Of a stretch of 64,000 nucleotides of DNA, positions 1 through 64,000 are shown one piece after another (positions within the stretch are counted from its first letter, which is position 1; each line of letters starts with the position of its first letter). A program made the translations under genes and the position numbers. The stretch is from Viola odorata. Lineage: Eukaryota > Streptophyta > Magnoliopsida > Malpighiales > Violaceae. Below the pieces are notes generated by a model that saw only the letters and a list, made by a program, of their open reading frames with translations, had not been told where the DNA came from and did not search any database. The stretch is taken from positions 40,507,917-40,571,916 of the forward strand of contig OY829544.1 of assembly GCA_963691705.1 (NCBI GenBank). Reading direction: 5' to 3'.

Positions 1-286
1 TGTCAACCGATTCCTTGCGGAACCAGGCAACCTTTCGACTGGGTTTTAGGGGTTCGTCTGAGTGGGGTGGTGAACACTACCCAGGACATGTGTCCCAGGG
101 CGTTACTACTACCCTCCTAAGCTTATTTGGTAAACGACCCCTGGGTGTAGGGCCTATGCATGAGATGCGTATGATAGTTCATCAAAGCGTATAACAAATA
201 ATCACGAAAATAGTTTATTAAAGCAAGTAAATAATAATAATAATAAAAACAAACACCTAAAAAAACAACCGGCTTCAACCCTAAAG

Positions 287-304
287 TCCCTAGTGAAGTC
301 GCCA
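287..304 (-). promoter_or_regulatory. Primer binding site of element E
   Basis: The reverse complement reads tggcgacttcactaggga, four bases inside the LTR end. It resembles the complement of the 3' end of plant tRNA-Arg(ACG), which as I recall it would be tggcgactccgctgggga. The differences are C-to-T or G-to-A changes. Element A has almost the same site. Confidence 0.7.
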
Positions 305-307
305 AAT

Positions 308-2974
308 TGTCACACCTTTTTTTTTGTTGAAACGAGTTTAGGTTCGGGACGGATGCGGAGCATAGATGGATGCCAAGCATAATGCAATGAAGTCGTCACC
401 CTATTTTCTAAGGTTTAGGGAACTTAATCGTCATGGCATAAAAAACAAAAAAACTAAGGCACATGTAGTCTAAACCAAAGAACAAGGGTTCGAGGTCGTT
501 ATTATGGACTCGGGAAGGTGTTAGGCACCCGAGTCACATCCTTAAAAGGTTACCGGTAAAAAGGTGTTTGGAAAATATTTTTAAACACAAAAATGAATAA
601 GTAACCGTAAAGCGTCAACCAATCTCGTGCACAGAAACGCGCCACTTCCCAATCATTTACGGAGTAAACGATCGCAGAGTGCTAACCGAAATCCTGTTAT
701 GAAAATTGGGCCACTTTCTGGTTATCCATTGGGCCTCAGAGGTATTCATCGCTTTAGTATTTTTGTTATTTCCGATCGGGACCGTCGGGACCGATTAATT
801 ATTTCTAGTCGGGACAGGTCGGGACTGATTAATCGTTGGTTTTTTACTAAAGCGAGAGCCCACTTTTATCATCATCGGGTCATGCATGATTACTTAATTA
901 CTACGTGATCTATCATGGATAAAACTAGCAAAATACCAATTTAATGAATGCAAATAAACCGCGTGGGATCGAAGCCACCATACACATGTATCAATGTATA
1001 ACAATTAATTTCATGGCATAAAAAGTGAGTCTTTTAAACAGGTTGTGCATGTGGGTATTTTCAACGATTTTTAAAAGTCATGCATACGAATGTACGAGTT
1101 CTAGTTTAATATTTCTAAATAAACAAGCATACAAATAATATTTGTGGAAAAATATTGAATAACATAAAAGAGGGGTAGAAAGCGTACTTGCATTGCGTGA
1201 ACTGAAATTTTACCCTACAAAGCGAGAGTGTTAGTAATAGTTTGAAAAAATAATAAATAATAAAAGTACATACGAACATTTAATTAATTTCTAACAAGCA
1301 AGCAATTAATTAAATACACATGGCATACGGATAATTTACGACAATTAGTCACGACACAAATTACGAAAATAGCATACTAATATTTCATACGATTTAAAAC
1401 ATGGCATGATTGTAAAAAAAAGCATACGAGCAATTAATTTAAATACGACGTACGAGTTATTAATTAAATATGGCATACGAGTTATTAATTAAATATGACA
1501 TACGAGTTATTAATTAAATAAACACGAAAATGAAACGAACGAACAATTGACGAAATTTAGATGGGTTGGGCCTATGCATGCTGAAATTAATTTAAAAGGG
1601 GGCATATGGGCTTGGCCAAGACAGCCTATCACTTAAAAAAAAGAAAGCTAACGGGCTTGGCTAAGCCAAGGCCCGTCACCTTTCCTCTCTTCTTTCCCGC
1701 GCCCAAAAACCCATCTCCTCACTTCATCCCCTTCCTTGCGTCACCGGCGCCATGGCCGGCGACCAAGGAAGCTTCAATCCAGCCAAATGGTCGGATTTCA
1801 GTCCCCAAAACAGCCCCAATAATTCCCTCTACCCCACAGTGATAAAACCTAACAAAAACATTAAGTATAAACCAAGTAAAATCAACCAATGCATGCTGCG
1901 TTTTTTACATGAAATGGGCAATTTGATTCGACCAAAACAGTGAGAAAATAATTAAATTGAAAGCATGCGAATTATCTTAAGTTGAGCATCAAATCATGGC
2001 ATTAAAACAAGCAAATAATCGGCAATGAAAGCAAGAAAGGAAATTAAAGAAAACAGTGCAGTAAAAAATAAAAATGGAGGAATTAAATTAAAGCATGTAA
2101 ATGGGTCTTTGCTTACTGCTTGGAAAGGGGAGAATGAATGCGTCAACTCGTCCCTTTTGAAGTGTGAAGAGCTGAGTATTTATAGGCAAGTGGTCGTGGG
2201 CGCGGGCTTCAACGACGAGTGGCAAAGGAGCAGTGTCCGGAGTGGTGAGCAAGTTTGGGTATGTGGCTGGGTGATGAGCAAGCTTCGGCTGAAGTGAAAG
2301 GAAGCGATCGGTCTGGGCGGGAGGTGATGATGAGTGAATTAAATGGGTTTAATGGTGATGGTAAGGGTTGAGGGGAAGAGATGAGTCGTTGATTTTGTTT
2401 AAAAATGAGTCAAAGATTGATCAAGTGGTTGTGATGAAAGTGAGCATTTTATGCATTAATGCATATTAATTGTGGCACGAACGGGATATTTTCGGTTCGA
2501 TCTACGGACTCGCTTGAACTGAAAATAAATTCGAACCGAAAAACTAAAAGGTGCATAAAAATAAGACGAAATAAATAGTATACAACGAATAAATAGAAGG
2601 TTCGATTTAACGCATTTATTTTCTCGTTTGAAAATGTCAAACGTTCAGACGCAAAATAAATGCATTTACGACAAAAATTGAACGAAACCAAACTAGACAA
2701 CGTGAAAGAGAAAAATAGTACGTAATTGTCAATTAAAGAAATAAAGTATTTGATCTACGGTCCGAGGAAGTTTACTCGGGACCGATAGTAGTTCGAGCGA
2801 AAAGACGGTTAAAAATACGAAAAAAATTAAAAAGGCACGAAATGATACGGAATTTTAAACAAACTAGCCTAGGGCCAAGAATCGGCAGAAATTTGACCTA
2901 GACGAGCTATTAAATGCGGTAAACGTTAAATATGCGAAATTGTGACGCGAGAAATCCAAAATCGAGTAGCAACA
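308..2974 (-). repeat. 5' LTR of element E (2667 bp)
   Basis: On the minus strand it starts tgttgctactcg and ends tgacaca-like at the primer site, giving TG...CA ends. Its last part (about 380-560 on the plus strand) matches the last part of the element A LTR in reverse. Short open frames inside it have no family resemblance and are not called. The partner LTR is outside the window. Confidence 0.8.
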
Positions 2975-2976
2975 CA

Positions 2977-3931
2977 TGATATGATCCGGCCTAGTGTAAG
3001 TAAGCCGAATGATATATGGAGCTTGAGGAGGATCTAGCCGATGGAGTTATCAACAAGACTTGAAAGAAAGACACGAAGTTCACACACAAAGACACGGATT
3101 TGCAGCGGAAATATAGAGTAGAAAGGAAGAAACAAAGTACCGGAGTGTTGAATGTTGTTAGATGGACAAAACGGAAGTAATGAACAAATGCACCACTTGA
3201 CAAGCTCAAACCAATCCAGCAAACAAAGCTTCAAATATATTTGAGTCACCCAAACTTGTTACAAATTCGATTACAAAGGTTTCCCGGAGGAAGATCGGGA
3301 GGAGTGTTCTCTACTCAAGCGATCTTTCTCCAAGAAGGATTGAAGAGTTTAATGACCTAGGTGATAAGTTTAAGGAGTGCTCTCAACTTATCAAATATCA
3401 CTCAAGTCAAAAAACTGACTAAGAAAATGAAACAAGAGCTATTTATACAAGTAAGCAAAAAGGTAACAAATCCGACGCTAACGTGATTCACGGTTAGGGA
3501 TAACCGTGATCACGTTAGCCAAAAACTCATTAGCGTGATCACTGCTAATCCTTAACGTGAATCACGCTCGACACAACTCCTACCGTGATTCACGGTTAGA
3601 ACGAACCGTGATCACGGTAAGGCACCCAAGGATCAGCTCCCACATCAGAAGGTAGCGTGATTCACGGTTAGGCCTAACCGTGATCACGTTACCCAAAATT
3701 CTCCAGGCGTGATTCACGGTTAGGACGAACCGTGATCACGGTCATGCATCTTCTTTGGTTCGATGGAAAATCACATAGGCCGGCTTTTCCTTGACTTGGG
3801 TGGATCCGTTCTCTCTCATTTTGCCTTCCAACCATAAGGACAAACCTCTTGCCTTGCTTCGTGTGATCGGACATTGAGGGTACACATCTTGAGTGTCAAT
3901 AAGGGTGTTGGAAGGGTCCGGGATCATATCA
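2977..3931 (-). repeat. 3' LTR of element C
   Basis: Starts tgatatgatcc and ends ggatcatatca. It is the left of two nearly identical copies (partner 10173-11127). On the minus strand its first about 190 bases hold the end of the pol reading frame. It contains a TATA box (3440-3447, reverse strand tataaata) and the hairpin cluster at 3482-3742. Confidence 0.95.
3482..3742 (-). other. Cluster of five hairpins upstream of the LTR TATA box
   Basis: Five near-palindromes share the core cgtgattcacgg ... ccgtgatcacg with short loops: about 3482-3517, 3532-3568, 3592-3625, 3655-3690 and 3706-3742. Each could form a stem of 11-14 pairs with at most one bulge. In the transcription sense (minus) they lie just upstream of the TATA box, in U3. 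The same cluster is in the other LTR at about 10678-10938. They could be a tandem protein-binding array or a cruciform-forming enhancer; the function is not known to me. Confidence 0.75.
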
Positions 3932-4161
3932 ACTCCTTCCCCTTCGAAAGGATTCGTCCTCGAATCCATTTCTTGAGGGTCTTCTTCATCTTCGGGGTAG
4001 AAAGACAGATCATTAACATTGAAGGTACGGCTGATTCCCCCATATTCCCTTGGAAGATCTAGGACATAGGCGTTGGCGTCAATGCGACGGATAATTTGAA
4101 AAGGCCCGTCTCCTCTTGGACTTAGCTTGCTTTGGCGTTCACGTGGAAATCGGTCCTTGCT
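3742..4161 (-). pseudogene. Element C integrase C-terminal tail, running into the 3' LTR
   Basis: After a stop at about 4160 the same reading continues as an integrase tail (DRFPRERQSKLSPRGDGPF, then NAYVLDLP) and reaches SRTNPFEGEG at the LTR border. It then enters the LTR, with PITRSKARGLSL and an end at 3742. The final motif resembles the PITRSRAK tail of plant chromoviral polyproteins. The extension across the LTR border is typical of CRM-type elements. No chromodomain with the aromatic cage pattern is visible. Confidence 0.7.
3932..3945 (-). promoter_or_regulatory. Polypurine tract of element C
   Basis: On the minus strand gaaggggaaggagt directly precedes the 3' LTR start tgatatg. This is the expected position and composition for the plus-strand primer. 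Confidence 0.85.
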
Positions 4162-6264
4162 CTAGTGAAGCCACACCCATTGAACCTGTTCAAAGGAAGT
4201 AGGGACCTTGCCCTTATTGCGCTTGGCCACTGCTTTTTCGTTCATACTCTCAATATTTTTGCGGACTTGCTCATGGAGTTTCTTAACAGCTGTAGCCTTG
4301 GAACTACCATCTACACACTTAAGAGAACTCAAAGGCAAAGGTGAGAGATCAAGAGGGGTCAGGGGTTTGAACCCGTAAACCACCTCAAAAGGAGAAAACC
4401 CGATGGATGTATGATAAGCATTATTGTAGGCAAATTCAGCAAATGCAATGCAATCCTCCCATTTCACTCCATGTTTAGCAATCATTATACGAAGTAATGA
4501 GCTTAAAGTTCTATTCACCACCTCCGTTTGGCCATCCGTTTGAGGGTGACACGTGGTGGAGAAGAGAAGTTTAGTCCCCAACTTCGCCCAAAGAGTCCGC
4601 CAAAAATGACTCAAAAACTTGGTGTCCCTATCACTCACAATACTCTTAGGCATTCCATGTATTCTTACCACATGTTGGAAAAATAAAGAGGCAATATGTG
4701 TAGCATCATGAGTTTTCGAACATGGTATAAAATGTGCCATTTTGGAAAATCGATCCACCACAACAAAGATAGAATCATGGCCATTCCTAGACTTAGGCAA
4801 ACCCAAAACAAAATCCATAGATAAATCTACCCATGGGTGTTGTACAACAAGTAGAGGCATATAGATAGCATGATGTTTAGATTTGGATTTGGCAAGTTTA
4901 CAAGCAATGCACCGATTCACAATGTTAGCCACATCTACTTTCATTCGCGGCCAATAGAAATGAGACTTTAAAGCATGCAACGTTTTGGTGATGCCAAAGT
5001 GACCACTTAAAGCTCCTCCATGAGCTTCCAACACAAGTAGTTCTCGAACATTAGAACGGGGCACATACAATTTATCATACTTGAACAAATAATTATCATG
5101 CCTAAAGAAATGCGTATGTGATCCATGTGCACATGCTGCATATATGTCACAAAAATCCTCATCATTCTCATACAATTCAATTAAATGTGAAAACCCAAAT
5201 AGTTGTGCATCAAGGGAGTTCAAGAGAGCGTACCTTCGCGAGAGGGCGTCGGCTACCACGTTCTCCTTGCCTTGCTTGTACTTGATGGTGTAGGGAAATG
5301 CCTCAATGAATTCCATCCACTTGGCGTGGCGTTTGTTCAACTTGGCTTGGCCTTGAAGGAACTTCAAACTTAAGTGGTCGGTGTGGATGACAAACTGATT
5401 TGGCAGCAAGTAATGTTCCCACACCATGAGTGTTCTCACTAAGGCATATAGTTCCCTATCATACGTGGAGTAGTTGAGCTGGCCACCGCTAAGTTTCTCA
5501 CTAAAGTATGCAATGGGTCGTCCCTCTTGAGTTAGGACAGCTCCTATGCCTATGCCACTTGCATCACACTCTAACTCGAAAGCCTTGTTGAAGTTGGGTA
5601 AGGCTAACACCGGAGATTGCATAAGTCTCTCCTTGAGTTCCTTGAAAGCTGCCTCTTGTCGACTTCCCCACTCAAAAGTTACATGTTTCTTGGTGAGCTC
5701 ATTAAGGGGAGCAGCTATGGTTGAGAAGTTTGGTACAAATCGATGATAAAAACTCGCGAGACCATGGAAGGATCTCACTTCACTAGCATTCTTAGGATTA
5801 GGCCACTCTCGAATGGCCTTCACCTTTTCCTCATCAACCTGTACGCCATCTATACTCACAACAAAGCCAAGAAAATGTACTCTATCCAAGCATAATTCAC
5901 ACTTAGAAAGTTTAGCATATAACTGATGTGCACGCAAAGTGTCAAGTATGGTGCGCAAGTGATTCACATGTTGTTCAAGAGAAGGACTATACACAAGAAT
6001 ATCATCAAAATACACAACAACATATTTTCCTATGAATTCTCGCAGCACATAATTCATCAGTCTCATAAAAGTGCTAGGGGCATTGGATAAACCAAAAGGC
6101 ATTACCATCCATTCATACAAACCATGTTTGGTTTTGAAGGCTGTTTTCCATTCGTCGCCCTCGTGCATTCGGATTTGGTGGTAACCACTCATGAGGTCAA
6201 TCTTGGAATAGACCGTACTCCCACTTAACTCATCAAGCATATCATCGAGGCGTGGTATGGGATG
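4162..6264 (-). pseudogene. Element C RT, RNase H and integrase part of pol
   Basis: A 692-residue open stretch (6240 to 4162) carries the RT core with MPFGL near residue 47 and YFDD at 77-80. A Ty3-type RNase H follows with ELECDASG near 225, then the integrase HHCC finger near 410-455 ([11 protein letters not shown] and CIACKLAK). The integrase core has its acidic residues in [16 protein letters not shown] and QTEVVNR. The segment joins the upstream frame across a single TGA at about 6262 (VRY-stop-HPIPRL), where the family has an Arg: CGA to TGA. A second stop at about 4160 cuts off the tail. Otherwise the catalytic residues look intact, in line with the young LTRs. Confidence 0.9.
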
Positions 6265-7719
6265 TCAATACCTCACTGTGATCTTATTGACCGCGCGACA
6301 GTCCACACACATCCTCCATGTCCCATCTTTCTTCGGTACAAGTAGTACGGGCACAGCGCAAGGGGACATACTTTCCCTAATGAAGCCTTTACTCAACAAC
6401 TCCTCGACTTGCTTTTGGAGCTCTTTTGTTTCCTCGGGGTTGCATCGATAGGCTGGTCTATTTGGTATGGTAGCACCGGGCACAAGGTCTATCTTGTGTT
6501 CTATTCCACGGATGGGAGGAAGACCACTAGGCATCTCGGATGGAAACACATCATCAAATTCCTGCAAAAGGGAAACAAGTGGACTTGGTAGAGAAGAAAT
6601 GGGGTTAGTGGCAGCATTCAAACAATGGGGCTTGTACCGAAGCACAAGGCACACTTTGTTGGTGACAAGGGCTTGCCTCACATTCTTACCCCTCGCTACT
6701 ACACTCAACTGTTTTGGCTCACTTTCTCTACCATGCTTACTTTTGTCATGGCGTGTATTCAGCTCTCCTCTTACTTTCTTCTCTCCTCTCTTTTCTTGTG
6801 AGCTACACTCACCTTCCCTCAAGATACCATGCTTACTTTTTTCATGGCTGGTTTTTTCCTCTTTCGCACAACTTACTTTCTTCTCTCCTCTCTTGTCTCT
6901 CATCTTCCTCATTAACTGAAATTCTACACTTGCTTTTGCCATGTGCATTTGATCTTCCCGGACTTGTATAGGAGTGAGTGGAACAAAGCTGAACTTCTTC
7001 CCACGGTGAGTGAGATGAAGCTTGTTAGTCCGACCATCATGGACTACCCACCTATCAAATTGCCATGGGCGACCAAGAATGAGATGACTCGCATCCATGG
7101 GAACCACATCGCACAATCGTTCATCCTCATAACCACCCATCTTAAGAGCTACAAGAACTTGCTCTTTTACCTTCACTTCCCCATCATCATTAAACCAATG
7201 CAAAGAGTAAGGATTGGGATGTGGGGTTGTAGGCAAGCCAAGCTTCAAGACTAAGAGATGGCTTGCTACATCCACCACACTCCCATTATCAACAATAAGT
7301 GAAACAATTTTACCTTTGACTTCACACCGTGAATGGAAAAGGTTCTCCCGTTGCTCTTCCTGGATATCCTCCTCCTTTGTTTGAGCACTCATGCTCCTCC
7401 TCACAACCAAAGTCATAGGGGCTGTCGGAACCACTTCTTCTTCACTACTTTCAGTTTCTTCTTCTTTCATCCCATCCTCTTCTTCCACCTCATCATCACT
7501 TTCAGTTTCATAGTTACCCTCACGGATGATCACTATTCGTCGGTTAGGACACTCAGATGCAATGTGACCTCTTCCTTGGCATCGATAACATTGGATGTTC
7601 GATGAGAATCTCTTGGGCTGATTTGGATTGGTAGTGAGTGTGTTAGGGGTCTGCTTTGGCGGAGGATTAGGAGTGTTACTCTTGGAGTAAGGTGTGTATG
7701 GTTTTGGGTTGGGGTTCAC
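6265..7719 (-). pseudogene. Element C zinc knuckle, protease and RT N-terminus
   Basis: A 484-residue frame starts in a proline/asparagine-rich linker and then has a CCHC knuckle (CYRCQGRGHIASEC) near residues 44-57. A very acidic stretch (about 70-100) is followed by a pepsin-like retroviral protease with IVDNGSVVDVA near 142 and HLILGRPW near 212. The active-site triad reads D-N-G instead of the usual D-T/S-G, as also in elements A and B. A charged linker with KSKHG repeats leads to the RT start (IDLVPGATIPNRPAYR; VLLVPKKDGTWRMCVD). It is separated from gag by stops at 7720-7789 and from the RT core by the TGA at 6262. Confidence 0.85.
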
Positions 7720-7788
7720 TGTTTTGGGATCTTTTTGGTTTGGTTGGTCTTTAGGGTAGGATTTCCATGGTGTTTTTGGGGTTGAAGA

Positions 7789-8973
7789 TTAGGTTTGGGC
7801 AGTGTTTCGGTTAGTGTAAGGTTTCTTCTTGGTGGACTCGTATGCTTCCACTTTTAAGGCATAATGGAGCATAGGTTCCAAGTGGTCAAGCTCCTTCAAC
7901 TCAAGCTTATACCGAATCCGTTCATTGAGCCCATTAAGGAACCGAGACATAGTGATTTCTTCACTCTCATCGGTTTCGGTTTTGATAAGAAGCTCCTCTA
8001 GCTCATTAAAATACTCACCCACGGACTTGGAACCTTGCTTGAGGCCTTGTAACTTGTTTTGCAAGTCCCGTTTGTGATTAGCGGGCACAAACCGAGCTCT
8101 CATTACCCGCTTCATCTCTTCCCAATCCCGGATGGCATCCTCTGCCCCTCTGTTTTTGCAAACCTTATCCCACCAACTAACCGCATAATCATCAAACTCC
8201 ATGGCAGCTAGCTTGACTCTCTTCTCATCCGAATACCGGTGACAATTAAAAATACGCTGAATTTTCCCTTCCCATTTGAGGTACTCCGAAGGATCAGTAG
8301 TGCCTCTAAAGGTAGGAATTTGCACTTTAATACCAATCAACTTGTCATCAATCTTCTGTTCTTGTGTCGCCTCAAAATGCCTTCCAAACTGAAAAGTGGG
8401 GTTTCGTTGTCGCCTACCCCTACGGGACTGTGGAGGCTCTTCAAACTCTTCACCACCACTATCACAAGGTTCCTCATAAAATCCATGTGTGTTATGAGGT
8501 GTGGTTTTAGCATGATAATGAGGAATTAGTGGTCTACTACTTGTTGCATTGAGATCCCTTCGATCAAGGTTGACGTTGTCATACTTCTTTCGGATGGACA
8601 TCATTTGCTCCTCAGTTATGGGTACCTTAGGAGGAGGTGGGACTGTTTTTCGGGTCTCTGTGGTGAGGCAACTAGGGAAGCCACGGCTGGCCACCCCTTT
8701 GAACTTGGCCTGTAAAGGATCATGCACCTCATCACTGTCAAGGTGACCCTCCTCTTCGGTCTCACAAACAACATGCTCCTCGTGGGAACCTTTAGGGGGC
8801 TTAGGGGGAAACTCCCTTGGGGTTACCGGGGACTTATTAATCCCCTCTAGCAAGGTGAGACGTGCCTCGGTTCGTTCAGCAGTAGCCTTCAATGAGGCCA
8901 AGGCAGCAAGGACTTGCTCTAGTGCCTCGGCACTTCTACTACTACTAGAATGAGGTCTACTTCGGCTGGACAT
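7789..8973 (-). pseudogene. Element C Gag (capsid) region
   Basis: The frame opens at 9003, but the better start is the Met at 8973 (MSSRSRPHSSSSRS), which lies after the leader repeats. It has a Ser-rich N-terminus, a short coiled coil (EALEQVLAALASLKATAERTE) and an acidic linker. A retrotransposon gag capsid domain follows (IFNCHRYSDEKRVKLAAME, then WWDKV and FLNGLNERIRY). It ends at 7789 in TAA a little before the knuckle-coding frame. A CAA-to-TAA change would explain this, so gag and pol were probably one frame. Confidence 0.85.
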
Positions 8974-9572
8974 TGTGTCAAGGAATGGTACCTGCACTCT
9001 CAATCAAGCGTTAGTAAAATATGCCCTCCCTCACGTGTTTGAACACTCGTGTTTAGGTGTTTAGGTCACTCGAAAAATACGTGCTCACAAACACTCAACT
9101 TCACGTTCCCCCTGTACCTGCACACTTAAACAAGGGTTAGGGAAATAAATCTCTCCCTCACGTGTTTAAACACTCGTGTTTGATCACTCGAAAAATACGT
9201 GCTCACAAATCGCTCAATAAATCCTTACACAATCATGTTCACCACACAACTTCTTGTCGTAAATAATCTTGTGGTTCAAGTCAAGCATTTGTTCACAACT
9301 AGCTTTACCAATAATCAAACGAGTAGTACAAGAGTAGGAGAGACTCAACAAAGAACTCAAAGAAACTGCAGCGATTCAAGGAAAAGTGGCAGACAATTTT
9401 TAGAATTTCAAGAACGTTGGAAATCTCGATTCTTTGGAGAAAATTTGAAATCTCGTTGGGAGGGAAGGAGGTTGGAAAATATGACTCATAAGAGTAAAAG
9501 ACTCAAGGCAAAGTCAAGGACTGAATGAAAAGGACTTTTCCCCTTCTTTTTTTTTTTTTTTTTTTTTAAAGG

Positions 9573-9607
9573 GTTTAGGACTTAAGTTTAAGACTTAAGT
9601 CCTAAAC
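9573..9607 (-). other. Perfect 14-pair hairpin in the element C leader
   Basis: gtttaggacttaag (9573-9586) is matched exactly by cttaagtcctaaac (9594-9607) with a 7-base loop. It sits next to a long T run on the plus strand (A run in the element RNA). Each arm contains cttaag, which is itself self-complementary. Confidence 0.75.
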
Positions 9608-10152
9608 TTGGAAAGGAGTAAAAGACTGCTGGACTTAAAGAAAGGAAATGGACGTGGGAGTATGGAGGAAAGGATGGCACAAGTGGTTAAGAATGTTCTT
9701 TTGGTAAAGAAGGAATGTTTGCTACTTTTGAAAAGTCTCTTTCACTTAGTCTTGGTGTTAGGTATTGTGTTCCCTCTTTGCATTTAATGCAAAGGAGGGC
9801 TAAGAGGACTTGATGGCCGGCTATGCCTTGGCCAAGGAGACTTTGTTGGCTAAGTTGGTGAGTGGAAATAATATTTTAGAGGGAAACACTAGGCTTTAGC
9901 CTCTTGAATAAATTTTTAGATCAAAATTTTCCTTTTCACACCAAATTGCAAGAACACCAAGAACACACTTTTCAGATTTTGATCTTTTGAGCTAGCAAGA
10001 ATCAGCACAAAAATCACTCACTTTAGCACTTGAACTAGAGATTAAATGGGAAGCATTTTGACTCAAGAAACTAACAAAATGAAACTGGAAAATACGATGT
10101 TACACTGTTCACAACGTGATAAATGACGAGCACAAGGTAAACTCCAAGGCGC

Positions 10153-10170
10153 CAAAAAGCTCCGCTACCA
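10153..10170 (-). promoter_or_regulatory. Primer binding site of element C
   Basis: Two bases inside the 5' LTR the minus strand reads tggtagcggagctttttg. It partly resembles the initiator tRNA-Met site tggtatcagagc used by many plant chromoviruses. Element F shares the variant tggtagcggagc, so the variant appears to be a lineage feature. Confidence 0.65.
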
Positions 10171-10172
10171 CT

Positions 10173-11127
10173 TGATATGATCCGGCCTAGTGTAAGTAAG
10201 CCGAATGATATATGGAGCTTGAGGAGGATCTAGCCGATGGAGTTATCAACAAGACTTGAAAGAAAGACACGAAGTTCACACACAAAGACACGGATTTGCA
10301 GCGGAAATATAGAGTAGAAAGGAAGAAACAAAGTACCGGAGTGTTGAATGTTGTTAGATGGACAAAACGGAAGTAATGAACAAATGCACCACTTGACAAG
10401 CTCAAACCAATCCAGCAAACAAAGCTTCAAATATATTTGAGTCACCCAAACTTGTTACAAATTCGATTACAAAGGTTTCCCGGAGGAAGATCGGGAGGAG
10501 TGTTCTCTACTCAAGCGATCTTTCTCCAAGAAGGATTGAAGAGTTTAATGACCTAGGTGATAAGTTTAAGGAGTGCTCTCAACTTATCAAATATCACTCA
10601 AGTCAAAAAACTGACTAAGAAAATGAAACAAGAGCTATTTATACAAGTAAGCAAAAAGGTAACAAATCCGACGCTAACGTGATTCACGGTTAGGGATAAC
10701 CGTGATCACGTTAGCCAAAAACTCATTAGCATGATCACTGCTAATCCTTAACGTGAATCACGCTCGACACAACTCCTACCGTGATTCACGGTTAGAACGA
10801 ACCGTGATCACGGTAAGGCACCCAAGGATCAGCTCCCACATCAGAAGGTAGCGTGATTCACGGTTAGGCCTAACCGTGATCACGTTACCCAAAATTCTCC
10901 AGGCGTGATTCACGGTTAGGACGAACCGTGATCACGGTCATGCATCTTCTTTGTTTTGATGGAAAATCACATAGGCCGGCTTTTCCTTGACTTGGGTGGA
11001 TCCGTTCTCTCTCATTTTGCCTTCCAACCATAAGGACAAACCTCTTGCCTTGCTTCGTGTGATCGGACATTGAGGGTACACATCTTAAGTGTCGATAAGG
11101 GTGTTGGAAGGGTCCGGGATCATATCA
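10173..11127 (-). repeat. 5' LTR of element C
   Basis: It is the same length (955 bp) and has the same ends as the copy at 2977-3931. The five differences seen by eye are one at about 10731, two at about 10954-10957 and two at about 11087-11093. It carries the promoter and the same five hairpins. Confidence 0.95.
10636..10643 (-). promoter_or_regulatory. TATA box of the element C 5' LTR
   Basis: The reverse strand reads gtataaatagc, a canonical plant TATA box, with the hairpin cluster immediately upstream in the transcription sense. Confidence 0.7.
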
Positions 11128-11944
11128 ACACATGTAAATATCTTCCTCCAAGTCACCATGAAGGAATGCAGTCTTCACATCTAGTTGCTCAACTTCTAGG
11201 TCCATACTAGTTGCTAGGCCTAGAACAGCTCGAATTGAACTATTCTTCACTACTGAGGAGAAAATCTCGTCAAAGTCAATTCCTTTCTTCTGCGTAAATC
11301 CCTTCACCACTAACCGAGCTTTATGCTTTATGACTTTGTCCTCATCTTTCTTTAGCTTGTATACCCATTTATTTTTCAAAGTCTTCTTGCCTTTGGGTAG
11401 AACAACAAGCTCATAGGTCTGGTTCTTATGCAATGAACTCATCTCTTCTTGCATTGCCTTCATCCACTCATCTTTCTCGGGATGAGACTGAACATCATGG
11501 AAGCTCTCTGGCTCCCCCTCGTCAGTTACCATGACCCATTCTGATTCTGTGTACCTTTTGTTCTTGGTGATTGGCCTCTCATATCTGCTAAATATTTGTG
11601 GTGAAGGTTCTACAGCTAGAGGTCCTGGTACTAGCTCTCCTGGTGGGACAGGCTCTGGTGGTTGGGGATAACCATCTTGCTCTACATCTGCCCCCACTCC
11701 TTGCTCAGCACCTTCCATTTCACCTTCGTACCCATCGCCTTCTTGGATCTCTCCTCTGTCATCCACTTCAAGGGTTGGAGGAGGTACTGATGTGGTTTTA
11801 GGCACTCTACAATCTCCACTGGATTCTTCTGGAACCTTCGAGTCTTTGAAGAACTCATTCTCGCGGAATACCACATCTCTACTCCTGATGATCTTCTTCT
11901 TTACTAGATCCCAAAGTTTGTAGCCAAATTCTTCATTTCCATAC
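11128..11944 (-). pseudogene. Element D integrase C-terminus and start of RT
   Basis: The minus strand encodes a copia integrase tail (FGYKLWDLVKKKIIRSRDVV, then FRENEF) and an acidic proline-rich linker. The copia RT start follows with WMKAMQEEMSSL, LKNKWVYKLKKDEDK, YKARLV-like HKARLVVKGFTQ and VEQLDVKTAFLHGDL. The frame is open from 11874 to 11125 and ends at the target site where E and then C inserted, right after the codons for EDIYM. The catalytic YVDD part would lie beyond the left edge. It is truncated and not expressible. Confidence 0.9.
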
Positions 11945-12501
11945 TGATAACAATCCGCCTATCGGCAAGGGCATTTTCGTCTTACACCCTGAGAAGAGGG
12001 TACAACTACTGTTCCTACCGCAAAGACAACATCGAGGCTATCGCCTCCCTCTATGTGACTGACGTTGGGATGGTCGACATCAGCGGGGGGGTCTTGCACT
12101 CAACACTGTTATAACAGACGGCGCTACCCCATCCCAGTCCAAGACAAGTTTCTCGTTTGGGGTGTAGGCATTGCCTCACATAGGTAACACCTACCCCGAT
12201 AGCTCACTCCACCAACGGGGAATTCTAACCCCCTCCAACGGGAGCGTTAGCCCCCTATGATCCAGATCACTCAGAAACGCTCCATTTTCATCTATAAATA
12301 CTTCCCCCACAAAGGAGGAAGGTAAGTACGAATTACTGGCCCAAGCTCTGCCAAATTCACTACACATACTGACTTAAGCATCGGAGTGTTTCCGCCGGAG
12401 ACCCCCTCCGGCGTATTGCAGGTACTGCGGACCGTCGTGGACACTGATCTGAGAGGACCAATTTCTCCATATATCCTTCGGCAGAAGACAAATTCTTATC
12501 A
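11945..12501 (+). repeat. 5' LTR of element B
   Basis: 557 bp with TG...CA ends. Partner at 26035-26591. A short run of g (cagcggggggg) and repeated accccc/ccctcc motifs precede the TATA box. Confidence 0.95.
12293..12300 (+). promoter_or_regulatory. TATA box of the element B 5' LTR
   Basis: catctataaatacttccc is a canonical plant TATA box about 210 bp before the LTR end. The same sequence is at 26383-26390 in the other LTR. Confidence 0.75.
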
Positions 12502-12504
12502 AAT

Positions 12505-12522
12505 TGGTGCTTTCGTTGAGAG
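12505..12522 (+). promoter_or_regulatory. Primer binding site of element B, tRNA-Thr type
   Basis: Three bases after the LTR, tggtgctttcgttgagag is complementary to the 3' end of plant tRNA-Thr (as I recall it, ctctcaatgaaagcacca) with one mismatch. Confidence 0.7.
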
Positions 12523-12529
12523 TGTTGGT

Positions 12530-14548
12530 TCTAAGTGAGCATCCTTAATAACCAAGCTCCTTCCTCCCCGAAACTAGAAGGGTTATGGCCTCGGAGTCAG
12601 ATCCCGCGCTGTCCCAATCCTCCAACATCCCCTACAACACCCGCCGATGACTTTTTGCTTTCGCTACCTCTGATATCTCTACCCAGTGCAAGATGTCACT
12701 GTGGGAGAATCAGATCCTCCTCCTGGGCAAAGTACGGAAGAAATTACCTTCCAGATTTGTTCCCCTTTTTCCCACATAGCGGGAACTAGTCATTCTACCC
12801 CCCAAGTAAGTAGATCCGCGATAGGCAAAGCAAACAACCCTTTCGCAAGCTCAATTGGATCAGTTGACAAAGATGGCTGCTAGATTTACTCCTCATGCCT
12901 CGAGACCTGGTGTGTCCTCCCAAGTAATTTTCACTCCGTCCATTGTCAACGAACGACCATTATCGTCCTGACAATCTGGGGGACTCCCGTCCTCCTTACC
13001 TTTCTCATCGGCCCCCATAAATGTCCTGCCGCTCACGCGTGGACCTGTTGAACATTCTGGACAGTACAGGGGGGAAATCCCTATCCCTGAGGTAGCCCGC
13101 CGATGTGATGAGTACAGAGAACACTGGGATGATCGGTGAGGGGAGATATTCCGAGAACAATCTCCTAGATACAGTGAGAGATCTAGCAGCAGAGGTCGAC
13201 GAGCTCGAACTCCAAGAAGCCGCAGTCGATCTCCCAGGCGGCATCAAGAATATGACCCTCTGAATCCCAGATATGACGTTGAAATTCCACACCCGCATCA
13301 GCCTCGTGGGGTCCCTGATGTTAACGCTGGCCATCCGTTCAGTTACCGTGTCAGGCACCACAGGGTCCATCGGCATGTGAAACTCCCTGCAGAATCATAT
13401 GATGGCACGAAAGATCCCATTTCTCACCTCAATAAGGTGAAAGACTTTGTGCAATTCCAAACCCGCAGTGATGCTGCATTATGTTAGATCTTCGTAATGA
13501 CGCTGTCAGGAGTGACACGTCTTTGGTTTGAGGGACTCCCGTCCGGGTCTATTGATAATTTTTCTCAACTGGAAGAAAAATTCAAAAGTCGGTTTAGCAC
13601 GGCTATTCCTATCAGGAAGTCAGCAGCTGCACTATTCGATATTCATCGAAACCGCAGGAATCATTGAACGACTTTTTAGGTCGATTTGATCTTGAAATGT
13701 CCCTAACGCCAGGGGTCACTATTGATTTTGTGGTTGAGGCCCTGAAACGCAATTGTCGATACGGAAAATTGAGAGACACGTTAACGGTGGACCCGCCGTT
13801 AACCCTGGATGCGTTGAGACTAAAAGCGCATAATTATGCGAGGATGGAAGAGGAGGAAAATAGAGAATGGATTCGAAACATGCCAACGGACCCATACTTG
13901 GCCCCTAACGCCCCGCATAGCAGCGCCCCTGACACGCGACCCACTGAGGATCATGGATAACGAAAAGAGCATACTGCCAAGGCCTCTAACCGGCAGAGAG
14001 GCAATTTCTCGAAAGGAAGACCCGGAGGGTCCCCCACTTGGAAACAAGCAGATCCGCCAAAGGGCCGGATATATGATCCTGACCTTCCATCTCTTATACT
14101 CCCATGGGTGGAAATCCTAGCGATAGTCCAACAGCAAAATCTGCCCATTCGATACCCAGCTCCTGTGAAGCCAGGAGTGATCATGGGGGGAAGGGAAAAC
14201 GCGTATTGCAAGTTCCACAAGGTCAAGGGACATTCGACAGATGTATGCAGAGAACTGAAATTGGCCATAGAGCGATTGGTCGAAGAGGGCTACCTTGGAG
14301 AATTTGCCACCAAGGCAAGAGAAGGAGCCAGGAACAACCCAACTGGAATGACAACTGACCAGAGGCAAACGCCTTCACACGCCACAGGGGCTAACGCAAT
14401 TCCCCTTGGACAGAATAGAGAAGCTCTCGTTGTTCATAGCGATCAGATGCCTATGATTAATATCATCGCAGGGGGAACACCCTACTTCGAGGAGTCCATG
14501 CCACAAACGGCCAATCCTGGAGAAAAGCGCAAACGAGAGAACGCGTAG
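12530..14548 (+). pseudogene. Element B gag remnant
   Basis: Pieces of a Tat-type Gag are readable in changing frames. PAESYDGTKDPISHLNKVKD and WFEGLPSGSIDNFSQLEEKF lie at about 13390-13590, then a stretch open from 13664. At 14108-14548 there is an atypical knuckle CKFHKVKGHSTDVC followed by RELKLAIERLVEEGYLGEF, a common Tat Gag ending. Several stops and at least two frameshifts separate the pieces. The first about 700 bases (12530-13250) hold no recognisable domain. Gag is clearly inactive. Confidence 0.8.
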
Positions 14549-14581
14549 GTAAAAATTGAGGCAATCAGTGCCTTAGACAGA

Positions 14582-15451
14582 ATGATATTGTCCTTCTCAG
14601 AAGAAGACGAAAAAGGCATTGTTTTCCCGCATAACGACGCATTGGTAGTAACACCCGTCATTGGAAGTCACGGGGTGAGAAGAACCCTTGTTGACAACGG
14701 GAGCGCAGTAAATCTATTTTCGTTGGAAGTATACAACTTGATGAAACGCCCTGACGGCGAGCTAGCGCCATGCATGAGGCCAATTATTGGGATTGATGGG
14801 GTACCGATTCCGGAAGCCGGAATAACATCCTTGCCAGTGTACTTCCGAGAAGACACCTCCAAGCGATCTGAAGAGCTATTATTCCTGGTCGTGGACCTAA
14901 CGTTACCATATAACGCCATACTGGGGTGACCGTTCCTCAATCGTTTCGGGGCAGCGATATCCCAAAAACACCTGCGGATGAAATACCCCTCATGGGACGG
15001 CGTGGTCTCAATCAAAGGAGACCAGAAACTGGCAGCTGAGTGTTATTCACTTATGACTCAAAGGAGTTGTGACCGCTACGTTTGCGTGGCAGACGATCCT
15101 TTCGACGATAAAGAAGAAAAACGCACTCAGCCGCTAGATCAGATGATGTCAATGCCTATCGGTGAGGACAGTGAAGCGAATCTCTTGGTCAGTGAGAAAC
15201 TGAGCCCCGAAGAGAACGTGCAACTAACCCGGCTGTTAAGAAAATGCAAGGGAGAATTCGCATGGAAACCAGCGGACATGCCCGGAATCTCGCGAGAAAT
15301 TGCGAAACATCGACTAAACGTTAGCCCTAATGCCAAGCCTATTCAGCAGAAACGACGTGCTTTTTCATCAGGGAAAGTGGCAGCTATCGAGAAAGAGTTA
15401 CTAAAACTCATGGATGCGGGGTTCATCCGAGAAGTCCAATACCCAACCTAG
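14582..15451 (+). pseudogene. Element B protease and start of RT
   Basis: The first frame (14582-14929) is the aspartic protease with TLVDNGSAVNLF near residues 36-47 and the ILG flap end. It is stopped by TGA (927-929) where the family has ILGRPFLN, a CGA-to-TGA change. The next frame (14978-15451) covers the linker (PADMPGISREIAKHRLNV) and RT entry (LLKLMDAGFIREVQYPT). It is stopped by TAG at 15449 where the family has Trp (TWLANPV), a TGG-to-TAG change. Confidence 0.85.
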
Positions 15452-15463
15452 CTAGCTAACCCG

Positions 15464-16906
15464 GTGTTAGTTCCAAAGCCCAGCGGAGATTGGCGCATGT
15501 GCATCGATTTCACCGACCTGAACAATGCTTGTCCCAAAGATTGCTATCCCCTTCCTCGAATTGATCAGTTGGTCGACCAAACTGCTGGATACGCTTATTT
15601 AAGCTCCCTAGATGCCAACTTGGGGTATCACCAAATCCCTATGGCCATAGAAGACGAAGAAAAAACTGCCTTCATCACCCCTAGGGCTACATATTGCTAC
15701 ACCGCAATGCCGTTCGGGCTGAAGAATGTCGGGGCAACGTTCTAGGGCATGGCGAATAAGGTTTTCGAAAAGCAAATCGGGAAAAATGTAGAGGCTTACG
15801 TGGATGATATCCTGATCAAAAGTCGAAGCTTCAAAGACCACCTTGCTGACTTGGAAGAAGTTTTCAATGTGATGAAAAAGTACAAAATGAAGTTGAATCC
15901 ACGAAAGTGTATGTTCGCATTCCAAACGGGTAAATTCTTGGGCTACGTGGTCAGCCGGAAGGGTATCCAACCCAACCCTTCAAAGATAAAGGCCATTCAG
16001 GACATGATATCCCCTCGGACCGTCAAAGAAATACAGAAGCTCACTGGCCGCATCATCGCGTTAGGACGGTTCATATCTAAGCAAGGCGAGAGATGCCTGC
16101 CTTTTTTCAAGGTCATTCGAAACAAGGCCCCATTCGGGTGGACAGAGGAATGTGAAAATGCGTTTGCAGGGCTGAAATCTTACTTGTCATCCGATCTAGT
16201 GCTAACGAGGCCTGAGTCCGGCGATGAACTATATCTATACTTGGGAGTAGCTGACGAGGTAGTCAGCGCCGTCCTTGTGCGAAGTGAAGGGCATGTACAC
16301 CGCCCTGTATTTTTTGTTAGTCACATATTGAAAGATGCTGAGCTGCGATACGCTCGCATCGAGAAGATAGCGCTTGCCCTAATACAGGCAACGCAAAAGA
16401 TGGACCGATACTTCCAAGCCCACCCTGTCACTGTGCTCACTGATCAGCCGCTGAGAAAAATCTTTAGAAAGCCTGAGTCTTCAGGGAGGATGTTGATCTG
16501 GGTAATCGAGCTCGAACAATGCGGGCTACAGTACAAAGCCAGACAGGCAATCAAAGCCCAAGCGTTAGCAGACTTCATAGCGGAATGCACATTCACCAAA
16601 GATGCGTCGGCAAACCTGTCAGAGGAAGAACCAAAAAATTCATGCCTACCGTTCCCGAAAACATTAGCGGACTCATGGGTTATTCATGTGGACGTAGCAA
16701 AAAATCAAGAGCTAGCAGGTGCAGGTATTTTCCTGGTGGGACCAGACGGCATGGAAATGCGATACGCCATCAGAATCCTGCAGCCGTTATCCAACAATGC
16801 CGCTGAATACGAAGCGCTGCTGGCAGGACTCAGAATTGGAAACAGCTTCTCCGTCGAAGCCTCTACCGTTGCGGAGGAGGAATGCGGCTTGCGCCTAAAA
16901 ATATGA
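15464..16906 (+). pseudogene. Element B RT, RNase H and start of second RNase H
   Basis: RT motifs VLVPKPSGDWRMCIDFTDLN, LSSLDANLGYHQIPM and MPFGLKNVGATF are followed by TAG (15743-15745) where a Gln is usual (CAG to TAG). After the stop come the catalytic YVDDILIKS and the thumb (FLGYVVSRKGI). A Ty3-type RNase H follows (LYLYLGVADEVVSAVLVR; its usual first Asp is replaced in LYLYLGVA). From about 16670 a second, archaeal-type RNase H begins with SWVIHVDVAKN and AAEYEALLAGL. It ends in TGA at 16903. The second RNase H marks the Tat lineage. Confidence 0.88.
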
Positions 16907-18436
16907 GGAGACTCTAAATTGATAATGGATCAAGTCCTAGGAAACTCCCAAGCCCGAGAACCCATCATGATTCAATACTTGGCCAAAGTAAAGCGTGAGC
17001 TGTCGGAGATGCAGAGAAAAGGCACTCGGGTCACCTTTGAACATATCCCTAGAGAAAATAATAAAGAGGTTGATAGCCTCGCCAAGATGGCAGCCAACGT
17101 GGAAGCCTCCATACCCAACGAAGTGCACTACGGGGAGTTATCCACACCCTCTTTCATGGAAGAGCGAGCATCGTTTTGTGTGGAGGAAATAGAAAGTGAC
17201 TGGAGAATCCCAGTGGTAGAATATCTGAAACATGATAGGCTACCGGAAGAAATTACGGAAAGAAGGAAAGTCCTGAAACGGGCGGCGCGATGTACATATT
17301 ACAATGGAGAGTTAATACGGAGGTGCTTCTCCCACCCAGCCGCTAAATGCATAACGGAACAAGAAGGTTTGTATGTGTTGCGAGAAATTCACGAAGGGAT
17401 ATGCGGCATGCACATCGCCAGCGATACACTGGCAGCCCAAGTCTTTCGGTTGGGATTCTACTGGCCCACCATACGAGGAGATTGCCATAACTTGGTGAAA
17501 ACCTGTCAGAAATGTCAGGAATATGCTAAGATTCCTCGAAAACCGGCCGTGCAAATTTCAGAAATAATCGCTCCATGCCCGTTTGCCAAATGGGGCATTG
17601 ACATTTTAGGCCCGTTTCCAAAGGCTAGATCTCAGTTGAAATTCGTGGTCGTGGCGGTAGACTACTTCACAAAATGGGCCGAAGCCGAGGCGTTAGCCAC
17701 CATCACCACTGAAAATTTTTGGCATTTTTTCAAACACCAAGTCATTATGCAATTCGGGGTGCCGCGCATACTAGTTAGCGACAATGGAACATAGTTCACA
17801 AGCCAATTCTTCAGTGATCAGTGTGCGGAATTTCAGATCGAACAAAGGTTCTCTTCCGTGGCGCACCCTCAAACCAATGGCCAGGAAGAAGTAACCAACC
17901 GCAGCATCCTTAGTGGCATCAAAAGAAACCTGGAAGGTTCCAAAAAGAAATGGCCAGATGAACTGCCATACGTACTATGGGCCTATCGCATGACTGTCAA
18001 GGCCAGCACTAGAGAGACCCCGTTTGCGTTAGCATTCGGAACCGAAGCTGTCACACCGGTTGAGATCGGAACGATGAGCCTTCGGGTGGCTCATTTCAAA
18101 GAAGAAAATAATGAGGGAAGGTTACGTGCTAACCTTGACGCCCTACCGGAAACACATGAGGAAACTCTCCTGAAAACTATGCACTACAAAAGAAAAATGG
18201 CACAATACCACAACCGGCAAGTGAGAGAGCGATTGCTCAAAGCTGGAGATTTAGTGCTCAGAGATAGACGAGCGGCAGGGCAACGCATGGGAAAACTCAG
18301 CCCAAACTGGAATAGACCGTATCGCGTCACCCGTGTCGTGGGAAGAGGAGCTTACCACTTGGAAATGCTCGATGGAATGCCCCTGCATAACTCTTGGAAT
18401 ATAGCTCGGCTGAAGCTATACCACACCAGGAACTAG
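16907..18436 (+). pseudogene. Element B second RNase H end and integrase
   Basis: After the TGA the frame continues with GDSKLIMDQVLGN and the last RNase H motif EVDSLAKMA. The integrase zinc finger (FYWPTIRGDCHNL, then CQKCQEYAK) and core follow (WGIDILGPFPKA, ILVSDNGT). It is broken by TAG at 17792 in place of Gln (NGTQF). The remainder to 18436 carries the catalytic Glu region (QTNGQEEVTNRSI), WAYRMTVKAST and the C-terminal GAYHLEMLDG ... SWNIARLKLYH. The four in-pol stops upstream and this one are all single C-to-T or G-to-A changes, so pol is otherwise nearly complete. Confidence 0.88.
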
Positions 18437-18523
18437 CCCATCCTATCTGGTAATATCAATGCTATTCTAACAAGTTATATTTTCCTGTGCGTTTGCTGTT
18501 GATAAAATGCAGATAAGTGAAGA

Positions 18524-18602
18524 ATGCCAGGAGTGAAAATCCTATCCTTGTGATGGCTGGTCCTGATCAGACAGCTCACTAAGACGAGGCACGCCCTGGC
18601 AT
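18524..18602 (+). other. Structured unit 1 (type I)
   Basis: Closing stem atgccagg (18524-18531) with cctggcat (18595-18602), eight pairs. The apical part gtgatggctg ... cagctcac forms gtga/tcac and gctg/cagc. Confidence 0.75.
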
Positions 18603-18611
18603 GGATAAGCA

Positions 18612-18685
18612 TTGGGAGTGAAAATCCTATCCTTGTGGTAACCGTGCTCACATAGACGGCCCATTAAGACGAGGCACGACCCCAA
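18612..18685 (+). other. Structured unit 2 (type II)
   Basis: Closing stem ttggg (18612-18616) with cccaa (18681-18685), five pairs. Apical hairpin ccgt/acgg. Confidence 0.7.
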
Positions 18686-18691
18686 ACGCCC

Positions 18692-18764
18692 CCGGGAGTG
18701 AAAATCCTATCCTTGTGGCAACCGTGCTCACATAGACGGCCCATTAAGACGAGGCACGCCCCGG
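18692..18764 (+). other. Structured unit 3 (type II)
   Basis: Closing stem ccggg (18692-18696) with cccgg (18760-18764), five pairs. Apical hairpin ccgt/acgg. Confidence 0.7.
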
Positions 18765-18766
18765 TA

Positions 18767-18846
18767 TCCTTGGGAGTGAAAATCCTATCCTTGTGGCAAC
18801 CGTGCTCCCATAGACGGCCCATTAAGGCGAGGCACGACCCCAAGGA
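18767..18846 (+). other. Structured unit 4 (type II)
   Basis: Closing stem tccttggg (18767-18774) with cccaagga (18839-18846), eight pairs. The inner pair is ccttgt/gcgagg. Confidence 0.75.
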
Positions 18847-18861
18847 GAGACCAACTCCGTC

Positions 18862-18934
18862 CTGGAAGTGAAAATCCTATCCTTGTGGTAACCATGCTCA
18901 CACAGACGGCCCATTGAGACGAGGCACGTTCCAG
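18862..18934 (+). other. Structured unit 5 (type II)
   Basis: Closing stem ctgga (18862-18866) with tccag (18930-18934), five pairs. Here the last stem base is A paired with T, where the other units have G with C. The apical hairpin has one mismatch (ccat/acgg), a CG-to-CA change. Confidence 0.7.
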
Positions 18935-18951
18935 AGACGCGAGGTTTCAAC

Positions 18952-19028
18952 GCTTGGGAGTGAAAATCCTATCCTTGTGATGGCTGGTCCTGATCAGACA
19001 GCTCACTAAGACAAGGCACTCCCCAAGC
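18952..19028 (+). other. Structured unit 6 (type I)
   Basis: Closing stem gcttggg (18952-18958) with cccaagc (19022-19028), seven pairs. The inner pair ccttgt/acaagg is fully Watson-Crick, and the apical hairpin is as in unit 1. Confidence 0.75.
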
Positions 19029-19487
19029 CAATCTTCGACGAAAGGAAGGAAAGGATACCCCAGCTAGTAACTGAGCGGGCGATACCCGGTGAAGTAAGGC
19101 TGGAAAGGCATCCATACTGTAACAACACCGTCGCAGCAGGCCTAACGGGGCAAGAAAGCTTCCCCTAACAACAGGGAGCGGCATGAATGTGAGCAACGTC
19201 GATTCATTCTTAGAAATGCTATCAGAGGGCAATGATAAGGCCATCAAAAAGGCGGCCGAGGAACCTGTACGAAAAGACATGCGAGAGCAAAATGGGCATA
19301 TCTACTGAAACGCGGCAGCAAACGCCACGGGTGAATAGTCGCGCAAGCAGTATTATGAAGCAAAGTAGACAAGGAAATTCCGTTCAAAAGGGGTGGCCTA
19401 ACCAAGGCAATGAGTGATATTGTCAATATTACAAAACAAGGAAGGGCTCAGTAGCAGCAAAAATCAGAATACATCTAAACTCAAAGC
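19029..19487. other. Spacer between the array and the antisense genes
   Basis: No coding or RNA feature is recognised. It is G/A-rich with a few short repeats, and it would contain the 3' ends of both the pol-side and the antisense transcription units. Confidence 0.5.
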
Positions 19488-21312
19488 CTAAGGAGTGGAC
19501 GGTGCATTGGTTCCTCCTTGCTGTTGCGATTTCCATTGATAGAAGCCGTTATCAGTAACAGTGGAGATTCTCCTATCAAAATACGCGGAGAGATCATCAA
19601 TACAGAGTTTTTCTACCCCATAATGATGCATCAAAGCCTCTGACATGAGCCCTCCGCCTTCCTTCAAGTACCACTGGTTCTTCTCAGCGTTTAGAGCAAG
19701 ATCGGCAGATAGCTCGGCATTCCTCTGCCTCTCCTAACGCAACTCATTCTCCTCCCGAGAAAGGCGTTCGATCATATTGGCACTCTTCCGTTTCTCCTCC
19801 TCCAGAGCAAGCTTGACAGCCTCTAGCTCTTGCTTAACAGTCGTCACCTCCTGTCGGACAGTCTCTGTCTCTTGGTTGGCAACGTTAAGGGCATCCACAA
19901 AACTCTGTCGCTCGTTCAGCAACCTGTTTATCTCTCCCTGTCCGTTTGCTACGACCCTAGCATTCTCCTCATCCAAGTAATGGAGATGGCAGAATACAGA
20001 TAATGCTTGGGAGCGAAGAAAGTTTATACGCTCCTAGCCGCGAAGGCATCCCTCTCCCTTGGAAGAGACATAATTTCGGCCGCCAGATAAGAGGTAGACG
20101 AGAGGATGGTATCGTGATTAGCCTCGGCAGGAAACTGCAAAATGTTGTCCCTGAAGGAGCGCAAACTAAGATGATGAGTAGGCATGAGGGGAGGACTATA
20201 ATGAGAGAGGTACTCCGATAGGAATGAATGCATACCTGGGTGACTGATGAAACAAGAGGTACTCCGATAGGAATGGGATCAGCTGTCGCCCCCGAACAAA
20301 TAACAGTTTGGGAGGAAATGGGTTGCGTGACATGTGTTTTCCTCGCCCTTCTCTTCCTTGCAACAAGGGTGCGAGGAGGCGGCGATTGGGTAGTGCCCGT
20401 AGCGGTAGCAATGTTTTCTCCTTCTGCAGCAGCAGCAGCAGCCCTGGCTTCGGCTGCAGCTTTCTTCCTTTGTTCCTGTTTCCTTTTCCTCCGGAAATAC
20501 TCAGGCTCCCAACCAGGCGGAGGCACTGCACAGTTACAGAAACGTTAGCGTTAGTACCTCTTGGCAATACAAAAGAAAAAGGTCAAACGCTCACCCTTCT
20601 TGCACTGTTCCATATCCAGACCGTTAGCCACTTTTCGGGCATCAACGCTGAAATCTAGTTGAAGTAGCGTCTTCAACCAGCCATCTTCTGGATCAGAAAG
20701 GGGTTTCCGATGGCCCCAAGCTCCATCTTTAATTTTCTCATTGAAGCCGGCCCTCCATAACGGCTCGGGCAAATCAATAATGAAAATTTCTTCTTTCTAA
20801 TGAGGAACAGAAGACTCGATGCCCATAAGCTTCCAGATAAAGGGCTTCAATGAGCCATCTTCATAACGAGGGGATATTGATATCACCCCCTTACGAGAAT
20901 ACAACTGGAAAATGTCATGAAGCAAGGCCAAAGTGGGAGACTCGATCCCCTTAAAACGGCACAGTGCGGCAAAGGCACTAACAACGCAAATCACGTTAGG
21001 GCTCAACTGAGCCGGAGCCAAATCAGAATCAGCCAACAGCAACTTGACAAGCGGGTCAAGAGGAAGATAAAACCCATGATCAAACAACTTAGCATACAAT
21101 ATTCTACTGTTACCGGGCAGAACGCTGTTCAGGTGAAGTAATTCAGAAGCAGCGCGCACGGGATATTCTTTGGGAAATCGCGCATTGCACTCAGCAAGCT
21201 TGCGATTAACTAAGGGCAGAGTATAGAGAGAAGTGGGGGTAATATTAATTTTTTCTTCCCCGGCGGACCCTTGAGGATCCCCTTCCTCGGAAGGCTTCTT
21301 AGTTTTAGCCAT
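19488..21312 (-). pseudogene. Antisense gene 4: spliced gypsy-type transposon protein, copy II
   Basis: It starts at the Met at 21312 (MAKTKKPSEEGDPQGSAGEE). A globular domain follows (SRILYAKLFDHGFYLPLDPL, DLAPAQLSPNVICVVSAFAA) that resembles the plant 'putative gypsy type transposon' family (Pfam Transposase_28, from memory). After a TAG at 20797 (CAG to TAG likely) it continues to a donor gtgagc (20594). With the acceptor tgtgcag the 69-nt intron 20594-20526 joins in frame to a basic Ala-rich exon (EPEYFRRKRKQEQRKK). Further in-frame exons are likely: donor gtatgc at 20235, acceptor ttttgcag into FPAEANHDTILSSTSYLAAE, then ENARVVANG. It ends in a long coiled coil (VTTVKQELEAVKLALEEEK) and a tail to TAG at 19488. 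Function unknown. Two in-frame stops (20797, 19734) make it a pseudogene here. Confidence 0.75.
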
Positions 21313-21477
21313 GCCCAAATAAAGAGAAGTGACGAGGAAAGAAAGGGTGTGTACCTTCGCAAAGAGAATACCAATAGTCTCAGACCATAAAGAGAGAGCG
21401 GCGCGAGTTATTTGTCCAAAAGGCAGCAGCGTGCTAGAGAGGAGATTAAAAAAGAAAAATGAGGAGGAGAAAACATC

Positions 21478-21485
21478 ATATATAA
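21478..21485 (-). promoter_or_regulatory. TATA-like box of antisense gene 4
   Basis: The minus strand reads ggttatatatgatg about 165 bp upstream of the Met at 21312. No experimental start is known. Confidence 0.45.
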
Positions 21486-21967
21486 CCCTGAAAGGGCGTG
21501 ACCAATCAACAATGGACACATGGCAAAGCAGCGCGTCGGGAAATAGGGCACGCGCAAGAAGGTACAAGTTTAAAAGCAATAATGAAACGCTTCAGCGTTC
21601 GTGTCTCTTTAGAAGATGTTTTCTTCAAGTGGCTCTTTGTGGAAAGACACGTGTCTTTTTCCATCATTACCTTTCAAAGTGCATTAAATGGAGGGACTGC
21701 GGCATTTAATGACCTAAAAAACAGGGCTGGCCTCGCCAAACGGCGCGACGACACAAGGAAGATAGTGAAGAAATAACGGTAGCATCACAATGATTCACGC
21801 AAGTGCGATAAAGGCTACGTAGCGTCAGCATTATTACAGAAGGAATAATGTCAAATGGTTTTCAGGAAAAAATAAAAGGAGGCAGACAACAACAAGAATA
21901 ACAAGGGAGGGTCCAGAAACCGTTGTGGCACTTCTCGAAAAGCAAAGCGGCGCCCCAATCGTTGACG
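21486..21967. other. Intergenic spacer in the antisense cassette
   Basis: No gene is seen between antisense gene 3 and the TATA-like box of gene 4. It should hold the 3' end of gene 3 and the promoter of gene 4. Confidence 0.5.
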
Positions 21968-24079
21968 TTAGCCCCTTTCCCCTTCTGGGGCAGAAGGACC
22001 AATCCCGCCTTTGCTAACCTCATCCATCACGGTAGAAATATAATCAACAACCTGGGTAGGGTCATAAGAATTACCCTTGAAACGGGTTGTGAATCCAGAA
22101 ACGAAGACTTCCAAGACCTTCTTCTTCCACCATTCCTCCTTTAATGATGTCCTATCGGACTCCTCGTCTCGAGCTGATATCTTTTCGCGAAGGAGATTTT
22201 TCTTCTTCTCCAGCGCAAACTCTGCCTCTAGAACTTCCATCTTTGCTTTCCCGACAGACCTCTCTCTGTTCAATTCTTTCTGCGACTCATCGCAGAGACG
22301 TGTTAGCAACCTTGTCTGGTCTACCACTTTTTCAAGCTGCACTTTCTTAACACACAATGCTTTGGAGAAATTGCGTGACTCGCGATCATGAATCTCGAAC
22401 AGATAGTTCAGGTGACGGAAGAAATCCAGAGAATCATTCATCATATGGCGGAGATGAGCCGTCGGAGGAAGCTGAAGAAATTTCTCCTTCTCCTTCTGGG
22501 AGCCCAGCATCTCCCCTATCAAAGGCGCAGTAAACTCGTCTCTGGAAAAAGGTTGGGGAACCCCGACAACACGAAGACCATCAAAGCAGAATCCCTTCAA
22601 ATTCATACGATAGGACGGGGTCTCGTTAGGGCCGCCATAAGAAAGATTGATTGAGGGAGCCGGAGAAGAACTCTGGGAAAAAACATTCGTGATGGGAGAA
22701 AAGAACAGTTGTGGAAGGGGTTTAGGCGGTAGCCCAGCAGCTGAAACCGCAACAGAAGACGTGGCCACTACGTCAGGAATGCAATGAGAAATCAGAGAAT
22801 CGGGAGCGTCAACTGTAGGAAGAGGACATGTCGTCGGTGGGACCTCTGCCTCGATAGAGCAAGTGGCAGCCGACGCCTCAGTAACTTTCACCGGTTGGGA
22901 GGCACTCGTCTCAGGCGAAACGGCAGGAATGGGAGCAGTCGCTGCATCTACAGAAGATGTCCCGGTGGCCCGCTCGTTCGTGGCCAATCGAGGTTTTTTC
23001 TGGCGCAAGGAAGAAGCGTGACAAAGGTCCGATTTGACATCCACATCCTCATCGTCACTAGCAATCACCCTCATTGCGGTTGGGCTGGAGTTCGTCCCCT
23101 TGCGACGATCTGGTAGCCAATCTTCCACAAAGCGAGAAGCTCGGGCAGAGCTGACGGGCCTCCGCCCTCCCCGGGAAACCGTCATGACTCTCCTCCTCGG
23201 GGGTCGAGCGCTACCCTGATTGGAGCCCTCGGCAGGGGGGGAGGCTGGTAAAGTTTGAAGTGACGTTACATTTAAAGGAGCGCCAGCGTCACCTGGGAGT
23301 TAACCGTTAGCATCTTATAACAAAAGAAACGCGCAAAGATAAAAATAAAGAGAGCGCGGAAAGAGGCAGACTCACCCATAGCACACTCCTCCAGAGGCTT
23401 GAAAAAAGCAAAGTCACGGATGCGGTAGTGAGTATCTTCGTCTAATAGGGCGTTAGCTTGCTCTAACTCAGCCCTGGTCAATATCGAAGGATTCGACCAA
23501 ATGGGGCCTATCAGTTCCTAGTTGAAATTAAGACGCCAGAAAAGTGACGGTAGCTCCAGAACAAAGAAACTGCTTTTCCAATCAGCCACACCCTTCTTAA
23601 AGTCGTGAAAACGCTACCAGAACGACTGCACGAACGCGTCATCCCATCGAGGAGTAATTTCGATTAAACAATTATGGCAATTCATACTAAAGAATTTGCG
23701 AAATAAATTGAGATGAGGTAGAAATGTTCTTCAACTCGCAAGCGCGAAGAAAAGCATAAACCGCACACCAGGAAGAGGGAGTTATCTGGGCAGGATTAAG
23801 GTTATACTCCCGCAGCAGCGTTAGTATCGATTCATGAACAGGAAAACGGAAACCGTAAAGGAACATCTTAAAGTAAAGAAGCCTACTGTGACCCTACGCC
23901 GGATTATGGAGCCGCATATCACTTCCAGGGGCAAAAGGCTCATACCCAGGAGGAAAGGTAATACCATGTTCCTCCAGTTCGGCTTTCAGAACCACATCGC
24001 ATGTAAAAATACTGGGTGATTGCGCGACCTCCGGATCCATGGGTTTCCAGATAACCTGGCGAGGTCTATTTCTAGCCAT
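21968..24079 (-). pseudogene. Antisense gene 3: spliced gypsy-type transposon protein, copy I
   Basis: It starts at the Met at 24079 (MARNRPRQVIWKPMDPEV). After a TAG at 23894 the frame goes on with SRLLYFKMFLYGFRFPVHES and LNPAQITPSSWCAVYAFLRA, which aligns block by block with antisense gene 4. Frame damage follows (23500-23700), then EDTHYRIRDFAFFKPLEECA. An intron 23375-23293 (donor gtgagt, acceptor ctcccag) joins G/GT exactly in frame to the next exon (DAGAPLNVTSLQTLPASPP). That exon runs through MTVSRGGRRPV, low-complexity Ser/Ala/Pro, a coiled coil (KKVQLEKVVDQTRLLTRLCD, LEAEFALEKKKNLLREKISA) and a helical tail ending at 21968. Function unknown. It looks like a tandem duplicate of gene 4. 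Confidence 0.75.
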
Positions 24080-24570
24080 AATAAACCAGCAAAAAGGAAA
24101 TCTGAGAAGGATTGAATTGGTACCTTGAAAGGGAAGATTTACAGAGGAATCGGCGGACGATGACAGGCGGCCGAAAAGATATTCGGGGAAGAAGACGAAG
24201 GAAGATAAGAGGAAAAATTCGAAGCAAGGGCAAAAGTTTTGAAAAAAGAAAATGGCCCTTCTTAAAGGATTAAAATGCCACCGCATTAATTGAGCCACCA
24301 ATCACGCGGAGACGCGTGTAAAAAGAAGTTGAACACGTGGAAGCGCATTAAAGAAATTTAAAAAAGAGAAGTTATTCGTCGTGATTCCCCAAAAGGGCGA
24401 CAGAGTTGACCCAGTCAAAGTAACTATGAAACGATTGCCCCGGCAAGGCCCACCGCTTGCGTTGGCTGTCAACAAGACCAGCAGGCTAATGGAAAATAAC
24501 GACAAAAGAAAAAGGCAGAAAACATCATCTCATTCATAAAATGCCAATAGGCATATACAACACAAAGGCG

Positions 24571-24953
24571 TTAATCCTCATCAGCCCAGTCCGCGTCATA
24601 GCAATAATCATAGTCCTCCGGGGACGATGGTAATCCACTGTTGTAGGAAAGGGAATACTCGACAGGTTTAGGCACAAGCTTTGTCGCGTGGGCTAACTAA
24701 GAGCCTCTTTCTCGAAAAGAGGAGGAAGGGCAGACGGTGACGTCTCATCACCTTTCGATAGCATCAGGTAGTGGGGCACAAAGCCGGCAAAGAAGGACTC
24801 AAAGGTCTGCTTCTTCACTTTCACTGGTTTCTTGCGACCCTGGCGACTGGCAATACACTTGGTAGGTCTCCACGGTGGTGTCAGAGGAGAATCATCCGAA
24901 TCCGGCGAAGTCGGAGGAGTTGGCAAGGAATCACGCCTGTAAAAACCTGTCAT
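24571..24953 (-). pseudogene. Antisense gene 2: small basic-then-acidic protein
   Basis: The Met at 24953 (MTGFYRRDSLPTPPTSPDSD) opens a Pro/Ser/Asp-rich start, a basic patch (RQGRKKPVKVKK) and FESFFAGFVPHYLML. A TAG at 24693 interrupts it (one C-to-T change from CAG). Reading continues in frame to an acidic tyrosine-rich end (PSSPEDYDYCYDADWADED) with TAA/TAG near 24571. The total would be about 127 residues. A TATA-like box lies about 70 bp upstream. I recognise no family. The basic patch could be a nuclear localisation signal. Confidence 0.55.
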
Positions 24954-25020
24954 TCCAACCTGCAAAAAAGCAAGGAGAAGGAAAGGATGAAGATGAACAG
25001 GGAAAGGGGAAAGCATTTCC

Positions 25021-25029
25021 CTTAAATAG
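25021..25029 (-). promoter_or_regulatory. TATA-like box of antisense gene 2
   Basis: The minus strand reads cggctatttaagggaa about 70 bp upstream of the Met at 24953, the usual plant spacing. Confidence 0.45.
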
Positions 25030-25275
25030 CCGAGGAAGCGCTCCGATCCCCGAGCGGATCCTGAGAAATCAATTAAAATGCCTGGGAAAAATAACCGCAA
25101 TAGCAGAATCTGATCCGACACCAGCATACCTGCTCACTAAATGCGCCAATCAAAAGGCACCAAGTAACCACCCAACCACTTACCCCTGGAGAGGCGGCTT
25201 TGGAAACAGTTGAGTCAAAACATTCATTGCTAATACCCGGAACACAACCACTGAAATGGTACATCTCGAGGAAGA

Positions 25276-25294
25276 CTCATTTTCAGTTGGGCTT
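25276..25294 (+). repeat. 19-bp copy of the sequence bordering the 3' LTR
   Basis: ctcattttcagttgggctt occurs here and again at 26015-26033, one base before the 3' LTR. The second copy occupies the place of the polypurine tract, although it is not purine-rich. The nearest purine-rich run is cgggggaagaggg at about 25977-25990. Confidence 0.8.
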
Positions 25295-25456
25295 GCCACC
25301 AGCATATTCAGCCAAAGCAGCAAGAACATAAACGAGAAAAAAGAAGACTGGGAAAAGGTAAAAATAACCATTTATTTATGGCCTGAGTGGCCTTAGCGTT
25401 CAGATATGTACATGGAAGCATAAGAGAGAAGCAACAAGAGGAAACAAAGGCAGCGG

Positions 25457-25840
25457 TCAGGCATTGGACCCAGCATCATCTTCCCCTGGCACGACGGGAA
25501 TATCCCTCAAAGCGTCAGTGACGGAGGTCAGCTCAGCCGAGCAGGCCCTCATGCCCTTCAGGCAGCAGGCCAGTAAGTCCTTCCTCTGCCGCAACATCGA
25601 GGCAACCACATCAAGGTGAGCAGTGGTGGTGGCCATCTTCGCCAAGCTCTCCAAAGGACTAAAGTCCTCCAAAGATACTCCCAGCTGTTTAGACAAAATA
25701 GGGGTCAATACCCCCTGTAGTTCCAGGACATCCTCTGAGGTCTTGGTGATCATCCTCTCCAGGAAGCCGATGTCCCCTTCAGTAAGGTTTTTCAAGGTCA
25801 AGGTTTTAGAGATCAGGAAATTTCGGGTCAGCTCATCCAT
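25457..25840 (-). CDS. Antisense gene 1: small helical protein, unknown
   Basis: An intact 127-residue frame runs from the Met at 25840 (MDELTRNFLISKTLTLKNLT) to the stop at 25457. An earlier Met (25903) would add 21 hydrophobic residues, but the TATA-like box at 25902-25909 favours the later start. Composition suggests an all-helical protein (FLERMITKTSEDVLELQGVL, VVASMLRQRKDLLACCLKGM) with an acidic tail (VPGEDDAGSNA). No family is recognised. It is the promoter-distal member with respect to pol and the only antisense gene without a stop. Confidence 0.6.
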   Translation of the reverse strand: MDELTRNFLISKTLTLKNLTEGDIGFLERMITKTSEDVLELQGVLTPILSKQLGVSLEDFSPLESLAKMATTTAHLDVVASMLRQRKDLLACCLKGMRACSAELTSVTDALRDIPVVPGEDDAGSNA

Positions 25841-25901
25841 GGCGAAATATGAAAAAGAAAGGGACGAGAAAATGCGAAGAAACTTACGAAGAAGAAACTT
25901 C

Positions 25902-25909
25902 AATTTATA
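25902..25909 (-). promoter_or_regulatory. TATA-like box of antisense gene 1
   Basis: The minus strand reads gcctataaattgaag, a good plant TATA box about 65 bp upstream of the Met at 25840. Confidence 0.5.
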
Positions 25910-26034
25910 GGCCCTGACAAAAACCGTCCGAACTACCTTCTGATAAGGAAACGCTCCGATATATGGAAGAGCACCTCGGGGGAAGAGGGCGTTAGCCCTT
26001 GGTAAACACTCGGGCTCATTTTCAGTTGGGCTTA

Positions 26035-26591
26035 TGATAACAATCCGCCTATCGGCAAGGGCATTTTCATCTTACACCCTGAGAAGAGGGTACAACTACT
26101 GTTCCTACCACAAAGACAGCATCGAGGCTATCGCCTCCCTCTATGTGACTGACGCTGGGATGGTCGACATCAGCGGGGGGGTCTTGCACTCAACACTGTT
26201 ATAACAGACGGCGCTACCCCATCCCAGTCCAAGACAAGCTTCTCGTTTGGGGTGTAGGCATTGCCTCACATAGGTAACACCTACCCCGATAGCTCACTCC
26301 ACCAACGGGGAATTCTAACCCCCTCCAACGGGAGCGTTAGCCCCCTATGATCCAGATCACTCAGAAACACTCCATTTTCATCTATAAATACTTCCCCCAC
26401 AAAGGAGGAAGGTAAGTACGAATTACTGGCCCAAGCTCTACCAAATTCACTACACATACTGACTTAAGCATCGGAGTGTGTCCGCCGGAGACCCCCTCCC
26501 GCGTATTGCAGGTACTGCGGACCGTCGTGGACACTGATCTGAGAGGACCAATTTCTCCATATATCCTTCGGCAGAAGACAAATTCTTATCA
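26035..26591 (+). repeat. 3' LTR of element B
   Basis: 557 bp, same ends as 11945-12501, followed directly by the duplication catac. Nine differences from the 5' copy were counted by eye, mostly G/A or C/T. TATA box at 26383-26390. Confidence 0.95.
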
Positions 26592-26596
26592 CATAC

Positions 26597-27585
26597 CCAA
26601 GAAAAATGCATGGAATGGCTCTGTCATCCAGCTTCTGCCTTTTCTCTTTAAGTACATGTGCAAATGCTTTGCACCTAAATACTTTCAAGTGTGAGTATGA
26701 CACATCTTTACCGGCCCACTCTCTCTCGAATGTCAAAATTCAGTGGCGCTGATGGTGACCGGTTAATGATATAGCAAGCAGTGTTAACTGCTTCACCCCA
26801 AAATGGCTTTGATAGATTAGCCATTTTCAGCATGCTTCTGGCTTTCTCCATAATGGTTCGATTGTATCTTTCTGCAACACCATTATGTTGGGGAGTACCC
26901 GGTACAGTCTTTTCATATCTAATACCATGCCCTGAGCAGTAGCTATCGAACTTCTTTGATGTGTACTCACCACCATTGTCTGTTCGGAGATATTTTAGTG
27001 ATTTGCCAGTCTCCCTCTCCACCATAGTGTGAAACCTTTTGAAGCATTACAGGACTTGATCTTTCGATCGAACAAAATACACCCACAACTTTCTCGAACC
27101 ATCATCAATAAAAGTAACAAAATATTTGCTACCTCCAACGGACTCTTCCTCCAATAGTCCGCAAACATCCGAATGGACCAACTCTAACAAATCACTTTTC
27201 CTTGTAGCTACATTGCTAAAGGAAACTCTATGTTGCTTTCAGTATAAGCAGTAATCACATGGATTTATAGTTGTCTCTTTGGCAAAGTGGATGTAAGATT
27301 TCTTTGCTAGAATCTGCAAGCTCTTCTCACTCATATGAGCTAGCCTCTGGTGCCACAACTCTAGTGTAGCTTCACTGCCGCAACATTCACCTCTGACCCA
27401 AATGGTTGTACTTTTGTTTTGTACAACGTATTCCGAAGCTTTCCTCTTGCAAGAATCAATGAGCCTCTAGTGAGTTTCCATTGTTTATCACCAAAATTAT
27501 TGTGAAAACCAGCAACATCCAATACATGTGTGGAAATCAGATTCAACCGGAGATCTGGAACATGTCACACATCTTTCAGAGTTAG
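26597..27585 (-). pseudogene. Element D integrase (core and zinc finger)
   Basis: From 27585 leftward the minus strand reads the pre-integrase part (NLISTHVLDVAGFHNNFGDK), a damaged HHCC finger (HMSEKSLQILAKKSY, then CDYC), and the core. Blocks seen include VHSDVCG, YFVTFIDDGSRKLWVYFV, LRTDNGGEYTS and the Glu motif HNGVAERYNRTIMEK. WGEAVNTACYIINRSPS follows. A frameshift near 26715-26740 leads to SYSHLKVFRCKAFAHVLKEK and IPCIFLGY, where element B inserted. Several stops and frame changes are present, as expected for the oldest element. Confidence 0.9.
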
Positions 27586-28512
27586 TGTTGATACCCGAAT
27601 TTTGACGCCATTTTTAATTAATTTTAGCATTTCTGTTAATTAGTTAATTTACAGTCATTTTCAGTTGATTTACTGTCGCTAGCATTTTTAGGTGTTTCGT
27701 TGCATTTTAACATCGTCAGCTTTCGAAATCGCATTTTTAATTTTTCATCACGTATTTTCATTATTATTATCATTATTATTTTTAGACTTAAAAATCACAT
27801 TTTTAATTATCCGGCAGTCGTTCGCTAGTTTTTTCTTCATTTTAGGTCATCACATGAATTTTAGGACTTTTAGTTTTTTAGCGCATTTTTTAGTATTTTT
27901 ATTATTTTATTATTATTTTCGTTCGAGCTTTTATTGGACCCGAGTAAGTTCGCTCGGACAATAGCTTGACTTTGAAATATTTTCCATAAACTAGTTGCTA
28001 GCTTTTTTTCCGTTCGCAACGGTCTACAGCGTTTAGTGTAATTTTCGGCGTAACGTCATTATTTTTCCGTCCGAACGTTTCACGTTTTTGAACAAGAAAA
28101 TAAACACGTTAAACGGAAAATTTTCATTATTCGCTGTAGACGGTTAAACCCGTCGTATTTTTCTCTACGCGACGGTACCTTCGGCTCGAAAATTCGGAAC
28201 GTTTGTTCGCAGGAACCAGCTCGAGGCCATTTAAATCAGATAAAGGGCCATTTAATCATGGTCGTTGATCTGGTCAACCAAGGAAAGTCAACCAGATCAA
28301 CGGCCCTTGAATTACCTAGCATGGTGCACATGCACAGTGGCCGTGGAGTGCAGCGAAGCAGACCACCAGGATTACCTGCTCCCGTCGCTTCCTAGCTCAA
28401 GCCCGTAGCTTCCTATCCCGTCCAGTCATCATCACGGCTCCCCTAGCCCCGCCAGCGCACGCTCACGGCCACCACGCGCAGCCCTCGTCCCCGAAGCACG
28501 CGATCCTTTGCC

Positions 28513-28520
28513 TATAAATA
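28513..28520 (+). promoter_or_regulatory. TATA box of the element A 5' LTR
   Basis: gcctataaatacaagc is a canonical TATA box following a GC-richer promoter stretch. The same box is at 46902-46909 in the 3' LTR. Confidence 0.75.
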
Positions 28521-29614
28521 CAAGCTTTCATCCTTCGTAAAAAGGGTCCAATTTTTTTTGCAGAAGATGGCCACTACCCCTCTCCATTTTCCTTGCCAAT
28601 TCATGTACTGCTGAACCCCATTCCTTGCGCTCGATCCCCTCCTCTCTCGGCAAGCACTGTAAGCTTTTTCTCTCTCTCTAGCTTGTTGTTTCTTTCTTTA
28701 ATTTTCGTTATTACTTTAGATAATTAGTTAATTGCTTAAATTTATCCCAATTGCTTTAGTTTTAAGTTAATTTCACCACACTAGCATTGATTAAACTATT
28801 CGAACATTTAAAGTATTTATTTACTAATTAAACGGATTAATGCGCATTATTGCTGCTGTTGCATTTGTCACTGTTTGGTTGGGATTTATCTTGCTGTGAT
28901 CGCATGTTTGCGTTGTTGGAAGGGAGAGGTTTCTTTCGGGCCAAGAACCAGGCGAATTGGTCGCCTGGTTCGTCACTTCCGTCGCCGGCAGTGGCGCCGG
29001 CGACGTGAGGTTGAAGATGATGATGATATGGGCCAAATGGCCTTCGTGCAAAAAAATAAAAGAAAGGTGATGGGCTTGGCCCATCACCGTTAGAATTAAT
29101 TTTCTTGGGCCAGGAATTGTTCCTGGCCCATTCCTCCAAATTTTAAGTTGGGCCCAGCCCATTTATACTTTTTTCGAATCTTTGGTTCGTTAATTTTTTC
29201 ACGTAAAATGCTCGCACGCTTCGTATAATTATTCTTCATGATACGGGTTTATTTTTCCTATGTTGTATACATGGATTGTTTAGTTCATTTTTTTAAATAT
29301 TCGTATGCTTTCTTTATTTATTTACTTTCTCACATGCTATTTGGTTGAACATTCCTATGCTTTTAATTTCTCGTATGCTTTCAAATTCTTACATGCTTTT
29401 ATTTAAATTCTCATATACTTACATGCTTAATTTCTCTTATGCGCTGTTTCCCCGATCATATTTTTCGTATGTTCATTCTTGCGTCAACCGGTTTATTTAA
29501 TTATTTTTTTATATATATATACCTGAATTGCTTATTTCTTGTCGTGACATTTATTTTTATGTTATTTAACTTCAGTCATTTATATTTAGCAATTTAATTT
29601 CAGTCATTTAACTT

Positions 29615-30180
29615 ACCGCCTATATGGTCGGTTGTCATTTAACTTTCTGCAAATTATCAACTGCTTTTAAATTTTCGTAAATGTTCAACTGCTTTAATTT
29701 TTCGCAAACTGCTGGAAATCCTTCCGCAAATTATCAACTGTTTAATTATTCGCACTTTCAAATTCCGCAATTTACTTTCGGCAATTTAAATTCAATTATT
29801 CATTTTACCGCCTATATGGTCGGTCATATTTTAATTCTCGTAAATATCCAACTGCTTTAAATTTTCGTACTTATCATACTGCTGGAAATCCTTCCGCAAA
29901 TTATCAACTGTTTAATTTTCCGCACTTTACTTTTCCGCACTTTAAATTTTCCGCAATTTACTTTCTGCAATTTAAACTCAATTATTCATTTTTACCGCCT
30001 ACATGGTCAGTCGTATTTTAATTCTCGTAAATATCAGCTGCTTTAATTTTTCGCAAACTGCTGGAAATTCTTCCGCAAATATCAACTATTTATTTTCTGC
30101 AAATATCAACTGTTTTATTTTCTGCAAATATCAATTGTTTTATTTTCCACAACATCAACTGTTTTATTTTCTGCATTATC
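29615..30180 (+). repeat. About 190-bp tandem repeats inside the element A LTR
   Basis: accgcctatatggtcggt recurs at 29615, 29807 and 29994 (spacing 192 and 187). Between these lie repeated fragments ctgctggaaatccttccgca and atcaactgtttaatt. The 3' LTR has the same set at about 48002, 48193 and 48381, so the repeats predate this insertion. Confidence 0.8.
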
Positions 30181-31435
30181 AACCTGTTTTATTTTCTGCA
30201 AACCGTCAACTGTTTTAATTCCCTGTAAATCGTCAACTACATTTAATTTTTCTGCACTTATCAAAATCAACATTTAAATTTTCGCATGTGTTAAATCTAT
30301 CATTTCTCGCATGCCATCAACTTAGTCTCTAAATTTTCGTATGCGTCAAATCCATCATTTCTCGCATACAATCAACCGTCATCCTTTAATTTCCTGCATT
30401 TATCAAAATCAGCATTTAATTCTCGTATGCGTTAAATTCATCATTTCTCGCATACAATCAACTGTCATTTTTAAAAAAGTTCCGCACTCATGAAAGTGCT
30501 TATTTATTTCTCGAGCTATCACTAACACTCTCATTTTGTAGGTTTTAATTTCAAGCTTCGCTCGCAAGTACGCCTTTCGTTCGTTTTCATTTATTCAACG
30601 CTTTTCGTAAATATCAATCGTACGCGTGATATATAGAACTGCTAGAATTAAAATCAACCCACATGAACAACGTGTTTAAAGATTTGCTTAAAATGCCATG
30701 TTCATGTGATTTTAAATTCTCGCTTATATTGACTGCATGTACATGGGGACTTTCGATCCCACATCAATTTATCATTTCAAAAATCTATCATTTAATCTGT
30801 ACTTTGCTAAGCTATCCGATCCCACATCAGCTTTTTTCACCTCAAAATCTATCATTTAAATTTGTACTCTGTTAGCAATCCATGATAGGATCACGTAGTA
30901 ATTAATTTAATCATGCATGGCCCGATGATGAAATAAGAGGGCGCTCATTCAGTCTTGCGGAAAATTCAGTCCCATCACGTTACGGTTAGGGATAATCAAT
31001 CGATCTTGATAAACGGTAACCCCGTCCAAAAGATCTTTTTATTATTCCTGAACGGTCACGATCATAGAAAAGACTAAAGTGACGATTCCTCTGAGGGTCC
31101 CCTTTTTCAAAACGCATTTTATCAAACACCTTTTTAAACACCTCTCTCATCAACCAGTAACCATTTTCGGATGTGACTCGGGTGCCTAACACCTTCCCGA
31201 GACCATAATACGACCCCGAACATTTGTCTGGGGTCCAGACCCTTTTTTTTTGTGCCTTTAGTTTTTACTTATTATATTTCTTATGCCATGACGATTAAGG
31301 TTCCCTAAACCTAGCAACCAAATTAGGGTGGCGACTTCATTGTATGTTGCGAGGAGTCTGTTTACGCCGAGCATTGTAAGGTCTCAAATTTCATTGCACA
31401 CTCGCGAATTTTTTAATTTTCGGGGCGCAACAGTT

Positions 31436-31453
31436 TGGCGACTTCACTGGGGA
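31436..31453 (+). promoter_or_regulatory. Primer binding site of element A, tRNA-Arg type
   Basis: tggcgacttcactgggga, three bases after the LTR, matches the complement of tRNA-Arg(ACG) as I recall it (tggcgactccgctgggga). The two mismatches are C-to-T and G-to-A. Confidence 0.75.
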
Positions 31454-31973
31454 CCTTAGGGTCGGAGCCGGTTTTATCTTTTTAGAGAGGTTTTTTGTTT
31501 GTTTATTTATTTATTTGCTTTGATCAATTGCTGGTCTGTTCATTTATTTGCTTTATCAATTGTCATATGCATTTCATAGCGCCCTACACCCAGGGGACAA
31601 TTACCAAAATAGGAGGGTAGTAGTGACGCCCTAGGACACATGTCCTGGGTAGTGTTCACCAATCCCAACTCAGATGAACCCCTAAAGCCAGTCGAAAGGT
31701 TACACGATTTCGCAAGAAATCGGGACACTGGACGACACTTTAGGGACCTTTTCATGGTATCATCCGGGAACCGTTCAAGCCAGTTAGAGGTGTCGGAATT
31801 AGAGCCCCAGCACGTGCATCATGATTATACCTGTTTGTCGTGGCTCTATTTGTCTTGTTGGCATATTGACGTGATTTTTTCTATTATACGAACTGCGGAT
31901 TTCTTACACGTGCAGGTTACTTTGCATTTAAAATTTTATTTTTGTCCTATAGGACCCATCTTGCTCATTCGAC
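31454..31973 (+). other. Leader of element A
   Basis: About 520 bp between primer site and ORF1 without a gene. It contains the block at 31560-31700 that is conserved in element E (plus-strand 10-160, reversed). Confidence 0.6.
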
Positions 31974-33671
31974 ATGTCGGTACCTACACTACTTTTATTT
32001 AATATTTTCGGGGGACGAAGTTTCGACGATCAGGCCGCACAAGGAGATCTGTTGGAACGTGGGTTCGCCCCTAACATCACCACTAAGATCAAAGTAGAAG
32101 TCGTGGACTTCAACTTAACTAGGATTCGGATGTTGAGAAATGAGCTGACTGAAGACGAGGAGACACAGTTTGAGGGTAGTTATGGAAAGCTACTGACCCT
32201 AGTTGACGTAAAGACTGATTGGGGTTGCATCCGGGCAGCCCTAAAATTCTGGGATCCTTATTATCGGTGTTTCTCTTTCGACAAAGAGGTAGACTTGACT
32301 CCTACGCTAGAGGAGTACTCAGCTCTGATGTGCTTCACCTCTCCTATATCGGCCATATACCAGAATGTTCGACTCGACTCCTCGAGTGTCAAAATAAGGC
32401 TTGATAAGTTATTAGGAATCACTACTCGTGTCAGAGAGGGTGACTACTTCTGGTGCTGGTCAGATATTGAGGCACGCTTTCGATTGTCCAACGGAAAGAA
32501 ACACTTAAGGATTCCAGCTTTCGCCATTGTAGGATTTGTCCTCTTTCCAAAAATGAGGAATGCCATCGACTTTGCAGCAGCCAACATCTTTTACGAAATG
32601 GAGACAAATGCCATCAATCCTACAACAACCATTTTGGCCGAGACCTTTCGCTCATTGGACTCTTGTCGAAGAAAAGGGAAAGGGAGACTTACATGTTGCA
32701 CCCAGTTGTTGACAGTGTGGTTGGTCAGCCACTTCAAACAGGTTCCTGATCAGACCATTTTCTTCGCAAGCTACATAAGATCATGCCCTCTACTCAGAGT
32801 TATCAACGCAACGACCACGGATAGATGGGAGATGGAGAATAAAGATGTCTAGATCGACCGATTCATAAACCTCTCAGAAGAAGACTTCAGTTGGCACGCC
32901 AAATGGCTGCAGACTTCCAATCCCATCGTCTACTGCAGACACTTACCTTGGGTTCCTTTGATCGGAGCATGGGGATGCACTCACTATTGCCCTGCCCTCG
33001 TCCTCAGACAGTTCTGCATCACGCAAATAATTCCCGTGACATTCGGCATGACAGGATCAGACCTGCCACACACCGGAGAAAATCAGAACATTCAGTTGTA
33101 CACCCAAGACTGGGCCCACCCTTTTTGTCTCAAAGGACACGACATCCCTACAACCACAATACCGGAATATCCACAATGGAGGTCGAGACGAGTTAATGGC
33201 AATGTCTTACCTCGCCCTGAAAATCAAAAACCGATGGAAGAAGAAGGGGAATCTCAAGTGAGCGAAGGAATGAATGCCATGGCTTACGCTCAAGTGGTAG
33301 AACAGATGCGAGCAGCACAAGAAGAACGAGATTTGATGATAGAGGAAAGGGATATGGCCGAAGCTCGTCAATGTGGCTTAGAGGTCCAGATGAATGAGTT
33401 AAAAAGGCGTACTAAGGACATTCTCCACATACAAGCAGTAAAATAGAAAGTGGCCCTCAGGGACTTCGAGGAACGTCTGAACAACGAAACCCGCAAGAAA
33501 GAAGCCTCCAGTGCCATAATTGAAGACAAGGATTCGACGATAAGGGTTTTGACTACTCGCGCAGACTTGGGAGATAGGAAAAGCCAGGCACTGCAAAGCC
33601 GAATTACCGCCTTAGAGGCTGAGTTAGAGATGAAGAAAGGGGAGTTGGCTTCGATGGAGTACCTTTGGTAG
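31974..33671 (+). pseudogene. Element A ORF1 (Ogre-type, before gag)
   Basis: It starts at MSVPTLLLFNIFGG. The first 292 residues form a globular domain (FWDPYYRCFSFDKEVDLTPT, LEEYSALM, ATRVREGDYF-like TTRVREGDYFWCW). This resembles the plant DUF7745-type protein carried as ORF1 by Ogre elements; the name is from memory. TAG at 32850 replaces Trp (VWIDRF). The frame goes on with WVPLIGAWGCTHYCPALVLR, then a long coiled coil (QMRAAQEERDLMIEERDMAE). A TAG at 33444 (from CAG) follows, and a further coiled-coil segment (ITALEAELEMKKGELASM) ends at 33671. Biochemical function is unknown. Confidence 0.8.
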
Positions 33672-34483
33672 CAAGACTCTAACGTCCAGGATTGATACCT
33701 TCATAGGAAGGCTCGAATATCGGCAACCATTTTTTCTTTTTCATATAACTAGGACCTCTGATTTCATCTATCTTAGCCATTTTTGATGAATTTAGGAAGT
33801 TGGCAAGTTTACCATATTTTGTAAACACTTTTTAATGAAGTCGTACTCTTTCGGATATTTATTAAATTGCCTCAACTCTTCCATATCAATTATCCATCCA
33901 AAGCAACTCAAAAGACCATCACGAAAGGAAAGAGGTAAACCCAGTCGTTTCACCAAAAAAACCAACAAAAAAAAAACCAAAAAAATCATACCAAACAGTT
34001 GAGAAATCCGAGTATTGCTCACTCAAGGCCATGTCCTCTTAGCTTATCTAAAAACTCCAAGTTCATAGCATAGATCATCGTCTCTCCCCTTGGCTGGGCT
34101 CACCAGGCATCAGGCCTCGCATCATCGAAAGCATAGTGTAAAAGAGATCTTCTTAGCATGGCGGCATTGGTTACCCCTGCTAGTTTGGGTTTCGCAGATA
34201 GTATCTCTGATTGCTTCACATCGTTGGAATGAATAGAGGCTTCCTTCGTATCGTGCCAATAGCTGGGATATCTCGCCTCTCTGACCGCCCTGAAAATATC
34301 AAGTGAAAGTGTAGCCGGAAAAGTGAATGAGCAACGTGGAGGCCTCGGGATTGCACATCACCTGCGTATCCTCACTTGTACTTACTCTTTTCTGTATTTT
34401 TCCTTTTTTTTAGGTTCACAATAGCTCCTCGAAAGCAAGCTACTCCGTACGGGCTCCCCCTAACTAGACTTCAAAAATGAAAA
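33672..34483. other. ORF1-gag intergenic region of element A
   Basis: No coding domain. A T-rich stretch ending ttttttttaggttcaca at about 34400-34420 looks like a splice acceptor just upstream of gag. No matching donor could be fixed. Confidence 0.4.
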
Positions 34484-37400
34484 ATGACTGAACTGGCTAA
34501 GACCGATGAAGCACTAACGGCTAGAATCGCAGAGTTAGAGGAGCAAGTTAGGATCGGTACAGAAAGGGCCGCCAGGGCCGAAAAGGAAAGAGATGAAGCT
34601 GTCACCGAATTGCCACCGGGTTTTGATCCCCCTCAAACAAGAGGACCTCCCTCTTCGCTCGCCGTCGCAGGACCTTCAGTACTCCCGCCACTTTCTGGCC
34701 CCGAGGGCCGATGGAAATGGGTTAGTCCCTTCACTACACCCACCCCTGCAAATCCTACAGTTAAGGGGGATGGAGATATCGCCCCGTCGCTTCAGCACCT
34801 TTCGATGAACCCTGCCGTGGACCCCAACAAGACCCAGGCCCACCTAGAGAACCTGTATCTCCCTCTTATTCCTCCGAGCACATTTCCCAGACCTGTGGGA
34901 ACTCAGCCTCTTACTTTCAACCCAGCACAACCTCAGTTCTCATCAGAACCTATACTACCCTTCGGTTCTAACCCCATCGGGGCCGAGAAACCGAAAAGTG
35001 ACAGACTGAATCTTCTCGAGGAAAGACTCAGGGCAATCGAAGGGGCCGATCCATTTGATCCCACTGGTCCCGCAGATATGTGCATGGTCCTCGGGATCGT
35101 CATACCTCCGAAGTACAAGATCCCTGACTTCGAAAAGTATACTGGGGTAGACTGCCCAAAGACCCACCTCAGAGCATACTGCAACAAGATGGCAGAGATG
35201 ATCCACAACGAGCCGTTGTTGATCCATCTATTCTGAGAAAGCTTAACCAAGCACGCCCTAACCTAGTACATGGGCCTAGACAGGGTCAGGATCAGGATGT
35301 GGAGAGACCTGTCCGATGCCTTCTACCGACAATATAAATTCAACATGGAGGTGGCTCCCGACCGCGCCGACCTGCAAAATCTGGAAAAGAAAATCGGCGA
35401 GTCCGTGAAGACCTATGCTCAGAGATGGAGAGAGTTGGCTTCCAGAATCTCTCCTCCTTTAAGCGACAAGGAACTATTGTCGATTTTCTTGCACACCTTC
35501 AAAGCCCCCTACTACACCTACCTGATCTCTAATCCCTCAAACAGTTTCTCCGACATGGTCCTAATTGCCGAAAGAGTCGAGCAAGGGATTAAGTCTGGAC
35601 GAATCATGCCTTCGGCACCAGAGTCTGCGCCAAAGAAAGCATTCGTCGTGAAAAGGGATGTTGCATTTGTCGCTCCCCAAGCTAATCACGGGAAATTATT
35701 TCCACCACCACCGCCTTATTTATTGCCACCGCCTTATCATCCGTCATCACTATATCAACCCACCTCCTTTCCTTTTACTTCACCACCAATTGCTAATATC
35801 GCGCCTCAAAATACTACACATTTCCCACCACCTCCAGTACAAACATCACAACCCATGCAACCCAAGCCATATAACCCACCAAAGGACCCAAATAACCAAA
35901 ACACATCAAACAGTCGGTGGAACCGAGAACCTTTGCCTCCTCTCCCTCTTCCCGCGGGAGAAATCTACAAACATCTCCTGGCGGCCGGACAGATCGTACC
36001 GGTTCCTTCTCAGCCTCAATTGCCTCCTTACCCAAAGTGGTATGATCTCAACGCAAGGTGCGAATACCACGCTGGAGCCCCTGGTCACACTCTGGAAAAT
36101 TGTTTCGCATTCAAGGCAAAAGTCCATCACTTGATCAAAAGTGGATAGGTATCTTTCGAAGGGTTAGCAAAAGGACCCAACACGTCCACCAACCCTCTCC
36201 CCAATCATTCCCAAGGAAAGGGAGGGGTGAATGCCATCTCGGCAGGAGAAAGCAACGACCTTCTCTCTTCAGCATCGAGCTGGCCACAAGAACGGCTTTT
36301 CCAGGCCTTAGCTCAAGGGGGATATATGCCATACTCGGAGAGCAATCCAAGTCACTGCATGTACTGCAAGGGAAGTGACGGTCACAAGATCCAAGGTTGC
36401 GAGTTATTTGCAGGAAAGGTGAGACAACTCTCGAGTCTCGGAGTAATACAAACCCAGAAAGTGACCCACGGGGAAGGATCCATTAGCACCATCGGGGAAG
36501 GATTTCCTATCCCAACTAACTCCAAAGGGACCCCACCCCAAATCATCCAAAAGAAAAGATCGACTTCGTCGTGCAAACGGTTCCCCACGCGCCGCGACGA
36601 GGGCGACCCCGAGATTGACACCTTGGGCCAGCCTTCTGGGAAATTCGATTACCTCGTCAGGTATTCGGCACCACCCTCCCATTCTAGCACAGTGCCCTTA
36701 CTACCCTCTTGGGAATCCTCAGACTCCGAGTCATACCCTTCACCGACATGGTCACTTCCTCCGTTTCCTTTGAAAGAAATCTACGCAAGCCTCTTGGCAG
36801 ACGGGCAGATTAAACCATCCCCGCTCTCGTCTCAATCAATTCCTTACCCTAGCTGGTATGATCCAGAGGTTAGCTGCGAATATCACGCCGGAACCCGAGG
36901 ACATTCCCTGGAAAATTGTTACGCCTTTAGAGAGAAGGTCGATCACCTAAGCAAGCAAGGACGAATCTCTTCCGAAGGTTTAGCAAAGGGTCCTAATGTG
37001 ACAACCAGTCCTCTGCCACACCCCAATCCGGGGGTGAACGGTATTCTATCCAGAGAAATCAACGATTCTCACCTTTCAGTGAAGGAAGTACCCAATGAAG
37101 AATTGTTCTTCGCATTAGCTAACAACGCGTATCTACCATTCCCGGGGAATAGTCAGGCCCAATGCCTATTCTGCCAAGGGGAAAGCAAGCACGACATCCA
37201 GGATTGCAGACTTTTTCTGCAAAAAGTCAAGCAACTCACAACATTCGGGATCATTCAAACCGAAGGGAAAACCCAAGGAGCAATCAACGCCATCGAGGAT
37301 AATCCTCCAGCACCGTATTCCTTCAAATATGTGGCCCAAACAGGGGATGCAGCCCCGACCCCACGTAAAGTAGTGTTCACATTAGCTGTGAATACTCCCA

Positions 37401-37513
37401 GCCAAGACTTACACGCGGTCCCATTCAACTACGGATACAAGGTGGTCACCACCCTCCTGCCGTCACACCAACAGGACTCGCTATTGGTGAAGCCTCTCAT
37501 ATCGGGGGCATGA
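34484..37513 (+). pseudogene. Element A Gag with duplicated zinc-knuckle module
   Basis: A coiled-coil start (MTELAKTDEALTARIAELEE) and Pro-rich linker lead to the capsid domain (PPKYKIPDFEKYTGVDCPKT, MWRDLSDAFYRQYKFNMEVA, WRELASRI). Stops at 35234 and 35265 (the latter Trp to TAG) interrupt it. The C-terminal half contains two copies of one module. Each copy has an IPYPSWYD-like lead, the knuckle CEYHAGAPGHTLENC or CEYHAGTRGHSLENC, a GLAKGPN linker and a second knuckle (CMYCKGSDGHKIQGC or CLFCQGESKHDIQDC). The copies are about 820 bp apart (35940-36480 and 36760-37290). A stop at 36146 (Trp to TAG) lies in the first. The frame shifts near 37508. Confidence 0.85.
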
Positions 37514-38846
37514 CCCGCACCGGAAGATGTTACATCTAGGAGGAAGTAGAAAAGCAACGACAGGCCAAAGGAAAAAATCCTGCGATCCGCGAAGAAACGA
37601 TAGAAGAGACACAAGGTTTGAGCAAACCTGTAACCGAGGATGAGACAACCGAGTTCCTCAAAATCATGAAACAGAGCGAGTTCAGCATCATCGAACAGCT
37701 AAAGAAAACCCCGGCTCGTATCTCCATCATGGAGCTGATCCTTACTTCAGAGCCACATCGCCAAGCTCTCTTAAAAGTCTTGAAGCAAGCCTTCGTGACT
37801 AAGGATATCACCACGGAAGGGGTGGAAAACCTCGTAGGAAGAATTCAAGCCTTAAGCAGCATTTCCTTCTCTGAAGGAGAGATCGACCCCTCGGGAAGAG
37901 ATCACAACAAGGCCCTATACATCACAGTAGAATGTAAGGGACACGTCATAGCAAAGGCCCTAATCGACAATGGGTCCGCACTTAATGTCATGCCCAGGCA
38001 TGTCCTCGAACAACTGCCGGTCGATTCCTCTCTCATGAAACCTAGCGGAATGATGGCTAGAGCTTTCGATGGCACCACTCGAGAGATCATCGGGAACATT
38101 GATTTGGATATGGTCATCGGGCCCCACACTTTCGCCTTGACATTCCAGATCATGGAAATCCAACCCGCTTACAGCATGCTTCTAGGACGGCCTTGGATCC
38201 ATTCAGCGGGAACCGTCCCCTCTTCCCTGCATCAGTGCCTCAAATACGTCAAGGACAATGCCCTCGTCACAATAAAGGCAGAGGAAGCCTTGATCTTGGC
38301 CAAGCATGCATCCGTGCCTTACATCGAAACTGCCGAAACCTTGGAGAGTTCTTTCCAAGCCTTCGAAATCGTCAACGCGGATTGGATCGAGGAAGGATCC
38401 CCCGTTTGCGAAGCCTCAAAATCTGGGATAGCCGAAACAACCACTAAGTCAATACTAAAGGGAAGCTTCCAATTGGGAAAACGGCTCGGGGCCGAGTTAT
38501 AAGGATCAAAAGGCTGGGCACCTCCAAAGAGCTTCGGAGACCGATTTGGGTTAGGGTACCAACCCAGCAAGGCCGATTTCACCAGGATTGCCAAAGAAAA
38601 GAAAGAAAAGCAGCTGGCTAAGCTATTTGGACGTTCTGCGCCAGAGGGCAAAATACCAATCCCCCATATCAGAACCACGTTCCCCTTCGCCGCTGAAACC
38701 ATCAATGAAAATCCAATCAAGGTATCAGACCTCCGTATTTGCACTATAGGAGAAGAAGAATCGTCGCCTAGTTCAGTCATTTTCGTAAAGAAGTCAGGGG
38801 AGTCTGTGCGCAACTAGACCATCACCATGCTTCCGGATGTCTCTCC
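37514..38846 (+). pseudogene. Element A protease and pre-intron exon
   Basis: After the frameshift a linker (KKTPARISIMELILTSEPHR) leads to the protease with ALIDNGSALNVMP (about 37960-38000) and YSMLLGRPWIH (about 38170). TAA at 38500 follows GAEL. The same frame continues with a glycine-rich G-patch-like piece (GSKGWAPPKSFGDRFGLGYQ) and a conserved tail. A second stop TAG lies at 38817. The exon would end at 38846 just before a gtaattt donor, in a phase that matches the RT exon. Confidence 0.8.
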
Positions 38847-38998
38847 GTAATTTCTCCTTTTGAAAAATATATATATGTTTTTGGCACGTTTTCTTACGAA
38901 AACATTTTTGTAGGGACTCATGTTCCCTTTTGTTAAAAATCAATATATATGTAAACTTTCATTTTACGCATCTCTTTTTTCCGCACTTTTAATTTCAG
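38847..38998 (+). other. Probable 152-nt intron between protease and RT
   Basis: Donor gtaatttctcc, an AT-rich body with atatatat runs, acceptor cttttaatttcag. Removing it joins CC to G and puts the protease frame (codons starting at 38503) into the RT frame (39000) without a shift. Ogre elements are known to have an intron at this place. Confidence 0.75.
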
Positions 38999-41237
38999 GA
39001 TGAGTGTTAGTTCGGATTGTCTTGATAAAACCTATGTCTTTACTGGCGAAGAAATCATCGCTACGACCGAAGACAAGGCCGAAGTCTCCGACGAACTGAC
39101 CCGTTTACTAGAAAGTTCAGAAAAGGAAATAACCCATCATCGGGAGGAATTGGACGAAGTAAACTTGGGGGCAAGCAACGAGAATCAAAAACTGGTCAAG
39201 ATCGGAACTACCCTAGATACGACTCAGAGAGAAAGGTTGATTTCTCTCCTCAATGACTACTCCGATGTATTCGCATGGTCATACGCCGACATGCCAAGTC
39301 TTGATCCCGGGATAGTTGAGCATCGTATTCCATTAAAACCTGAGTTTAAGCCTGTCAAGCAAAAACTTCGAAGGATGTATCCAGACATCCTTCTGAAAAT
39401 CAAAGAAGAAGTTACCAAGCAACTAGACGCGGGTTTTTTGAGAGTTTCCGAGTACCCAGAATGGATCGCCAACATAGTACCAGTGCCTAAGAAAGATGGG
39501 AAGGTTCGCATGTGCGTGGACTTCCGGGATCTTAATCGAGCCAGCCCTAAGGATGACTTCCCACTTCCCCATATCGACATCTTGGTCGATAGTGCCGCCA
39601 GAAATGACATGTTCTCTTTCATGGACGGATTTTTGGGGTACAACCAGATCAAGATGGCACCTGAGGACAGTGAAAAGATGACCTTCATCATGCCCTGGGG
39701 AACCTTCTACTACAAAGTGATGCCCTTCGGATTAAAGAACGCCGGAGCCACGTACCAGCTTGCGGCCGTCGCCCTTTTCCATGACATGATGCATAAAGAA
39801 TTGGAAATATATGTCGACGACATGATAGCCAAATCTCGCGGCACGCAAGATCATGTGGACATCCTGAGGAAGGTGTTCGAAAGGTTGAGGCAATTTCGGC
39901 TACGGCTAAACCCAGCTAAGTGTACCTTCGGAGTGACTTCCGGGAAGTTGTTGGGATTCATCGTCAGCAACAAAGGCATAGAAGTGGATCCTGATAAGAT
40001 AAAAGCAATTCAAGAGCTACCCGCTCCCAGCACCGAAACAGAAGTGCGAAGCTTCTTAGGACGCATCAACTACATCGCTCGCTTTATTAGCCAGTTAACA
40101 CTTACTTGCGAGCCGATGTTCAAAATGCTAAGGAAACATGGAGAGGCAAAATGGGACGAAGACTGCCAGAAAGCCTTTGAGAAAATCAAGACATATCTAC
40201 AAAGCCTACCAGTACTAGTTCCCCCGATGCCAGGACGTCCCTTGCTCATGTACATGACAGTCACGGCTAGCGCCATGGGTTGCGTTTTGGGACAACACGA
40301 TGAGTCCGGAAGGCGTGAACAAGCCATCTATTACCTCAGCAAAAAATTCAACGAATGTGAGACGCGTTACTCTATGTTGGAACGAACTTGTTGCGCCCTA
40401 GCATGGTGCACCCGAAGGCTCCGGCAGTACATGTTGTATTACACGACTTGGCTAATCTCTCGCATGGATCCCTTGAAATACATCTTCGAAAAGTCGTACC
40501 TATTGAGTCGTATTTGTAGATGGCAAGTCTTATTAGCTGAGCACGAGATCATCTATGTAACCCAGAAAGCGGTTAAAGTAAGCGCCCTCGCTGATCACTT
40601 CGCTGATCATGCCTCGGACGAGTATGAGTCGTTGAGCTTCGACTTCCCCGATGAGGACATCATAGTGATTGAAGATGAGATCGCAGAAGATCTCCGAGAA
40701 GATGACTGGTGGACCATGTTCTTCGACGGTGCGGTGAACCTCTCGGGCAAGGGAGTGGGAGTCGTGGTCATAGCCCCAGATGGCCGTCAATTCCCCATAG
40801 CATGCAAATTGAACTTCCCATGCACCAATAACATCACCGAATATGAGGCATGCATCAGCGGTCTGACAGCAGCCATCGACTTAAAAGTAAAGAAGCTCCG
40901 AATCTTTGGTGATTCAGCACTCGTCATCTATCAAGCCCAGGATCTATGGCAGACACGAGATTCCAAGCTCATCCCTTATCAAAGGCTACTCACCCAACTC
41001 ACACGGGAATTCAAAGAAACCGAGTTCGACCGAGTCGACAAAGAAAAGAACCGCTTCACAGACGCATTAGCCACATTGGCATCAATGTTCAAATTAGGGT
41101 GCGGGGTAATGCTTCAGCCATTGAGGGTGGAAGTAAAGGAAACTCCGGCATGCTGTGTCATCCTAGAAGAAGAACCCGATGGGAAGCCGTGGTTCCACGA
41201 CTTAGTACAATTCATCAGAAACCGGGAGTATCCACCG
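38999..41237 (+). pseudogene. Element A RT, RNase H and second RNase H
   Basis: A 758-residue frame from 39000 (MSVSSDCLDK). RT motifs: VPVPKKDGKVRMCVDFRDLN, FSFMDGFLGYNQIKM, MPFGLKNAGATY, and YVDD at residues 271-274. The Ty3-type RNase H follows (about 400-540; YYLSKKFNECETRYSMLERT). Then comes the archaeal-type RNase H with WWTMFFDGAVNLSGKG, NITEYEACISGL, IFGDSALVIYQ and NRFTDALATLA, so all four acidic residues are present. A one-base frame change near 41238 moves the reading to the integrase frame. The RT itself looks intact. Confidence 0.9.
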
Positions 41238-42436
41238 GGGCAAGCTGGGTTAGCAAGAAGACCCTCCAGCGTTTAGCGCTAGACTTCTACCTCGACGGCG
41301 AAGTTCTATATAAAAGGAGAGCTGATGGAGCTTTGCTTCGCTGCGTCACCATGGCTAAGGCAAAAAGAATCATAACGGAAATCCACGAAGGGGTTTGTTC
41401 CACACACGCAATTGGGCACATGATGGCCAGACAGATAATGAGGCAAGGGTATTTTTGGCTCACCATCGAGCGTGATTGCATCGGCTATTTTTGGAAGTGC
41501 CACAAGTGTCAAGTCTACGCAGACCATCTCCATGTCCCTCCAGCCCCTCTCTTCAGCATGACATCGCCTTGGCCTTTTGCGATGTGAGGAATCGACATCA
41601 TCGGCCAAATTTATCCAACAACCTCTAATGGCCATCGCTTCATCCTCGTAGCGATCGACTACTTCACCAAATGGGTAGAGGCCGCCTCTTACTCCAGCAT
41701 CACTCAAAAAATGACCATGCGATTTATTGAGAGAAATATCATTTGCCGTCACGGGGTCCCAGAGACCATCATCACGGACAACGGCACCAATCTCAACGGA
41801 AAAATGATCGACGATCTTTGTCAACGTTGGAAGGTGAAGCACCGGAACTTGTCACCATATCGACCAAAGATGAATGGCGCAGTCGAAGCAGCAAACAAAA
41901 ACCTGAAGAGGATCATCCAAAAGATGGTAATCACGCACAAAGATTGGCATTACATGCTTCCCTTCGCACTACATGCTTACCGGATAGCAACCCGTACATC
42001 CACAGGGGCAACTCCCTACTCATTAGTTTACGGCATGGAAGTCGTAATTCCCCTCGAGGTAGAAATCTCTTCTCTTAGAATCCTGGCAGAGTCGGAAGTA
42101 TAAGAATCAGATTGGGCAAGAGTGAGGTACGAGCAGCTAAACCTCCTTCCCGAAAAGCGCTTGGCCGCTATCTGTCATGCACAATTATATCAGCAAAGGA
42201 TGGCCAACGCTTACAACAAGAAAGTGCGACCTCGCAAGTTCGAGGCTGGGGATTTAGTGTTGAAGAAGATTCTTCCTCACCAGGAGGCTAGTCAAGAAAA
42301 TTGGGCCCCAAGGTACGAGGGCCCGTATCTGGTCAAAAGTGCCTTCTCAGGGGGGTCCCTAATGCTAACCGACATGGATGGAGACAATCTCCTGAGACCG
42401 GTAAATGCCGATGCAGTCAAGTTGTACTTCGCCTGA
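41238..42436 (+). pseudogene. Element A integrase
   Basis: From REYPPG the next frame gives ASWVSKKTLQRLALDFYLDG and the HHCC finger (HEGVCSTHAIGHMM ... CHKCQVYADH). TGA at 41585-41587 replaces Trp in WPFAMWGIDIIG. The core then continues with FTKWVEAASYSS, IITDNGTNLNG and the Glu block (MNGAVEAANKNL). TAA at about 42101 separates the last part. That part holds YEQLNLLPEKRLAAICHAQL, a GDLVLKK SH3-like end and LRPVNADAVKLYFA, which closes the frame at 42436. Two point stops make it inactive. Confidence 0.88.
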
Positions 42437-44633
42437 AGCGTCGCGAACTGGGCGTTCTGCCAGACCAAGGACATAGGGTTTTATCATGACAATCTAGCAC
42501 AAACATTTGTCCTGAAATTAATAAAACAAGTTTTTTTCAGGAGATGCTTATTATTTTAAAATTTGTTGTCCCATTTTTTTAAACTTGTGAGATGACAAAA
42601 GGAGGCATGGCGTAGATGGCTCCCCAGGAGTAGCTCGGGACTTAAGACACGTCACTTAGACTAACACCACTAATCAATCTTAAGTTTTGCAGGGACGTAA
42701 GGTCTCATGCCTCATCTCATCATCATCATAGAACCAGGGAGTTCCGCTCGTAGCAGCTCTTGAATCGCCGCAGCAAACCACCTTCAAGAGCGAATCAGGA
42801 ACGATTTTAAGACAAACCATCACCATCTAAAGTGAAATTTCTTTCCCTTGCAGTACTACTAGCACAGCCGGCATCGTAAACAACCGGTCTTAAAGGACCG
42901 AATGCTGGACCAAAGTCACAAAGCCCATCCCATGTCGGCCAAGCCGTCGGAATGCTAGCAACAACTCCTGAAAAAAAGCACGACAAAAAGCTGTCCTCCT
43001 AAGACCACCATCAACATACTTAATGCGGTCTTGTCCAAGAAGTTTCCCAACATCCGCGCAATGATCAACACGATGAAGATCAATCCTTTAATTGAAGGGC
43101 AGTCGGGCTGCAAGTATCACCCACGCCAAGGCAAGAGCTGCGGCAAATCATCTAAAAGCAAAGCCATCGTCGTCAACAAACGTCCGATGCAAGTCACGCT
43201 GCAGTGACCCACGAATGGCCCGTCCAAAAGGGAGAGCTTAAAACTTCTCAATCACATTACTTTTGCCAAAAATTATCTCGCATTTACCCCTCATTAGTTC
43301 TCGCCGTGTCTTTTTCAGGAACTGGGTCGCCCCATTCGTTGCCTGCAGAAGAACGGTAAGCATACGCCCTTGCAGCCCCGCTGCACATCACGAGGATAGA
43401 GGGTTTTCTCCTTTATCCCCGAGCAATCACGAAGTCAATCAGCGAAGGTCCAGTAGGACCGGCAAGCAAGTAAACCGAATGCGGATCTAGTCCTCGCTAC
43501 GGCTCGGATCGGCAGTTCCCGCAAAGCAGCTAAAAAAGAAACCAATCAAAGAAAAGCGTCCCAGAACTGGGACCACGTCGTAGGCACCCTAGAAAGGCCG
43601 GGCTAAAGGAAGGGAGAATCCCTGAACTTATCTCGTTTTCATTTTCAGATTAATTTCCCTTTCTACTCTATTGTCCCCTCAGCATCTCACAGGGACTTGA
43701 AGCATCTCAGTGTCATCCGCATGAAGCTGGTGGAAGACGCCCTTGCAGCCCCGCTGCACATCTCAGGGGAGTCCATCTTTCTTTCCCCTTTATTTAAATT
43801 TGTTTTCATTCCTGCTCGCTTTGTTAGCTTTAAGTCGAGTACGGTCATCTGGCCCACTAGGGGCAACCTTAGGTTCTCGTTAGACCCTTGAAATCAAACC
43901 ACCAAGCAATCAAACCATCAAGCAATCAAACTATCAATCAATCAAACCATCAATCAGGCAAAAAATTAAAAATCAATCAAAATCCCTTTTAGCCCGACTA
44001 AAACGAAAGCATACTACTCTCATAAGCATTTTCATGCATTGCATAGGTCGGGAATGTCCAATCCCTCTGTCAAAAAAACATCCACCTAAATTACGTGTCA
44101 TGCATGATATCACTTGTTTGCTCTTATATCCGCGGTTTGCTCCGACGTAAGCAGTCATAGACAAATCCCGGTAAGCATCTTTGAGCCATCGCGCCTTATC
44201 CTTCATGAGTGTAAGAGCCTGACTAGGTACTAGTTGAGTTCGCATAATATCTAGGGTACATGCGCCATTAGACATGGGATAGCTATAAAATGACGTGGGA
44301 CTTTTACGATCTTCTTCATTTTTTTCATTTTCTTCCCTCTTTCCACCATATGCCATCCCTCATACCCAAAACCTTCACTATCACTCATACCCCGGGAGTC
44401 AAGGAGCAGTCTCAGCTAAGACTGCCGGCCGGAAATGAAAGCACGTCGAGTCCAAGAACACGATGAAGGAGATAAAAGGGATCACCGGAGGATCGCTGGG
44501 GACTATCACCGAAGAAAGGCTAAAAACCCAAATGTGAAGGTCGAAGCCTTAAGCCAGAACGAGAAGAGATCAAGACAAAGGTTGTGCTTGCTCTGCTCTG
44601 TTGCATTTCAAATCAAGTCAAAAAGGGGGGAAT

Positions 44634-44733
44634 AAAAAAAAAAAAAAAAGGGGGGGGAGAGAGAAAAAAAAAAGAGAGGAAAAAGAAGAAGAAAAAGAGA
44701 GAGGGGAAAAGGGAAAAGAAAAGAAAAGAGAAA
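44634..44733 (+). repeat. 100-base uninterrupted homopurine tract
   Basis: Only A and G occur from 44634 to 44733, with runs of A and G blocks and aaaag/agag words. The overlapping lysine-rich frames on either strand are low complexity, not genes. Confidence 0.9.
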
Positions 44734-45491
44734 TGCTCAGAGACATTCGAAGAATACAAACGATCGAAGAACTGAAGCAAGCATAGCCCGGGGACAACTC
44801 AATTCGAGAAATCTCGAAGAAAACTCTCCCCAGTGAACTCGAGCAAAATAGGCCCAAGGCCAACTCGAGAAATCTCAAAGCAAGCATCCCTAGTAAGGAC
44901 ACGAGAAGGAAAGGACCCAAGGCCAACTCAAGTAGTGAGTCGCAAAAAGAACAGCGACGATACTCCCCAGTGAAGACTCGAGTAAAGGGCCCCTGGCCGA
45001 ACGAAAAGCACCCCCAGCAAGGATCCCAGAGCTCACGCACTCTGTCCAGAAAGCATCCCCAGCAAAAAGCGAAGGAACTCGTACACATCGCCCTCATCCG
45101 GGCCAATCAACAAAGCATCATTCATCAAAAACCTTCCAGCAAAGCAATCTTTTCCAAAACAAACTCCTTTCCGGAAATTTCATGTCCTTTCATTTTTTTC
45201 CGTAAAAGTCCCATCGATTATTAGAACACCCATGCATGTGCATCTTCATTTGAAGTCTATTCACTCGGATTGATATTGCAAATTGAAAATTATGTATCAT
45301 GTTAGTTGCATCTTTATGAGCGTAAAACACTTAGCCTTGTTTCAGAGCGTGAGTGCAAACACTAATATCAGGTGAGGACTGCTTACGGCTGCAAATCGTG
45401 GGAAAGTCTTGTCCTTGGGGTCGTTACCTCTGGAGCAGGTGCAGGCGCATTCTAGGTTCGTATCAAGGCCGCTGGCAGCATTATCATTTTT

Positions 45492-45850
45492 CTCCTCCCA
45501 GAGTGACATCACTTACATAATTCTTCATTTCTGCATAATACATTCCTTCCTCCCAGAGTGATAGCATCTACGTTTCGTCCTCCTAAAGTGACGATTAGTT
45601 TATTTCTGCACCTCGCGTCTTCTCCTACGAGATTAAATATCGAGCATATTTCCTCCTCCCAGAGTGACAGCATGCATTTTTCTCCTCCCAGAGTGACATC
45701 ATTAGCATTTTTCTCCTCCCAAAGTGACCTTAGTTTAGTTTCCACATTTCACGTCTTCTCCTACGGGAATTGACGTTGTTTACGTTTCTGTACTGTATTT
45801 CCTCCTCCCAGTTTGACAGCAACAACTTACCTCCTCCCAGAGTGACATCA
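45492..45850 (+). repeat. Eight interspersed ctcctcccagagtgac repeats
   Basis: The core tcctcccagagtgacatca recurs at about 45492, 45547, 45578, 45652, 45681, 45711, 45801 and 45831, with changes such as cctaaagtgac. Two further words, cttctcctacg(a/g)ga, are interspersed. Spacing is irregular (about 30-90 bp). Confidence 0.8.
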
Positions 45851-45947
45851 TCACTGTAAGCTTGAGGTAAGACCTGTTGTGTCACCAAAATTCGGATATA
45901 TAGGGGCAATCGTCTTTACTGCATATCAAATCCTTCGATAAGACAGT

Positions 45948-45957
45948 AAAGAGGGGG
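45948..45957 (+). promoter_or_regulatory. Polypurine tract of element A
   Basis: aaagagggggcaac directly precedes the 3' LTR start tgttgatac, the expected plus-strand primer. Confidence 0.9.
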
Positions 45958-45961
45958 CAAC

Positions 45962-48900
45962 TGTTGATACCCGAATTTTGACGCCATTTTTAATTAATTT
46001 TAGCATTTCTGTTATTTAGTTATTTTACAGTCATTTTCAGTTGATTTACAGTCGCTAGCATTTTTAAGTGTTTCGTTGCATTTTACCATCATCATTAGCA
46101 TCGTCAGCTTTCGAAATCGCATTTTTAAATTTTCATCACGTATTTTCATTATTATTATCATTATTATTTTTAGACTTAAAAATCACATTTTTAATTATCC
46201 GGCAGTCGTTCGCTAGTTTTTTCTTCGTTTTAGGTCATCACATGAATTTTAGGACTTTTAGTTTTTTAGCGCATTTTTTAGTATTTTTATTATTTTATTA
46301 TTATTTTCGTTCGAGCTTTTATTGGACCCGAGTAAGTTCGCTCGGACAATAGCTTGACTTTGAAATGTTTTCGATCAACTAGTTGCTAGCTTTTTTTTCC
46401 GTTCGCAACGGTCTACAGCGTTTAGTGTAATTTTCGGCGTAACGTCATTATTTTTCCGTCCGAACGTTTCACGTTTTTGAACGAGAAAATAAACACGTTA
46501 AACGGAAAATTTTCATTATTCGCTGTAGACGGTTAAACCCGTCATATTTTTCTCTACGCGACGGTACCTTCGGCTCGAAAAGTCGGAACGTTTGTTCCCA
46601 GGAACCGGCTCGAGGCCATTTAAATCAGATAAAGGGCCATTTAATCATGGTCGTTGATTTGGTCAACCAAGGAAAGTCAACCAGATCAACGGCCCTTGAA
46701 TTACCTAGCATGGTGCACATGCACAGTGGCCGTGGAGTGCAGCGAAGCAGACCACCGGGATTACCTGCTCCCGTCGCTTCCTAGCTCAAGCCCGTAGCTT
46801 CCTATCCCGTCCAGCCATCATCACGGCTCCCCTAGCCCCGCCAGCGCACGCTCACGGCCACCACGTGCAGCCCTCGTCCACGAAGCACGCGATCCTTTGC
46901 CTATAAATACAAGCTTCCATCCTTCGTAAAAAGGGTCCAAAATTTTTTGCAGGAGATGGCCACTGCCCCTCTCCATTTTCCTTGCCAATTCACGTAGCGC
47001 TGAACCCCATTCCTTGCGCTCGATCCCCTCCTCTATCGACAAGCACTGTAAGCTTTTTCTCTCTCTCTAGTTTGTTGTTTCTTTCTTTAATTTTCGTTAT
47101 TACTTTAGATAATTAGTTAATTGCTTAAATTTGTCCCAATTGCTTTAGTTTTAAGTTAATTTCACCACACTAGCATTGATTAAACTATTCGAACATTTGA
47201 AGTATTTATTTACTAATTAAATGGATTAATGCGCATTATTGCTGCCGTTGCATTTGTCACTGTTTGGTTGGGATTTATCTTACTGTGATCACATGTTTGC
47301 GTTGTTGGAAGGGAGAGGTTTCTTTCGGGCCAAGAACCAGGCGAATTGGTCGCCTGGTTCGTCACTTCCTTCGCCGGCAGTGGCGCCGGTGACGTGAGGT
47401 TGAAGATGATGATGATATGGCCAAATGGCCTTCGTGCAAAAATATAAAAGAAAGGTGATGGGCTTGGCCCATCACCGTTAGAATTAATTTTCTTGGGCCA
47501 GGAATTGTTCCTGGCCCATTCCTCCAAATTTTAAGCTGGGCCCAGCCCATTTATACTTTTTTCGAATTTTTGGTTCGTTAATTTTTTCACGTAAAATGCT
47601 CGCACGCTTCGTATAATTATTCTTCATGATACGGGTTTATTTTTCCTATGTTGTATACATGAATTGTTTAGTTCATTTTTTTAAATATTCGTATGCTTTC
47701 TTTATTTATTTACTTTCTCACATGTTATTTGGTTGAACATTCCTATGCTTTTAATTTCTCGTATGCTTTCAAATTCTTACATGCTTTTATTTAAATTCTC
47801 ATACACTTACATGCTTAATTTCTCTTATGCGTTGTTTCCCTGATCATATTTTTCGTATGTTCATTCTTGCGTCAACCGGTTTATTTAATTATTATTTTTA
47901 TATATATACCTGAATTGCTTATTTCTTGTCGTGACATTTATTTTTATGTTATTTAACTTCAGTCATTTATATTTAGCAATTTAATTTCAGTCATTTAACT
48001 TACCGCCTATATGGTCGGTTGTCATTTAACTTTCCGCAAATTATCAACTGCTTTTAAATTTTCGTAAATGTTCAACTGCTTTAATTTTTCGCAAACTGCT
48101 GGAAATCCTTCCGCAAATTATCAACTGTTTAATTATTCGCACTTTCAAATTCCGCAATTTACTTTCGGCAATTTAAATTCAATTATTCATTTTACCGCCT
48201 ATATGGTCGGTCATATTTTAATTCTCGTAAATATCCAACTGCTTTAAATTTTCGCACTTATCATACTGCTGGAAATCCTTCCGCAAATTATCAACTGTTT
48301 AATTTTCCGCACTTTACTTTTCCGCACTTTAAATTTTCCGCAATTTACTTTCGGCAATTTAAACTCAATTATTCATTTTTACCGCCTACATGGTCGGTCG
48401 CATTTTAATTCTCGTAAATATCAGCTGCTTTAATTTTTCGCAAACTGCTGGAAATTCTTCCGCAAATATCAACTGTTTATTTTTTGCAAATATCAACTAT
48501 TTATTTTCTGCAAATATCAACTGTTTTATTTTCTGCAAATATCAATTGTTTTATTTTCCGCAACATCAACTGTTTTATTTTCTGCATTATCAACCTATTT
48601 TATTTTCTGCAAACTGTCAACTGTTTTAATTCCCTGTAAATCGTCAACTACATTTAATTTTTCTGCACTTATCAAAATCAACATTTAAATTTTCGTGTGT
48701 GTTAAATCTATCATTTCTCGCATGTCATCAACTTAGCCTCTAAATTTTCGTATGCGTCAAATCCATCATTTCTCGCATACAATCAACCGTCATCCTTTAA
48801 TTTCCTGCATTTATCAAAATCAGCATTTAATTCTCGTATGCGTTAAATCCATCATTTCTCGCATACAATCAACTGTCATTTTTAAAAAAGTTCCGCACTC

Positions 48901-49781
48901 ATGAAAGTGCTTATTTATTTCTCGAGCTATCACTAACACTCTCATTTTGTAGGTTTTAATTTCAAGCTTCGCTTGCAAGTACGCCTTTCGTTCCTTTTCA
49001 TTTATTCAACGCTTTTCATAAATATCAATCGTACGCGTGATATATAGAACTGCTAGAATTAAAATCAACCCACATGAACAACGTGTTTAAAGATTTGCTT
49101 AAAATGCCATGTTCATGTGATTTTAAATTCTCGCTTATATTGACTGCATGTACATGGGGACTTTCGATCCCACATCAGTTTTTTTCACCTCAAAATCTAT
49201 CATTTAAATTTGTACTCTGTTAGCAATCCATGATAGGATCACGTAGTAATTAATTTAATCATGCATGGCCCGATGATGAAATAAGAGGGCGCTCATTCAG
49301 TCTTGCGGAAAATTCAGTCCCATCACGTTACGGTCAGGGATAATCGATCGATCTTGATAAACGGTAACCCCGTCCGAAAGATCTTTTTATTATTCCTGAA
49401 CGGTCACGATCATAGAAAAGACTAAAGTGACGATTCCTCTGAGGGTCCCCTTTTTCAAAACGCATTTTATCAAACACCTTTTTAAACACCTCTCTCATCA
49501 ACCGGTAACCGTTTTCGGATGTGACTCGGGTGCCTAACACCTTCCCGAGACCACAATACGACCCCGAACCTTTATTTGGGGTCCAGACCCTTTTTTTTTT
49601 GTGCCTTTAGTTTTTACTTATTATATTTCTTATGCCATGACAATTAAGGTTCCCTAAACCTAGCAACCAAATTAGGGTGGCGACTTCATTGCATGTTGCG
49701 AGGCATCTGTTTACGCCGAGCATTGTAAGGTCTCAAATTTCGTTGCACACTCGCGAATTTTTTAATTTTTGGGGCGCGACA
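45962..49781 (+). repeat. 3' LTR of element A (3820 bp)
   Basis: Matches the LTR at 27586-31432 throughout. A sample of about 370 bp around the promoter shows about 10 differences. It ends ggggcgcgaca and is followed by gctag. Confidence 0.95.
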
Positions 49782-49786
49782 GCTAG

Positions 49787-50162
49787 TGTGCAACCCATGT
49801 TTGTTCGTACACAAACATCACCAATCCCTACAATGCTAACAAAGTTATCCTTTCCCATCTTCACTCGACCAAAGTCTCCTACTTTGTAGTTGGTGAAGAA
49901 CTCCTTGTTTGGCGTAACATGATATGATGATGTTGAGTCAATTACCTACTCAGCACTTGAATCTGACACACTACATTCTTCTTCCTCATTTGAGAAAATT
50001 ATAATTACCTCATCTGAGGCCACTGCAGCAGTGTTTTGATCTCCTCCTCTTCTCTGGTTCTCTTCTTTCTCCTTCTTCCAGATTCTGCAATTTTTCTTCA
50101 TGTGTCCTTCTTTGTCACAATGAAAGCATTTGTACTTTCCTTTGACTTTAGATCTACCTCTG
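49787..50162 (-). pseudogene. Element D zinc knuckle and protease
   Basis: The minus strand reads GRSKVKGKYKCFHCDKEGHM with the CCHC knuckle completed by KKNC. An acidic linker (SDEVIIIFSNEEEECC) and the copia protease start (VIDSTSSYHVTPNKEFF) follow, and KVGDFGRVKMGK leads toward the element A insertion. The active-site triad reads D-S-T where D-S-G/T-G is usual, and the preceding Trp is a stop. It is a remnant. Confidence 0.88.
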
Positions 50163-51503
50163 TGATATGGTGCTTATATGGAAAGTGCACCGATTGATGG
50201 ATCGTTGCTCAGCGACAAGGATTTGAATGCAGAAATAGTGACTCGTCAGAAACTCCAACCCTCCTAAGTGCAATACCTAGGCAACCTGGATGAAATCGTT
50301 CGAGGTTCTTCAATAGGAGCCTGACCCTCCTAGGTGTAATACCTAGACAACCCAGACGAACTATGAATAGGATGATAACTTCGGGTTTTACTTGAGACAA
50401 AATGCAGCTTATCAAACCGGATATAGAACAAGGATCTTGGCGATCAACTGAAGAAGACTCTTCTGGTTTTTAATTCAATTTAACATAAGAAATACAAGTG
50501 TTTTAGCCTTGCCTTATATAGGCGGCCACTTAACAAATAAAACCCTAATTTAACTAGGAAGTTTATCTAAAGTAAACTAAGTAAATAAATAACTTAAATA
50601 CTTAAATCTGCTCGTGATTTTTGGCCCACATTCGGTCCAGAACTGCTCCTCTGAATCATAGACAATATGCACTTGGAATTTTTGGAAACGCTCGATCCAT
50701 TTTTAAATGGGCTCGGAATCAATATTCCATGGGCCTTGACGCGTTCACACTGCGCGCCAAAATGTCCACCAGCCCTAACTTCCAAACGGCTAGTCCAAAT
50801 GGGCTGAAACTTGTCCCATTCGATAGCTAAGACCCAAAAATAATAGTAGGGTGCTCCTCTTCCTGGTCCGGGCCTGACTGGTCCAAAAAATGGTCGTTGG
50901 CGTTGACGGACGCGTTTTGAAGTCCTCATCCGCGTAGGATTACTGTCAGCGAAAATGTCTCGATCGATAACAAACAAACGGCTTAGTCGTTTGATCTGAA
51001 ATTTGGACACAATGAAGAATCCATCCTGAGGTTTCAGAATTGATATAGATCGCACTATTCTGACCTCTGATGATCGAGCTATGGTCTGACGAAGTTGTCC
51101 ATCACGTTTGCGCTTAGGGCACTTGTGCATGCAAAAGTAGCAACGGGCCATCTTGCAAACTGCTCGTCCAAATGTCCTCAAACTGGTAAGAGGCTCTCCT
51201 AAGATCCCAATAAGTCTTGTATTTATCTTGGAACCCGATTTGGAACCTTTCTTCCATGAATTGGCTCGTGTAGATGTGCAACCTTGCACTATGCGCCTCC
51301 AAGCCACCTTCCATGTCGTCCTTCGCCTAAGGACTTGATCCAGAAATGTTCCTTGCCCTATCTCCATGTCTAGAGGCTGTATTAACCTCACTGAAAGCTT
51401 TGCAATGTCTTGGGCTCAACGCTTTGGGTTTATTGCTCTTGATCGCAAGGCGTGTGCGCGTTGTGAGTGCGCTAGGCCTAGTCTAGGGGCTAGGATCGTA
51501 TCA
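50163..51503 (-). repeat. 3' LTR of element F
   Basis: 1341 bp. It has a TATA box on the minus strand (cttatata on plus, 50513-50520). Two palindromic cctaggtg-caat-acctagg words lie near 50262-50285 and 50326-50350. Confidence 0.93.
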
Positions 51504-52390
51504 TCCCCTCCCTCTTCAAAATGATTCGCCCTCGAATCTGATTTTAGACCTGCACCACAATACCTTAAGTTAATAATATCAAAGTAAGCACAAATCGAAC
51601 CATACCAACCTTGTAACTCCATCTTGGAGGCTATGTCTTTGAAAATGTCAATCCGATTGATAAGATCATCACTCCAAGTGGTCATCTTCACTTGAACTTG
51701 GATGGGAACCCATCCTTTGTGTAAGCACTGCCAAATCCAAGTTCCTAACTTTAAGTATTCGCTCATCCTTCCTTGATATCTCAAAATTGCCATCTTGACA
51801 TGCAAACGCATACGGTAGCGCTTGGCTTGTCCATGGGCTGTCCACATCATCTCAGTTTCCTTGCTGCCATCTATACTAAATAATAAAATCAAGGGCAGCA
51901 ACATTAAATTGAATAATGTCATTCCAATCATACCACTACATCTCACCAAACAACTCTTAAACGCATCATATTTATTAAATTTTCGCAAAAGGTCATGTGA
52001 CCTAAATAAGCGATCACGCTTGAATAGAATTCCCTCAAGTCCAGTCGACTTACCCACAAATTTAACATTAAATTCACACATGGCAGAATTATTATGTAAT
52101 GTAAATACATGTGAAAATTCAATCAATTTGGTGTTAGGGAAAACATGATGTACATCTCTCGGCCTAGTCAAAACGCTAAATTGCTTGCGTCTGCGCAAGT
52201 AGTCTTTAAATACATATGACTTGGCCTTCGGCTCTTGCATATAACCATCATTAATTAAATCAATTTTTAAACCAGAATCATAATAATTAATGAGGTTAAC
52301 ATGCTCACACAAATCAGACTTAAGGATGGAAAGATATACCATACCGTTGCGGCCAAGGGTTAGCCGAACTAGGCACCATGGATGATTCAC
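51416..52390 (-). CDS. Element F second ORF, unknown function
   Basis: A 324-residue frame (52390 to 51416) overlaps the end of the upstream frame by 71 bp in another register, so it may have been reached by frameshifting or by a later indel. The middle is mixed alpha/beta-like (LLPLILLFSIDGSKETEMMW; MELQGWYGSICAYFDIINLR). It has a hydrophobic stretch (MIGMTLFNLMLLPLILLFSI) that could be one membrane segment. The last part, SRANHFEEGGDDTIL, sits at the 3' LTR border and matches the position and pattern of SRTNPFEGEG in element C. The frame ends 88 bp inside the LTR. I do not recognise a domain. Confidence 0.6.
   Translation of the reverse strand: MNHPWCLVRLTLGRNGMVYLSILKSDLCEHVNLINYYDSGLKIDLINDGYMQEPKAKSYVFKDYLRRRKQFSVLTRPRDVHHVFPNTKLIEFSHVFTLHNNSAMCEFNVKFVGKSTGLEGILFKRDRLFRSHDLLRKFNKYDAFKSCLVRCSGMIGMTLFNLMLLPLILLFSIDGSKETEMMWTAHGQAKRYRMRLHVKMAILRYQGRMSEYLKLGTWIWQCLHKGWVPIQVQVKMTTWSDDLINRIDIFKDIASKMELQGWYGSICAYFDIINLRYCGAGLKSDSRANHFEEGGDDTILAPRLGLAHSQRAHALRSRAINPKR
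51504..51517 (-). promoter_or_regulatory. Polypurine tract of element F
   Basis: The minus strand reads gaagagggagggga immediately before the 3' LTR. Confidence 0.88.
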
Positions 52391-53618
52391 ACTCCTTAAG
52401 TTCTCTTGGCACTTTTGAATGAGACTTCTCTTCTGCCAACAACCTTCTCTTTATCTTCAAATTAGGAGAAACAATAATAGAAGAGAAAACAAACGAGTTA
52501 AGGTTAGAACAATTTAAGCGCAATGGCCAAAAATTTAGTTTTTTGTGGCTTGCGCCAAAACATAATTTTCGCTCACATAATGCTTTTCTCTCCTGTTCTC
52601 TCTTGGCGTAAACACTAATCTCTCCTTTTTCAAATTCTCCACTCTCTGCATGCTCTTTATTTTTATGCAAGTGTTTTGAACTCTCATCTCTTTTCGCATG
52701 CTCACTCTTTTCATGCGTGCTGTTTTTGTTTTCATCTCTTTTCCCATGCTCACTCTTTTCATGGGGGCTGTTTTGTTCTTCAATTCTCTCTTTCTTTTCA
52801 ACACTCAACTCTTCTCTTTTTCTCTCAATATCTCTAGTGACTTCCCATTCGGCATGAGACTTCTCTAGGTATTGTTGATCTTCAAGGATTTGAGTAGGTG
52901 TAAGTGGTGTAAGCGTAAACTCTCGGTTATTCTTCACTAGTTTGTACCGATTGCTCCTTCCTTTATGAACAACCTTCATATCATGTTGCCACGGTCTTCC
53001 CAAAAGGATATGACTTGAAGTCATGGGTACAACGTCGCAATAGATACTACACTCAAATCTTCCAATGGAAAAAGTGACCAATACACAATGTGTTACCTCT
53101 AACTCCTCGCCATTGGTCATCCATTGAAGTTTGTATGGCTTCGGCTTCTTAATCAATGGGAGATTAAGTTTGTGCACAAATAATTCGCTTGCACAATTCG
53201 CCGAACTCCTAGAATCAATAACCAATGTGGCTACCTTCCCTTGGCAACGGGTGTAGAATAACCCTTCTGTTTGTTCCTTCTCTCTCACTAAGGCTTCCTC
53301 TTTGGCCCTCAATCCAACAAGGACCTTTCTTCTCTCATCCTCCATCTCATCAAATCTTGTATTAAGCTTTCTTCCGTTAGGTCCCCTATTAGGATTGGGT
53401 TCCTTTCTAGACGTCACGCCATAGACGTATGGTGAACTCTTCAGGTTGCTGACTTGGGTGTACCGGGTGTGGGTCTGCCTTGTAGCATTGGCAGTCACTC
53501 CCCTCTCCTTGATGATCTCCTTCCACCACTCATCCATTTTGTCAAACCTCTCGGTTAACTTGCACAACATCGTTAGCATTTCAGCTTGTGCTTGCGACTT
53601 CGTGCTCTTGTCTGACAT
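52320..53618 (-). CDS. Element F Gag/protease-like ORF
   Basis: Start taken at MSDKSTKSQAQAEM (53618); a Met four codons earlier is also open. An N-terminal helix (LTMLCKLTERFDKMDEWWKE) is followed directly by an aspartic protease-like domain (ATLVIDSRSSANCASELF, YCDVVPMTSSHILLGRPW). It aligns well with the element C protease. No capsid domain or CCHC knuckle is present. The triad reads D-S-R instead of D-S/T-G, so it is probably inactive (G to R is one G-to-A change). The C-terminal part has HEKSEHGKRDE repeats, an Arg/Lys/Glu-rich segment related to the KSKHG linker of element C. Confidence 0.8.
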   Translation of the reverse strand: MSDKSTKSQAQAEMLTMLCKLTERFDKMDEWWKEIIKERGVTANATRQTHTRYTQVSNLKSSPYVYGVTSRKEPNPNRGPNGRKLNTRFDEMEDERRKVLVGLRAKEEALVREKEQTEGLFYTRCQGKVATLVIDSRSSANCASELFVHKLNLPLIKKPKPYKLQWMTNGEELEVTHCVLVTFSIGRFECSIYCDVVPMTSSHILLGRPWQHDMKVVHKGRSNRYKLVKNNREFTLTPLTPTQILEDQQYLEKSHAEWEVTRDIERKREELSVEKKERIEEQNSPHEKSEHGKRDENKNSTHEKSEHAKRDESSKHLHKNKEHAESGEFEKGEISVYAKREQERKALCERKLCFGASHKKLNFWPLRLNCSNLNSFVFSSIIVSPNLKIKRRLLAEEKSHSKVPRELKECESSMVPSSANPWPQRYGISFHP

Positions 53619-54450
53619 CTGAAAACACAATAACCAAAAGACAAGCGTAAAATTGCCCTATCTAATCACTCCCTCATGTGTTTAAATCTCTCATGTTTAA
53701 TCACTCTAATGATCTCACAATTCACGCTATAAATTCTCTTCAATCAATCCAAGATCCGTAGACTCAAAGAATGTCAAGAAAACGCTTCCAATAAATTGCA
53801 AAGAAAAACTCAAGCTTTGAAAGAAAATAGATGTGATATAATTGATTAATCACTTTGACAATTAATCAAACAATTATAACACAGAGTAGATAGGTCAAGT
53901 ATCACAGGAGCTCAAGAAAGACAATTGTTTTGCAAAATTCTGCACTAGTTCGGATCTGTTTTAGAACTAGGGTTTCCGATTTATTTCTTTGATAACTTTT
54001 GAATGGATGCTCCATTTTTTATGATTCTTGTTGCGTTGCAACACTCTTTTCTTGCTGATTTTGATTCTGTATTGATCGCAAGGTTTCTCTTTTGTTAACA
54101 CACTGAAAATTTTGAATTCGCTTTCTGTTCTGTTTTTGTGCGAATGAATTCTTTTGTTTTTTTTTTTTTAAATATAAATTGCAAGTACTTGAAACTAAAC
54201 AAACTGACACTTTGTGGGACTTTCTTTTCTATTTTTATGACTCAAACAAGATAGCAAATCAAAAGGTCTTGATTTGTTACCTAAACGGACGCAACTAGTT
54301 ACTAGTTCCGACTCACTAACACAAACGGGGAAACAAACAAGATTGGTATAGATTTGGCTAAGGAAACAAGAAAACCAATCTTAACAAACGAAAACAATAA
54401 TTAAAAGGATAGTTACCAATTCGGTGAGCAGCCTTTGCTCCGCTACCAGC
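53619..54450 (-). other. Leader of element F
   Basis: About 830 bp without a gene. It shares with the element C leader the words cactccctcatgtgtttaaa and aatcactc near 53660-53710. It has a T run on the plus strand near 54158-54170. Confidence 0.6.
54431..54448 (-). promoter_or_regulatory. Primer binding site of element F
   Basis: The minus strand reads tggtagcggagcaaaggc two bases inside the 5' LTR, the same variant as element C. Confidence 0.65.
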
Positions 54451-55791
54451 TGATATGGTGCCTATATGGAAAGCGCACCAATTGATGGATCATTGCTCAG
54501 CGACAAGGATTTGAATGCGGAAATAGTGACTCGTCAGAAACTCCAACCCTCCTAAGTGCAATACCTAGGCAACCTAGATGAAATCATTCGAGGTTCTTCA
54601 ATAGGAGTCTGACCCTCCTAGGTGCAATACCTAGACAACCCAGACAAACTATGAATAGGATGATAACTTCAGGTTTTACATGAGACTAGATGCAGCTTAT
54701 CAAACCGGATATAGAACAAGGATCTTGGAGATCAACTAAAGAAGACTCTTCTGGTTTTTAATTCAATTTAATGTAATAAATACAAGTGTTTTAGCCTTGC
54801 CTTATATAGGCGGCCACTTAACAAATAAAACCCTAATTTAACTAGGAAGTTTATCTAAAGTAAACTAAGTAAATAAATAACTTAAATACTTAAATATGCT
54901 CGTGATTTTTGGCCCACATTCGGTCCAGACCTGCTCCTCTGAATCATAGACAATATGCACTTGGAATTTTGGGAAACGCTCGAGCCGTTTTTAAATGGGC
55001 TCGGAATCAATATTCCATGGGCCTTGACGCGTTCACACTGCGTGCCAAAATGTCCACCAGCCCTAACTTCCAAACGGCTAGTCCAAATGGGCTGAAACAT
55101 TTCCCATTCGATAGCTAAGACCCAAAAATAATAGGAGGGTGCTCCTCTTCCTGGTCCGGGCCTGACTGGTCCAAAAAATGGTCGTTGGCGTTGATGGACG
55201 CGTTTTGAAGTCCTCATCCGCGTAGGATTACTATCAGCGAAAATGTCTCGATCGATAACAAACAAACAGCTCAGTATTTTGATCTGAAATTTGTACACAA
55301 TGAATAAGACATCCTGAGGTTTCATAATTGATATAGATCGCACGATTCTGACCTCTGATGATCTAGATATGGTCCGACAAAGTTGTCTGTCACGTTTGCG
55401 CTTAGGGCACTTGTGCATGCAAAAGTAGCAATGGGCCATCTTGCAAACTGCTCGTCCAAATGTCCTCAAACTGGTCAGAGGCTCTCCTAAGATCCTAATC
55501 GGTCTTGTATTTATCTTGGAACTCGATTTGGAACCTTTCTTCCATGAATTGGCTCGTGTAGATGTGCAACCTTGCACTATGCGCCTCCAAGTCACCTTCC
55601 ATGTCGTCCTTCGCCTAAGGACTTGATCCCGCAACATTCCTTGCCCTATATCCATGTCTAGAGGCTGTATTAACCTCACTGAAAGCTTTACAACATCTTG
55701 GGCTCGACGCTTTGGGTTGATTGGCGTTGATCGCAAGGCGTGTGCGCGTTGTGAGTGCGCTAGGGCTAGTCTCGGGGCTAGGATCGTATCA
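54451..55791 (-). repeat. 5' LTR of element F
   Basis: 1341 bp, the same length as the copy at 50163-51503. The minus-strand TATA box (cttatata on plus) is at 54801-54808. Long minus-strand frames here (for example 55736-54882) occur in both LTRs with different residues, and I treat them as chance. Confidence 0.93.
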
Positions 55792-55796
55792 CTCTA

Positions 55797-56258
55797 GACT
55801 TGCCACGTCCACTAGCACCTCTGCCCATACTCCTTCCCATGTTCTCTGATTGGAGCGTTAAATGTCATATTTTCATCATCCTTTCTACTCTTTTTATGAT
55901 GATGTTACTACTAATTCTTGGCTTTTCTACTCCTTTTTTACATAATACAGATCAAAGAATTAAATAGAAGAAAAGGAGCTAAAAAGCAGTTGTTTAGAGC
56001 AAAGTTGATGAACCAGTCTCTTTCCCAGACCTGGGGAAGAGCCAGGCAAAAATCACTTCGTGAATGAGCCAGAATAGTCAACGAAATTAAGTCAATGGGC
56101 TTGGGCCCATGATGAGAGGAAGGACGCGCACTTCTACTGCTGCTTCTAGAAGGTTTCCTTTGAAGAGTATGTTTCCTCCGTGACAAAGGCATGAGACTCA
56201 TTACTTGTAGTTTGTCTGCGTCTGGCCTCTTCATTAAAGAGTCCTTGCTTTGCCCAAT
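55797..56258 (-). pseudogene. Element D Gag C-terminal part, disrupted
   Basis: From 56258 another frame continues Gag (VDWAKQGLFNEEARRR, ESHAFVTEEETYSSKETF), and near 55800-55850 the basic GRGASGRGKSR stretch leads to the knuckle part beyond element F. Between about 55860 and 56130 I cannot align the sequence with Gag. It may be a small insertion of unknown type. Confidence 0.6.
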
Positions 56259-56771
56259 CTACTTGCCGCCTGGTGCAGTATTCTGGATCGTAATCGTCAC
56301 CATCTCCCAGCTGCTTGGGAATGAGCTTAAAATATATAAGCCTTGAAGCTCATCATCAAAGTTTATTCCCATAGTAACAAGCTGATTCAATGCATCTTGA
56401 ACATCATTCAAGTGTTCAATGACAGGCGTGCCTTCCTTGTACTTCACAGTGATGAGTCTGTTGAGGGCTGACAATTTGTTCATGTCGGTAGTGTTCTCGA
56501 AGTAAGTTTGGAGTTTGTCCCACAATACTTTGGCGTTGACTTCTTTGGACACATGAGAATATAAGTTGATATCAACCCATTGTCGAATAAGACCAAGAGC
56601 TTTTCGATGCTCCTTCTCCCAAGCTTCATCAGTTGTCTTTTCTGGCTTGTTGTCCCCCAATTTTACAGGAGAAAACAAGTCCCTACCATACAGGAGGTCC
56701 TCCATTTTTGACTTCCAAATGGAGTAGTTGTCGAACTTCAATTTTATCATGTACCCTGAAGCCTCTTCCAT
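56259..56771 (-). pseudogene. Element D Gag N-terminal part
   Basis: MEEASGYMIKLKFDNYSIWK opens a typical copia Gag (UBN2-like) with ALGLIRQWVDINLYSHVSKE, VLWDKLQTYFENTTDMNKLS and LNRLITVKYKEGTPVIEHLN. FDDELQGLYILSSFPSSWEM follows. The 170-residue frame ends at 56259, and the reading continues in another frame. The start lies 49 bp inside the 5' LTR, the usual spacing for TNT1/Tork-like elements. Confidence 0.9.
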
Positions 56772-56802
56772 TTATAATTTTCTAACCAGCCAATACGAGA
56801 AA

Positions 56803-56818
56803 CCTCGCTCCACTACCA
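56803..56818 (-). promoter_or_regulatory. Primer binding site of element D
   Basis: The minus strand reads tggtagtggagcgagg two bases inside the LTR. It is a diverged form of the initiator tRNA-Met site common in copia elements. Confidence 0.55.
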
Positions 56819-56820
56819 CT

Positions 56821-57420
56821 TGTTGGGATAATCGGATCCCACCGGTTGATATAGCAAAATTATAAACGAAAGAGAAAATGCTAGAATCAGGACACATGAT
56901 ATTTTTTAACGTGGTTCGGCAAAAACAGTACCTACTTCCACGGAGAGATTTTATTAACACTCAAGTATTTCACTCCCTCACACACTCTCAATACCCTGAG
57001 GTTGAAAGAAAGATTACAAAGTACTCCTGACTTTCTTAGTATTACACCCGAATACCGTATACCCGAGAAAATAATTATTCTCACCCGGAACTAATTATTT
57101 TCTACTACACTCTCTCTCAATTGCGTTGATTGCAATTGAATTGCTTCTGAAATAGATTTACAAAGCCCGTATTTATAGATGGAGGAAGCTGCACATTGTT
57201 GACCATTAATTCACACATGGTGCATATGAACGAAGACTTTGCAGCATATGGTTGACAATTCAAAAGATGGTGGACGGTGCACATGTTGCACAGGGATGAA
57301 GATTTTAGATGGCCGGCTGCACAGTGATGAGGACTTTAGGTGGTCGACTGCATAGGGATGAGCTGGACTTATCATATTACTATTAGTCCCTCTTGTTGTT
57401 AGTCTGATGGATGCTTTGCA
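56821..57420 (-). repeat. 5' LTR of element D (right end approximate)
   Basis: The minus-strand end is ccgattatcccaaca next to the primer site. The outer end cannot be fixed without the partner LTR; tgcaaagcatcc (ending at 57420 on plus) or tgataagtccagc (57372) are possible starts. It has a TATA box. Confidence 0.75.
57170..57177 (-). promoter_or_regulatory. TATA box of the element D LTR
   Basis: The minus strand reads ctataaatacgggc inside the LTR, about 350 bp before its end. Confidence 0.65.
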
Positions 57421-57475
57421 GATTTAAGGAAATGACCGAGCTTATTATTGTGTGCTGGCTTAAGATTTATGGCAC

Positions 57476-57600
57476 GGATCTGAGATTAAAATTGAGAGAG
57501 GTAGTGACATAGATGGATCTGGGATTAAACTTGAGAGAGGTAATGGCAGAGATGGATTCGGGATTGGGCATGGGAGAGGTAGCGGTGGGGATGGATCTGG
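57476..57600 (+). repeat. 39-bp minisatellite
   Basis: Units beginning ggatct or ggattc start at 57476, 57515, 57554 and 57593, an exact 39-bp period. All contain gggattaaa-like and gagagaggtag words. The period is a multiple of three, so both strands read as 13-residue repeats. A GGTGG-rich simple stretch follows to about 57760. No family is recognised, and the frames over it are low complexity. Confidence 0.8.
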
Positions 57601-57928
57601 CGGCGGTGGTAGGGGTCAATTTGCAGGCGGTGATGGTGGAGTTCTTTAGTTGGTGGACATGGGCCTGGAGGTGGTGGTGGTGGTTGTGGTGGGTAGAGGG
57701 GAGGGTTGCATGACGGTTGGTGGAAGTGGAAGAGATGGTGGTGGTGAAGGAGGAAATGAGAGGTAGAGGTTCTTTTGGTGGTGCAGGGAAGAGGATCAAG
57801 GAGAGAACATGGCAATAGAGAAATCAAAACATAATCTAAAAATAAGAAACCCGAAAAAATGGTTGAGGAAAACTATTCTAATTGTTAATAAGAAAACTAA
57901 AACATGAGAGTTTTGCCGATTGCGTTTA

Positions 57929-58884
57929 GGTAGCGTTTGGTTGGCGGAATCAAGGAGGAAAGTGACTCGGGAATCTGAGACTCCGAACTTTATTACGTTT
58001 GGTTGCAACAAGGAATCACTCTCCCCTAGAATCCAACTTTCCTTGACCGCCTTGACTTTCCAAAAAATGGGGGAAAGTGATTTCTTGGCTAAGGGGTGGG
58101 GAGAGTGATTCCCCCCTATAGGGAAAGTTAATTATTTTTGTTAAATGACATATTTGTCCAAAACTAATTATAAAAAATAACCTAATAAAGCGTCTTCTTC
58201 CTTCTCTGTTTTCTAAAACTTCGCCAAATTATATTAATTACACAAAAAAACATATTAATTACATCAAAATTATAATTAATTACATCAAAATTACATAGTA
58301 ATGATGTAAATAATAATAGATAGAAGAAAATACTGTTAGGAACGGGAACAAATCATCCAAGAAATCTCGATCCTAGACTTGTCTATTGTTGCAGTTATAT
58401 TTTTTTGAATTGCTAGAACAATATGTGTCATACTTTGTTATAATTTTTAAGGACTCTAATACGAAGGTTATTTTATTTGTCATTTTCTTTAACCTGCAAA
58501 AAATTATAGTTATAAAGCAAACTCATTTGATATTTTGATTGTTGAAAGATAGACAATTAAATAGAGAAAGTCTAACGTGTTTAGAGGAAACTGTGTAGCA
58601 CAGTATATATAGAAAAGAATAATTATACACCTAACAAGATAACAAAAGACACCTAACAAGATAACAAAGACAGAAATATAGAAAATGATAAAGTAGTTAT
58701 TTTTTTTACTTTCCTTGAGGATTCTCAAGTACAAAACAAACACAATAATGTTACTTTCCCGGGAATTTTAAATCCTAACCAAACACAAAAAACTAACATT
58801 CCCCTCAATCACTCTCCCGGGTATCATCCTCCCGGGAGAGTGATTCCAAGGGAGAAAGTAGCATTTCATGAACCAAACGCTACC
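57929..58884. mobile_element. Tourist-like (PIF/Harbinger) MITE, 956 bp
   Basis: The ends ggtagcgtttggtt (57929-57942) and aaccaaacgctacc (58871-58884) form a perfect 14-bp inverted repeat. They are flanked on both sides by tta (57926-57928 and 58885-58887), the 3-bp target duplication of the PIF/Harbinger superfamily. It has no transposase. Inside are a second loose inverted pair (gggagagtgattcc forms near each end) and a 22-bp tandem duplication (58627-58648 and 58649-58669). Confidence 0.88.
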
Positions 58885-58887
58885 TTA

Positions 58888-59700
58888 ACATTTTTTTTTT
58901 AGAAAAACAATCAAAAAAAACATAAAACGGCGGTGATGCCGAACACACCCTTAGCTTTTGGCTTTTGTTTTTCACATCGTTAAATTAACGAGTGGGATCT
59001 GCGCAATTTCATTTTCACTCCATTCATTCACACCCGTGCCGTTCAATAATCCTTTAAATGAATGGCAAAAAATGTGTAGAAAATGTAAAAACTTTAGAAC
59101 TTTGATCACTCGGTTGACACGTTTTCGGTCAACAAGAAATCCAAAATTGTAGTAGTTTTTTTTTCCTTCGGTTTCTACCAGAGAAAAATACACCCTATGA
59201 TTCTTAACGTTTTACAAAATATTTGATTGAATCTCTAACGTATTTTAAGTTCAATAAAACTCATAACGTTTGTATTCGTTCTCCAATTAGATCCTTTCGT
59301 GATAAAAATATGACGTGACACAAAATATTCCGTTAGAATGTATTTTTTAATATTTTTCGTGAAAACCCTAATAGGTTTATTTATTTATTTCTTTCTTTCT
59401 TTCATTTTCTTTTTCTTTTTCTTTTCTTTTTTCTTTCCACACCACTGTCTCTTCCCCCCTTCTTTCACAACATCTTGTTACATCCGGTCACCATGAAAAA
59501 TGAGTTGGTTCCTTTTCAATTTGAGACGTTGAAGTCATTATATATACTGGAAAATCTTTAAAATTCTTTTCAGAACAAAGAAGAGAAGGACTAGTTTAGC
59601 CCCTCAATTTGTTTAAAATTTACAATCAAACGAATCTTTGATTCTAATCTAGTTTAATTAGGGGGGTATCTTTTTTCTTTCTTTCTTGGAGGAACTTAGG
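58888..59700. other. Intergenic AT-rich DNA
   Basis: No gene seen. It contains a CT-rich microsatellite at about 59385-59440 and a stretch with repeated cgtt words (59200-59340) that may be an old repeat I cannot place. Confidence 0.4.
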
Positions 59701-60453
59701 TGATTCGCCTATGGCCAATCCCTAAGGCATAGAACCAAGATCAAAACCTTTTGAAGGACCTGAAGTAGCTTTTTGAAGAAAAAGTCGTTAATGGTATGCC
59801 GCCAAACCGTTAGCGGCATACCACCAGTCTCTATCATCAATTGCTATGTTGGAGAGCCAGAATTACTAACGGCATATCGCTAGTGACTGGAGTTGGAAAC
59901 TGATTTTGAAGCAAAGCCGCTAGCTCTTTAGCGGCATACCGCTGGCCACTGCCCCAAAAGACATTTCAGCCTTTTTTTTCAACCTTTTGAAGAGCAACTC
60001 TTGAAAACTTAGTATAAATAGCTCTTTTCTATCATTTTGTAAACTTAGCTTATATTTTGATGAAACTTAGTTGAGTACTTTAGCCTCCTATCTCTCATTG
60101 TAAGCTCTCTTGGTGCTTATCTATTTAGTTTGGAAATCCATTGATTTGAGTCAAGTAAGAACATTGAAAGTTTCCATATTGTTGTGTCAAATTTGTGTTG
60201 CATATTTACTTGTGATTTCCAACATCAAAAAACCAAAAACAAGACCCTTAATCCTCATGATTAAGTTACTCATTTTCGGTACTTATGTTTGTGTGGTTGT
60301 CTTTCTTTCTCCTTCTGTCAAACGTGCCCATCTTCCATCTTAAACTAGATCCTTGCTCAAGAGAACAACCTCTCACGGATCTCTTTTCATAAATCTTTCC
60401 TATTCGTTACGCCAACTCCATCATCCTTTTGAAAGAGAACTGTGATCGTATCA
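59701..60453 (+). repeat. Probable solo LTR (753 bp)
   Basis: The ends tgattcg and cgtatca are inverted with one mismatch. The flanks ttagg (59696-59700) and ttaga (60454-60458) differ by one base. Inside are a cluster of ggtatgccgc/gcggcatacc palindromes (59780-59950), then a TATA box (tataaata, 60013-60020). This is the same arrangement as in the element C LTR, and the end gatcgtatca is that of element F. No internal element sequence adjoins either side. Confidence 0.65.
60013..60020 (+). promoter_or_regulatory. TATA box of the solo LTR
   Basis: agtataaatagctc, about 60 bp after the palindrome cluster. Confidence 0.55.
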
Positions 60454-62336
60454 TTAGATGCCATGAAGGAAAGAAAAAACAATAATTTATAACCATTTTA
60501 ATTTTCCAAATCATAGAAAACAAATACGAAGGAGGGGAAAACTAAGCCATAATAGACAAAAATAAAATGCAATTGAATTTCTTGAGGGATTAAAACAATT
60601 ATTTTTGCAGAGAAGCAAACTTAAACACATATCTTCCTAATTATTGTTCTTTTAGGTAGTCTAGAAAATCAAAATTTTAGTCCCCGGTAAAAAGGCCAAA
60701 CAATAACTGGGCCCATAACAAATGTTTTTTTAAAAAAGGGGCCATTTGTCCTGAAATTGGATCTTGGCTCAAGTTGTTGTGTTATTACAAAATTAATTAA
60801 TTAATTATCGTTAATATTAGTTTAATTATTAGACGAACTGATTGATGTGGATAGGATACGTTTATATACACATAATCCTAACATAAAAAGTTTAATTAGT
60901 GGTAATTGTAAAATCTTAATCAGTTCAAAATCATCTGATAATTCGATCAATGTATTCAAAATTAATACATGTGCACAGTATAAAAAAATTATATCTATTT
61001 GTCAAATATTCTCTCCCACGAGAGATACAACTGTATCTTTTACAACTTAATGCGAGACTTGGTGAAAGGGTTCAATGCATCTGTACTGTAAGATGTCATG
61101 TATTTATTTTTATTAATAAAAGACTATTAGTTACACCTTCCACCTTAATTAAATGATTAATATTAGGTCTAACCCCCGGTTTTGGGTTTATAAAAATAAA
61201 AACTCCTTTAATTGAATTTATGGGTTTTGAATAGTAATTATCTATCCGTGAAAAAGATGGTTTCAATTAGTTTGAACTCATGCTCGGGGATTTTGAAAAT
61301 TATTGTTGAAAGAAATAAAATTGTGCATCAACTATTATCGATAAATATTTATTTCTTTTTAGATAAACTCTCATATAATAAGTACTACTCTTCTTTATGT
61401 AATTATATATTTTTAGGGAAGTTGTTGAGTGTTGTTATCTATTTTTAAGGTGTTAATTATCGTATCTTGCCTAACTTAATTTTGTCTTTTGTTTGACAAT
61501 ATTTAATTAATCAAGTTTTAAAACAACAATTCACATAATTACAAAACTTAGATGATTGATCATGGGCCTCATGGGCCTCATGGAGTGAGGGTCCACCATA
61601 TCTAGACAAATTATAACAAATTCTGAGCGTGTCAACTTTGTCATCTCGTTGACATTGACCTAATTTATAGTACGTACTACGTTTTCAACATCCTACACAA
61701 GTCAAATAATTAACAAAAGTTAGAAAACTAGTAGTAATAAGATATTAAACTAATTTCTCAAAAAGAAAGGAATTAGCATTAGTAATTCCTAAGCATCGTT
61801 AAGTCAAATTCAAATATGCAAGAAGATTGTTTTCTGTTAGTTAAATGAGATTCCATGGTTTTTTTATCAAACCCGTCCCGACCAGTCTGACCGAAAAATT
61901 CAACGATTAATCATTAGGTCGGATTATTCATTCCTCAAAACTCTCATTTTTTGGTTCTACTAGAAAATTTGTCAACTTAACTGCTCGAACTAGTATATCC
62001 GTCAATTTAATTCTAGTTAAACTAAGTTGATTAAAGAAAATAAATTTAGAAAAATTACTTGACATGTTTAGTGGCCAATAAATTTCTAATCACTACACAA
62101 ATTCCATCTTTATAATATGAAATTAGAACATATATAATAAATATTAGATAAATCTTCTTTTTTTTTAAAAAAAAATCTTATACTTTACATAAATATTAAT
62201 TTATGTAACTTTTGACCCTTTCTTTTAACCAAGTTTATAACCGGGCCGGGTTTTTACAACCTCGATGGTTTGCAAAACCATCAACGTTTACTAATTATTA
62301 TTATAACATGGAGTGCATAATTTTTTAGAACTGTTG
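60454..62336. other. Intergenic AT-rich DNA
   Basis: No gene or recognisable element. Minor features: an aattaattaatt run (60787-60806), a repeated catgggcct word (61561-61579) and a palindromic tagtacgtacta at about 61668-61679. Confidence 0.4.
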
Positions 62337-62351
62337 TAGGAATAATCTACA

Positions 62352-62426
62352 TCTTTTAAAAGAAAAAATCAAGGCAAATCCTGGAGCAAGCGGGATTCGA
62401 ACTTCCCACCTCTTGGAATGGTGTTT
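62352..62426 (-). mobile_element. 5'-truncated tRNA-derived SINE remnant
   Basis: The minus strand contains agttcgaatcccgc (a pol III B box, tRNA T-arm) followed by ttgctcca, then a T-rich end (attttttcttttaaaag). It is bracketed by a 15-bp direct repeat taggaataat(c/g)taca (62337-62351 and 62427-62441) with one mismatch, as expected for a LINE-mobilised copy. An A box is not recognisable. Confidence 0.55.
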
Positions 62427-62441
62427 TAGGAATAATGTACA

Positions 62442-64000
62442 CTAAACATGTTTAGAGTGTAATTTGTGATTAGAAAAAAGGTGATTGTATCCCACCATTG
62501 GGCCCAAAGTGAGAATAATGACCAAATCTTTCAAAACCTATTAAGATTTTGTGGAGCACAAAATGTTTCCTAAACCTAATTTGGTTATCTGGTACATATA
62601 AACGAACACATATTATCATAAAAACTATTAAAATATATGCTTATTTACATTTTCATTTTCAATACTTCAATAAAATCACTAGTAAATATTAAAAATGTAT
62701 TTTCTTCACATCTTTTATTATTATTTAGTATTAAATTATAAATTATTTTATTTTATTTTATTCACTTTAATTTATATGTATACAAAAAATATCACTAGCT
62801 AGCTATCACACAGTAGCGGATATATTATAAATTCTTCGCAAATATAACAATTAGTGTGTTATTATTATACAATATTTAGCCATCTTACCGTTTAAAACTT
62901 AAACATTTTAATAAATACTTGTATATAATAACAACAGAGTAACACAACGCACAACGGAGGACGGAATTAAGAGATGAGAGGAGAGATCTTTGATTGGATG
63001 GCATGATAGTATGGATGACAAGAGATGATGATGAGTGCTCCAACATATATAAGATGTGGTACCCAGAATCAAATTTTTAGATTTGGAGATGAGAAAACTG
63101 TAGTGGAAAAGGGACCATATGGTCATATACATATATAACTTATAAGCAAAAAATGCCCAGAAGAGGAGGCAAGAGCGGGACCATGTATGTATTCTTCTTT
63201 CTTAGCACAAAAAAGAGTCTAAAGTTCTTAATTCTTTAATGTGACAAGAAACAAACCATGTGCATGCCCTCCTTCCTTCCTTCTTCTTGCGGTACTTTCA
63301 ATTTTCAGCACGCTCTTTCTCGTTTCCTTTTGCTTGCAACCGGGCATGCATGCATGCCCATCACGGTCCCATAGTATTTGATTTTACCTCCTTTTTTATT
63401 TTTTGAATTTTGGATGCAAATCGATGGTAAAATGAATAATATATCACGTCTCGAAATTATGAGTTCGAGAACCTACGGGTGAATGTTCTTATTTTTTTAG
63501 GAAATCAGTTTGGTTATTTAGAAAGAAACTAAGGTTTATAAAGCTTAAACTTGTTACTTAGTAGTTTCTTAGTTTTGTTTTACAAGAAAACCGTTATTTG
63601 ACGGAGGTGGGTGTATTGTTTTTTTAACTTATCTCATTTCTATGTTTATCTGTTGCATACGAAATACATTTTTGTATTTTTTTTATGTTTATAAGCAAGA
63701 AATATTATTTATTACTATTTTTACTGTAAAAATACGGTCAGAAGTATTTAGAAAAGTACTTACAAGTAAACAGACCTCCATATGAGAGATGTGATGATGA
63801 AGTTTGAGAAGGCAAACGTGCAAGGCTGGCGTTGCTTTATGCCAAAGAAAACAAGAAATAATGCAATTGATTAGATTAGAATTTACAACTAATCGTATTT
63901 GCTTAGAAATACTAGTACTTGTTTGAAAAGAGCTAACTTCATTAAATGAGATTAGCAATTGAAGATTGTTAAATGAAGAATATAGACGAATGTAGTAATT
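62442..64000. other. Intergenic DNA with promoter-like sequence
   Basis: No coding gene is visible. A TATA-like catatataag (63044-63053), readable in both directions, and the RY-type palindrome at 63342-63359 suggest a promoter, but no start codon with a convincing frame follows on either side within the window. Confidence 0.4.
63342..63359. promoter_or_regulatory. Perfect 18-bp palindrome with overlapping RY motifs
   Basis: gggcatgcatgcatgccc contains catgcatg twice in overlap. This is the RY core bound by plant B3 factors (ABI3/FUS3/LEC2 class) in seed genes. A related gtgcatgccc is at about 63259. Confidence 0.45.

What the first reader, a model, noticed from the sequence alone, without database searches (positions are those of the whole stretch)
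18524..19028. Six-unit array of covarying stem-closed repeats after pol in element B
Each unit has the same core (gagtgaaaatcctatccttg ... aagacgaggcacg), but the flanking stem differs every time and always pairs: atgccagg/cctggcat, ttggg/cccaa, ccggg/cccgg, tccttggg/cccaagga, ctgga/tccag, gcttggg/cccaagc. The inner pair ccttgt/acgagg is also kept, changing only by g.u to a.u (acaagg). Two apical hairpin types (gctg/cagc and ccgt/acgg) replace each other. Compensatory change at three levels argues for selection on RNA, or single-stranded DNA, structure rather than a plain minisatellite. Tat elements are known to have variable tandem repeats here, but I know of no described structured unit of this type. 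The role (packaging, 3' end, transport, stability, self-cleavage) is open.
Basis: partly seen in the sequence, partly recalled or inferred. Interest (0 to 1): 0.93.

Follow-up and report, generated by a model that had tools for sequence, protein, structure and literature searches.

The report
RNA hairpin array guarding retrotransposon RNA
Just after the polymerase gene of an estimated 1,900 jumping-gene copies in one plant genome lies a row of repeats, six in this copy, whose flanking letters change in matching pairs as in RNA hairpins under selection; the row likely protects the element's long RNA from the cell's decay machinery.

Summary
Six units (18524-19028), each with a core of exactly 60 nt, are closed by arms that differ and always pair: of 720 ways of matching 5' to 3' arms only the real one reaches the observed pairing. 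The host genome (699 Mb) was searchable: 8,141 exact core matches, 0 in the control. I read 61 arrays (312 units) and 59 diverged units in loci reached through pol. They show compensatory change in the outer arms and in an inner helix. The core changes little on internal branches and more on terminal ones (p = 4e-11): purifying selection. Six-unit arrays run type 1, four of type 2, type 1; the first core lies some 80-135 nt after the pol stop in 72 of 81 loci. [quoted passage not shown] The structure is well supported; the function is inferred. Rivals: export element, dimerisation signal. No Rfam match; no description found in my searches.

The parts
11945..12501 (+). 5' LTR of element B (TGATAACA...TTATCA); target-site duplication CATAC at 11940-11944
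   Evidence: blastn self-match of 560 bp at 98.2%; ends read by eye
14978..18436 (+). pol of element B in several open pieces (first piece without a Pfam match; then RT, RNase H, integrase, SH3-like end); last piece 17858-18436, stop codon TAG 18434-18436
   Evidence: ORFs; Pfam RVT_1, RT_RNaseH, Integrase_H2C2, rve (below its cut-off), SH3_Tf2-1
18437..18523 (+). spacer between pol stop and the array (87 nt; 96 nt to the first core)
   Evidence: sequence
18524..18602 (+). unit 1, type 1 (palindromic loop CTGATCAG); arms ATGCCAGG/CCTGGCAT, core 18533-18592
18612..18685 (+). unit 2, type 2; arms TTGGG/CCCAA, core 18618-18677
18692..18764 (+). unit 3, type 2; arms CCGGG/CCCGG, core 18698-18757
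18767..18846 (+). unit 4, type 2; arms TCCTTGGG/CCCAAGGA, core 18776-18835
18862..18934 (+). unit 5, type 2; arms CTGGA/TCCAG, core 18868-18927; weakest fold
18952..19028 (+). unit 6, type 1 (palindromic loop); arms GCTTGGG/CCCAAGC, core 18960-19019
19969..23185 (-). antisense ORFs 19969-20526, 20797-21579 (Transposase_28/TRP28, PF04195) and 21968-23185, convergent with pol
26035..26591 (+). 3' LTR of element B, followed by CATAC at 26592-26596; 7,598 nt lie between pol stop and this LTR

Best explanation
The array is a row of six predicted hairpins, closed by compensating stems and carrying a near-invariant, partly unpaired core, that lies just after the pol stop codon of Retand-type (Tat) plant retrotransposons and likely acts in their sense genomic RNA as a multi-site protein-binding platform that would shield this RNA, with its 7.6-kb 3' untranslated stretch, from nonsense-mediated decay. 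Shown here: the fold is kept by compensatory change, the core (including the unpaired AAAAU and AUC) changes little in lineages that went on copying, six-unit arrays keep the order type 1 - four of type 2 - type 1, and the distance to the stop codon is kept across subfamilies. Inferred: that the RNA, not the DNA, is the active form; that host proteins bind the conserved bulges; that the effect is protection from UPF1-dependent decay, as with the stability element that Rous sarcoma virus carries just after its gag stop.
For: Arms match only their own partners (1 of 720). Positional homologues in 21 arrays (113 of 125 units used) covary within position: total 691.5, permuted mean 667.5, maximum 680.5 of 2,000; by unit 0, 4, 119, 135, 802 and 2,000 of 2,000 permutations reach the observed value for units 2, 4, 3, 6, 5, 1. 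265 distinct units: 90.0% of cells paired against at most 84.1% shuffled; 599 double-change cells against at most 307. 59 diverged units in loci reached through pol: 87.7% paired, 186 double changes against 85 shuffled and at most 82 when slid. RNAalifold recovers five of the eight outer pairs and the inner helices unaided, not the apical stem. Conserved core columns take 28 of 304 internal-branch and 175 of 640 terminal substitutions (p = 3.6e-11); unpaired c4-8 and c12-14 take 0 internal and 11 terminal. Stop to first core: 81-116 nt in 53 of 61 arrays (7 with no pol end found, one with a lost stop at 29 nt) and 110-133 nt in 19 of 20 diverged loci. Sense strand: G.U 131, A.C 65 (core stems 64 to 20) in diverged units; core stems on internal branches 14 to 4. 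Precedent: RSE, 400 nt right after the gag stop, 7-kb 3'UTR, minimal part 155 nt, pol and src 3'UTRs may act alike (PMC5580461 passages; PMC2925335 passages); [quoted passage not shown]
Against: No functional or transcript data at all. In turnip crinkle virus it is an UNstructured stretch of the 3' UTR that protects, and added structure abolished protection (PMC7566565). In a second Retand-like family of the same genome the hairpins lie some 440-715 nt after the stop, not next to it. Being first in the 3' UTR may simply be the first place free of coding. Folding z-scores are modest (sense -2.30, -0.94, -1.50, -2.82, -0.06, -2.75; whole array -1.50 sense, -2.41 antisense). The antisense strand folds lower in 256 of 291 units, though shuffles do so too (125 of 150). 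Apical pairs give A.C 19, G.U 7 and arms A.C 23, G.U 21 on internal branches, which do not favour the sense strand. Only two single pairs pass E < 0.05 in the tree-null test; of the 10 co-substitutions in core stems only 5 end paired, a number the null also reached.
Confidence: 0.4

Rival explanations
1. Nuclear export element: the hairpins recruit export factors (in plants probably TREX parts) so that the intronless genomic RNA leaves the nucleus, as the IAP RTE and MusD MTE elements do in mouse.
For: Conserved unpaired core inside variable stems, several copies, position between pol and 3' LTR; MTE uses kissing loops and type 1 loops are palindromic at both ends of the array; [quoted passage not shown]
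Against: Plants do not use NXF1/TAP (PMC12786077), so the known receptor is absent; no export data; a fixed place near the stop codon is not needed for export.
Confidence: 0.25
2. Dimerisation or packaging signal: palindromic loops CUGAUCAG of units 1 and 6 kiss between two genomic RNAs (or with each other), and Gag binds the array.
For: First unit type 1 in 29 of 29 and last in 28 of 29 six-unit arrays, the 116 middle units type 2 (109) or unscored (7); palindrome of 8 nt in 75 and of 6 nt in 94 of 115 type-1 loops, 0 of 183 type-2 loops; the second family holds GGTCCTGCTGATCAGAC before its array in 7 of 7 loci.
Against: Type 1 was assigned by likeness to that loop, so its retention is partly circular. 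An 8-nt palindrome in a random 12-nt loop has a 2% chance and was met once by descent; of 38 diverged loops that hold GATC or AATCAG, 15 keep only a 4-nt and 2 no palindrome; retroviral dimer signals lie near the 5' end (recalled).
Confidence: 0.15
3. DNA-level or antisense role: the array is the 3' end or insulator of the convergent antisense TRP28 genes, or a binding site for their product.
For: Array lies between convergent coding regions; antisense strand folds lower; TRP28 is predicted to bind DNA (PMC11963269 passages).
Against: The lower antisense energy is a composition effect seen in shuffles; G.U exceeds A.C on the sense strand in diverged units; arms differ in sequence, so no common DNA site there.
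Confidence: 0.1
4. No function: hairpins are bred by reverse-transcriptase template switching, which both multiplies units and makes arms complementary.
For: Unit number varies (2-7) and recombinant arrays exist; tandem repeats here are family-specific and of unknown role (PMC11963269).
Against: Invariance of unpaired core columns on internal but not terminal branches; fixed order of unit types; template switching should homogenise arms (inference), yet arms differ between units and are kept by position.
Confidence: 0.07

Closest known systems
Tandem repeats of the POL-3'LTR region of Retand elements (Vicient 2025, PMC11963269)
   Same: Same place, same lineage mark (antisense TRP28 ORF), arrays of three or more units in about half of the elements surveyed (abstract and passages read)
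   Different: Described there as family-specific repeats of unknown function; the words hairpin, stem and secondary structure do not occur in the main text.
82-bp repeat of Coffea Gypsy/TAT elements (Genome 2022; title seen only in a reference list; paper not held)
   Same: Unit of similar length in the 3' non-coding end of Tat elements
   Different: Sequence and structure not seen; relation unknown
[quoted passage not shown]
   Same: Structured cis-element right after a retroelement stop codon in front of some 7 kb of 3' UTR
   Different: Single element of 400 nt (155 minimal), animal retrovirus, after gag; here a row of repeated units after pol; activity untested
Retroelement export elements (IAP RTE, MusD MTE, viral CTE)
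   Same: Structured elements of unspliced retroelement RNA; conserved loops and 3' position are recalled, not read here
   Different: RTE and MTE act through NXF1 (PMC12786077; CTE recalled), which plants do not use
Retroviral dimer-initiation hairpins (recalled)
   Same: Palindrome in an apical loop (type 1 units)
   Different: Position in the 3' part; palindrome not kept in part of the subfamilies

Membership tests
Retand (Tat) LTR retrotransposons | Two LTRs with target-site duplication | tested here: met
   557-bp LTRs 98% alike, CATAC on both sides
Retand (Tat) LTR retrotransposons | Gypsy pol order RT-RNaseH-integrase | tested here: met
   Pfam domains in that order
Retand (Tat) LTR retrotransposons | Antisense TRP28 (PF04195) ORF between pol and 3' LTR | tested here: met
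   20797-21579 minus, 30.4 bits, cut-off 26.2
Retand (Tat) LTR retrotransposons | POL-3'LTR region of 2,933-6,566 bp in the published survey | tested here: not met
   7,598 nt here; the range comes from a survey of young elements (PMC11963269 abstract) and is not a definition; whether a nested insertion lengthens element B was not tested
Retand (Tat) LTR retrotransposons | RT phylogeny within Retand | not tested
   only similarity search done
RSE-type NMD-protecting element | Lies just downstream of a stop codon followed by a long 3' UTR | tested here: met
   7,598 nt to the 3' LTR
RSE-type NMD-protecting element | Structured RNA | tested here: met
   (comparative, not probed)
RSE-type NMD-protecting element | Protects from UPF1-dependent decay; binds PTBP1 | not testable with these tools
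   needs reporter and pull-down
NXF1-dependent transport element (CTE) | NXF1 binding | not testable with these tools
   plants do not use NXF1 (PMC12786077)
Retroviral dimer-initiation hairpin | Self-complementary apical loop | tested here: inconclusive
   6-nt palindrome in 94 of 115 type-1 loops; 6 nt or more in 21 of 38 diverged loops
Known self-cleaving ribozymes and other Rfam families | Covariance-model match | tested here: not met
   0 matches in the window and in 5 relatives; one chance match at E 3.7 in the relaxed search of the array

The most novel reading that the evidence does not exclude
The 'family-specific tandem repeats' long known after pol in plant Retand elements are a class of structured genomic-RNA elements built on one plan, constant core or loop in hairpins with freely varying stems, here bracketed by two self-complementary loops that would close the array into one domain; families reinvent the core while keeping the plan (second family: constant 13-nt loop TGTCTT[AC]GTAAAC, two stems), giving plant retrotransposons their own cis-acting immunity to RNA decay or their own export signal.
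Probability: 0.3. Interest if true: 0.9.

Novelty: new variant of a known kind. Interest (0 to 1): 0.8.

Why it matters
About half of the surveyed young Retand elements carry tandem repeats after pol, whose function is stated to be unknown (PMC11963269), and such repeats seed satellite DNA (title of PMC7004042, seen in a search listing only). If they are selected RNA structures, a long-standing 'junk' feature becomes a testable cis-acting element, and the question of how plant retrotransposon RNA with kilobases of 3' UTR escapes decay, or leaves the nucleus, can be put to a reporter assay. The covariance model made here (R1) finds 42 of the 59 diverged units at E below 1e-12, the weakest at 0.064, and could be run over other plant genomes.

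Tried and rejected
Antisense as the active strand: suggested by energies, explained by composition. Known ribozyme or other known RNA: no Rfam match. Relatives in viral and bacterial collections: none. Relatives through chance-predicted peptides across the array: none in the one frame tried. The repeat's letters in printed papers: 24 papers hold one of six 11-12-mers, none more than one, none about transposons by title. The claim that no structured unit of this kind is in print rests in a library that lacks most subscription journals. enod40 RNA (PMC10578108, passages) has taken up stem-loops from other repeats; no link to these units was seen. A weak sequence resemblance at 13072-13097 (E 0.074) was not pursued. 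Single-pair significance in a tree-preserving test is thin (two pairs). The P0020 search for a further family did not complete.

Counts and dropped rows: of 312 units, 290 entered the tree (14 with a core not 60 nt, 8 with many mismatches dropped; 282 distinct). One search used 113 of 125 units of the first 21 arrays. For alignment A3 I gave 34 of the 48 units printed (48 chosen as diverse from 182 clean ones); the 14 left out were picked by eye and include some with poor arms, so and model R1 may flatter; one search repeats the count on all 265 distinct units with a two-letter linker (26 with a three-letter linker and 14 with other core length left out) with the same result. One search covered 13 of the 20 loci L079-L098 (7 near-identical copies left out; L091 gave no match) and 5 of the 10 loci L069-L078. 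The first 60 arrays were found through an exact core match in at least one unit, which lowers apparent variation in core positions 1-18; positions 49-60 were not so chosen and show the same effect (17 internal, 99 terminal; p = 7e-6).

Full report
What is there. The window is plant DNA by its content (retroelements whose named pol relatives in the listing are plant proteins). Element B is an LTR retrotransposon at 11945-26591 with 557-bp LTRs about 98% alike, flanked by CATAC. Its pol pieces end with a TAG at 18434-18436; downstream come antisense ORFs, one with a Transposase_28/TRP28 domain, which 97% of Retand clusters carry in a survey of 617 genomes (PMC11963269, abstract and passages). 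Between them, after 87 nt of spacer, starts the array.

The six units. Each has a 60-nt core without any length change; arms of 5-8 bp differ in sequence or length from unit to unit and pair best with their own partner (1 of 720 matchings reaches the observed sum; 0 of 20,000 shuffles). A covariance model built from relatives finds nothing else in the 64 kb at E up to 1; it lists five of the six units, the fourth being left out probably because it overlaps the third by one base.

The genome. The assembly that holds the window (699 Mb, 26 contigs) has 8,141 exact copies of the 18-nt core and none of the reversed control. With 4.3 exact copies per array in the first 21 arrays this is very roughly 1,900 arrays. 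I fetched 60 arrays. Of the first 20, 19 have six units and one has five; in six of them the fourth unit is shortened. With the window, 61 arrays hold 312 units: six in 29, five in 13, four in 14, seven in 1, three in 2, two in 2; the later 40 arrays were chosen for one subfamily. Units are positional homologues: unit k of one copy mostly has the arms of unit k of another, with subfamily differences. In six-unit arrays the first is type 1 in 29 of 29, the last in 28 of 29, and the 116 middle units are type 2 (109) or unscored (7), by nearest loop.

Structure test. Within positions, permuting 3' arms among copies lowers pairing overall (691.5 observed; mean 667.5, maximum 680.5 of 2,000), driven by units 2 and 4; unit 1 hardly varies and unit 5 shows nothing. 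A stricter G-test against tree-preserving nulls leaves two single pairs with E < 0.05, core 21-44 and the innermost arm pair. Counting pairs on all 265 distinct units with the common linker: 90.0% paired against at most 84.1% in shuffles, 599 double changes against at most 307. RNAalifold on 34 units finds five of the eight outer pairs and the inner helices unaided, not the apical stem.

Diverged relatives. A search with a pol protein from another data set led to elements of other subfamilies. Model R1 finds 59 units in 12 of 13 such loci and none in 5 loci of further families. Their cores differ (GTGAAAAGTCC..., AAGTGAGGGCAC, AAGGGAAGGCAC), yet 17 of 24 pairs show changes on both sides, 186 cells against 85 shuffled, at most 82 when slid. 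The alignment was fitted to the structure, which leans towards it. Core pairs 18-47, 19-46, 17-49 and 21-44 all change in step in some units.

Fold. Outer arm (5-8 bp); A opposite 2-3 nt; GUG/CAC; 5-nt bulge AAAAU on the 5' side; CCU/AGG; 3x3 internal loop AUC/ACG; CUU/AAG; bulged U; GUGR/YCAY; short apical stem; loop of 10-12 nt.

Selection. Substitutions in the conserved core columns (1-20 and 49-60) are 28 of 304 on internal branches and 175 of 640 on terminal ones (p = 3.6e-11). Internal branches should mostly record lineages that went on copying; terminal ones mostly decay after insertion. The unpaired AAAAU and AUC took no internal change (11 terminal) while arms took 8.4 per column. Core 1-18 was used to find the arrays, so positions 49-60 are the fairer test: 17 to 99 against 141 to 249 for positions 21-48 (p = 7e-6). 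Changes that break arm pairs on both strands are 15% of internal and 28% of terminal changes from Watson-Crick pairs.

Strand. Antisense units fold lower (256 of 291), but so do shuffles (125 of 150), and diverged units do not (25 of 59). The whole array has z -1.50 in sense and -2.41 in antisense. G.U cells in the sense reading outnumber A.C cells 131 to 65 in diverged units, 64 to 20 in core stems; on internal branches core stems give 14 to 4, arms 21 to 23, the apical stem 7 to 19. On balance the sense RNA, without certainty.

Place. From stop to first core: 81-116 nt in 53 of 61 arrays, one copy that lost its stop at 29 nt, no pol end found in 7; 110-133 nt in 19 of 20 diverged loci, none found in L088 (earlier). 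To the 3' LTR of element B there are 7,598 nt.

A second family. Elements reached with another pol protein have, some 440-715 nt after the stop, 5-7 hairpins with a constant 13-nt loop TGTCTT[AC]GTAAAC and two alternating stems; 38 of 39 such loops in 7 loci have stems of 6-7 bp. The loop with CAG occurs 950 times in the genome, 2 in the control. Before this array GGTCCTGCTGATCAGAC, resembling the type 1 loop GGTCCTGATCAGAC, lies in 7 of 7 loci within what by eye is a hairpin. Two further loci (L075, L076) carry instead 13 and 9 copies of a 42-nt repeat about 100 nt after the stop. So repeats after pol recur with different cores; only the first two are shown here to be hairpins.

How it most likely works. 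Shown: a conserved, selected fold at a kept place behind the pol stop. Inferred: proteins bind the invariant bulges, six sites side by side, and keep UPF1-dependent decay off a message with a very long 3' UTR. Rous sarcoma virus does this with a 400-nt element right behind its gag stop (PMC5580461 and PMC2925335, passages). Against this, a plant virus needs an unstructured stretch there (PMC7566565, passages), and export or dimerisation would explain the anatomy nearly as well; plants do not use the export receptor of the known export elements (PMC12786077, passages). I give the decay shield 0.4; the structured, selected element itself I hold at about 0.9.

Novelty. Rfam has no match in the window or five relatives. 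The survey of Retand elements reports the repeats without structure. My searches found no description; most subscription papers are not in that library. I rate it a new variant of a known kind: cis-acting RNA elements of retroelements are known, this repeated, arm-covarying form in plants is not known to me.

Noticed in passing
L069-L074, L078 (about 1530-1840): Second Retand-like family: 5-7 hairpins with constant loop TGTCTT[AC]GTAAAC and two alternating stems, preceded by a stretch with CTGATCAG; 950 exact loop matches in the genome.
   Followed up: partly
L075 1248-1795, L076 1263-1641: 13 and 9 copies of a 42-nt repeat (CAGCCGTGGATGTAGGTTAAGCCGAACCGCGTTAACAAAATC) about 100 nt after the pol stop of a third group.
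   Followed up: no
L036, L040, L041, L068: Arrays with seven units, or with fused or shortened units, suggesting recombination between units.
   Followed up: no
window 13072-13097: Weak likeness to the unit profile (positions 8-33) in the leader of element B, E 0.074.
   Followed up: no
window 27586-31433 and 45962-49782: A second large element with LTR-like direct repeats of nearly 4 kb, 96-97% alike, and a sense ORF with DUF7745 (31974-32852); model R1 finds no hairpin unit in it.
   Followed up: partly
window 50163-51503 and 54451-55791: Direct duplication of 1.3 kb at 95% identity holding similar minus-strand ORFs.
   Followed up: no
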